Counted from the first letter of the stretch, positions 1 through 40,818 are shown. The stretch is DNA of 40,818 bases from Desulfovulcanus ferrireducens (GCF_018704065.1 NZ_JAGUQP010000022.1:6615-47432), one strand, 5' to 3'. Notes: generated from the letters alone by a model not told the origin. Numbers and translations: made by a program.

Positions 1-1
1 C

Positions 2-3000
2 ATCGGCAACGAGTTGAATAACGTAATCCGGGGCAACTCTGCGGCCAATGTTCTCACAGGTTTGGCTGGTGACGATACTATTTACGGTAATTCCGGTAAT
101 GACTCCCTGTTTGGTGGTACAGGCAATGATTACCTTAACGGTGGATATGGTGCTGACGCCATGAGCGGCGGCACTGGCAACGATACCTATATCGTTGATC
201 ATAGCAGCGATGTGGTTACCGAGCTTGCCGATGAGGGTATTGATATTGTCCATTCCAGCGTCAGCCATACCCTATCGGATAATGTCGAGAACCTGACCCT
301 GACCGGCTACGGCTATATCAACGGTACCGGTAACACTCTGGACAACGTGATCATCGGCAACACCCGCAACAATACCCTGAGTGGTTTGGCCGGCAACGAT
401 ACCCTGATTGGTAACTCCGGCCACGATACTTTGGACGGTGGCACGGGTGCCGATACCATGAGCGGGGGCTACGGCAACGACACCTATGTTGTGGACGATA
501 GCGGCGACGTGGTGAGCGAGTCCTATAATCGGGGCACCGATCATGTACGTTCCAGCATTGACTATACTCTGACCGATAATGTGGAGAACCTCACTCTGAC
601 CAGCACAGCCGATATCGACGGCACCGGCAACAATCTCAACAATGTGATCACCGGTAATTCGGGCAGCAACATTCTGGATGGCCGGGGAGGCCACGATACC
701 ATTTATGGTAATGCGGGCGACGATACCCTGATTGGCGGTGACGGTAACGACCGGCTGTACGCCGGGGACGGTGCCGACCAACTCTTCGGCAATGCGGGCA
801 GCGATACCCTGGACGGCGGCAGCGGTGTGGATACCATGGTCGGCGGCACCGGTGACGATACCTATATTGTTGACGCGACCAGCGATGTGGTGGTCGAAAA
901 CGTTGGCGAGGGAGTTGATCTTGTCCAATCCTCTGCCACCTATACCCTGAGCGATAACGTGGAGAACCTGACCCTGACCGGTTCCGCCTCGATCAACGGC
1001 ACCGGCAACGAGTTGAATAACGTAATCCGGGGCAACTCTGCGGCCAATGTTCTCACAGGTTTGGCTGGTGACGATACTATTTACGGTAATTCCGGTAATG
1101 ACTCCCTGCTCGGCGGTGATGGCCTCGACTATCTCGACGGCGGCACCGGTGCCGACGCCATGAGCGGCGGTACTGACGATGACACCTATATCGTTGACAA
1201 CGCGGATGACACCGTAACCGAGCTTGTGGGCGAGGGTACGGACACCGTCCGTTCCAGTGTTAGCTATACCCTGAGCGATAACGTGGAGAATCTGACCCTG
1301 ACTGGCTCCGCCTCGATCAGCGGCACGGGCAACGAGTTGGATAACGTGCTTACAGGCAACAGCGGCAGCAATATCTTGAGTGGTCTTGCAGGCAACGACA
1401 CCTTGTTGGGTAATTCCGGCCCCGATACTTTAGACGGAGGCAGTGGTGCCGATATCATGAGCGGCGGCTACGGCAGCGATACCTATGTGGTGGACGACGC
1501 CGGCGACGTGGTCAACGAATCCTACAATGCAGGCACCGACCATGTGCACGCTGGCATCGACTACACCCTGGGTGAAAATGTCGAGAATCTGACCTTGACC
1601 GGGACGGCGGATTTGAACGGTATCGGCAATAATCTCAATAACGTGATCACCGGTAATGTGGGCAATAACGTGCTTGACGGCGGTAGCGGCGCCGACACTC
1701 TGATCGGCGGAGCCGGTGACGATACCTATATGATCGATAACTCAGCGGACGCCATTGTCGAGTTGTTTGACGGCGGTATCGATACAGTACATTCCAGCGC
1801 CAGCTTTACCATAAGCGACAACATCGAGAACCTTTACCTTACCGGTACAGCATCTATAAATGGTACCGGCAATGATGTAGATAATCTTATTGTCGGTAAT
1901 AACGGTAACAATACTCTCTCCGGCAAGGGAGGCAGCGACACCATCTATGGTGGTAATGGCAACGATGTCCTGAACGGTGGAGATGGCGTTGACCGGTTGT
2001 TTGGCGAGAGCGGCAACGACACCATTAACGGTGGCACCGGTGCCGACATGATGACGGGCGGGATTGGTGATGATATCTATGTTGTCGATGATGCGGGAGA
2101 CATGGTCATTGAGAATGCAGGTGAAGGCATTGATACCGTTTGGGCCGGTCTTGATTACACATTGGGAGATCACGTTGAAAATCTGGTTCTGACCGGTAAC
2201 ACTGCTATAAACGGCACTGGTGACGAATTCGGCAATGTGATCTCCGGCAATGATGGATCCAACGTCCTGAATGGTCTAGCAGGCGACGACACTTTGATCG
2301 GCAACGGCGGCGACGATACGTTGATTGGCGGCTTGGACGCCGACATCATGCAAGGCGGCATTGGCAACGACACTTATGTAGTGGACGATGCCGGTGATAC
2401 GGTTGTTGAGGCTGCCAATGCCGGTAGAGACACCGTTCAGGCGAGTATCGACTATACCTTGACCGACAATGTCGAAAACCTGACCCTGACCGGCACGGCT
2501 AACCTTAAAGGTACCGGCAACGCACTGTCTAATACCATCACCGGGAATGAAGATGCCAACATCATTGACGGCGGCATGGGGGCCGATACCATGGTTGGCG
2601 GGAGCGGCGACGATACTTATCTGGTCGATAATACGGCTGATGCGGTGATTGAAGCGGCCGATGCCGGGACAGACACCGTCCTGGCGAGTATCGACCATAC
2701 CTTGGCCGCCAATGTCGAAAACCTGGTATTAACCGGTACTGGTGAACTTGCCGGGACCGGCAACGCCATGGATAACGCCCTCACCGGCAACAGTGGGTCT
2801 AATATTCTTGCCGGTGAAGATGGCAACGACCTCCTTGATGGCGGTTTGGATGGTGATACCCTGGTTGGCGGCAGTGGTGATGATACCTATGTCGTCGATA
2901 ACGCGGGCGATACCGTAGTGGAATCAAGCGGGCAAGGAATCGACACCGTGCTGGCGAACGTCAGCCACACTCTCAACGCCAACGTAGAGAATCTGGAACT

Positions 3001-5125
3001 CACAGGCGAGGATGACATCAACGGGACCGGCAACGACTCGGATAATGTCATCATCGGTAATAGTGGCGGCAATATCCTTGCCGGTGGCGGTGGTAACGAT
3101 TACCTCGATGGCAGTCATGGCGCTGATACCTTGGCAGGCGGCGGAGGTAACGACTTTCTCGAAGGTGGCTTGGGCGACGATATTCTACAGGGCGGGGCGG
3201 GTGACGACCGCTACGTTTTTCAACTCGGTGATGGTAATGACCGTATCGTGGATGACCTGGGACAAAATACCCTCTACGTGGGCAGCGGCCTGACCGAGTT
3301 CGACCTGAAGGCGGACCGGGTGGGCAACGACATGTTCGTGCAGGTTCTCGGCACCACCGATACCTTTGTGCTGGCGGACGGGTTTCTGCAGACCGGGGAA
3401 GGTCTCAACACCATGGAATTCGACGACGGCACGGTGCTTGACCGTACCGGTATCGAGATGCTGATGAATCGTCCGCCAGTGGCAAACCTCGACCAGATTA
3501 CTGCATATGAGGACGGCGGTCCGCTGGTTTTCTCGACAAGCCATCTTCTGGCCAACGATACCGACCCAAATCCTTGGGATGTGCTCACGGTGACATCCGT
3601 CGGGGCATCGGAAACGGGTGTATCGGTTTCCCTGGAAAACGGTGAAATTACCTACGACATTGGCGACGGCTTCCAGTCGTTGGCCGAGGGTGAGGTAGCG
3701 CACGACCGCTTTGCCTACACCATAAGCGATATCAAGGGGGCAACCGCCAACGGGATAGTGGAAGTGGACATTGTTGGCGTCAATGATATTCCGGTTGTCC
3801 AAGATGCTGAGCCGATTTTTCTTAAAGGGGTTCTTACGGCCAACGGCACCGTGGATGCATCTGATGTGGACGGCGATACCCTCTCCTACTCTGTGAGCGG
3901 CGCACCGGAACACGGTATACTGAGCATCGATGAGCAAGGCAGCTGGCTTTACACCGCCAAGGACGGTTATTACGGTGCTGACCGTGCTACCATTACCGTG
4001 GACGATGGCAATGGCGGCATGGTCACAACCTCGCTCGACTTCACGGTGAATGTTTACGAGGAGGGTGACTGGATCATCAATGGCGACGGGCCGGATGGCA
4101 TCCAGCTTAAAGGGGTGAGCAAGGATGACCTGCAGCTTTCCAGGATCGATAATGATCTGTTCGTCGCCATCCGGGAACGCGGCTCCATTACCATGCGTGG
4201 CTACTTTGCTGCTCCGGAAAACGGCGTCAAGCTGATGGATACCCTGGAGGGGCCGCTGCATCTCACCAAGGACCAGATTTGCGAAATGGAGACTGGCTCG
4301 CGTTGGAGGCGGAGACCTGTCGAGTTCGGCGAATGGGGCGCCAAAAACCTGATCCACGGCACCGACTCCAGCGACCGTATTTTCGGGGCCGATCAAAACG
4401 ATGTTCTCTTTGGGGGGGATGGCCACGATACCATGAAAGGCCATTGCGGCGACGACTCCCTGTTCGGCGGCTTTGGCCATGACCTGCTTTATGGCCAGTG
4501 GGGGACGGACACCCTCTATGGCGACAGCGGCGATGATATTCTTTTGGGCGGCTCCGGTAACGATGTCCTCGTTGGTGGAGATGGCAATGATCGCCTAAAA
4601 GGTGGCAGCGGTGATGATTGGCTCTGGGGTAACCAAGGTCGTGACAGGCTGTATGGCGGTAAAGGTAACGACAAGCTCACGGGTTCGCAGGGGAACGATC
4701 TTCTTAAAGGCGGCGCCGGGGATGACATCTATTATTTTGAACGCGGTGACGGCCTGGATATTATCCGGGAGGATCACGGCGGTTATGGAAAACACTGCCA
4801 TAAACATGGCGACAATGACACGGTTAAGTTTGGAGAAGGAATCGTCAGGGATGATATCTCTGTTTTCATGAAAGGCAGCACCCTTTTTCTTCAATATGGA
4901 AACGATGATATCGTCACGGTCAGGAACCCAAAAAACAAGAAGAAAAGGATCGAACGGTTTGAACTTTCAGACGGCGCATACCTAACCGATACCGACATCA
5001 ATCAGATCATCCAGGAAATAAGTGCCTTTGCGGTGAACGAGGGGATCGACATGAATTCTGCCAACGATGTCCGGCAGAGTGAACAACTCATGAATATAGT
5101 CGTCAATTCCTGGAATTATGCATAA
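2..5125 (+). CDS. Giant RTX (hemolysin-type calcium-binding repeat) exoprotein, 5' end outside window
   Basis: The frame is open to the left edge, so the N terminus is missing; at least 1,703 residues are visible. The first ~1,150 residues are nonapeptide calcium-binding repeats (GGxGxDxLx) set in a larger module of ~90-100 residues. That module contains a conserved YTLxDNVENLTLTG strand, which I count ten times. Residues ~1,150-1,355 hold two cadherin/Ig-like segments (start RPPVANLDQITAYEDGG). A second RTX block lies at ~1,444-1,575, followed by a hemolysin-related C-terminal domain. Such proteins are exported by type I secretion through a C-terminal signal, fold on calcium outside the cell, and usually serve as adhesins or enzymes; no catalytic domain is visible here. 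A HlyD-type gene follows 104 bp downstream. G+C is visibly higher than in the rest of the window. Confidence 0.93.
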   Translation: MGNELNNVIRGNSAANVLTGLAGDDTIYGNSGNDSLFGGTGNDYLNGGYGADAMSGGTGNDTYIVDHSSDVVTELADEGIDIVHSSVSHTLSDNVENLTLTGYGYINGTGNTLDNVIIGNTRNNTLSGLAGNDTLIGNSGHDTLDGGTGADTMSGGYGNDTYVVDDSGDVVSESYNRGTDHVRSSIDYTLTDNVENLTLTSTADIDGTGNNLNNVITGNSGSNILDGRGGHDTIYGNAGDDTLIGGDGNDRLYAGDGADQLFGNAGSDTLDGGSGVDTMVGGTGDDTYIVDATSDVVVENVGEGVDLVQSSATYTLSDNVENLTLTGSASINGTGNELNNVIRGNSAANVLTGLAGDDTIYGNSGNDSLLGGDGLDYLDGGTGADAMSGGTDDDTYIVDNADDTVTELVGEGTDTVRSSVSYTLSDNVENLTLTGSASISGTGNELDNVLTGNSGSNILSGLAGNDTLLGNSGPDTLDGGSGADIMSGGYGSDTYVVDDAGDVVNESYNAGTDHVHAGIDYTLGENVENLTLTGTADLNGIGNNLNNVITGNVGNNVLDGGSGADTLIGGAGDDTYMIDNSADAIVELFDGGIDTVHSSASFTISDNIENLYLTGTASINGTGNDVDNLIVGNNGNNTLSGKGGSDTIYGGNGNDVLNGGDGVDRLFGESGNDTINGGTGADMMTGGIGDDIYVVDDAGDMVIENAGEGIDTVWAGLDYTLGDHVENLVLTGNTAINGTGDEFGNVISGNDGSNVLNGLAGDDTLIGNGGDDTLIGGLDADIMQGGIGNDTYVVDDAGDTVVEAANAGRDTVQASIDYTLTDNVENLTLTGTANLKGTGNALSNTITGNEDANIIDGGMGADTMVGGSGDDTYLVDNTADAVIEAADAGTDTVLASIDHTLAANVENLVLTGTGELAGTGNAMDNALTGNSGSNILAGEDGNDLLDGGLDGDTLVGGSGDDTYVVDNAGDTVVESSGQGIDTVLANVSHTLNANVENLELTGEDDINGTGNDSDNVIIGNSGGNILAGGGGNDYLDGSHGADTLAGGGGNDFLEGGLGDDILQGGAGDDRYVFQLGDGNDRIVDDLGQNTLYVGSGLTEFDLKADRVGNDMFVQVLGTTDTFVLADGFLQTGEGLNTMEFDDGTVLDRTGIEMLMNRPPVANLDQITAYEDGGPLVFSTSHLLANDTDPNPWDVLTVTSVGASETGVSVSLENGEITYDIGDGFQSLAEGEVAHDRFAYTISDIKGATANGIVEVDIVGVNDIPVVQDAEPIFLKGVLTANGTVDASDVDGDTLSYSVSGAPEHGILSIDEQGSWLYTAKDGYYGADRATITVDDGNGGMVTTSLDFTVNVYEEGDWIINGDGPDGIQLKGVSKDDLQLSRIDNDLFVAIRERGSITMRGYFAAPENGVKLMDTLEGPLHLTKDQICEMETGSRWRRRPVEFGEWGAKNLIHGTDSSDRIFGADQNDVLFGGDGHDTMKGHCGDDSLFGGFGHDLLYGQWGTDTLYGDSGDDILLGGSGNDVLVGGDGNDRLKGGSGDDWLWGNQGRDRLYGGKGNDKLTGSQGNDLLKGGAGDDIYYFERGDGLDIIREDHGGYGKHCHKHGDNDTVKFGEGIVRDDISVFMKGSTLFLQYGNDDIVTVRNPKNKKKRIERFELSDGAYLTDTDINQIIQEISAFAVNEGIDMNSANDVRQSEQLMNIVVNSWNYA
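1003..1108 (+). repeat. Second copy of an exact 106-bp direct repeat inside the RTX gene
   Basis: Bases 4-109 and 1003-1108 are identical over 106 bp, at an in-frame distance of 999 bp (333 codons). The other RTX modules are similar in protein but diverged in DNA, so this pair reflects a recent duplication or gene conversion. Recombination between the copies would delete 333 residues and keep the frame. Confidence 0.9.
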
Positions 5126-5229
5126 ATAGGCGTTCAGTCATCAGCTTGCAGCTTTCCTTTATCTTGTTGTTGGCTTACTGAATACTGACCTTTGACCACT
5201 GTTCGCTTGCAAGGAAAAAAACACCAGTT

Positions 5230-6543
5230 ATGCAGAGCTCATCATCTGACGACAGCCACGAATTCAAACCGTTATTGGTCGAAATTGAGGATAGGCCATT
5301 AAACCCTCTGGGCAGGACTGTTTTCTGGGTTATCATCGCGGCGCTTGTCTTTTTTACGATTTGGATGTTTTTCGGCAAGGTGGACGTCGTCGTTACAGCA
5401 AGGGGCAAGGTCATTCCCGACGGCGAGGTGAAAATACTCCAGCCGCTCACCACCGGCGTGGTCAGCGGTATCCTCGTGAAACCGGGGGATTTTGTACAAA
5501 AGGGCCAAGTGCTCATGGAAATAGACCCTTCCGACATCGAACCTGAACTTGAATCGATGAAGGCCAATCTCAAGCAACTCGAACTAGAAATATTGAGACT
5601 GGAATGCACTCTGGCGCATAAACCGTTCGCTCCTGATGTCTCTAAATATGATGAGTCAATAATAAAGGTGCAAAACGAAATTTATTATTCCACCATAAAG
5701 CGACTGCAAAAACAACTTTGCGTTAAGGCCGAGGAGTTGAAACAGGTCGAGGAACAGTTAGAATCAGTGAAAACTACAAGGGCACAAGACGTCTATCTTT
5801 TAAATCTTAGCCAGGACAGGCTAAACAGGCTCAAGGAGGTAAAAGATATCCTCAGCAAGGATGAATACGACAAGGCGGAAAGCGATTATAAAGATAATGA
5901 GAAGAGTGTTAAAACGGCTGGTCATAAAATTAACGAGTTGGTTGCTGCTAGGGCCCGTATTTTTAAGGAGATTGATTTTATTAAAGAGGATGAAAGAAAC
6001 AAACTTCTTACAGAACTTGTCGAGAAACGTAAAAAATATAAATACTTACGGGCGAATATGGATAAGGCGGCATATATCAGCGCCAGACAGCAGATCGTCA
6101 CGCCGGTCAACGGCTATGTGAATAAATTATTTATTCATACCATAGGTGGCGTGGTAACCCCAGCGGAAAAACTTGTTTCGATAGTGCCGGCAAACTCGCC
6201 GCTGGTAATCAAGGCCTTGGTGAGGAATAAGGACATAGGTTTCGTATCAGTCGGCATGAATGTAAGTATAAAAATAGACACCTTCAGTTTTCAGAAATAC
6301 GGACTGCTCAAGGGGACGGTTAAGCATGTTTCCAGGGATAGCATTGAAGACGAAAACCTCGGTCTAGTTTACGAAGTATATATAAATCCGTCAGAGACAT
6401 CTTTGCTGGTTGAGGGTGTTGAGACTCCAATTACCACTGGTATGAGTCTAACTGCCGAGATAAAAGTCGGTAAACGGCGGGTCATAGAGTTTTTCATCTA
6501 CCCGCTGATCAAGTACCTTGATGAAGGGATAAGTGTGCGATGA
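5230..6543 (+). CDS. HlyD-family type I secretion membrane fusion protein
   Basis: 437 residues, a normal length for the family. A short cytoplasmic N terminus is followed by one membrane segment (~residues 34-53). Next come a lipoyl/barrel-sandwich half (start VVTARGKVIPDGEVKILQP), a long charged coiled-coil hairpin (~110-275), the second lipoyl half (RQQIVTPVNGYVNKL) and a beta-barrel C terminus. These proteins bridge an inner-membrane ABC exporter to a TolC-type outer-membrane channel. The position just after the RTX gene makes that protein the likely substrate. An AAGGA-type ribosome site precedes the ATG. No ABC transporter or TolC gene is in the window, so the rest of the secretion system must lie upstream, outside it, or elsewhere. 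Confidence 0.93.
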   Translation: MQSSSSDDSHEFKPLLVEIEDRPLNPLGRTVFWVIIAALVFFTIWMFFGKVDVVVTARGKVIPDGEVKILQPLTTGVVSGILVKPGDFVQKGQVLMEIDPSDIEPELESMKANLKQLELEILRLECTLAHKPFAPDVSKYDESIIKVQNEIYYSTIKRLQKQLCVKAEELKQVEEQLESVKTTRAQDVYLLNLSQDRLNRLKEVKDILSKDEYDKAESDYKDNEKSVKTAGHKINELVAARARIFKEIDFIKEDERNKLLTELVEKRKKYKYLRANMDKAAYISARQQIVTPVNGYVNKLFIHTIGGVVTPAEKLVSIVPANSPLVIKALVRNKDIGFVSVGMNVSIKIDTFSFQKYGLLKGTVKHVSRDSIEDENLGLVYEVYINPSETSLLVEGVETPITTGMSLTAEIKVGKRRVIEFFIYPLIKYLDEGISVR

Positions 6544-6602
6544 GTTATTACCAGTCACAGAGAGAACGGAAATCAGATTTTTTTTTCATCAGACCTTCGT
6601 AG
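6540..6602 (+). pseudogene. 20-codon ORF overlapping the hlyD-type stop by ATGA; possible remnant of a lost third secretion gene
   Basis: The ATG overlaps the stop codon of the HlyD-type gene (ATGA), the usual arrangement for translational coupling. The reading frame (MSYYQSQRERKSD...) runs only 20 codons, through a run of nine T, to a TAG. No continuing ABC-transporter frame is visible after it. It could be the start of a decayed downstream gene or a chance overlap. I do not recognise the peptide. Confidence 0.25.
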
Positions 6603-7079
6603 TTCATTAAATGTAACACCCTACCAATTTTGAAAGCGTTCAGCTATCAGCTGACAGCTGTTTCTGACTGTTTTTCTTAATAAGTTTCACTGGAAACTCC
6701 ATAAGATAGTTATTTGCTATTTCCGCGCAAACTATTCCAGGGACCGACGGGGCTACTTTGTGCCGTTTAAGTAGTAGACCACCCTGATTTTTGACCTCCT
6801 GTTAGTTTACTATCCATCTGATCATCAATCAAAAATTTCACCAAGCCTTGCGTCAGTGTAGCCTAAAGCCAAGTCAGCCAATATTTGGCTACTAGCCTTT
6901 GCTTTTGCCTATTATTTCAAAACTAGTAAAGTGGTAGGTAGTCCTGTTTTCTGCTTCAGGTAGTCAGGTAAAATAGGTGTAGTTTGGAGAGTAATTGAAA
7001 AAATGATGATAGCAAAGGGATAAAAAAGGTAATTTGCGGCAAATTTGCGACACTAAAGGGGAGAAATTTTGAGAAAATC
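6603..7079. other. Non-coding interval between the RTX/HlyD genes and the tRNA pair
   Basis: No credible gene is visible. It holds a short palindrome-rich stretch (6637-6660, CAGCTATCAGCTGACAGCTG) that resembles the one just after the RTX stop (5131-5153). Near the tRNA end there are two AATTTGCG direct repeats one helical turn apart (7031-7038 and 7042-7049). The second half is AT-rich and featureless to my reading. Confidence 0.5.
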
Positions 7080-7115
7080 AAAAAATAAGGGCTCAGGGAA
7101 TTTCCCTAAGCCCTT
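7080..7115 (-). terminator. Rho-independent terminator of the tRNA transcript
   Basis: The arms 7087-7098 and 7104-7115 pair with one mismatch (AAGGGCTCAGGG with CCCTAAGCCCTT) around a 5-nt loop. Read on the minus strand the hairpin is followed by a T-rich run. It lies 17 bp beyond the 3' end of tRNA-Asp. Confidence 0.85.
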
Positions 7116-7131
7116 GATTTTGTTGTTTTTA

Positions 7132-7208
7132 TGGCGGAGCCGACGAGACTCGAACTCGCGACCTCCGGCGTGACAGGCCGGCGTTATAACCATCTTAACT
7201 ACGGCTCC
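7132..7208 (-). tRNA. tRNA-Asp (anticodon GTC)
   Basis: 77 nt including an encoded CCA. The acceptor arms GGAGCCG and CGGCTCC pair perfectly, with discriminator G. The D arm, an anticodon loop reading CTGTCAC (anticodon GTC) and a T arm with GTTCGAGTC are all present. It is second in a two-tRNA transcript. Confidence 0.97.
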
Positions 7209-7219
7209 GCTTAAAACCG

Positions 7220-7295
7220 TGGTGGGCGGAACAGGGCTCGAACCTGTGACCCTCGGCTTGTAAGGCCGATGCTCTCCCAACTGAGCTATCCGCCC
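7220..7295 (-). tRNA. tRNA-Val (anticodon TAC)
   Basis: 76 nt with encoded CCA. The acceptor pair is GGGCGGA/TCCGCCC, the D arm reads GCTCAGTTGGGAGAGC, the anticodon loop contains TTACAAG (anticodon TAC) and the T loop is GTTCGAGCC. Eleven bases separate it from tRNA-Asp, so the two are co-transcribed. Confidence 0.97.
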
Positions 7296-7314
7296 CCGCC
7301 CAACGGAGAATGTC

Positions 7315-7343
7315 TATTTATAGGTCTCAAGTTTGTTTGTCAA
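7315..7343 (-). promoter_or_regulatory. Sigma70-type promoter for the tRNA-Val/tRNA-Asp transcript
   Basis: On the minus strand a perfect TTGACA (7343-7338) is followed at 15-17 bp by TATAAATA (7322-7315). The expected start lies about 12 bp before the tRNA-Val 5' end. The GC-rich stretch just before the tRNA is compatible with a stringently controlled discriminator, which is inference. Confidence 0.75.
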
Positions 7344-7362
7344 CAATTTTTTTTTAAAAATT

Positions 7363-8130
7363 TTAATTTTGGGTTTCATTTTTGTTTGTGTGGAGTTCAG
7401 CCAGACGAATATACTTGTGAAAGGCGTAAAAGAAAGAATTTATGGCCAGAATGAATCCGGCCTGTCCGTCCAGAAAGCCTCTTTTTAAGATATAGAGCTT
7501 TAAAAATCTGCCCAGACCATGTCCCAGGGCCTTGAGCAGGGATGTTGTTTTCCCCTGGGCGAACATCTCTTCAGCTGCCACTTGTGTGTAATAGTTAATC
7601 TTGTCCATGTGTTCCTTAAGATTTTTGTATGGATAGTGAATGATGTCACCGCGAAGCTTTCTGGTTTTTCCTCTGGTACGGAATCCGTAATGAGGTCCTG
7701 ATGTATGGATATAAGTCTTTTCCAGAAGAAAGACTCGCAGCAGATAATCCGGGTACCATCCGCTGTGGCGGATAAAGCGGTCAAAATAAAAAGAGGTGCG
7801 CGGACAGTAGAAAGCGGTATAATCTTCTGGCCTTTGCAAAGCCGCGACTATTTCCTGCCGGAGCCTGGGCGAGAGAATTTCATCCTGGTCCAGGGAGACA
7901 ACCCATGGGGTGTTGATGTGCTTAAAGGCAAATTCGAATTGCTTGGCCGGCCCCGGCCAGGGATTAACAATGACTCTAGCGTCGCATTCTCGGGCAATGG
8001 CCACTGTTTGGTCAGTACTTTCCGAGTCCACAACCAGGATCTCGTCGCAAAAGTTTAGGCTTTTTAGACATTCTTTGAGATGGCGTTGGCCATTAAATGT
8101 GAGCACAAGGCCGGTAACCTGGGATGACAT
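7363..8130 (-). CDS. Family 2 glycosyltransferase, WaaE/KdtX-like (LPS core type)
   Basis: 255 residues. The N-terminal GT-A fold starts VTGLVLTFNGQRHLKECL, has DEILVVDSESTD for nucleotide-sugar binding, and has LDQDE as the metal-binding acidic motif near residue 80. The NPWPG motif and the length match WaaE/KdtX glucosyltransferases that decorate the lipopolysaccharide inner core. It acts at the cytoplasmic face of the inner membrane. It starts 2 bp after the aminotransferase gene stops, so the two are probably translated together. The exact acceptor sugar cannot be read from sequence. Confidence 0.85.
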   Translation of the reverse strand: MSSQVTGLVLTFNGQRHLKECLKSLNFCDEILVVDSESTDQTVAIARECDARVIVNPWPGPAKQFEFAFKHINTPWVVSLDQDEILSPRLRQEIVAALQRPEDYTAFYCPRTSFYFDRFIRHSGWYPDYLLRVFLLEKTYIHTSGPHYGFRTRGKTRKLRGDIIHYPYKNLKEHMDKINYYTQVAAEEMFAQGKTTSLLKALGHGLGRFLKLYILKRGFLDGQAGFILAINSFFYAFHKYIRLAELHTNKNETQN

Positions 8131-8132
8131 AG

Positions 8133-9311
8133 TCAGTTCGCACCTGCTTTCGTTAAAATGGTTTTTACGGCCAGAATAACATCCTGGACATCCTGCTCGC
8201 TTAGCTTGGCAGAGAGAGGAAGGCTGACAGTTTGCCGACCAATACGCATGGCATGCGGGTAGTCTTCTGGTTCCCAGCCAAATCTTTTCTGATAATAAGG
8301 GTGTTCCGGAATGCTTAAATAGTGGACCCCGGTGCCTATATTGTGGCCATGCATGGCCTTGAGAAATTCATCGCGGGTTATACCGGTTTTTTCTTCATCT
8401 ATTAAAATAGTATACAAATGATAGCCGTGTCTGGTTTCTGGTTCTGGGTCTGCAGGCAGGGTCAGTGGCAAGTTTTCCAGAGCTTTATTGTATGTGTGCC
8501 AGATAGATTGCCTCTTGAGCCAGTTTTCTTCCACCCGTTTTAGTTGGTGTAGACCTATGGCTGCCTGTAGGTCCATCATGTTGTATTTAAATCCTGCTTC
8601 TGTAACCAGGTAGTGTTTATATCCTTCATCTGAAAACCTGCGCCAGGCGTCGCTGCTCATGCCATGCAGAGCCAGCACTTTTATCCTGGCAGCGTATTCT
8701 TCCTTTTGGGTGAGAACCATCCCCCCTTCACCAGTGACTACGTTTTTGGTCACATAAAAGCTAAAACAGCCAAAATCACCAAACGTACCACAGGGAGTGC
8801 CTTTGTATTCGGATTCAATTGCATGAGCGCAGTCTTCAATCACCATCAGGTCAAATTTTTCAGCCAAATCCATTATGGCTTCCATCTCGCATGGCCGGCC
8901 TGCAAAATGGACTGGCAGGATAGCCTTGGTTTTGGAGGTTATTTTGGAAGCTATTTGCTCAGGATCGATATTCATGCTTTCGGGGTCGACGTCTGCCAGA
9001 ACCGGAGTGGCTCCGCTATGGATAATGGCGTTTATTGTGGCGCAAAAGGTCAGGGGGGTGGTAATGATCTCGTCTCCAGGGCCGATACCGGCGGCAATAA
9101 GGCTTAAATGCAGTGCAGCAGTACATGAATTTAGAGCTACAGAATAAGAAGCCTGTTTATATTTTTTAAAATTTTCTTCAAATTTTGCTACTTTGGGGCC
9201 GGTGCCCAGCCAGCCAGTTTTTAAGCAGTGCACAACTTCGGCAATTTCATCTTCTTCAATCAAAGGTGCACCAAAGACCAAAAAATTATCTTTTGAGCGA
9301 ATTGGTTGCAT
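8133..9311 (-). CDS. DegT/DnrJ/EryC1-family PLP sugar aminotransferase
   Basis: 392 residues. The family signature is clear: TGWLGTGPKVAKFE near the start, NSCTAALHLSL for phosphate binding, EDCAHAIESEYKG with the cofactor-binding Asp, and SFYVTKNVVTGEGG with the lysine that carries PLP. These enzymes transaminate nucleotide-linked keto-sugars to aminosugars for LPS, glycans or flagellin. ArnB- or perosamine-type activities are the closest guesses and cannot be separated here. AAAGGAGAAAC precedes the ATG. It sits between tmk and the WaaE-like gene in one minus-strand operon, which suggests envelope polysaccharide work. Confidence 0.9.
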   Translation of the reverse strand: MQPIRSKDNFLVFGAPLIEEDEIAEVVHCLKTGWLGTGPKVAKFEENFKKYKQASYSVALNSCTAALHLSLIAAGIGPGDEIITTPLTFCATINAIIHSGATPVLADVDPESMNIDPEQIASKITSKTKAILPVHFAGRPCEMEAIMDLAEKFDLMVIEDCAHAIESEYKGTPCGTFGDFGCFSFYVTKNVVTGEGGMVLTQKEEYAARIKVLALHGMSSDAWRRFSDEGYKHYLVTEAGFKYNMMDLQAAIGLHQLKRVEENWLKRQSIWHTYNKALENLPLTLPADPEPETRHGYHLYTILIDEEKTGITRDEFLKAMHGHNIGTGVHYLSIPEHPYYQKRFGWEPEDYPHAMRIGRQTVSLPLSAKLSEQDVQDVILAVKTILTKAGAN

Positions 9312-9366
9312 GTTTCTCCTTTACTTATGAGTGACTAAAGTAAACTAAATTTTTTAAGTTGGAGCT

Positions 9367-10029
9367 TCAAATCTGATTTGATACGCCCTCTACTCTTTTC
9401 TCTTCAAAGCTTGTCACTTTATTAAGGATCTGTGTAAAAATTTCGTCAATCTCGCCAGTGGCGTCCACTATCACAAACCTGTTTTTATTAAGCGCGGCCC
9501 AGGTCAGGTAGCCTTCCCGGACCCTGTTGTGAAATTTAATACTCTCCGCCTCGAATCGGCCCTCATCTTTTGTCAGTTTTTTTTGAATGTTTCTGGTCAC
9601 GGCCCGTTTCAAACCAATTTCTACTGGCAAATCAAGAAGAATTGTCAGGTCGGGCCATAAGTCTTTAGTGGCAATTTCATTAAAAGAATGCAAAGTTTGA
9701 GGGTCCAGCCCTCTGCCATAGCCCTGGTAGACAATGGTCGAGTCAGCATATCGATCGGAAATGACAATCTGCCCCCTGGCAAGAGCCGGGCGGATAACCT
9801 GTTCGACATGCTGGGCCCGGTCAGCCAGATAAAGAAAAAGTTCTGCCTCTTTGGTCAGGTCCTGACTTTCCATGGATAACAAAATCTTGCGCAGGGTTTT
9901 GCCTAACCTGCTCCCTCCGGGCTCTAACGTAACGAGAACATCTTTACCCTGAGACTCAAAATATTCTTTTAGCTTGTTCACCTGGGTGGTTTTCCCACAT
10001 CCTTCTATGCCTTCAAAGGTAATAAACAT
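9367..10029 (-). CDS. tmk: Thymidylate kinase
   Basis: 220 residues. The P-loop is [12 protein letters not shown], and the [16 protein letters not shown] motif is the DR(Y/H) base-binding segment. The LID region lies around [15 protein letters not shown]. The enzyme phosphorylates dTMP to dTDP in the cytoplasm for DNA synthesis. Its start overlaps the end of the upstream HD-domain gene by 25 bp, with AAAAGGA placed inside that gene's last codons, so translation is probably coupled. It is essential in nearly all bacteria. Confidence 0.96.
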
Positions 10030-11039
10030 CGATTTGTCCTTTTTTCTTTATTTTTTGGGGAGTTAGGCTCTTTTGGAGTACGCAGTGGCCGATACACGGG
10101 CCTGGCCAGGGAGCGGTTATAATCTGACCAATAAGGGGTGTTACTATCATCTTCGCCCAAAGGTTCAAGAGCCTGATCTATGGTGTTCATCTTTGCATCC
10201 AGGTTGTCCGCATAGTGGAGGACAAACGCCTCGTGAGTTTTAGGCCGTTTGGGAGAACCAAATTCGAGTTCCCCATGATGGCTGATAATAATGTGCTTGA
10301 GATGGAGGATGAGTTCAGGGTGAACGTCACCCAGTTTTTTTAAATGTGGTTCCAGGATCTCCAGGCCCAAAAAGATATGCCCCAGAAGCTTGCCTTGATC
10401 TGTGTATTCGCGGCTTAACCCCGGGCTAATTTCAAAGGCCTTGCCCAAGTCATGTAAAGCGGCGGCTAAAACAAGAATTTCCCGATCCAACCCCGGATAT
10501 AAATCACAGATGGAAAGGCAGATTTTGCATACGCTCAAAGTGTGTTCCAGAAGCCCGCCCACATAGGCATGGTGGATAGATTTTCCACCCGGGGCATTGA
10601 GCAGGGCCTCCTTGATTTCAGGATTGGAAAAGATTTTTTTGCTAAGTCTCTTCCAGGCTGGAAAACTAAGCTCCTGTTTCAAAAGCTGGCAAAGTTGGGT
10701 ATAAAGTTCTTCAGGTGGTGTTTTACTCGCCGGCACAAAACTGGCCAGGTCTACCTGGTCTAAATCAAGGAACTCCATCTGCTCAACATTGATTTGCAAG
10801 GTATCGCCAAAGAGTTGGACATTGCCTCGGACAAAGACAAATTGTTCGGGTTTTAAGTCCGGAAAGTTCTGACTTAACGGGCTCCAGATTCGGGCCTGTA
10901 TCTGCCCTGTTTTGTCCTGAAAGGATAATTGCCAGTAAGGACCGTTTTTCGCCTGGGCCAGTCTGGCCGTGGTAATAACGAATATATCCGCTATTTGCTG
11001 GCCTTGCTTTAAGTCTTGTACATATATTTTTTTCTTCAT
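10005..11039 (-). CDS. OB-fold plus HD-domain protein, YhaM-like 3'-5' exoribonuclease family
   Basis: 344 residues. The N-terminal ~100 residues form an OB-type nucleic-acid-binding fold ([20 protein letters not shown]...). They are followed by an HD domain with [25 protein letters not shown] and [13 protein letters not shown], and [11 protein letters not shown]. This order matches the YhaM/CBF1 family of 3'-5' exonucleases. The C-terminal tail (from ~300) is basic and probably unstructured. It heads the operon with tmk and diverges from surE across a 131-bp gap. Activity on RNA or DNA is inferred from the family. Confidence 0.88.
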
Positions 11040-11170
11040 CTTCTGTTGCCAATCCTTGAGTCCTGAGTTAATTGCGCATCAGATTCTATTGTTAAAAATC
11101 TGAGATTAGCTTAATCAAGCATGGATTAGGAAGCAAGCAATAAAAACTATGTAACCAGGAATTCGTTATT

Positions 11171-11941
11171 ATGAAAAAAATGGACATTCTCTTGACCAAT
11201 GATGATGGTATCCATGCCGTCGGTCTCAGATGTCTGTACCGGTCACTGACTCAGGCCGGGCATAATGTTTGTGTGGTGGCGCCGCTTACAGAACAAAGTG
11301 CAGTGGGTCACTCCGTAACTATTTTTTCTCCTGTGCGGGTAAAGGAAATAAAAGAAGACGGTTTCCGGGGGTTAGGGCTTTCCGGGACACCCGTGGACTG
11401 TGTAAAATGGGCAGTAAGCCATTATTTATCCAGCCGGCCAGACTTGATAATTTCAGGGATAAATAACGGGGCCAACGTAGGAGTAGATGTAATTTATTCC
11501 GGAACTGTTTCAGCGGCTACTGAAGGGGCACTGGTAGGTCTGTCCGCTTTGGCTGTTTCTGTTGATAATTTTTCTCCCCAGGACCTGACAGATCAGGCAG
11601 AGTGGGTATCCAGGTTTGTGGCCAAATTTTCTTGGACTAGCCTGCCTGAGCGTTGTGTATTAAATTTGAATTTTCCAGCCATAGACCTTGATGAATGCGC
11701 AGGGTTAAAAGTTTGTCCGCAAACAGATGTTGCGTATAAGGACTTTTATGATCATCGCCAGGACCCCAGGGGGCGTTCCTATTTCTGGCTGGGGGGAGAG
11801 ATACCCATGCACAAGGTGCAGGAAAATACAGATCGTTATCTTCTCTCAAAAGGTTATATTACTCTGACTCCTTTAAGATTTGATTTGACTAACTGGGAAC
11901 TATTAAAGGAGTTGGAGAAGTGGAGTATAAATGAAGGATGA
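11171..11941 (+). CDS. surE: 5'-nucleotidase / survival protein SurE
   Basis: 256 residues. ILLTNDDGIHAVGLRCL carries the metal-binding Asp pair, followed by EQSAVGHSVT (conserved Ser) and ISGINNGANVGVDVIYSGTV (conserved Asn), the standard SurE active site. The enzyme removes phosphate from nucleoside monophosphates in the cytoplasm. It is the first gene of a plus-strand run with the aldolase gene 52 bp later. An AGGA precedes the ATG at slightly long spacing. Confidence 0.95.
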   Translation: MKKMDILLTNDDGIHAVGLRCLYRSLTQAGHNVCVVAPLTEQSAVGHSVTIFSPVRVKEIKEDGFRGLGLSGTPVDCVKWAVSHYLSSRPDLIISGINNGANVGVDVIYSGTVSAATEGALVGLSALAVSVDNFSPQDLTDQAEWVSRFVAKFSWTSLPERCVLNLNFPAIDLDECAGLKVCPQTDVAYKDFYDHRQDPRGRSYFWLGGEIPMHKVQENTDRYLLSKGYITLTPLRFDLTNWELLKELEKWSINEG

Positions 11942-11993
11942 ACGGCCGAGTTAGGTTAGGCGGTGCGAAATTTTTTAACAAGGAGGAAAGATT

Positions 11994-12923
11994 ATGCCAT
12001 TAACATCTCCCAAGGAAATGTTTGCCCGGGCCTATAAAGAGGGTTTTGCTGTTGGTGCTTTTAATGTGAATAATATGGAGATCATCCAGGGTATTATTAT
12101 GGCTGGAGAGGAAGAAAGGTCTCCTCTTATCCTGCAGGTTTCTGCAGGGGCACGTAAATATGCTGGCCAGAATTATATAATTAAATTGGTGGAGGCTGCT
12201 TTAGAGGAGACTGATCTGCCTATTGTTTTGCACCTGGACCACGGACAAAATTTTGAAATTTGTAAGGAAGTTATTGATGCGGGGTTTACTTCGGTGATGA
12301 TTGATGGTTCTCATCTACCCTTTGAAGAGAATATCGCATTGACCCGGCAGGTGGTTGAATACGCCCATGACAAAGGGGTATGGGTCGAGGCCGAATTGGG
12401 TCGTTTGGCTGGAGTTGAGGATGAAGTCAGCTCAGAAGAAAGTATTTATACTGATCCAGATGAAGCCGTGGAGTTTGTGGAGCGCACTGGATGTGATTCT
12501 TTGGCCATTGCCATTGGAACCAGCCATGGAGCCTATAAGTTCAAGGGAGAACCGAAATTAGATTTTGAACGTCTGGAAAAGATTTCCAGCATGCTGCCAG
12601 GATTCCCCCTGGTTTTGCACGGAGCTTCATCCGTGCTGCCTGAGTTTGTCGAGATGTGTAATCAATATGGCGGCGATGTGGCTGGCGCAAAGGGAGTACC
12701 GGAAGAGCTTTTGCGCAAAGCTGCCAGCATGGGTATATGCAAGATTAATATTGATACGGATATTCGTTTGGCCATGACAGCGGTCATTCGCAAATACCTC
12801 AAGGAGAATCCAGGTGTATTTGATCCGCGTAAATATTTGGGGGCTGCCAGACAGGCTGTTAAAGATATGGTTCAACATAAAATAAAGCATGTACTTGGTT
12901 CATCCAATAAGGTAGATGGGTAA
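11994..12923 (+). CDS. fba: Class II fructose-1,6-bisphosphate aldolase
   Basis: 309 residues. Zinc and substrate motifs are intact: LHLDHGQNFE, SVMIDGSH, VEAELGRLAGVEDE, LAIAIGTSHGAYKF, LVLHGASSV and INIDTDIRLAMTA. The length places it in the shorter class IIB group. It cleaves or forms fructose-1,6-bisphosphate in glycolysis or gluconeogenesis. AAGGAGGAAAG lies just before the ATG. It is next to gap, the enzyme that handles one of its products; I recall the same pairing in Desulfovibrio. Confidence 0.96.
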   Translation: MPLTSPKEMFARAYKEGFAVGAFNVNNMEIIQGIIMAGEEERSPLILQVSAGARKYAGQNYIIKLVEAALEETDLPIVLHLDHGQNFEICKEVIDAGFTSVMIDGSHLPFEENIALTRQVVEYAHDKGVWVEAELGRLAGVEDEVSSEESIYTDPDEAVEFVERTGCDSLAIAIGTSHGAYKFKGEPKLDFERLEKISSMLPGFPLVLHGASSVLPEFVEMCNQYGGDVAGAKGVPEELLRKAASMGICKINIDTDIRLAMTAVIRKYLKENPGVFDPRKYLGAARQAVKDMVQHKIKHVLGSSNKVDG

Positions 12924-13053
12924 TGGGGAGATGGGTAGATGAGTGGGTGGATGGTTTTGTTGGTGTTTTTGATTTTGCTGGCCGACAACCATATCTGTTT
13001 ATATCCCATAAACTCGTTTACCCATTAACCCATAAACTCAAATGGAGGTAAGC

Positions 13054-14052
13054 ATGGCTTTGAGAATTGGCATCAATGGATTTGGTCGGATTGGACGCTA
13101 TATGGCCAGGTTGTTGGCTGGTAATAAGGAGCTGGAGTTGGTCATGGTAAATGCCAGGGCCGATAACAACACCCTTGCCCATTTGCTCAAATATGATTCT
13201 GTGCATGGCCGGTTTAGCGGCCAGGTAAAGGCCAATGAAGAAGGTTTTATTTTAGAGGGTAATCAGGTCTATGTAACCAGAAAGGCGCCAGGAGAATGGG
13301 TCTGGGGAGATTACGGCATAGATATTCTTTTAGAGACTACTGGCAAATTTCGGGATAGAGAAAGCTGTGAAAAACATTTGGCTTGTGGTGCCAAAAAGGT
13401 GGTTATTAGTGCGCCAGGAAAAGATCCTGACGTTACCATTGTTATGGGCGTTAATGATCATGAGTACAAGCCGGAATATAAGATTATCTCCAACGCCTCA
13501 TGTACTACCAATTGCCTGGCCCCGGCAGTTAAAGTTATTCATGAAAATTTTGGCATTAAGCACGGTGTAATGACCACTGTTCATTCGTACACTATGAGCC
13601 AAAGGATTTTGGACGGCTCACACAAAGATCTGCGCCGGGCCCGTGCCGCAGCCATGTCCATGATTCCAACTACAACTGGAGCGGCCAAGGCAGTGACCAA
13701 AGTGATCCCGGAACTCGAAGGGAAACTGGATGGAATGGCCGTGCGTGTTCCCACCCCCAATGTTTCCTTGGTGGACTTTGTAGCTGAAGTGGAAAAGAAG
13801 ACCACGGCGGAAGAGGTTAATGCGGTTTTAAAAGCTGCCGCGGAAGGCCCGCTTAATGGTCCTCTGGGTTATACTGAGGAGCCTTTGGTGTCTATTGATT
13901 TTAACGGGAGCATACATGGAGGGGTGGTTGATGCCCTGTGCACCAGGGTTATGGACGAGACCATGATTAAATTGATTGTCTGGTATGATAACGAGGCAGG
14001 TTTTTCTAATCAGCTTCTCAGGCTGGTCAAAATGATAGCTAAAGATATGTAA
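13054..14052 (+). CDS. gap: Glyceraldehyde-3-phosphate dehydrogenase
   Basis: 332 residues from the ATG at 13054, chosen because GGAGGT lies 4 bp before it and the next residues (ALRIGINGFGRIGR) are the usual start; an in-frame ATG at 13042 would cover the ribosome site. The catalytic Cys is in SNASCTTNCLAP, with its partner His in TTVHSYT. The segment after strand 2 reads VNARADNNTLAH, where most glycolytic enzymes have NDxxD, so the Asp that favours NAD is absent and cofactor choice may be relaxed. A strong terminator follows immediately. The preceding gap (12924-13053) carries short degenerate ATGGGTA-type repeats. Confidence 0.96.
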   Translation: MALRIGINGFGRIGRYMARLLAGNKELELVMVNARADNNTLAHLLKYDSVHGRFSGQVKANEEGFILEGNQVYVTRKAPGEWVWGDYGIDILLETTGKFRDRESCEKHLACGAKKVVISAPGKDPDVTIVMGVNDHEYKPEYKIISNASCTTNCLAPAVKVIHENFGIKHGVMTTVHSYTMSQRILDGSHKDLRRARAAAMSMIPTTTGAAKAVTKVIPELEGKLDGMAVRVPTPNVSLVDFVAEVEKKTTAEEVNAVLKAAAEGPLNGPLGYTEEPLVSIDFNGSIHGGVVDALCTRVMDETMIKLIVWYDNEAGFSNQLLRLVKMIAKDM

Positions 14053-14090
14053 GAAGCAGTCCCGCTTGTCAGCGGGACTGCTTCTTTATT
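14051..14090 (+). terminator. Rho-independent terminator after gap
   Basis: A perfect 16-bp stem (14051-14066 with 14071-14086) closes a TGTC loop, and TTTATT follows. The stem begins inside the gap stop codon. It probably ends the surE-fba-gap transcript. Confidence 0.95.
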
Positions 14091-14130
14091 GCTGCCTACA
14101 AGACAATAAAACTTAGTCCTATAAATCAGC

Positions 14131-15084
14131 TTATTTCCGTAAAGTAACAAAGGAAATAGATTCGTTAAGAAAATATGTTTTATTTTCGAACCTAACACGC
14201 TCAGCCCTGCCAAAGCCATCGTATGTGAGGCGAGCCGGATCAATATCCGGAAAATTTTTCAATAAAAAGTCTTTCACAGCCTTTGCTCTTGCCTTTGCCA
14301 GAACAGGATCTCCTTTTTTATACCCTATGATCTTCAGGACAATTTTTTTATTGATGCTCAAGATGCCGCCAAGAACTTTCAATGAAGGTTTTGCTTCGAG
14401 AAGGATATTGTCGGTGCCGGGTGTAAAAGAAATGTTTTTCAGAGTAACCCGCCGGTAACCAATGGTGAAGTTGCGATATGAGAAGTCGCCGAGGGCGTTA
14501 AGATGATCCACGGCCTGCAACGCCCATCTTCCTCTCGGGTAATACTTTAAGTATTTTTTCCATGCATTGATTTCCTCAACTGGTTTATTCAATTTTTTGA
14601 GTGCCAATCCTCGATTATAGAGAGCTTCTGGATTGTACGGATCGTTTTTTAACACCCCGTCATATTCTTTCAGGGCTGCTTCCCACTGACCACTATCCAA
14701 AAGGTTGTGGGCAAGATAAAGCCTGGCTGGGACGTGGTCTTTGTTCAGCTTGAGAGCTTGCCGGTAGCTTTTGCGTTCATTTTCAAAATCTCTGACTGCC
14801 CAATAGGCAACTCCAAGCCAAAAATGATAATCTGCCTTGTCTGGAGCAAGTTGTACGGCGCGGCGCAAATAGGGCAGAGCCTTGTCTGGTTTTTCCTGGG
14901 CAAGGTAAAAACGACCTATGTAATAATTTGCCTCGTGGTTTTCCGGGTCTTCCTGGAGCACTTGTTCAAAAGCGCGGATGCCCTCTTCGTAACGCTCCTC
15001 AACGAGAAACCGTTTGCCGTTCGGTAAGCAAGCGCATAGAAGCAAGGTTAAACTGATGACTAATAACTGGAGTCTTTGGCACAT
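14131..15084 (-). CDS. Lipoprotein with TPR repeats and an OmpA-like C-terminal domain
   Basis: 317 residues. A hydrophobic signal ends in LLLCAC, a lipobox-like site with the lipidated Cys at about residue 19. Residues ~30-200 are at least four TPR units (for example HEANYYIGRFYLAQEKPDKAL, then PYLRRAVQLAPDKADYH). Residues ~215-317 resemble an OmpA/MotB peptidoglycan-binding domain (IGYKKGDPVLAKARAKAVKD, then LTYDGFGRAERV). It is probably anchored in the envelope as a scaffold. GAGGAGGAAGTGT precedes the ATG. It lies downstream of the sigma-factor cluster on the same strand but is separated from it by inverted-repeat element copy A. Confidence 0.85.
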   Translation of the reverse strand: MCQRLQLLVISLTLLLCACLPNGKRFLVEERYEEGIRAFEQVLQEDPENHEANYYIGRFYLAQEKPDKALPYLRRAVQLAPDKADYHFWLGVAYWAVRDFENERKSYRQALKLNKDHVPARLYLAHNLLDSGQWEAALKEYDGVLKNDPYNPEALYNRGLALKKLNKPVEEINAWKKYLKYYPRGRWALQAVDHLNALGDFSYRNFTIGYRRVTLKNISFTPGTDNILLEAKPSLKVLGGILSINKKIVLKIIGYKKGDPVLAKARAKAVKDFLLKNFPDIDPARLTYDGFGRAERVRFENKTYFLNESISFVTLRK

Positions 15085-15162
15085 ACACTTCCTCCTCTTT
15101 TTGGGGATGGGTATCTTAAGTTTATTGGCCTTGTCTGCTGGTTTAGTCTTTTTTTAATACAG

Positions 15163-15480
15163 GAGCCTGTGGCCAAACCTTTTTATCAACTTAATTTCCA
15201 TAGTTTATTTCAATCCTGGTTTCTTTCATGCTGTATAAGTACCTGGACCTGTTCTCAAAACTTGCTTGCGGACAGAGCATAATGGGATACTTTGGGTAAA
15301 AAAATATTCTTTTATTATCGATAGTTATGGTCAGTATCGCAAAATATTTAGCCCATTCATCCCGATGCTCTGTTCTTCCGCAAGTATCACTAAGATTGGG
15401 TTACCCAAGCCGTTTGTAATGCATTTCAGAAACCAAGACTTTCAATCAGCGGCTAAAAATGGGGGTTTGGCCACAGACTC
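15163..15480. mobile_element. MITE-like inverted-repeat element, copy A (about 318 bp)
   Basis: The ends are inverted: CCTGTGGCCAAACC at left and GGTTTGGCCACAG at right. Inner arms also pair (CTTGCGGACAGAGCAT at ~15264-15280 with ATGCTCTGTTCTTCCGCAAG at 15364-15383), so the whole element can fold as a long imperfect hairpin. It encodes nothing credible. It ends 7 bp before the stop of the exported-protein gene. AGGAG occurs at both boundaries and could be a target duplication. The rest of 15085-15487 is the leader of the TPR gene. Confidence 0.8.
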
Positions 15481-15487
15481 AGGAGCA

Positions 15488-16315
15488 CTATTGTGGCGTC
15501 TGTGTATTATCAGGCTGCCCCATAGTTGGCCCATGGCGCAGGTTACGACCAGTAAATCCGAGCGAGTTCATAAGGCCTTTGAAATCGTCCTTTTTGCGAA
15601 TGGTCTGCAATGTTATCTTAGCAATATCCTGGTCTGAAATGCCCCTTTCCCGGGCAGCAGCAATCACCCTGGCGAGATAACGCCACGATGGTGTAAAACA
15701 TTTGAAACGTAAACCAGTGAAAAGAATTTGTTCAGCGAGCTCCAGATTAAAGTTTATCTGCTTCAATAACGCTAAGTTCTCCACTGCAATAGCAAGCATA
15801 GGCAATGAGGCTGAAGGGGCTAACTCGATGAAACGCGCCAACTCAGGGCGAGAAATACCTAAATTGAGACTATCTACCAACACATTAAAGTCTTCACTGG
15901 ATATTATTTTGTCCGCAGGCTCAGATATTACCCCAAGGAGCAGTTCTTGGACATAGCAATAGTTGTCTATTTCCTGTTGCAGCGCCTGGGCTATGATCCG
16001 GGGAGGGACCCTTTTGGCCAGGCCTTCCTCGATTTTGTCCATTAAGTGATTAAGAGGAATTTTTTCTTTTTGTGCAGAAACCAAGGCGTGCAAAAAGAGA
16101 TTGATGTCTGCCGAAGAAAGTTGATGTGCCGCCCCCAGTGAAAGCACCCGGTTCAAGACAGCCTCTGATACTCCAACTGTGCGCGCCTTGTTTATTAAGT
16201 TACTGTTTGCTGCTGGGCTTTGGGCGTAGGTCATGGATGGATTAAGCCACAAAGCTAGTAAAAATACGCACAAAATAGCGAGCAAACTGTTCTTAAATAG
16301 AGTTTTCGTGTCCAT
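15488..16315 (-). CDS. Exported helical protein of unknown function
   Basis: I start it at the ATG at 16315 (275 residues); an upstream TTG would add three codons. Residues ~8-32 form a signal peptide ending near YAQS. The mature part is helical, with many Leu and Ala and the phrases GVSEAVLNRVL, RVPPRIIAQALQQE and GISRPELARFIELAPSA, which look like repeated helix-turn-helix-sized units. I do not recognise the family. It overlaps the anti-sigma candidate by 23 bp and has no clear ribosome site, so it is probably translated by coupling. Membership of this operon suggests a periplasmic or envelope role linked to the sigma factor. The last ~20 residues are polar and rich in Gly, Pro, Gln and Thr. 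Confidence 0.75.
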   Translation of the reverse strand: MDTKTLFKNSLLAILCVFLLALWLNPSMTYAQSPAANSNLINKARTVGVSEAVLNRVLSLGAAHQLSSADINLFLHALVSAQKEKIPLNHLMDKIEEGLAKRVPPRIIAQALQQEIDNYCYVQELLLGVISEPADKIISSEDFNVLVDSLNLGISRPELARFIELAPSASLPMLAIAVENLALLKQINFNLELAEQILFTGLRFKCFTPSWRYLARVIAAARERGISDQDIAKITLQTIRKKDDFKGLMNSLGFTGRNLRHGPTMGQPDNTQTPQ

Positions 16316-16925
16316 CGCTGACAAAAATGATAGAGTTTGTATTGCCGAATAGATCTGGTTTGCGAAACGCGGCGTTAGGGTCGGCCACCACCTCTTTATC
16401 GTTTACAAGAAAAGCGTATTCGTGGCGGCCTTTAGGGAGTTTAATTTCCAGGACCCAAAAGTCTTTCTCTTTTTCCTTGCGCATTTCGAATCCGGCTGGA
16501 TTCCATCGGTTGAATGAGCCGATGACGCTGACAGCCTGCGCCTGCGGATAATGCAATATGAACGTGACAGGAACGAGATCCTCGCCTCGTTCGTTTTCGC
16601 TGAGAAGATTTTTGTGGCCTGGCAATGTGTTGAAGAGTACAAACAGTATAAGGCCTAGAGAGACCGCTGCAGCAGGCATGAGTTTCACCGGGGAAATGGT
16701 TATAGAACGCGGAGAAACAGCCCAAAGGTATAAACGTCGCCATACAGAGAGTTTTTTGGGTTTAAGTGAGCGTAGGACCGTATCGGCCAGATTTGGAGGT
16801 GGTTCATGATCGGGCATGTCTCGCAGCATACGGGTGAGGTGGAGCAGTTCCTCCATTTTGTCTTGTTCGTTCAAGTCTTTGCCGGAGATATCTGTTTTGA
16901 AGTTATCTGGTAAATTTTTGTTCAT
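16293..16925 (-). CDS. One-TM anti-sigma factor candidate with CBM48/AMPK-type glycogen-binding domain
   Basis: 210 residues from the ATG at 16925 (a GTG one codon earlier is possible). Residues 1-80 are cytoplasmic and charged, with the segment PPPNLADTVLRSLKPKK, which resembles the pre-membrane part of anti-sigma factors. I see no HxxxCxxC zinc motif. A membrane segment lies at ~82-101. Residues ~118-210 resemble the CBM48/AMPK-beta fold: VTFILHYPQAQAVSVIGSFN, RWNP, WVLEIKLPKGRHEYAFLVND and DPNA. If the N terminus is inside, this domain faces the periplasm. It follows the ECF gene at once, so an anti-sigma role is likely but inferred. Confidence 0.8.
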   Translation of the reverse strand: MNKNLPDNFKTDISGKDLNEQDKMEELLHLTRMLRDMPDHEPPPNLADTVLRSLKPKKLSVWRRLYLWAVSPRSITISPVKLMPAAAVSLGLILFVLFNTLPGHKNLLSENERGEDLVPVTFILHYPQAQAVSVIGSFNRWNPAGFEMRKEKEKDFWVLEIKLPKGRHEYAFLVNDKEVVADPNAAFRKPDLFGNTNSIIFVSDGHENSI

Positions 16926-16928
16926 CAC

Positions 16929-17480
16929 TCACCCCCCCCCCCCCTTGAGAGATCGGCGAAGCATTTCTAGCCCGCGGCTAACGCGCATTTTGGCGGCGCT
17001 GACCGAAATTTGCAGGGCTTGAGCAATGTCTCGCATGGACATCTCTTCACGGTAGCGCAAAATGATCGCCTCGCGGTACTTTAGCGGCATCCCGACAAGG
17101 GCTTTTTCTATCTGCTGGAAATCCAAGCTGTCGTTCATACTGTCCTGCTGGTCTGACAAATGGCTTAATTCAGGCAGCTTCTCAGAGTTCTCCTCAGAAT
17201 ATAGGTGGCGTTTGTTTTTGCGTATTAAATCTTTAGCATGGTTTATCCCCACTGCATACAACCAGGGGAAAAATTTTTTTCCAGGCTGAAAATGCTCCAA
17301 CTTTTCATAAGCCTTGATAAAGGCTTCTTGCGTCAGCTCTGCAGCTTCATCAAGGGATCCTGACATCCGATACATGAGGTTAAAAATAGGTTTTTGATAT
17401 CTTTTAACGAGGATACCGAATGCATTGGTATCCCCTTTTAAAACTCGGTTGATTATGCGCTGTTCGTCAGAGGCATCCAT
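16929..17480 (-). CDS. ECF-type RNA polymerase sigma factor
   Basis: 183 residues. Region 2 (~10-80) contains FGILVKRYQKPIFNLMYRM, ELTQEAFIKAYEKLEHF and FFPWLYAVGINHAKDLIRK. Region 4 (~125-175) contains LKYREAIILRYREEMSMRDI and ISVSAAKMRVSRGLEMLRR. The length is typical of ECF sigmas. The last four codons are all GGG within a run of 13 G, and the TGA follows the run directly. The next gene starts 3 or 6 bases after the stop. The target genes probably include the operon itself and the upstream Gly/His-rich protein, by analogy. Confidence 0.95.
   Translation of the reverse strand: MDASDEQRIINRVLKGDTNAFGILVKRYQKPIFNLMYRMSGSLDEAAELTQEAFIKAYEKLEHFQPGKKFFPWLYAVGINHAKDLIRKNKRHLYSEENSEKLPELSHLSDQQDSMNDSLDFQQIEKALVGMPLKYREAIILRYREEMSMRDIAQALQISVSAAKMRVSRGLEMLRRSLKGGGG
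16932..16944 (-). repeat. Homopolymer of 13 G at the sigma/anti-sigma junction
   Basis: Thirteen C on the plus strand (G on the coding strand) form the last codons of the sigma gene and lie 6 bases before the ATG of the next gene, where they also serve as its only Shine-Dalgarno-like sequence. Loss of one G would end the sigma frame on a TGATG overlap. Gain of one would extend sigma by nine codons into the next gene. Confidence 0.9.
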
Positions 17481-17583
17481 AAGTTGAGAATAATTAATTC
17501 GCTATATGCTAACTATAAGTTTCAGAGAGAATTTTGCTGTTTTATTTATAGCAAAAATAAATCTGGGTTGCTTGAATTAGTAA

Positions 17584-17657
17584 GCCCCATTTCTCTTGAA
17601 CCTTGCGAAATATAATCTCATTAATATTTAATCTTTCGAAGGTAAAGGAAATGGGGC
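17584..17657. repeat. Imperfect long hairpin between the Gly/His-rich gene and the sigma gene
   Basis: GCCCCATTTC (17584-17593) pairs perfectly with GAAATGGGGC (17648-17657), and pairing continues imperfectly inwards (ACCTTGCGAAA region with TTTCGAAGGT). It lies between two minus-strand genes. It could be a transcript-stabilising stem, an attenuator or a small inverted-repeat element. A good T run is missing on the minus strand, so a plain terminator is less likely. Confidence 0.55.
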
Positions 17658-17706
17658 GGATTAATAATACTTGCGACTTAATTATAGAGTTGTAGCCTCT
17701 ACAGAG

Positions 17707-18537
17707 TTAGCGATGGCCTCCACCACCGTGGCCGCCGCCACCTCCGCTACCTCCGCCGCTACCACCTCCGCTACTTCCCCCGCCGTGTCCACCACCGTGG
17801 CCGCTTTCATGGGAGGAGCCAAGGCCATGTCCTGTTCCGCCAGCACTATGTGATGATCGTGAACCAATGTTTGAGCTTCCCAGGCCAATACCTTCGCTAC
17901 CTGAATCCATTTTAGATAGGCCATGTTTGGAAAATTCGCCCTTTAAGTCGCGGGAAGTAGCTTCCATACGTTCTCCGACCATTTCGCGCGTCCGTTCCCG
18001 TATTTGGAGTTCAGTTTCTTCTCCTTTGTTCCTAACACGTGCCTGTACCTGCACGGGTTCGTTTTTTTGGTGTCCAAGCCCCAGAAGACCGGGATGCAGC
18101 CCTAACTCCTGGGCTATTTGGCCCCATCCCAGACCTGCTTCACGCATTGCAGCGATATCTTCGGGATTAACACCGGCAATGTTGGCAAGATTTTGTTCCA
18201 TGGTCTTTTGGGCTTCACTTTGGCGCTGGCGAGCCTGCTCGATCGCCTCTGTATCTCCCGACATTTCAGCCTGTTCCAGCTCCGAACTTGCCTCTTGGAC
18301 CTGTTCCAGGGCGGTTGTTAACTCTGCAACCGGGTCAACTTCTGTTTCGGTGGCGACACTAACTTCTGTGTCTGTGGTGGTGACGGCTGTATCAGTGGTA
18401 ACGCTAACTGCTGTGTCTGTGGTTACAGCTGTGTCTTCCGCCTGCACCCTGGTTCCGGCCAAAAGCAAGATCAAGCCGGCCAAAAAAAGTATGCCAGTTA
18501 CTAACGAAGCTTTCATGGTGAATGATTTTGCAAACAT
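17707..18537 (-). CDS. Exported low-complexity protein with a Gly/His/Ser-rich C terminus
   Basis: 276 residues. The start ATG at 18537 has AGGGGGACTAC before it. A signal peptide spans ~8-33. Residues ~35-68 are a Thr/Val/Asp repeat (DTAVTTDTAVSVTTDT...). Residues ~70-115 are Glu/Gln/Ala-rich and probably coiled coil. Residues ~120-150 contain AAMREAGLGWGQIAQELGLH, a short helical motif. From ~215 to the end the chain is Gly, Ser and His only in places, and could bind metal through its histidines. I cannot name the family. Same strand and orientation as the ECF operon 226 bp downstream, so it may be its first gene or its target. Confidence 0.8.
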   Translation of the reverse strand: MFAKSFTMKASLVTGILFLAGLILLLAGTRVQAEDTAVTTDTAVSVTTDTAVTTTDTEVSVATETEVDPVAELTTALEQVQEASSELEQAEMSGDTEAIEQARQRQSEAQKTMEQNLANIAGVNPEDIAAMREAGLGWGQIAQELGLHPGLLGLGHQKNEPVQVQARVRNKGEETELQIRERTREMVGERMEATSRDLKGEFSKHGLSKMDSGSEGIGLGSSNIGSRSSHSAGGTGHGLGSSHESGHGGGHGGGSSGGGSGGGSGGGGGHGGGGHR

Positions 18538-18579
18538 GTAGTCCCCCTTTTTTTAATTAAAGATTAAACCTGAGCCACT

Positions 18580-18593
18580 AGAACGGCCGTTCT
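18580..18593. promoter_or_regulatory. Perfect 14-bp palindrome upstream of the Gly/His-rich gene
   Basis: AGAACGGCCGTTCT is a perfect dyad 43 bp before the start codon. Its position suits an operator in the leader. No regulator can be assigned, and a short hairpin is the alternative. Confidence 0.45.
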
Positions 18594-18833
18594 TTTTACT
18601 TTTACTTATATATACGAACCAACTGCGCAAAAAGTCACAAAAAAAATTGAAATTTGGAAAAGATGTTGTTTTTGTGTGGTCCCAAAAAAACCTATGTCCC
18701 CTAATCCGAGCGGTGAATTGCCAGTATTATTCACCTTTCTCCTACTTCAATACCTCTATGGTCTCTTGGCGAAAACAAATGGCTAGTAGAAAATGGTAAT
18801 TTTAACGGAAGATGAAAGCCGTCCTTCAGCTCT

Positions 18834-18905
18834 GACAAGCAGAGAGGCAGGTTAGCTGCGGTTTATCTTTTGAGTGAGCAATGCTCTGCTTGTCCATTTT
18901 TTTTT
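18834..18905 (+). terminator. Terminator-like hairpin with T9 run; possible end of a small RNA
   Basis: GACAAGCAGAG (18834-18844) and CTCTGCTTGTC (18884-18894) are perfect 11-bp arms around a 39-nt loop, followed by CA and nine T. No plus-strand gene lies upstream of it, because 18541-18833 has none, so a small RNA ending here is possible. The rest of 18541-19083 is AT-rich with no gene I can support. It must contain the divergent promoters of the Gly/His-rich gene and the sensor kinase. Confidence 0.45.
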
Positions 18906-19083
18906 ACAAAGTGTAAAATATTCTGACACAAAAAAACACAAATTATTTTTTTCATCCCAAAATTTTTAGAAAAAAACTGGTTTTTCAAAAGGTTAGGTCT
19001 TTTATTTTTGGCATGGCTATTGCCTAATAATTGTGAGGGCTTCGCTCCATATTTAAGTATATCTGACAAGAGAAAGTTATTGT

Positions 19084-20769
19084 ATGCAGGAACAAATTAT
19101 TCATGATGAAAATTACTATCGTAGTCTGACCAGAAATATGGTCATATTAATTATTGTGGCTGCTTTTACTCCTCTAATTTTGATTAATGGTATTATTGGA
19201 TATAAATTTAATACATCCTATAAAGAAAAAGTCATAGCTCATTTAAAAGAGATGGTGGAAAAACATAAACAAAGTATTGATTCGTTTTTGAATGAAAAGT
19301 TATCTGATATTTTGGTTTTATCTGAATCATATTCATACGATAAGTTTTCAAAAAATGAATTTTTAGCGAGAAAATTACACATATTAAAACAAGAATACGG
19401 ACAAGTGTTTGTAGACTTGGGAGTTGTAAATGAGCAAGGGATACAAATGGCTTATGCTGGCCCTTTTAGACTGGCCAGGGCAGATTATTCTAAGGCTAAG
19501 TGGTTTAAGGAAGTTTTAATAAATAAATTTTATATTAGCGATGTATTTTTAGGTCTTAGGGGACTTCCACATTTTATTATCGCCGTTCTAAAGGAGGAAA
19601 ATGGTCAAAAGTGGATTTTACGAGCCACAATTGATTTCGTAGCTTTTAATAATTTGGTGGGGAATATTCGCATTGGTAAAACAGGATTGGCCTATATTTT
19701 AAATAGACAGGGAGAGTTTCAGACCAAGCCGCGGGTAACTCTGTCTTTTGATCAAGAGTTTTACAGAACATTAGTGTCCCATGTCCGCGCGGAGAATCTG
19801 GTTTATTTTCATCATATTAAAAATGAGATGGGTGATGAAACCATCTATCTTTTGACGCCTTTAAAAAAAGGTAATTGGGTCCTGGTTTTTCAGCAGGCTG
19901 ATGCCGATGCCTTTTCAGATCTCTATCAGACCAGAAATATCTCTCTGCTACTTCTAGCCATTGGCGGATGCTCTATTGTATTTATTGCCATTTTTTTATC
20001 CCGAAAAATGGTCAAACAGATCCGCAAAGCAGACCTGGAAAAGGAGATGACGAATGAGCAGGTTATCGAGGCTGGTAAGTTGGCTTCTTTGGGAGAACTG
20101 GCTGCCGGTATTGCCCATGAGATAAATAATCCTGTGGCTATAATGGTTGAGGAGGCGGGTTGGATTGAGGATCTTTTAGAAGACGAAGACTTTAAACAGA
20201 GTGAGAACCTGGAAGAGTTTATACGAGCTTTGAAGCAGATCAAAACCCAAGGGGCCAGATGCAAAGAGATTACGCACAAGCTCTTGAGTTTTGCGCGCAA
20301 GATAGATTCGAGGGTGCAAAGCCTGCAAATCAACGATTTAATAGACGAAGTCGTTGCACTGTCTGAGAAAAGGGCCAGGTATAATTGTGTGCAGATTGAA
20401 ACCAGACTCACTCCTGCCCTGCCTAAAATTAATGCTTCGCCTTCGGAGATGCAGCAGGTTCTTTTAAATTTGATAAACAATTCTCTTGATGCCATTGAGC
20501 CTAAAAAAGGAGGCAAGATCAGCATTACCAGCAGACGCGAGGGAGACTACGTGGTTATAGCCGTGGCTGACACCGGAAAGGGAATTCCCAAGGCCAATTT
20601 GCAGCGTATTTTTGAACCTTTTTTTACGACCAAGCCCGTGGGTAAGGGCACGGGCCTGGGCCTGTCCATTTGCTACGGGATAATTAAAAAAATGGGTGGT
20701 GAAATTACGGTTAACAGTGCCGTAGGTGTAGGCACAACATTTCATATAAAGATACCAATAAACAAATAG
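19084..20769 (+). CDS. Membrane histidine kinase with Cache-type extracytoplasmic sensor
   Basis: 561 residues. Membrane segments lie at ~19-40 and ~285-306. The ~245 residues between them look like a double-Cache ligand domain ([20 protein letters not shown], then [13 protein letters not shown]). The HisKA H-box is [14 protein letters not shown] with His345. The N box is [15 protein letters not shown], and the ATP-binding G boxes are DTGKGIPK and [14 protein letters not shown]. There is no HAMP or PAS domain between the membrane and the H-box. It starts a run in which three lone receivers follow within 12 bp or overlap, so they are probable phosphate acceptors. Confidence 0.94.
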
Positions 20770-20780
20770 GAGGGATGGAT

Positions 20781-21215
20781 ATGGCCATTAACTTGCTTTT
20801 AGTCGATGATGAAGAAGGCTTTGTGACCACCATGACTAAAAGGTTGGCTAGAAGGGGGTTTCAGGTGGAATCTGCCCTTAGCGGTCAAGAAGCTTTAGAA
20901 AAGATTAAGAGAATGCCTTTGATAGATGTGGTAATTCTGGATGTAAAGATGCCAGGCATGGATGGCATCGAGACCCTGCGAGAAATCAAAAAAGAATTTC
21001 CCTTGGTGGAAGTGATCATGCTGACCGGTCATGCCACAGTAGAATCAGCAATTGAGGGCATGAAATTGGGTGCTTTTGATTACTTAATGAAGCCGTCTGA
21101 TCTGGATCAGCTTATAGCCAAGATCGAGGAGGCAAAAGACAAAAAATTAAAACACGAACAAAAGATTATTGATGCTCATATGAAGGAAATTACATCCAGA
21201 AAATCGTGGGATTAA
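20781..21215 (+). CDS. Single-domain response regulator 1
   Basis: 144 residues from the ATG at 20781. AGGAGGG lies directly against the ATG at 20775, which makes 20781 the better start. One receiver domain: acidic pair VDDEEG, phosphorylated Asp in VVILDVKMPGMDG, Thr in MLTGHAT, Lys in YLMKPSD. No output domain; ~25 charged helical residues follow it. Closely similar to the third receiver (LVEV.MLTGHA, EGMKLGAFDYL), so these two are probably duplicates. Confidence 0.93.
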   Translation: MAINLLLVDDEEGFVTTMTKRLARRGFQVESALSGQEALEKIKRMPLIDVVILDVKMPGMDGIETLREIKKEFPLVEVIMLTGHATVESAIEGMKLGAFDYLMKPSDLDQLIAKIEEAKDKKLKHEQKIIDAHMKEITSRKSWD

Positions 21216-21219
21216 AGCC

Positions 21220-21636
21220 ATGCAAAAAAATGATAAAGACACCCTTCATATTCTTCTTGTAGATGATGAGCAGGGGTTTGTGGACGTTTTATCAAAAAGG
21301 CTAGCCCGCAGGGGAATAAGCGTCCGTAAGGCTTTAAGCGGGACAGAAGGTATACAGGCCTTGCGCAAACAGGATTTTGACCTGGCTGTGCTGGACCTGA
21401 AAATGGAAGATATGGATGGGCTAGAAGTTTTGAAAATATTTAAAAAAATGGCTCCGGGTATGCCAGTGATCATGCTCACCGGACATGGTTCAGAACAGGC
21501 TGCCCGTGAAGGATTGGCTTTAGGTGCTTTTGATTACTTAATGAAGCCATGTGCTTTTGAGGAATTGATAAGCAAAGTCCGCTCAGCAACCAGGAACAAA
21601 GCCGCTGAGAAAGATGGGGAGGAGAATGATGTCTAA
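21220..21636 (+). CDS. Single-domain response regulator 2
   Basis: 138 residues, one receiver: LLVDDEQGF, Asp in LAVLDLKMEDMDG, IMLTGHGSE, YLMKPCA. The usual Pro-Gly after the phosphorylation site (MPGMDG) is replaced by MEDMDG, which sets it apart from the receivers on either side. It starts 4 bp after receiver 1 and overlaps receiver 3. No DNA-binding or enzymatic output is present. Confidence 0.92.
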   Translation: MQKNDKDTLHILLVDDEQGFVDVLSKRLARRGISVRKALSGTEGIQALRKQDFDLAVLDLKMEDMDGLEVLKIFKKMAPGMPVIMLTGHGSEQAAREGLALGAFDYLMKPCAFEELISKVRSATRNKAAEKDGEENDV

Positions 21637-22045
21637 ATTTTCTATCCTGATCGTAGATGATGAAAAGGATTTTCTCGACACCCTGACCAAGAGGCTTCGG
21701 CGCAGAAATTTTGATGTTCAAGGAGTGACCAGCGGTGAGCAGGCCCTGGAATATTTGACTAATGATCCCATGGATATTGTGATTTTGGACGTTAAGATGC
21801 CCGGTATGGATGGCATCTCTGTTTTACGGGAGATAAAAAGGTGCTTTCCCCTGGTGGAAGTGTTCATGCTTACTGGCCATGCCAGTCTTGAAGCTGCAGT
21901 AGAGGGTATGAAACTGGGAGCGTTTGATTATTTGCTAAAGCCTGTGGGCCTGGATGAGCTCTTGTTTAAAATGGAGGATGCCTATCAAAAAAAGATTTTA
22001 CAGGAAAATAGCAAGGTGGGAGGGGGATGTGTGGCAACTTGGTAA
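21629..22045 (+). CDS. Single-domain response regulator 3
   Basis: 138 residues from the ATG at 21629, with GGGGAGG about 6 bp upstream (an ATG three bases earlier also fits). Receiver motifs: LIVDDEKDF, VILDVKMPGMDG, MLTGHAS, YLLKPVG. The gene overlaps receiver 2 by 8 bp. The tail after ~125 is short and Gly-rich. Closest in the window to receiver 1. Confidence 0.92.
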   Translation: MSKFSILIVDDEKDFLDTLTKRLRRRNFDVQGVTSGEQALEYLTNDPMDIVILDVKMPGMDGISVLREIKRCFPLVEVFMLTGHASLEAAVEGMKLGAFDYLLKPVGLDELLFKMEDAYQKKILQENSKVGGGCVATW

Positions 22046-22093
22046 ATAGTGAATGGTATTAATTGTAGACTATCAAGAGGAGGAAAATAGAAG

Positions 22094-23341
22094 ATGAAAA
22101 GACTTTATCAGGGACTTATGGCTGCGGCCAAGGCTCATGCCAGGTGGGACTATGAGACTTCTATGAATATATTAAAGGACAAAAGAAAACTGTGTATTCT
22201 GGGCATAATGCTTTTACCCATCATCCTGGGGTCCATTGCTTTTGCCACTGACCTGCCGACTGTTTTGGGTGGCAAAAAGGCTTATGCCCCTGCTTTTTAT
22301 ACGCCATTCATTTTTTTGGTATCTATTCTCATTGGCCTTTGTGCCGGTCTTATTACCGGCTGCATTGGCGCTGGAGGTGGATTTATTATTACCCCTGCCT
22401 TGATGAGTGCTGGTATCAAAGGAATATTGGCCGTGGGCACAGACCTTTTTCATATTTTTGCCAAAGCCATTATGGGTACAGCTGTACACAAAAAATTAGG
22501 CAATGTATCCGTTGGGCTGGCAGTGGCCTTTTTAGCTGGCTCCATTGGCGGAGTTTTAGGGGGGGGAATTTTAAACAGGTTTATTTATGAACTCAATCCG
22601 CTCTTAAGTGATGTGTTTATCAGTATTGTCTATGTTCTTTTGCTTGGATTCTTGGGCAGTTATGCCATGATTGACTTTTTAAAATCGCGTAAAAGCGATA
22701 TTGGTGGGGATGTGCATGGCGGTCCTTCTACTGAGCCTGGGCTACCAGCCAGGTTGCAAAAGGCCCATATCCCCCCCATGATCACTTTTGATGAGGATTT
22801 AGTTCCCGGAGGCAAGAAGATTTCCGCCTGGTTTGTGGCCATGTGCGGATCTATTGTTGGTTTTGTGGCCGCGATTATGGGTGTTGGGGGTGGCTTCCTA
22901 ACCTTCCCCATGTTTGTCTATATCCTGGGGGTGTCTTCTTTTACTACCGTAGGCACGGATATCCTACAGATTATCTTTACTGCCGGATTTGCTTCTATCA
23001 GCCAGTATGCTATTTATGGTTTTATTTTCTATACCTTGGCTATGGGCATGCTCCTAGGCTCTCTTTTGGGTATTCAGATCGGAGCTTTGACTACTAAAGT
23101 GGTCAAAGGCGTCTATATCCGCGGCTTCTACGCATTGGCCATTCTTTCAGGGTTCGTGAACCGTCTTTTTGCCTTACCTGGAAAATTGGGAGAAATGAAG
23201 ATTATCCCAATATCTCCAGGCACAGCTGAGACATTGACCATGATCGGTAATTGGGGGTTCTTTGTGGTCATCTCAATTTTTGCCATCTGGGTTATCGGAA
23301 CATTTTTCAAAAAAATAAAAGTACTACGCGGGGAGGCATAA
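22094..23341 (+). CDS. TauE/SafE-family permease
   Basis: 415 residues with about eight to ten membrane segments in two halves. Each half carries the Gly-rich family motif (GCIGAGGGFIITPALM in the first, GVGGGFLTFPMFVY in the second). A ~55-residue soluble loop (~200-255) separates them, and ~35 residues precede the first membrane span. Members export or import sulfite, sulfonates or related anions. In a sulfate reducer a sulfur-oxyanion or organosulfonate substrate is plausible, but the sequence does not decide. GAGGAGGAAAATAG precedes the ATG. Position directly after three receivers suggests phospho-signalling control of transport. Confidence 0.9.
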   Translation: MKRLYQGLMAAAKAHARWDYETSMNILKDKRKLCILGIMLLPIILGSIAFATDLPTVLGGKKAYAPAFYTPFIFLVSILIGLCAGLITGCIGAGGGFIITPALMSAGIKGILAVGTDLFHIFAKAIMGTAVHKKLGNVSVGLAVAFLAGSIGGVLGGGILNRFIYELNPLLSDVFISIVYVLLLGFLGSYAMIDFLKSRKSDIGGDVHGGPSTEPGLPARLQKAHIPPMITFDEDLVPGGKKISAWFVAMCGSIVGFVAAIMGVGGGFLTFPMFVYILGVSSFTTVGTDILQIIFTAGFASISQYAIYGFIFYTLAMGMLLGSLLGIQIGALTTKVVKGVYIRGFYALAILSGFVNRLFALPGKLGEMKIIPISPGTAETLTMIGNWGFFVVISIFAIWVIGTFFKKIKVLRGEA

Positions 23342-23344
23342 CTC

Positions 23345-24049
23345 ATGTTAATTAAAGATAAAAAGCATTTTAAGCTAGGATTAACTTTATTGGTGTTCTT
23401 TTTTGCGGTGCTCTATTATATGTTTACACCCTCTTTTAATGGTCAAAATGCCTTTCATGCCTCGGACAACCTGTTTAATACCATTGCCAAGGGCTCGACC
23501 AATTATTTTCCCCAGTTAAGAGATATGAACAAGCCATTTTCGGGGCATAAGATTGATGTGACTATAACTCTAACTGATGAACTAAGTAATAAGGCCCAGG
23601 TTATGTTATCCAGGATTGGCGTGGAAAGCCAGGCCAGAGGGCAGGAGTTAAATGTCCGGGGAGATCTGGGCAGGCTCATTGAACAGGTTTTAGAAGACGC
23701 TCAGAATATGTTTGCCAACAACGACCAGGCAGTGAAAGCGAAATATACTTTGAATGGAAAAGAAACCTTGTATATCTGGTGGAAGCTGCTTAAAGAACTC
23801 GATAAGGAACTTAAGCTGCAAAAAGATTTTAAGGCCGCAAAATTAATCTCAGAAGTGGTCAAGCGGGGCGTGGAAGTAGGATATAATTTTTATGGGATCC
23901 AGGCTCGAAGTGCAAAGGAAAAGGCCGGAGTCCTGACTTTTGCCCTGATTTTTTATGTGATCTATACGTTGTGGTTTGGGTATGGTATCTTCTTTGTTTT
24001 TGAAGGGATGGGACTTGAGATGAGTTCAGGGGCTAAAAAAGAAGTCTAG
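23345..24049 (+). CDS. Two-TM protein with extracytoplasmic domain, unknown family
   Basis: 234 residues. Membrane segments lie at ~10-28 and ~198-222, so residues ~30-195 are predicted outside the cytoplasm. That part is helical, with DVTITLTDELSNKAQVMLSR and KLLKELDKELKLQKDFKAAK as the clearest stretches. I do not recognise the fold. The ATG lies 3 bp after the permease stop, with GGGGAGGC as its ribosome site inside the permease gene, so it is tightly coupled and may be a permease partner. An inverted-repeat element (copy B) follows 20 bp later. Confidence 0.8.
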   Translation: MLIKDKKHFKLGLTLLVFFFAVLYYMFTPSFNGQNAFHASDNLFNTIAKGSTNYFPQLRDMNKPFSGHKIDVTITLTDELSNKAQVMLSRIGVESQARGQELNVRGDLGRLIEQVLEDAQNMFANNDQAVKAKYTLNGKETLYIWWKLLKELDKELKLQKDFKAAKLISEVVKRGVEVGYNFYGIQARSAKEKAGVLTFALIFYVIYTLWFGYGIFFVFEGMGLEMSSGAKKEV

Positions 24050-24067
24050 TTTTTTTAAAACGTAGAA

Positions 24068-24152
24068 GAGTCTGTGGCTAAACCTTACTCAGCGGACCAC
24101 TTTTCATAATTTTTTCAAATCTGGTAGTCAAAATGAGGTTTGGCCACAGACT
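24068..24152. mobile_element. MITE-like inverted-repeat element, copy B (about 85 bp, internally deleted)
   Basis: The ends GTCTGTGGCTAAACC and GGTTTGGCCACAGAC are near-perfect inverted repeats. Bases 24101-24118 are identical to 18 bp of copy C (32173-32190), and the right end also matches copy C with two differences. The middle of copy C is absent here. It lies between the two-TM protein and the PEP-synthase-like gene. Confidence 0.8.
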
Positions 24153-24185
24153 TTTAATGTTTAGAGAGCGTGGAAGTCATAAGGT

Positions 24186-26795
24186 ATGGCGGGATTCGAT
24201 TTTTTTAAGAAAATTTTTTCCAAAGAAAAAAAAGACCAAAAACTTTCTCCGGAAAGGACCAGGCAGTTGCGACTTAAATTCAAGGCCCGCTATTATAGTT
24301 TTAAACAACTTTTGGGAGCCAATAACAAGGCCTTGGAAATTATGTCAGAATTAGAAGAGGCCTTGCATGGTTGCAGACCTTTCGGCATGACCTTTGTCCG
24401 CTCCAGATGCACATTGGTTTGCACAAATGTATATACAATGGTTCAAAACCTATGTCAGCTGGCACCAGGCAAATATGATGATTTAAAGGTGGTTTTTCAT
24501 GAACTAAACACCAGGATAGACAATATTCTCAGGGAAAGAAAGATTGGAAAGGGCAAAAAACCGATACTATTTCTGGATGAGATTGATAAGAGTTTTGCCC
24601 ATGAAGCGGGTTCTAAAATGGCTAATCTTGGGGAACTGAAGAATAAACTTTCCTTCAATGTCCCTGATGGATTTGTGATTACTGCCTCGGCTTATGTTCG
24701 TTTTCTGGAAAAAAATAATTTATTGGATGAGATTGCACGGATGCTTCAAGCAACACCCATTGAGCGGACAGAGAAACTTTTTGAATTGTGTTCTCAGATT
24801 CAGAATATGATTTTAAAGGCCTCTTTGCCGCAGGACCTTGAAGCCGCCATATTTGATGCTTATGCCAGGTTGGAGGAAAAATGGGGAAGTGGTCTGAAAG
24901 TATCGATGCGTAGTAGTGCTCTGGGTGAGGATTCGGCAGAGACCTCTTTTGCCGGTCAGTATCGTTCAGAGTTAAATATTTCCAAACAAAGCCTTATACA
25001 GGCCTATAAAGATGTTGTAGCCAGCAAATATACGCCCCAGGCCGTATTATACCGTTTTAGCCTGGGTTTAAAAGACGAAGACGTGGCCATGTGTGTGGGG
25101 TGTATGCCCATGGTCAATGCCCGCTCTTCCGGCGTCATGTATTCCATGAATCCTACTAATTTTGAGGACAAACGCATCCATATCTCTTCTACCTGGGGTG
25201 TTGCCAAAGCTATTGTGGACGGTCTTGTTGAACCGGATATGTTTTTCATTGCCAGAGACCCTGAACTCCGTATTGATAAGGCTGAATTAGGAGCAAAAAA
25301 GCTAATCTACCGTTTAGTTCCTGATGAGGGAGTAATGCGTGAGCAAGTCAGTGAGTCAATGCAAAAAAAGTTTTCCATTTCCAAGAAAGAAGCTCTTGCT
25401 CTGGCTCGTTTGGCCCTGGCTTGTGAAGAACATTATGGGTTTCCACAGGATATGGAGTGGAGTATTTCTGAAGATGGACAGGTTTATATTTTACAAACCA
25501 GGCCGCTTATACAAAATTTGATTGAGAATATAGATACAAAGCTGGAAGATATACCTGCTAAACCCTTGTTTACAGGAGGCCAGACAGCAGCGTCAGGAGT
25601 CGGTTTGGGAGAGGTCTACAAAGTTGAAAAGGATGTAGACCTGGTGCTCTTCCCTGAAGGAAGTATCCTGGTAGCCAGGAATTCGTCGCCAAGGCTAGCC
25701 ATGGTTTTACCCAAATCTTCCGGGGTTATTACCGAATATGGTAGCGTAACCGGACATCTGGCCAATGTTGCACGTGAATTTAATGTGCCTGCCCTGGTTG
25801 GAGTCAAAGGGCTCATGGATAAGTTAAAACAGGGAGAAAAAATAACCTTAGATGCAGATTTGAGAGCTGTTTTTCCAGGCAAGGTGGATATGTTAACTTG
25901 CAAGAGAGAAGATGCTAAAAAATTCAATCAAAATTATCCGGTCTATAGAACTTTAAAAAAAGTTTGCCAATATATTGTACCTTTAAACCTTTTGGAGCCT
26001 GAAGATATTGAATTTAAACCTTCTTATTGCCGGACCCTGCATGATATTACCAGGTTTGCCCATGAAAAGGCGGTCATAGAGATGTTTAATTTTGGCCGGG
26101 AGCATGATTTTGCTTCATTGGCCCCTAAGCAGCTTAAGTCCATCGTGCCTATGCAGTGGTGGGTCATTGATTTAGATGATGGGTTCAAGGAAGGTGTGCA
26201 GGGAAAGTACGTGCATTTGAAGGATATCCGTTCTGTGCCCATGCTTGCCCTATGGCGGGGTATTGTGGCTGTGCCCTGGGAGGGCCCACCCCAATTGGAC
26301 AAGCATGGCTTCATGTCGGTGCTCATGCAGGCCACGACCAATCCCAATCTGGTTCCTAGTCTTAGGTCTGATTTTGCCATGCGAAATTATTTTATGATTT
26401 CCAGAGATTTTTGTCACCTTCAGTCAAGGTTTGGTTTCCATTTTTCCAGTATTGAGGCCTTGGTTGGTGAGCGGAGGCAGGAAAATTACATTCGCTTCCA
26501 GTTTAAGGGTGGAGCAGCTGATCTCAGGCGACGCAAAACGAGGGCGGAATTTGTTGGCCAAATATTGGAAGAGTATGGTTTTGAGGCCAAAGTCAGAGAA
26601 GATGCCCTGTTTGCCCGCATAGACCGCTTTGAGCGCAAGTTTATGGTTAGCAGGCTTAAAATTTTAGGTTACCTGCTAATCCACACCAGGCAACTCGATA
26701 TGATCATGGGCAACAGAAATAGTCGTGAATATTACTGGCGGAAAATGATTCGGGATATTGATGAGAGGATTTTAACTAATTCTTTGACCCACTAA
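24186..26795 (+). CDS. PEP-synthase-like protein: ATP-grasp plus phosphohistidine domains, no PEP-binding barrel
   Basis: 869 residues. Residues 1-125 are basic and unassigned. Residues ~128-445 form the PEP synthase/PPDK ATP-binding domain (LGELKNKLSFNVPDGFVIT, SMRSSALGEDS, FAGQYRSELN, YILQTRPL). Residues ~465-570 form the swivelling phosphohistidine domain (GSVTGHLANVAREFNVPALV, with His524 in the usual place). Residues ~590-869 do not look like the PEP-binding TIM barrel of true PEP synthases and have no motif I can name. The phosphate from ATP probably reaches His524 and then an unknown acceptor. Rifampin phosphotransferase is a precedent for changed acceptor domains, with a different domain order. 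Its 3' end overlaps the convergent glycerate kinase gene by 24 bp. Confidence 0.88.
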   Translation: MAGFDFFKKIFSKEKKDQKLSPERTRQLRLKFKARYYSFKQLLGANNKALEIMSELEEALHGCRPFGMTFVRSRCTLVCTNVYTMVQNLCQLAPGKYDDLKVVFHELNTRIDNILRERKIGKGKKPILFLDEIDKSFAHEAGSKMANLGELKNKLSFNVPDGFVITASAYVRFLEKNNLLDEIARMLQATPIERTEKLFELCSQIQNMILKASLPQDLEAAIFDAYARLEEKWGSGLKVSMRSSALGEDSAETSFAGQYRSELNISKQSLIQAYKDVVASKYTPQAVLYRFSLGLKDEDVAMCVGCMPMVNARSSGVMYSMNPTNFEDKRIHISSTWGVAKAIVDGLVEPDMFFIARDPELRIDKAELGAKKLIYRLVPDEGVMREQVSESMQKKFSISKKEALALARLALACEEHYGFPQDMEWSISEDGQVYILQTRPLIQNLIENIDTKLEDIPAKPLFTGGQTAASGVGLGEVYKVEKDVDLVLFPEGSILVARNSSPRLAMVLPKSSGVITEYGSVTGHLANVAREFNVPALVGVKGLMDKLKQGEKITLDADLRAVFPGKVDMLTCKREDAKKFNQNYPVYRTLKKVCQYIVPLNLLEPEDIEFKPSYCRTLHDITRFAHEKAVIEMFNFGREHDFASLAPKQLKSIVPMQWWVIDLDDGFKEGVQGKYVHLKDIRSVPMLALWRGIVAVPWEGPPQLDKHGFMSVLMQATTNPNLVPSLRSDFAMRNYFMISRDFCHLQSRFGFHFSSIEALVGERRQENYIRFQFKGGAADLRRRKTRAEFVGQILEEYGFEAKVREDALFARIDRFERKFMVSRLKILGYLLIHTRQLDMIMGNRNSREYYWRKMIRDIDERILTNSLTH

Positions 26796-28118
26796 AACCA
26801 GATGAATGTCCATGACATTGGTCAAAGTAGGCCCGGTTATTATTAGCTCGCGTGTGCGGTTAAAAAAAGTATAGGCATCATGCTCGTGGAGAAACTTTCT
26901 GGCATCAAGGTTTAATTTTTTGGCTCTGGCTGTGGTTGAACCTGTCACCATCGCGCCAGCAGCATCAGTAGGCCCGTCAGTACCATCAGTACCGGCCGAC
27001 AATATAAGGACATTTTTTAATCCTTCCAATTCCAGAGCGGCTGAGAGGGCAAATTCCTGATTGCGGCCACCGAGCCCATATGACTCGCCTAGGCTCACTG
27101 TGGTCTCTCCTCCGCTGATTACACAACAGGGAGGGGCCATTGGATGACCACTTTCTAAGATCTCTTTTGCTATACTGACATGCACACGGGCAATGTCTTT
27201 TGTCTCCCCTTCTATACTGGAACTTAAGATAAGAGGAGCATATCCTAGAGAGGAGGCAGCCCGGGCTGCGGCCAGAAGGGCTTGGCGATTGGAGGCTATA
27301 ATGTGATGGGAAACATTTTTAAAACACTCTTCGTCAGAAAATGGCGTATCAGGAATAATGCCTTTCAGGCCCTGTAAAACCAGTTGTTGCACAGATTCCG
27401 GAAGTTTGTCCCAGAGGTCATATCGAGTGAGAATCGCATGACAGTCTGCCCAGGAACTGGAATCTGCTGCTGTCGGTCCTGAGCCAATAACATCCAGCCG
27501 ATCACCAACCACATCACTGATAATCAGGCTTATTGTAGTTGATGGGTGTAGGTGACGGGCTAAGCGCCCGCCTTTAATCTGACTTAAGTGCTTGCGTATG
27601 GCATTGATTTCCTGAATATTGGCTCCGCTTGCCAGGAGAAGTCGCGTTACTTTTTGTTTGTCCTCCAGGGTAATACCTGGGGCAGGCGCAACCAGTAAAG
27701 AGCTAGCTCCGCCAGAAAGAAGAAAGAAAAAAAGGGTGTCTTTAGACCTGTGTCTATCCACAAACGCCAGAATCTCTTGGCCTGCCCTGATACTTCGTTC
27801 ATCAGGGACCGGATGGGCAGCCTCTAAAAGACGTATCTTTTTCGTGGGCAGGGTGTGGGCATCCTTTACTACTACCAAGCCACCATTAAGCCGTTCTCCA
27901 AGAAGAGATTCCACGGCCACGGCCATGGCAGCACCTGCTTTGCCAGCGCCAATGGCTACGATTTTTTTGTAAGTGTTGAGAGCATAATAGTGGGTGCCGG
28001 TTTTCAACTGGGAATCTCTATAGTTCAGGGCACCAGAAATGGCAGCCTGGGGTTGCACAGATTTAAGAGCGGCAGCGAGGATATGACTCGCATGCTGGCG
28101 TAACCTCTTTTCATACAT
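26772..28118 (-). CDS. Glycerate 2-kinase (MOFRL/GckA-TtuD family)
   Basis: 448 residues. Family motifs are intact: IVAIGAGKAGAAMA near residue 55, AAHPVPDERS, FFLLSGGASSLLVAPAPGIT, IRKHLSQIKGGRLA, ISDVVGD, and the C-terminal MOFRL part with SGGETTV, GGRNQEFAL and SAGTDGTDGPTDAAGA. It phosphorylates glycerate to 2-phosphoglycerate in the cytoplasm, feeding glycolysis near enolase. It diverges from the glycosyltransferase across a 313-bp gap. Beside a glucosylglycerate phosphorylase it would recover the released glycerate. Confidence 0.93.
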   Translation of the reverse strand: MYEKRLRQHASHILAAALKSVQPQAAISGALNYRDSQLKTGTHYYALNTYKKIVAIGAGKAGAAMAVAVESLLGERLNGGLVVVKDAHTLPTKKIRLLEAAHPVPDERSIRAGQEILAFVDRHRSKDTLFFFLLSGGASSLLVAPAPGITLEDKQKVTRLLLASGANIQEINAIRKHLSQIKGGRLARHLHPSTTISLIISDVVGDRLDVIGSGPTAADSSSWADCHAILTRYDLWDKLPESVQQLVLQGLKGIIPDTPFSDEECFKNVSHHIIASNRQALLAAARAASSLGYAPLILSSSIEGETKDIARVHVSIAKEILESGHPMAPPCCVISGGETTVSLGESYGLGGRNQEFALSAALELEGLKNVLILSAGTDGTDGPTDAAGAMVTGSTTARAKKLNLDARKFLHEHDAYTFFNRTRELIITGPTLTNVMDIHLVLVGQRIS

Positions 28119-28431
28119 AAATATGGCTCCTTTTAACCTCTTAACAGAGTTTCCGTATCTAAATTGACGCTAAAATAACCAAAGTTTTGAAGCAATAAAG
28201 CAAAATTTTTACTTTTTTACTTGTTTGTCCCGGGAAAGGCAGGGCTTACTAAAGACATTCTTTCTATTGAAACCAACAGAGCAGACGTGATAAAATAAAA
28301 AATTAGATGCGCTTGCCCTGAACTTCTTAGCTTCTTTTGTAAATTCTAGTCTTAACCTTGCTTGACACAAAGTAAATGGCTTGAGTAGTGACAACTTGAT
28401 TTTTATTTTATTATTAAAACGGGTAATCAGT
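28119..28431. promoter_or_regulatory. Divergent promoter interval of the glucosylglycerate locus
   Basis: This 313-bp gap separates divergent genes and should hold both promoters. A perfect TTGACA occurs at 28362-28367 facing the plus strand, but the matching -10 is poor. No GG-N10-GC (sigma54) element and no clear operator stood out by eye. Confidence 0.35.
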
Positions 28432-29691
28432 ATGTCTGAAAGAATAGGTTTTATTTCCACTCGCTTTGCCGGGACTGACGGCGTATCCCTGGAAGCTGCC
28501 AAATGGGCAGAGGTATTACAGGAGCAAGGCCATGTCTGTTTTTGGTATGGCGGACTTTTGGAGAGGTGGCGCAAGTTTTCTATGTGTGTTCCTGAGGCCT
28601 ATTTCAAACATCCTGCAAACGAGTGGATTAATGAACATATCTGGGGGCGTACGCATCGCTCCCCTAAAGTTACCCGCTACATCCACGACCTGGCTGAATA
28701 TCTGAAAAGCACCATTTATGATTTTGTCAAAGAGTTTGACCTCACTCTGCTCATCATTCAAAACGCCCTGGCAATACCCATGCATCTGCCCCTAGGTATT
28801 GCCATTACAGAATTTCTTTCCGAAACCGTGATGCCGGCCATAGCTCATCACCATGATTTTTACTGGGAACGTAGCCGCTTCCAGGTCAATTGTGTCCCTG
28901 ATTTTCTGGACATGGCCTTTCCACCGCGCGATTTCCATCTGCAACATGTGGTTATTAATCAGGCGGCCAGGGAAGAATTGGCATTACGTAAGGGAGTTTC
29001 TTCTCTTCTCATTCCCAATGTTATTAATTTTCATCGCCCGCCATTACCTCCTGATGAGTACTCAGCTGATCTGCGTCAGGAAATAGGTCTTTCTTCTGAT
29101 GATAAACTTATTCTGCAGCCAACCCGTGTAGTGCCTCGCAAAGGCATTGAGCACAGTATAAACCTGTTGCAACGATTAAATGATCCACGCTGTAAGCTGG
29201 TGGTTTCTCATCCGGCCGGAGATGAGGGCTCAGAGTATCAAGAACAGTTGATGGCCCTGGCCGAGTCCGTGGGAGTGGACATCCGTTTTTTTGGGGAGCG
29301 GGTCAACTATCGGCGCCATGTCAATTGTCAGGGAAAAAAGATTTACGTTTTGCACGATATCTATCAGCATGCCGATCTGGTCATTTATCCCAGCATCTAT
29401 GAAGGGTTTGGCAATGCCCTTCTGGAATCCTTTTACTTTAAAGTCCCCGTTATTGTAAACCGCTATCCTGTATGGGTGCGAGACATTGAACCTAAAGGAT
29501 TTCGCGTCCCTGTAATGGATGGTTTTATCACTCCCCACGTGGTAGAAGAGGCCAAAAAGCTTTTATACAACCACGAATATCGTCAACAACAGGTTGACTA
29601 CAACTATGAACTGGCAAAACGCTATTATAGCTATCCAGTGCTTCGCTATGGATTGCAAATATTAATTAATAACATAAAAAATCAAGTTTAA
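28432..29691 (+). CDS. GT4 glycosyltransferase, candidate mannosyl(glucosyl)glycerate-type synthase
   Basis: 419 residues from the ATG at 28432; the longer frame would need a TTG start in AT-rich DNA. The N-terminal half begins IGFISTRFAGTDGVSLEAAK. The C-terminal half has LILQPTRVVPRKGIEHSINL for the donor site and YPSIYEGFGNALLESFYFKV, the GT4 E-x7-E motif. Soluble and cytoplasmic. The setting, with a GpgS-type enzyme, a phosphomannose-isomerase cupin and a glycerate kinase, points to transfer of a sugar (mannose is my guess) to glucosylglycerate or its phosphate, as reported for the MggA/MggS enzymes of Petrotoga and Rhodopirellula. Donor and acceptor are not proven by sequence. Confidence 0.8.
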   Translation: MSERIGFISTRFAGTDGVSLEAAKWAEVLQEQGHVCFWYGGLLERWRKFSMCVPEAYFKHPANEWINEHIWGRTHRSPKVTRYIHDLAEYLKSTIYDFVKEFDLTLLIIQNALAIPMHLPLGIAITEFLSETVMPAIAHHHDFYWERSRFQVNCVPDFLDMAFPPRDFHLQHVVINQAAREELALRKGVSSLLIPNVINFHRPPLPPDEYSADLRQEIGLSSDDKLILQPTRVVPRKGIEHSINLLQRLNDPRCKLVVSHPAGDEGSEYQEQLMALAESVGVDIRFFGERVNYRRHVNCQGKKIYVLHDIYQHADLVIYPSIYEGFGNALLESFYFKVPVIVNRYPVWVRDIEPKGFRVPVMDGFITPHVVEEAKKLLYNHEYRQQQVDYNYELAKRYYSYPVLRYGLQILINNIKNQV

Positions 29692-29709
29692 AACAAATTC
29701 TCCTCTCTT

Positions 29710-29735
29710 AAGGGGCAAGATCTAGCCCCTTTTAA
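29710..29735 (+). terminator. Probable rho-independent terminator after the first GT4 gene
   Basis: AAGGGGC (29710-29716) pairs with GCCCCTT (29725-29731) around AAGATCTA, followed by TTAATTT. The rest of the gap up to 30001 is AT-rich and without a gene. It presumably holds the promoter for the phosphorylase operon. Confidence 0.65.
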
Positions 29736-30001
29736 TTTCCTGTCTTTTCTACTTTCCCAAAATTTAACTGGCGTTTAGGATCTAGCTTTAATAGATATGG
29801 GAAATCAATATTTTTAATTGGTTAGAAGCATTGTAAAGCAATCATTGCACCTAATCCTATACAGTTAATCTTTTGCTTTCCTGAAAATTACTCCAGAATA
29901 ATTAAAAAATCTTACCACCTCTTGAGTTAAAGTAAAAAACAGGTTAATTTTAAAACCACACTATATTTAGAATAAGCCAGATATCTTATGGAGAATAGAA
30001 C

Positions 30002-31741
30002 ATGTGGAGTTCTACTGACGTCTTGAAACAACGATTAGAGAAAAGGCTGCAATTTCTTTATGGAGAAAAATATAAAAAGCGGCTCATGAAACGTATTGGA
30101 CTCTTGTTAGCCCGGTATGACTTTTTAAGAGAACAATGTCGTCCTGACAAACTGTGGGACGAAAAGACTTGTCTTCTTATCAGTTATGGCGACATGGTGA
30201 GAAAAAAGGCAGAAAAGCCACTTCTTACCCTGCACCGTTTTTTACAGGATTATGTGAAGGGGACCATTGAATGTCTCCATATTCTGCCATTTTTCCCCTA
30301 CAGCTCTGATGACGGCTTTTCTGTTATTAATTATAGAAAGGTTGATCCTGCTCTGGGAGAATGGGAGGACATAAAAAAAATCAGCCAGGACTTCCGCCTC
30401 ATGGTGGATCTGGTTTTAAACCATGTTTCCCGTTGTTCAAGTTGGTTTCAGGATTACATTGGTGGAATTGCGCCAGCCATGGATTATTTTATGGAAGTTG
30501 ATCCTGGCGATGATCTTGCTCAGGTAGTAAGGCCCAGGACCACGCCTCTTCTTACCAAGGTGCAAACTGTTTATGGAAAAAAATATGTCTGGACTACTTT
30601 CAGCTCTGACCAGATGGATTTAAATTACGCCAATCCCGATGTCCTGATGGAGATGCTGGACATCCTGCTCTTTTATATCTCAAAAGGGGCCAGGATTATT
30701 CGCTTGGACGCCATTGCCTATTTATGGAAAATGATAGGGACACCGTGCATTAACCTGCCGCAAACCCATGAAATAGTGAAGTTGTTCAGAGACATAACAG
30801 ACTATTTGGCGTCTGGAGTTCTTCTGTTGACAGAGACCAACCTGCCGCACTCGCAAAACATCAGCTATTTTGGGGAGGGAGACGAGGCCCATCTGGTATA
30901 TCAATTCAGCCTGCCTCCTCTTTTACTCTATACACTGCACCGAGGTTCAGCCAGGCATTTGCGTGAGTGGGCGGCCGAACTCACTGCCCCTGGCCCCCGA
31001 TGTACTTACCTCAATTTTACAGCCTCTCACGATGGGATAGGTGTGCGGCCTTTAGAGGGATTAGTGAAAGAAGAAGAGATTGAAGAACTGGTTCAGACAA
31101 TCCGCTCTCTTGGCGGACTTGTATCCTGTCGTTCTTGCGCAAATGGCGTGGAAAGACCCTATGAGTTGAATATTACCTATTTTGACGCTCTAAAAGATCC
31201 CAAACAACCCCAGGATGTGAATCGGCAGATAGATCGTTTCATTTGTTCCCAGACCATTATGCTAAGTTTGCAGGGTATCCCTGCCATTTACTTCCATAGC
31301 CTCATGGGCACTGGCAACAACTATGAAGGAGTGCAAAAGACCGGTCAAAACCGGGCTATTAACAGAGCACGCTTTCAGGATGAGGAGTTAAGAAAGCTCC
31401 TCTCAGACCCTAAAACGGTAACCTCCAGAGTATTTTCCAACTATATCGACCTGTTAAGAAAACGGAGCCAGGAGCCTGCTTTCCATCCCGACGCCGTTCA
31501 GGAGGTTCTGGATTTGCCAGATGAACTGTTTGGGGTTGTCAGAAGGGCAATTTTGAGAAACGGGGAAACGAGAGATATTTTTTGTCTTCACAATGTGAGC
31601 GATAAAGAGCAGCGTATTCGTCTTCCTGATTTAGATGGTACGCTGAAGGGTAAAAAAATGAAAGATATTATAAGCAATATTGTGATGGAGGACGATGTTT
31701 ATCTCAGTCCCTATCAAAGTTGCTGGTTGAAAGAGCGTTAG
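30002..31741 (+). CDS. GH13_18 sucrose-phosphorylase-like enzyme, probable glucosylglycerate phosphorylase
   Basis: 579 residues. The GH13 catalytic set is present: nucleophile Asp236 in RIIRLDAIAYLWK, acid/base Glu278 in LLLTETNLPH, and Asp344 in TASHDGIG. LHILPFFPYSSDDGFSVINY is typical of the GH13_18 subfamily. Members release glucose 1-phosphate by phosphorolysis from sucrose, glucosylglycerate or related compounds. With a glycerate kinase and a GpgS gene nearby, glucosylglycerate is the most likely substrate: glucosylglycerate plus phosphate to glucose 1-phosphate plus glycerate. The fold may need ~60 extra N-terminal residues that are seen here. First gene of a run that continues with the cupin. 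Confidence 0.88.
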   Translation: MWSSTDVLKQRLEKRLQFLYGEKYKKRLMKRIGLLLARYDFLREQCRPDKLWDEKTCLLISYGDMVRKKAEKPLLTLHRFLQDYVKGTIECLHILPFFPYSSDDGFSVINYRKVDPALGEWEDIKKISQDFRLMVDLVLNHVSRCSSWFQDYIGGIAPAMDYFMEVDPGDDLAQVVRPRTTPLLTKVQTVYGKKYVWTTFSSDQMDLNYANPDVLMEMLDILLFYISKGARIIRLDAIAYLWKMIGTPCINLPQTHEIVKLFRDITDYLASGVLLLTETNLPHSQNISYFGEGDEAHLVYQFSLPPLLLYTLHRGSARHLREWAAELTAPGPRCTYLNFTASHDGIGVRPLEGLVKEEEIEELVQTIRSLGGLVSCRSCANGVERPYELNITYFDALKDPKQPQDVNRQIDRFICSQTIMLSLQGIPAIYFHSLMGTGNNYEGVQKTGQNRAINRARFQDEELRKLLSDPKTVTSRVFSNYIDLLRKRSQEPAFHPDAVQEVLDLPDELFGVVRRAILRNGETRDIFCLHNVSDKEQRIRLPDLDGTLKGKKMKDIISNIVMEDDVYLSPYQSCWLKER

Positions 31742-31760
31742 TGTTGGATGGAGGGCAACT

Positions 31761-32138
31761 ATGACGGCTCAGATAACAAAAGAAGAATTTATCCAGTTAA
31801 CCGAACGCCGTCCCTGGGGAAGTTTTACCGTATTGGCTGATGAACCAGACCACAAGGTAAAGCGGATTGTGGTCAAACCAGGCCAGAGACTTTCTCTTCA
31901 GCGGCACAAGCGCCGCCAGGAACACTGGCTGATAGTCAGGGGGGAGGCAGTTGTCACTCTTAATGACAGAGAGCTTCAACTCAGGGCGGGGGATGCGGTG
32001 GACATTGGTTGCGGAGTAATTCACCGGGTGCAAAATAAAAGGGTCGAAAATTTGGTTTTTATTGAAATTCAACTGGGAGATTACTTTGGCGAGGACGATA
32101 TTGAGCGACTGGAGGACGACTATGGTCGAGCACCTTAA
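31761..32138 (+). CDS. Single-domain cupin of the phosphomannose isomerase type II family
   Basis: 125 residues, one cupin domain. It matches the C-terminal domain of bifunctional mannose-1-phosphate guanylyltransferase/isomerase: ERPWGSFTVL, then LSLQRHKRRQEHW with the metal-binding His/Glu set, GEAVVTL, and IHRVQNK. It would interconvert fructose 6-phosphate and mannose 6-phosphate, providing mannose for a mannosylated solute. The gene is 20 bp after the phosphorylase gene, with GGAGGGCAAC as ribosome site. Its stop codon TAA lies inside the terminal repeat of element copy C. Confidence 0.88.
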   Translation: MTAQITKEEFIQLTERRPWGSFTVLADEPDHKVKRIVVKPGQRLSLQRHKRRQEHWLIVRGEAVVTLNDRELQLRAGDAVDIGCGVIHRVQNKRVENLVFIEIQLGDYFGEDDIERLEDDYGRAP

Positions 32139-32323
32139 GAGTCAGGGGCCGAACCTTACTTAAGAGGGCAAATTTTCATAATTTTTTCAATCCTGATTTC
32201 TTTCGTGCTGGTGCAAATGTCAGGACCCATCTATAGCTTGCTTGCCCAGTCCTTTGCAATTCATTCAAGAAACCAGGATTTCTAATCTGGCAGTCAAAAT
32301 GGGGTTTGGCCACAGACTCTTAA
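32135..32323. mobile_element. MITE-like inverted-repeat element, copy C (about 189 bp)
   Basis: Terminal repeats TTAAGAGTC and GACTCTTAA enclose the element, continuing inward with degenerate arms (GGCCGAACC left, GGTTTGGCC right). Bases 32186-32210 match copy A (15209-15233) with two differences. The left end overlaps the stop codon of the cupin gene. Confidence 0.82.
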
Positions 32324-32395
32324 AAGGACTAATAATTTTCTCAACCTTTATGGGCGATAACCACTTTAGGTGCTCGCTGAAACGAGGACGGGGGA

Positions 32396-32478
32396 ATGTT
32401 GTAACAGAGAAACGGTGATGGGGAGGAGCGGAGAAAAAATCCCCGATTCTTTGTTTCTTCCATTCTCCGTTTCAACAT
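32396..32478. repeat. Imperfect inverted repeat in the leader of the M20-type gene
   Basis: ATGTTGTAACAGAGAAACGG (32396-32415) faces CCATTCTCCGTTTCAACAT (32460-32478), with roughly three quarters of positions pairing. The stem would end some 5 bases before the GGGGGGAGGT ribosome site of the next gene and could affect its translation. The remaining 32324-32395 holds nothing I recognise. Confidence 0.45.
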
Positions 32479-32495
32479 CAGGGGGGAGGTGAATA

Positions 32496-33665
32496 ATGAA
32501 TGAAAAGGACTTGAGTAAAGTTCTGGAGCGGGTGAGGGGGCTTACTGCTGTACTGGAACCCTTGCGAGAGGTTCTTTTGGCCAACCTGGTTTTAATCGGT
32601 GAAATACCGGCTCCTACCTTTGGTGAACAAAAAAGAGTTTCTTTTCTGGAGGAGCGTTTTGTCGAATGTGGGTTGCAAAATTGTTCCACAGATGAACTGG
32701 GCAACGGACTGGCCATTTTGCCTGGAACAAAAGGAGATGAGACTATCCTTCTCACAGCACATGCGGACACTCCTTTTGCAGCCAATGAAGACCATACCTA
32801 TACCTTGAATTCACACCGTGTTCTTGGGCCGGGAGTTGCTGACAACAGTCTGGGACTGGCTGTTCTGGCTACTTTGCCCATCCTGCTTGAGAAATTGGAT
32901 ATTCAACTGAAAAACAATCTTCTCTTAATGGCCTCTGTACGCAATCTGGATCAGGGCAATCAGGAAGGATTGAAATTTTTTCTTGCTAACAGCAAACAAC
33001 CCATCCATGCGGCCATTGTCATTGAAGGCTCACCCCTTGGCCGGCTCAATTTCCGCTCCATGGCCTCTCTTGGCGGGATGATCACCTGTCAGATAAACCG
33101 CAAGATAAGTCAGGAGAGTGCAATTAATATTTTATGTCAGATTGTAGCGCAGCTTAATGCTATTCATCTGCCACAGGAAAACCATACTTTTTTTACCCTT
33201 GGTTCTATTGGAGGGGGGATTTCTTATAAATATCCAGCCCGCAACGGTTTTCTCAAGTTTCAGTTGCGTAGTAACTGCGACCGGACAATTGAGGAGATAA
33301 CCGGCTCCATTTATAATATTTTGGATGGCATTGCCCAGCAGCCAGGTGTGTCGGCTCACCTGAAGCAGATCGCCAGCACTAAATCAGGCGGTCTGGATTC
33401 AGGTCATCCTTTTGTCCTGCGGGCACGACAGATATTGGATGCCCTTGACATATCTCCACAGGATAGCATCTATTCTCCCATTATTTCTGCCTTTGCGGAG
33501 TACCAGGTACCGGCCCTATGCATAGGCATAACCCATGCGGAAAATGTCAACTATGTGGATGAATTCATTGAGATTGAACCCATTATGAAAGGAGTTGCAC
33601 AGTTAATTGGTATTCTTATGGCAATTGACGGAGGTCATCAGTGCAGAACATCAACAGCTGGTTAA
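32496..33665 (+). CDS. M20-family metallohydrolase-like protein with apparent loss of the catalytic Glu pair
   Basis: 389 residues. The first zinc ligands are present: HAD (His89, Asp91) in LLTAHADTPF and Asp116 in GPGVADNSLG. A later EG (Glu177) and a C-terminal His in ITHAENVNYVDEF are also in place. Where M20 enzymes have the Glu-Glu general base and ligand (about residues 149-151) this protein reads SVRNLDQGNQEG. A lid-type domain (~190-300) is retained. M20 members are peptidases, deacylases or related amidohydrolases. If the Glu pair is truly absent, it may be a binding or regulatory protein, or use another base. Ribosome site GGAGGTGAATA. It overlaps the GpgS gene by 25 bp, so it belongs to the solute operon. 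Confidence 0.8.
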   Translation: MNEKDLSKVLERVRGLTAVLEPLREVLLANLVLIGEIPAPTFGEQKRVSFLEERFVECGLQNCSTDELGNGLAILPGTKGDETILLTAHADTPFAANEDHTYTLNSHRVLGPGVADNSLGLAVLATLPILLEKLDIQLKNNLLLMASVRNLDQGNQEGLKFFLANSKQPIHAAIVIEGSPLGRLNFRSMASLGGMITCQINRKISQESAINILCQIVAQLNAIHLPQENHTFFTLGSIGGGISYKYPARNGFLKFQLRSNCDRTIEEITGSIYNILDGIAQQPGVSAHLKQIASTKSGGLDSGHPFVLRARQILDALDISPQDSIYSPIISAFAEYQVPALCIGITHAENVNYVDEFIEIEPIMKGVAQLIGILMAIDGGHQCRTSTAG

Positions 33666-34612
33666 AGTCAAATACTTTTCATCATAGTCAATTTAAAGAT
33701 ATTTCCCGGCTCGTAGAAGAAAAGGAGAAACAAGGCTTAACCATTTCTTTGTGTATTCCAACTTTGAATGAAGAAAAGACCATTGGCAAGGAAGTGGTGA
33801 TTTTTAAATCAGAGCTGATGGATCGTTACCCATTGATAGATGAATTGGCTGTAATTGATTCCGGCTCTACAGACAGAACCCTGGAAGTGGCGGCCTCCTT
33901 TGGAGCGGATGTGTATCTGTCAGCAGAGATACTGCCTCAGATGGGCGCCAAGCGCGGTAAAGGTGAAAATTTATGGAAGGCCATTTATCAACTAAAGGGC
34001 GATATTATTGTCTATGTTGATGCGGACATAAAAAATATCCATCCCCGTTTTGTCTATGGCCTGGTTGCACCCCTCATTTATCGTCGCGAGATCAAGTATG
34101 TGAAAGCCTTTTACGATCGCCCACTGGCCCTTTCCGGTCAAATCAGGCCATCGGGAGGCGGTCGGGTAACAGAGATCCTGATCCGGCCTCTATTTTCTTT
34201 ATTTTTCCCCGAACTGACTGCCCTGGTGCAACCTCTTTCTGGAGAATATGCGGCCAGACGGGAGATCCTGGAAAAGATCCCTTTTCCGATAGGTTATGGA
34301 GTGGAGACATCCCATCTTATTGATGTCTATTCAGAATGGGGCTTGGATGCCCTGGCCCAGACCGACCTTGACCGCAGAGTCCACCGCCACCAGACTACAC
34401 AGGCTCTCGGCAAGATGGCCTTTGGCATTCTGCGCGTGTTTTTTAAACGGCTTAAACAAAGAGGGATCGTGGAGTGTTTACCTGAGCTGCCCACTTTTTT
34501 GCGTCAGTTTCAGGCCCATGGCGAACAACATGAACAGATTGTCTATGAAATATTTGAGGAAGAAAGGCCTCCCATGATTGAACTAGAGGTCTACCGCAAC
34601 CAACATAAATAA
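33641..34612 (+). CDS. gpgS: Glucosyl-3-phosphoglycerate synthase (GpgS, GT81 family)
   Basis: 323 residues with a GTG start, chosen because GGAGGT lies just before it and the N terminus fits the family. GT-A motifs: ISLCIPTLNEEKTIG, AVIDSGSTDRT, AKRGKGENLWKA and the metal-binding DAD (127-129) in IVYVDADIKNI. The acceptor region PLSGEYAARREILEKIPFP and GYGVETSHLID is typical of GpgS. It joins glucose from a nucleotide sugar to 3-phosphoglycerate, the first step to glucosylglycerate, in the cytoplasm. Some relatives use glycerate directly or mannose, which sequence alone does not exclude. It overlaps the M20-type gene by 25 bp. Confidence 0.9.
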   Translation: MQNINSWLKSNTFHHSQFKDISRLVEEKEKQGLTISLCIPTLNEEKTIGKEVVIFKSELMDRYPLIDELAVIDSGSTDRTLEVAASFGADVYLSAEILPQMGAKRGKGENLWKAIYQLKGDIIVYVDADIKNIHPRFVYGLVAPLIYRREIKYVKAFYDRPLALSGQIRPSGGGRVTEILIRPLFSLFFPELTALVQPLSGEYAARREILEKIPFPIGYGVETSHLIDVYSEWGLDALAQTDLDRRVHRHQTTQALGKMAFGILRVFFKRLKQRGIVECLPELPTFLRQFQAHGEQHEQIVYEIFEEERPPMIELEVYRNQHK

Positions 34613-34617
34613 ACATT

Positions 34618-34680
34618 CACCCTGTTAAAAAGTGTTAGCACTGGCTTTGCCAGCCCAGCTACACTGGATTTAGCAGGGTG
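34618..34680 (+). repeat. Structured intercistronic hairpin between gpgS and the second GT4 gene
   Basis: CACCCTGTTAAA (34618-34629) pairs with TTTAGCAGGGTG (34669-34680) with one G-U. Smaller nested stems lie inside (CTGGC-TTT-GCCAG at 34641-34653). No T run follows, so it is more likely an RNA-stabilising or processing stem than a terminator. Confidence 0.55.
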
Positions 34681-34696
34681 AGCACTAACTATCATT

Positions 34697-36166
34697 ATGC
34701 GCGTTGCTTTAATTCACTATCATCTTCAACCAGGAGGCGTAACCCGGGTTATCAACCATATCTTAAGGTCGTTGCAGTGTAGCGAGATCAATTTTGTGGT
34801 TTTAACCGGTGGGCCTCCGCAGGAAGATATTGACGGAAAATGGCGTCTTATCCCCGGACTACAATATGAGCACTGCCGTCCGGAGATTAGTGCTGACCGA
34901 CTGGTGCAGGAAATAGAAGAAGCTGCTTATGAAGCTCTGGGCGGGAAACCTGATTTGTGGCATGTGCACAATCCCTCTTTAGGCAAAAATCTTGTCTTAC
35001 CGTGCGCTTTGCACAAACTGGCTCGGAAAGGTGAGCGTCTTCTTTTGCATATCCACGATTTTGCCGAGGATGGTCGGCCTGGAAACTATCAAATGATGCT
35101 CCGGAAATTAGCTGAGGGGGACAGGGATAAACTTTCTTCTCTGCTCTATCCAGTGGCCACGCATATCCACTACGCGCTCCTGAATAGCCGCGATTTGAAT
35201 TTTCTCATGCAGTCTGGCGGGGATAGCCGCCAGCTTCACCTTTTACCTAATCCCGTAGGCATTGAGAACTTAGAGGAAGGGGAGCAGGCAGGAGCAGGCA
35301 GGGTTTGCTCTCTGTTGCAGGGAAAAAAATTGTGGCTCTATCCCACAAGGGGCATACGTCGCAAAAACATGGGCGAGTTTTTGCTCTGGGCAAGTTTAGC
35401 TTCGCAGGAAAATATTTTTGCTACCACCCTGGGGCCACTAAATCCTGTTGCCAGAAGGCAGTTTGAAAAATGGAAAACCCTTGCCCACACCCTCAATCTG
35501 CCTGTTCATTTTGAACTGGCACTTCAATATGATTTTACTTCTATTTTGCAAAAAGCATATTGTTTGCTAACTACCAGCATAAGCGAAGGTTTTGGTCTGG
35601 CTTTTTTGGAACCCTGGCTCTTAAATCGTCCCCTTTTTGGAAGAGACATTCCGGAGATAACATCTGACTTTAAAAAACAGGGACTAACCCTGCCCTGGCT
35701 TTACAAACGGCTGGAAGTACCTGTAAAATGGCTGGGGCTGGATGTAATTGAACGTAAAGCCAGAGAAGGGTTGCAGAAGAGTTTTCATGCATACGGCCGT
35801 GAACCCGGGCCGGATGATGTAGAGCGAGTTCTTTCCGTATGGGTTAAAGATAAAAACGTGGATTTCGGTTGCCTGGATGAGGAGTTACAGGCCAGTGTCC
35901 TGCACCGGATAGTAAATAGTCCCGGAGAGGTTATGTGTCTGCACCCCTGTAGCCTGCCGTCTTTTAAAGATATTCAGGCTTGTCTTGCTATCCATCGCCA
36001 GATCTTAAAAGAAAAGTATAGTCTTAAGCGTTATGGCCAGCAACTGGAAGCAATTTATAATCAGGTGGCTGCAAGTCCGGTCTCGTCTTTATCTTGTTTG
36101 AATGGTGAAGAATTGCTGGACTTATTCCTGGCGCCAGAACGCTTAATGCTGTTAAAAGTTGATTGA
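34697..36166 (+). CDS. GT4-family glycosyltransferase, second of the locus
   Basis: 489 residues. The N-terminal half opens VALIHYHLQPGGVTRVI, the Gly-rich acceptor-side loop of GT4. WHVHNPSLGKN and LLLHIHDFAEDGRPGNY follow. The donor domain has LWLYPTRGIRRKNMGE and ISEGFGLAFLEPWLLNRPLF (the E-x7-E motif). The last ~110 residues form an extra helical tail. Cytoplasmic. It does not closely resemble the first GT4 protein, so the two probably differ in substrate. One could act before and one after dephosphorylation, or extend the chain. The HAD gene begins 1 bp after its stop. Confidence 0.82.
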   Translation: MRVALIHYHLQPGGVTRVINHILRSLQCSEINFVVLTGGPPQEDIDGKWRLIPGLQYEHCRPEISADRLVQEIEEAAYEALGGKPDLWHVHNPSLGKNLVLPCALHKLARKGERLLLHIHDFAEDGRPGNYQMMLRKLAEGDRDKLSSLLYPVATHIHYALLNSRDLNFLMQSGGDSRQLHLLPNPVGIENLEEGEQAGAGRVCSLLQGKKLWLYPTRGIRRKNMGEFLLWASLASQENIFATTLGPLNPVARRQFEKWKTLAHTLNLPVHFELALQYDFTSILQKAYCLLTTSISEGFGLAFLEPWLLNRPLFGRDIPEITSDFKKQGLTLPWLYKRLEVPVKWLGLDVIERKAREGLQKSFHAYGREPGPDDVERVLSVWVKDKNVDFGCLDEELQASVLHRIVNSPGEVMCLHPCSLPSFKDIQACLAIHRQILKEKYSLKRYGQQLEAIYNQVAASPVSSLSCLNGEELLDLFLAPERLMLLKVD

Positions 36167-36167
36167 T

Positions 36168-37127
36168 ATGGACGACATAAAAGAGTTATGTCAGCTTATA
36201 CATAGTTTAAGCCGTCCTTTAAACCCCATTCCCACCAATTGCCCGCCAGAACTTGCTTCATTACACGCACGGGCCGTTATCTTTGATGTCTATGGTACCA
36301 TGCTCGTTTCCGCAGCTGGCGATATCGGCACTGACACTGGAGATGCGGCAGCAGGCGCTGACGCTCATGAACATATCTTCTGGCAGGCAATAGAAGATGC
36401 AGGTCTGGTGCCTAGCCTCTCCGTGTCTCCGTGTCCATCCGTCTCCGCGTCCCACTTTCCTCGTGTCAAAGATATCAGGGGCACGAGCATCCTACAGCAG
36501 TTGATTAAAGAGGAACATAACAAAAAACAGGAACAGGGGATAGACTATCCTGAGGTCAATATTCTTGATATCTGGCGCCAAGCAAGTGCTGTCCTGGGGA
36601 TAGAACAGCTGGATGAGCTTTCCCTGCAGAAATTGGCCCTGGCCTATGAGCTCCGCGTTAATCCGGTCTGGCCCATGCCCGGGCTTAAGGAAACACTTGG
36701 CACTCTGCAGCAAAGAGGGATTGTCCTGGGTATCATCTCCAATGCCCAGTTTTATACTCCTCTTATTTTAGAGACCCTGCTCCATGCTTCCCTTCCAGAT
36801 ATTGGTTTTCAGGCAGAGTTTTGTATCTGGTCTTATGAGGAAGGCATGGCAAAACCATCGGTTAATCTTTTTTCCAGATTACAAAAAAGGCTCCAGAAAA
36901 AAAATATTTTGCCTCACGAGGTGCTCTATGTGGGGAATGATATGCTTAAAGATATCTGGCCAGCAATGCACATAGGGTGGAAAACAGCCCTGTTTGCTGG
37001 CGACAGAAGATCACTGCGCTGGCGGGAAGGAGATGAGCGGGTAACGGGCTTGAGACCCCGGGTGGTGATTAATGACTTACGGCAGCTTTGCGTGTGTTTG
37101 GATAGGAAATACAGTACAAGTTCTTAA
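36168..37127 (+). CDS. HAD-superfamily hydrolase, candidate glucosyl-3-phosphoglycerate phosphatase
   Basis: 319 residues from the ATG at 36168, 1 bp after the GT4 stop. Motif I is VIFDVYGTML: the nucleophile Asp40 is present but the +2 Asp common in phosphatases is Tyr42, as in haloacid dehalogenases. Motif II is IISNAQ, the motif III Lys is in GMAKPS, and motif IV is YVGNDMLKDIWPA. A cap domain of ~140 residues lies between motifs I and II. Residues ~86-100 (SLSVSPCPSVSASHFPR) are encoded by a degenerate octad repeat and look inserted. Its place in the operon suggests dephosphorylation of the GpgS product, but Tyr42 makes this uncertain. Confidence 0.82.
   Translation: MDDIKELCQLIHSLSRPLNPIPTNCPPELASLHARAVIFDVYGTMLVSAAGDIGTDTGDAAAGADAHEHIFWQAIEDAGLVPSLSVSPCPSVSASHFPRVKDIRGTSILQQLIKEEHNKKQEQGIDYPEVNILDIWRQASAVLGIEQLDELSLQKLALAYELRVNPVWPMPGLKETLGTLQQRGIVLGIISNAQFYTPLILETLLHASLPDIGFQAEFCIWSYEEGMAKPSVNLFSRLQKRLQKKNILPHEVLYVGNDMLKDIWPAMHIGWKTALFAGDRRSLRWREGDERVTGLRPRVVINDLRQLCVCLDRKYSTSS
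36417..36467 (+). repeat. Degenerate ~8-bp tandem repeat inside the HAD gene
   Basis: CTCCGTGT occurs twice in tandem and is followed by CCATCCGT and CTCCGCGT. The stretch stays in frame and encodes Ser/Pro/Val-rich residues between the catalytic core and the cap. Similar low-order repeats occur outside genes at 12920-12955 and 6641-6660. Confidence 0.75.
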
Positions 37128-37147
37128 AAAATGAGAAATCAATTTTT

Positions 37148-37443
37148 TCAACTTTCGGAGTTAATTTGCGTTTACATTTTCTTCAATGCTAACAAAGACT
37201 TGGACACATCTAAGGCTCGCTTGCGGGCTGTGCATAAAGGGGTTTTTTAGTAGTTAAATGTTATTCAAAGCTTTTTCTGTATTCATGATATATTTCGCAA
37301 TTTTTGTGAGGTAGTCTCCCTATGCACATCTTTTCCGCAGGCTTCGCCAAGATGTGTTGCCCAAGCCGTCTGTAATGCATTTCAGAAAATCCGCTCTCCA
37401 AAAGTATTGAAATTATAGCGACTTAGACAACTCCGAAAGTTGA
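37148..37443. mobile_element. MITE-like inverted-repeat element, copy D (about 296 bp, different ends)
   Basis: Perfect 15-bp terminal repeats TCAACTTTCGGAGTT (37148-37162) and its reverse complement (37429-37443). The ends differ from copies A-C, but 29 bp of the interior (37360-37388) match copy A (15404-15432) with one difference. Inner arms can pair (TGTGCATA with TATGCACA). It fills the gap between two convergent genes, 1 bp from the stop of the sigma54 regulator gene. Nothing else is seen in 37128-37444. Confidence 0.8.
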
Positions 37444-37444
37444 G

Positions 37445-38881
37445 TCAATTTTTTTTAACCACGGTTTTGGTCTCAATGCCTAGTTTTTCCATTTTCGACA
37501 GCAGTGTGGGCCGGGAAAGACCCAGGAGTTTGGCTGTTTGAGAGCGGTTGCCATTGCAGATTTTTAGGGCCTCGCCAATAACCAAGGCCTGAAATTTATC
37601 CACCAGGCGTTGAAATAGATTGTCTTGTCCTTCCTGAGCCAGGGCTTCCATGACCCAGACTGGAATATCTGACTCAGAAATTGTTTTTTGAATCTTATTT
37701 TTTTCTTGTTTGTTTTTTTGTGATATGGCCCGCAGAATATCTGATTCACTAATAGGACATCCTCGGCTAAAAATGAGCCCTCTTTGAATTACATTAGATA
37801 GCTCCCGGACGTTACCTGGCCAGGAATAGTTTTCCAGAGTCTTTATGGCCTTAGAAGTCAAGCCGGTGTTTTTAAGCCCCATCTGGTTTGCATGGATATT
37901 CATGAAGTATTTAGCGAGAAGAGCTATATCTTTTTTTCTGGAACGAAGGGGTGGAAGGTTTAGTGTGACAACCTTTAACCTATAATAGAGATCTTCCCGG
38001 AATTTGCCCTCGGAAATCGCCTGTTCAAGATCGCGGTTGGTGGCGGCAATGATGCGCACATCTACAGGAATAGAGTTTCCTCCTCCCAAACGCTCAATGC
38101 TTTTTTCCTGGAGTAACCTTAAAATTTTAGCTTGAATGCTCTGGGGCATGTCCCCGATCTCATCCAGAAAAACTGTTCCTCCGTTAGCCTGTTCGATTTT
38201 TCCTATGCGTCTGTGAGCTGCTCCTGTGAATGCCCCTTTTTCATAGCCAAAAAGTTCGCTTTCCAGCAGGGTTTCAGGGATAGCCACACAATTTATGACC
38301 ATAAAAGGCTTGTTACTGCGCAGACTATGCTGATAAATAGCGCGGGCAATAAGTTCTTTGCCCGTGCCTGATTCTCCGCGGATGAGTACTGTGGCGTCAG
38401 TGGGCGCTACCCGGCCAATGGCCTTGTAGACTTCCTGCATGGCCCTGGATCGACCAACAATGCTTTCCGGGTCTGCCAGCTCCAGGCCGGCATCCATGAC
38501 TACCTTGGAGCGCATTAGCCTGCCTGCTTGAATGCCTTTCCGGATCAGGGAAAGAAATTCAGGAATATCAAAAGGTTTTAAAACATAGTCAAAAGCTCCA
38601 AGTTTAGTAGCTTCTATGGCCGTTTCAGTGGAACCGTAGGCAGTCATAATAACCACTGGCAGTTTGGGACTGATGCGCTTTAGGGCTTTAAATCCTTCAA
38701 TGCCATTCATGCCAGGCAGACGTAAATCTAAAATAGCCAGGTCAAAAAACTCATTTTTGACTAGCTCCAGGCCTTTTTCAGCTGAAGAGGCAGCAATGAC
38801 GTGATATCCTTCGTCTGAGAGGAGGCGGGCAAAGCTCTGCCTTAATTGCGGGTCATCATCTACTATGAGGATTTTAGCCAT
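37445..38881 (-). CDS. Sigma54-dependent response regulator (receiver, AAA+, Fis-type HTH)
   Basis: 478 residues. The receiver (1-120) has Asp52 in LAILDLRLPG. The AAA+ domain (~140-370) has Walker A GESGTGKE (169-176), the sigma54-contact loop GAFTGA (216-221), Walker B GGTVFLDEIGD and the arginine-finger region. The Fis-type HTH ends the protein (NRSQTAKLLGLSRPTLLSKM). It activates sigma54 promoters when phosphorylated. It overlaps its cognate kinase by 19 bp. It is convergent with the solute locus, so control of that locus is possible but not shown. Confidence 0.96.
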   Translation of the reverse strand: MAKILIVDDDPQLRQSFARLLSDEGYHVIAASSAEKGLELVKNEFFDLAILDLRLPGMNGIEGFKALKRISPKLPVVIMTAYGSTETAIEATKLGAFDYVLKPFDIPEFLSLIRKGIQAGRLMRSKVVMDAGLELADPESIVGRSRAMQEVYKAIGRVAPTDATVLIRGESGTGKELIARAIYQHSLRSNKPFMVINCVAIPETLLESELFGYEKGAFTGAAHRRIGKIEQANGGTVFLDEIGDMPQSIQAKILRLLQEKSIERLGGGNSIPVDVRIIAATNRDLEQAISEGKFREDLYYRLKVVTLNLPPLRSRKKDIALLAKYFMNIHANQMGLKNTGLTSKAIKTLENYSWPGNVRELSNVIQRGLIFSRGCPISESDILRAISQKNKQEKNKIQKTISESDIPVWVMEALAQEGQDNLFQRLVDKFQALVIGEALKICNGNRSQTAKLLGLSRPTLLSKMEKLGIETKTVVKKN

Positions 38882-40350
38882 CTCTGTTCTCCCAAACTGG
38901 GTAAAGTAATGGTAAAAACAGTACCTTCGCCGGTTTTGGATTGGACATTGATCCAGCCGTTATGGTCTTCTATTATTCTTTTTGCAATGCTTAGGCCCAA
39001 GCCTGTACCTTCTTCTTTGGTGCTAAAAAAAGGCTGAAAGATTTTTTCCTGCAGATGGGCGGGGATCCCGGGGCCATTATCGGAAATTTTGATCCGGACC
39101 ACATGTCCTAGAGGCTCGACTACCCCTTTTTGAATCTGTATGTGGATTTTGCCTCCTTGTTCCATGGCATCACAGGCATTTTCCAGGATGTTGACTATAA
39201 CCTCTTTTAATTGGTCCATATCAAGCATTGCCCGAGGCAGAGCGGTGTCTTTTTCTATCTTGACTTTAACTCCGTAAGACTCAAGGCGATGGCGCATAAG
39301 TTGTAGGGCCAATTGTACTGGTTCGGAAGGGTCAAAAGGTTGGGTTTTGAGTTTGGGCCGCCTGGAAAATTCTAGAAAATTAGTCATGATGGTGTCTATA
39401 TGCCTAATTTCTTCAGAGATAACCTCAAAATCTTTTTTTTGTACTTCATTGAGTTTGAGGGACCTTTCCAGAGAAAACAGACGCATTTTTACAGAGGTCA
39501 GGGGAGTGCGAATACTATGGGCAACGCCTGCAGCCAATTTGCCGACCATGGCTAGTTTTTCAGTCTGTTGCAAATGTTCCCGGCTTACTTCCAGCTTGTT
39601 TTTGGTTTGGTCCACATTGCGGATTAGAGTATGGATGTGCGTACTCAAGGTCTTGATTTCGTCTTCAAAGCGCAAAAATTGGCGTGGATTCTCTGTTTCT
39701 TGGACCAGCTGGCGGATTGGTTCCAGAACCTTTTTAAAAATCAAATAAGCTAGAAAGCTACCCAGTATAAGAGATGAGATGACAAGGGAAATAGCCAGGG
39801 CGTTGATGGTTTGGTGTTTTTTGTGGATGATGGCCAAGGTGTTTTCTATATTATTCTTATATAGATTTTTATATGTTGTGCACAAATCCACTAGTTCCAG
39901 AAACTGAGCTCGGATTTTCCAGTGTTCTTTGGCTCCTTGTTCTCTCTGACCCTGTTTGTATAAGACAATAACTTGGTCCCTGGCAAAAGTATAGCGGATA
40001 TACTTGGATTCTATTTTATTTAAAATATCCAATGCCTGTTTCATTTGGGTATATTTCCTGGCTCTATGCAGCCAGTCAATAAATGAATTATTGTACTCAT
40101 CCAGCTTTTCAAGCCACCGGGGATCATTTTGCAGAAAATAGTAGGTCACAAATCCTTTTTGCATGATCAGTGTATTTTGTAGCTCTTCAGCAACAAATAG
40201 GGAGGAGATGTCTTCACCAACAGCATCGGAAAAGAGGTGATCAATCTGGTAAGTGTACCAAATTGTTATCCCTGAGCCGCACAAGGTGATGATAACCAAA
40301 CAAGTTAAAATCCAAAATAGTTTGGCCCGGAGGGTAAAATGTTTGCCCAT
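38863..40350 (-). CDS. Membrane histidine kinase partner of the sigma54 regulator
   Basis: 495 residues. Membrane segments at ~10-32 and ~184-205 flank a ~150-residue helical sensor that looks like a four-helix bundle. A HAMP-like linker (~207-250) follows. The H-box is GKLAAGVAHSIRTPLTS with His278. The N box is KEVIVNILENACDAM, and the G boxes are ISDNGPGIPA and [14 protein letters not shown]. NtrB/ZraS-like overall. The ligand is unknown. It is the first gene of the pair, with the regulator translated in overlap. Confidence 0.94.
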   Translation of the reverse strand: MGKHFTLRAKLFWILTCLVIITLCGSGITIWYTYQIDHLFSDAVGEDISSLFVAEELQNTLIMQKGFVTYYFLQNDPRWLEKLDEYNNSFIDWLHRARKYTQMKQALDILNKIESKYIRYTFARDQVIVLYKQGQREQGAKEHWKIRAQFLELVDLCTTYKNLYKNNIENTLAIIHKKHQTINALAISLVISSLILGSFLAYLIFKKVLEPIRQLVQETENPRQFLRFEDEIKTLSTHIHTLIRNVDQTKNKLEVSREHLQQTEKLAMVGKLAAGVAHSIRTPLTSVKMRLFSLERSLKLNEVQKKDFEVISEEIRHIDTIMTNFLEFSRRPKLKTQPFDPSEPVQLALQLMRHRLESYGVKVKIEKDTALPRAMLDMDQLKEVIVNILENACDAMEQGGKIHIQIQKGVVEPLGHVVRIKISDNGPGIPAHLQEKIFQPFFSTKEEGTGLGLSIAKRIIEDHNGWINVQSKTGEGTVFTITLPSLGEQRWLKSS

Positions 40351-40818
40351 GACAAATAAACCTCATATGTTTTCGTTCTTTCGATGATTTTTAATGGAGC
40401 TGTTCAGAGCGTTATGCTTGCTTTGAATGTTTCCGAACAGCAATGAGGCGAAAGCCTCCAAAGGCGTGCCAGACCGTTATTAACCTTCTTAGACGTAATT
40501 GCCGTGTAGAATGACTCAGGAGAAAAGTGAGGAGGGAAGAAATTTATTTCAATGACAATCTGTGGATATGCCAAAGCTTTGAAAGGTGGTTAAACAAGTA
40601 CACCTGGTTCTATAAATATGAAGAGTCTCATCAATCTCCTGGGGTACAGGAAACCATGTGATGTATATTTCAATGAGCGTATAATATTAACTGACTCAAC
40701 TTTCTCGTATGTTTACATCACCTGTTTTCAAATTTAAGAGATAAAGAAATAAGAATTTAGGCGTGACAGACCGTTCAACTTTCTGGTGCATCAAGACACC
40801 GTAACTCAGCTTTTGGTC
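40351..40818. other. Non-coding interval at the right edge, with repeats
   Basis: I see no gene. GCTGTTC (40399-40405) pairs with GAACAGC (40435-40441). GAGGC-GAAA-GCCTC (40445-40458) is a stem with a GNRA loop. AGGCGTGCCAGACCGTT (40462-40478) recurs at 40759-40775 with one difference. GACTCAACTTTC (40693-40704) equals the end of element copy D, so an element remnant may be present. The kinase promoter must also be here. Confidence 0.45.

Follow-up and report, generated by a model that had tools for sequence, protein, structure and literature searches.

A candidate phosphorylation-gated sulfur-oxyanion transport cassette of Desulfovulcanus ferrireducens, a sister of the Desulfovibrio "nitrate cluster"

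The closest described system is the "nitrate cluster" of Desulfovibrio (DVU0251-DVU0245 / Dde_0597-0605; Korte et al. 2014, PMC4001038), which comprises genes for TauE, a hypothetical protein, PtxB, a kinase, a receiver, a PEP-synthase-like (PEPS-like) protein and a phosphatase. Transposon fitness profiling demonstrated that inactivation of this cluster confers nitrate resistance in two Desulfovibrio species, and single mutants of the permease, the receiver and the PEPS-like gene have one common phenotype (PMC4001038). Isolated mutants of DVU0246, 0247, 0250 and 0251 showed similar growth whether or not 100 mM nitrate was present, the pooled and isolated mutant results disagreeing for DVU0250, and the G20 mutants of the cluster were mildly sick on thiosulfate; the authors proposed a leaky thiosulfate transporter and explained the protection from nitrate by its blocked entry (PMC4001038). 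The TauE/SafE family is known chiefly for the export of sulfite and organosulfonates, Weinitschke 2007 being the source cited for this, and TSUP proteins without an assigned function are abundant in sulfur-respiring microbes (PMC5840216). The movement of thiosulfate, sulfite and similar anions in these microbes is largely unsettled at the gene level, and our search of the open-access literature returned nothing on the genes described below beyond PMC4001038.

The cassette analysed here lies in a 40,818-nucleotide stretch of the D. ferrireducens genome (below, the window) and occupies positions 19084-26795, where all seven open reading frames are on the + strand and at the coordinates given by an earlier sequence-only reading of this DNA. 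The features are as follows:

19009-19024, + strand: sigma-54-like (-24/-12) site TGGCATGGCTATTGCC, 75 nt 5' of the kinase start codon
19084-20769, + strand: sensor histidine kinase, 561 aa, membrane protein with a dCache periplasmic sensor, HisKA and HATPase_c
20775-21215, + strand: lone receiver RR1, 146 aa; retains the acidic pocket, the phospho-acceptor Asp and the Lys
21220-21636, + strand: lone receiver RR2, 138 aa; PF00072
21614-22045, + strand: lone receiver RR3, 143 aa; 23-nt overlap with RR2
22094-23341, + strand: TSUP/TauE permease, 415 aa; PF01925, distinct subfamily
23345-24049, + strand: partner membrane protein TM2, 234 aa; one hydrophobic segment near each terminus
24066-24155, no strand: imperfect palindrome between TM2 and the PEPS-like gene; the repeat to which it belongs has other copies in the window
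24186-26795, + strand: predicted PEPS-like ATP-dependent phosphotransferase, 869 aa, from domain matches

From the kinase to the PEPS-like gene, the intergenic gaps are 5, 4, -23 (overlap), 48, 3 and 136 nt. Coordinates, gaps and Pfam thus bear out the sequence-only reading in its description of three consecutive receivers without output domains, overlapping or nearly touching, which lead into a permease. A long imperfect palindrome (z -5.1) lies in the 136-nt gap, and since further copies of it occur in the window, the wide spacing looks like a repeat insertion. An Rfam search gave no match within the cassette.

The nitrate cluster and the window cassette have in common a TauE-family permease, a membrane protein, a histidine kinase, a lone receiver and a PEPS-like protein lacking the pyruvate/PEP barrel. 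Among our loci, the nitrate-cluster gene order is found in L208, with the phosphatase in L209; L208 is equated with the nitrate cluster by matching domains and gene order alone. The PEPS-like protein of L208 aligns with that of the window from end to end at 32% identity, whereas its TauE (397 aa) belongs to a different subfamily with only remote similarity (hhalign probability 88%) and its membrane partner is unrelated to TM2, so that the window cassette represents a sister of this cluster and not its orthologue. Orthology with DVU0251-0245, which had been assumed from the gene list, was rejected, L208 and L209 being only remotely related. L208 and L209 also include a PtxB binding protein, DUF169 and a dual-specificity (DSP) phosphatase, none of which occurs between 19084 and 26795, and no PtxB adjoins a window-type TauE/TM2 pair among 28 genomes. 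The nitrate cluster has one receiver and a HAMP/PAS kinase, while the window has three receivers and a dCache kinase. The claim of an undescribed system must therefore be narrowed: a described sister exists and the window cassette, although not its orthologue, is a variant of a kind of cluster that is already known, functionally undescribed.

Two further arrangements extend this picture. A second cluster of the D. ferrireducens genome (L216) has the order TauE, Alph_Pro_TM protein, PEPS-like, receiver, Usp, kinase and NtrC, its PEPS-like protein being 32% identical to that of the window. The two full-length PEPS-like genes of D. ferrireducens each adjoin a TauE gene. In the fourth arrangement (L188), TauE2 occurs with a DUF4881 lipoprotein; this locus was also considered as the nitrate-cluster counterpart and rejected, since its gene order does not fit. 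The combination of a TSUP permease, a lone receiver, a PEPS-like protein and a kinase thus recurs with unrelated partner proteins (L208, L216, L188), and this repeated pairing is our strongest argument that the receivers, the PEPS-like enzyme and the permease work together.

These data suggest that the window holds a conserved cassette of sulfur-compound respirers, in which protein phosphorylation switches the import or export of a sulfur anion. The reading we prefer, tentatively and at a little under an even chance, is a sulfur-oxyanion permease of organisms respiring with dissimilatory sulfite reductase, the gating being post-translational and exerted by receivers together with an ATP-dependent phosphotransferase. 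TauE and TM2 would form the transport unit, and its predicted substrate, which is not readable from a TSUP sequence, would be a sulfur oxyanion, most likely thiosulfate or sulfite. The dCache kinase may sense a periplasmic signal and set the phosphorylation of one or more lone receivers, whose targets would be proteins, with the PEPS-like enzyme as the likeliest one, possibly via its helical N-terminal domain. This enzyme would use ATP to form phospho-His524, its swivelling histidine domain would hand the phosphate on to an acceptor bound at the C-terminal domain, and the phosphorylated acceptor would activate or silence (open or close) TauE-TM2. We infer every step of this signal flow from domains and linkage, and the substrate and direction of transport, the receiver-enzyme contact, the acceptor and the gating are all of this putative kind; phenotypic support for gating comes by analogy from a remote paralogue, the nitrate cluster.

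The tie to sulfur respiration was surveyed in 296 Desulfobacterota genomes drawn evenly from the phylum, using the curated dsrB cut-off. TM2 is present in 71 of the 296, and dsrB exceeds the cut-off in 69 of these 71 versus 145 of the 296 overall (p 8e-24, kinship ignored; 26 families); one further TM2-bearing genome has dsrB in pieces. All of 15 additional genomes reached via named loci, including Bacillota, Nitrospirota, Myxococcota and a Riflebacteria MAG, also have dsrB over the cut-off. In Desulfobacterota, nearly all genomes with the TauE/TM2 pair thus also have dissimilatory sulfite reductase, and the sulfur link proposed from the sequence alone gains support. About half of the dsrB genomes are without TauE/TM2, which makes the pair an accessory one. 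The D. ferrireducens genome also encodes a SulP-family transporter, so TauE-TM2 need not be its only route for sulfate, and the candidate role of sole sulfate transporter is weakened.

The permease matches PF01925 at 119.7 bits against the Pfam cut-off of 32.6, and the profile spans the entire protein with both glycine-rich motifs. In its subfamily, both an N-terminal extension (AHARWD) and a loop (PPMITFDEDLVPGGK) are conserved. TM2, whose two membrane segments were called solely from its hydrophobic sequence ends, has no Pfam family over the cut-off and conserves K6, D41, N45, K49, S51, E177, N181, Y204 and Y207. A sequence-based PDB search with TauE and TM2 returned nothing convincing.

The best-surviving alternative, which we nevertheless consider unlikely, is that TauE-TM2 is an exporter or "safety valve" for sulfite or another toxic sulfur intermediate, which the relay would open once flow through the dissimilatory pathway is held up. 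The export role known for the TauE/SafE family and the strict association of TauE/TM2 with dsrB both fit such sulfite handling. Loss of the nitrate cluster, however, protects from external nitrate, and its mutants are mildly impaired on thiosulfate; both observations suggest uptake, with the reservation that they come from a paralogue.

To follow the cassette in relatives, we compared 40 stretches from the same order and 80 named loci from the species collection, with duplicates removed. All frequencies given here are subject to a selection effect, as loci were found via TauE or TM2 and those of the collection are the best 80 TauE matches. TM2 directly follows TauE in 110 of the 110 loci with enough flank. 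A receiver is located within 2.2 kb upstream in 70/100 loci, a PEPS-like gene within 3.2 kb downstream in 59/94, and an orthologous kinase is present in 41/94. The genes are thus not scattered in relatives, the outcome by which the sequence-only reading would have been refuted, and because further orders and phyla carry the arrangement too, chance does not account for it. Among the 80 loci with full flanks, 32 have the complete set and 20 have TauE-TM2 alone; receivers and the PEPS-like gene are both present in 43 and both absent in 20, the discordant classes comprising 13 and 4 loci (Fisher p 8e-7, kinship ignored). The constant pairing of TauE with TM2 and the co-variation of receivers with the PEPS-like gene indicate a TauE-TM2 core, to which a relay module tends to be added or lost as a unit. 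Since the pair stands alone in 20 of 80 loci, transport can work without the relay.

The same distribution bears on a quite unlikely second alternative, that the receivers and the PEPS-like protein form a separate signalling unit, working by a second messenger or by protein phosphorylation and feeding respiration or sigma-54 regulators, the permease being ungated and merely a co-transcribed effector or a supplier of the signal. Paralogues of the PEPS-like gene occur beside kinases and lone receivers with no TauE nearby (L198, L202, L207), which means that the partner of the enzyme may be receivers in general; some paralogues adjoin genes of a Tmc-like redox complex (L207, L200), and TauE-TM2 is often without the relay. 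Against this, several distinct TSUP subfamilies adjoin PEPS-like genes, including both full-length copies in D. ferrireducens, and the nitrate-cluster mutants show the same phenotype as the permease mutant.

The components of a two-component phosphorelay are present, namely a HisKA/HATPase kinase and receivers with a phosphorylation site. Pfam places dCache_1 at 46-242, HisKA at 336-406 and HATPase_c at 453-559 of the kinase, the orthologues of which in relatives are 50-62% identical and located upstream of the receivers. Each of RR1-3 is a single PF00072 domain (E 2e-31 to 3e-30), and Pfam detected no output domain in any of the three. In a comparison of 20 three-receiver cassettes, the window included, the best match of each receiver in another genome was the receiver of the same position in 60/60 cases, mean between-genome identity being 58-62% for the same position and 44-52% for different ones. 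Therefore, RR1-3 represent old, separately kept lineages and not recent duplicates.

Transcription appears to be controlled in addition. A GG/GC -24/-12 element of the sigma-54 type (at most one mismatch allowed) is kept ahead of the operon: such sites precede the kinase gene in 12/38 relatives versus about 1.3% in shuffles (p 5e-14, the relatives not being independent) and TauE in 14/113 (p 3e-12, again for related, non-independent sequences), with 0/110 before TM2 and 0/34 before RR2. A sigma-54 promoter at the head of the operon probably drives its transcription, so that transcription control and the lone receivers would make up two separate layers. NtrC-type kinase/regulator pairs adjoin many cassettes in relatives, and that of the window is located at 37445-40350, 10 kb downstream of the cassette. 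In scans for sigma-70 promoters and terminators, sites were no commoner than chance. The proposal that the relay acts on proteins and not on promoters is indirectly favoured by the lack of output domains, the co-variation of receivers with the PEPS-like gene and the similarity of the sister mutants, but the sigma-54-like site before the kinase speaks against excluding promoters altogether. Taken as a whole, the interpretation made from the sequence alone is partly supported.

The PEPS-like protein consists of a helical N-terminal domain (22-118), an ATP-grasp domain (124-442), a phospho-histidine domain (459-570, with His524) and a C-terminal domain (approximately 578-869, some 290 residues); Pfam recognises PPDK_N at 140-442 and the PEP-utilizers mobile domain at 489-558. 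The catalytic positions checked, namely K144, RSS 242-244, E248, D249, D422, E424, W425 and H524, are unchanged in 44/44 aligned proteins, and residues 124-570 superpose on the structures of PEP synthase and rifampin phosphotransferase (Z ~40). No PEP/pyruvate-binding barrel was matched by Pfam in the 869 residues, and the predicted secondary structure of the C-terminal domain (mean pLDDT 87.8) is not that of a barrel. Lacking this barrel, the protein labelled "PEP-synthase-like" cannot be a standard PEP synthase. It is very improbable that we are dealing with a metabolic enzyme of the PEP synthase or antibiotic phosphotransferase type in an incidental neighbourhood, since in spite of the structural matches of its ATP-grasp and histidine domains it lacks the barrel, scores far under all curated cut-offs (PEP_synth 329 vs 740; RIF_Ptrans 212 vs 999), differs from rifampin phosphotransferase in domain order and keeps its linkage to receivers. 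The C-terminal domain has invariant H619, D620, R623, H626, H752, N767, R786, Q836 and D838, polar residues such as would be expected of an acceptor site. Among solved structures, its best Foldseek E is 0.05 and its best VIA Z is 5.4 over 135 residues, which does not prove a new fold.

By tracking dissimilatory sulfite reductase across phyla, the TauE/TM2 pair becomes a strong candidate transporter. A switch leading from receivers to a phosphotransferase acting on a permease would, if true, be a new output for two-component signalling, and it would explain why loss of the permease, of the receiver or of the PEPS-like gene in the sister cluster gives one common nitrate-resistant phenotype, which bears on the control of oil-field souring. 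It is possible, though we lean against it, that sulfur-respiring bacteria from several phyla share a recurrent transport class, in which lone receivers control distinct TSUP permeases and their dedicated partners post-translationally, via an ATP-dependent phospho-histidine transferase that bears a new acceptor domain; if so, this class would represent a dikinase-based counterpart of PTS-type transport control.

Within the TSUP/TauE-SafE family (PF01925), the window TauE forms its own subfamily, the aligned members of which are 58-79% identical to it, and differs in the N-terminal extension, the conserved loop and the obligate TM2 neighbour. RR1-3 resemble the lone receivers of the CheY/DivK type in their single receiver domain and intact phosphorylation site, but are three in tandem, each an old lineage fixed by position. 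With the dikinase superfamily (PEP synthase, pyruvate phosphate dikinase, rifampin phosphotransferase), the PEPS-like protein shares the ATP-grasp domain, the swivelling phospho-histidine domain and the catalytic residues; it differs in having the C-terminal domain without a solved-fold match as its third domain, and an extra helical domain at the N-terminus. While rifampin phosphotransferase has the order ATP, drug-binding and C-terminal histidine domain, the histidine domain of the PEPS-like protein lies at 489-558 of 869 residues and is followed by the C-terminal domain.

The main exception to the near confinement of the TauE-TM2 pair (the permease and its two-TM membrane partner) to genomes with dsrB is G053, a Desulfovibrionales genome (100% complete) in which a search for dsrB gave no match, yet the pair is present (L096). 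The PEP-synthase-like (PEPS-like) gene of this locus was matched as two tblastn pieces and appears to be broken.

In the cassette itself, the gap between the TM2 and PEPS-like genes contains one copy of a palindromic repeat (24066-24155) that occurs several times in the window, its arm having four matches there versus 0.3 expected. The region downstream of the cassette looks, from its gene content, like a compatible solute cluster of the glucosylglycerate type.

24066-24155, 32137-32323, 15149-15479: intergenic palindromic repeat, arm GTCTGTGGCCAAACC
within 26772-36166: glycerate kinase gene
within 26772-36166: glycosyltransferase gene, product like mannosylglucosylglycerate synthase
within 26772-36166: GH13 enzyme gene, sucrose-phosphorylase-like
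within 26772-36166: glucosyl-3-phosphoglycerate synthase gene (profile match over the cut-off)

Near the start of the window, within 14-6543, a very long RTX/cadherin repeat protein (1703 aa) is followed by an HlyD-type secretion adaptor.

Besides the cassette, the same genome carries a second TauE/PEPS-like/receiver cluster (L216:6533-17129, C12), arranged as TauE, Alph_Pro_TM, PEPS-like, receiver, Usp, kinase and NtrC. At two other loci, L207:10288-16767 and L200, PEPS-like genes with a kinase and receivers adjoin a DivK-like receiver and genes resembling those of the Tmc redox complex, for which Pfam confirmation comprises the iron-sulfur/CCG domains of one protein at L207 only.
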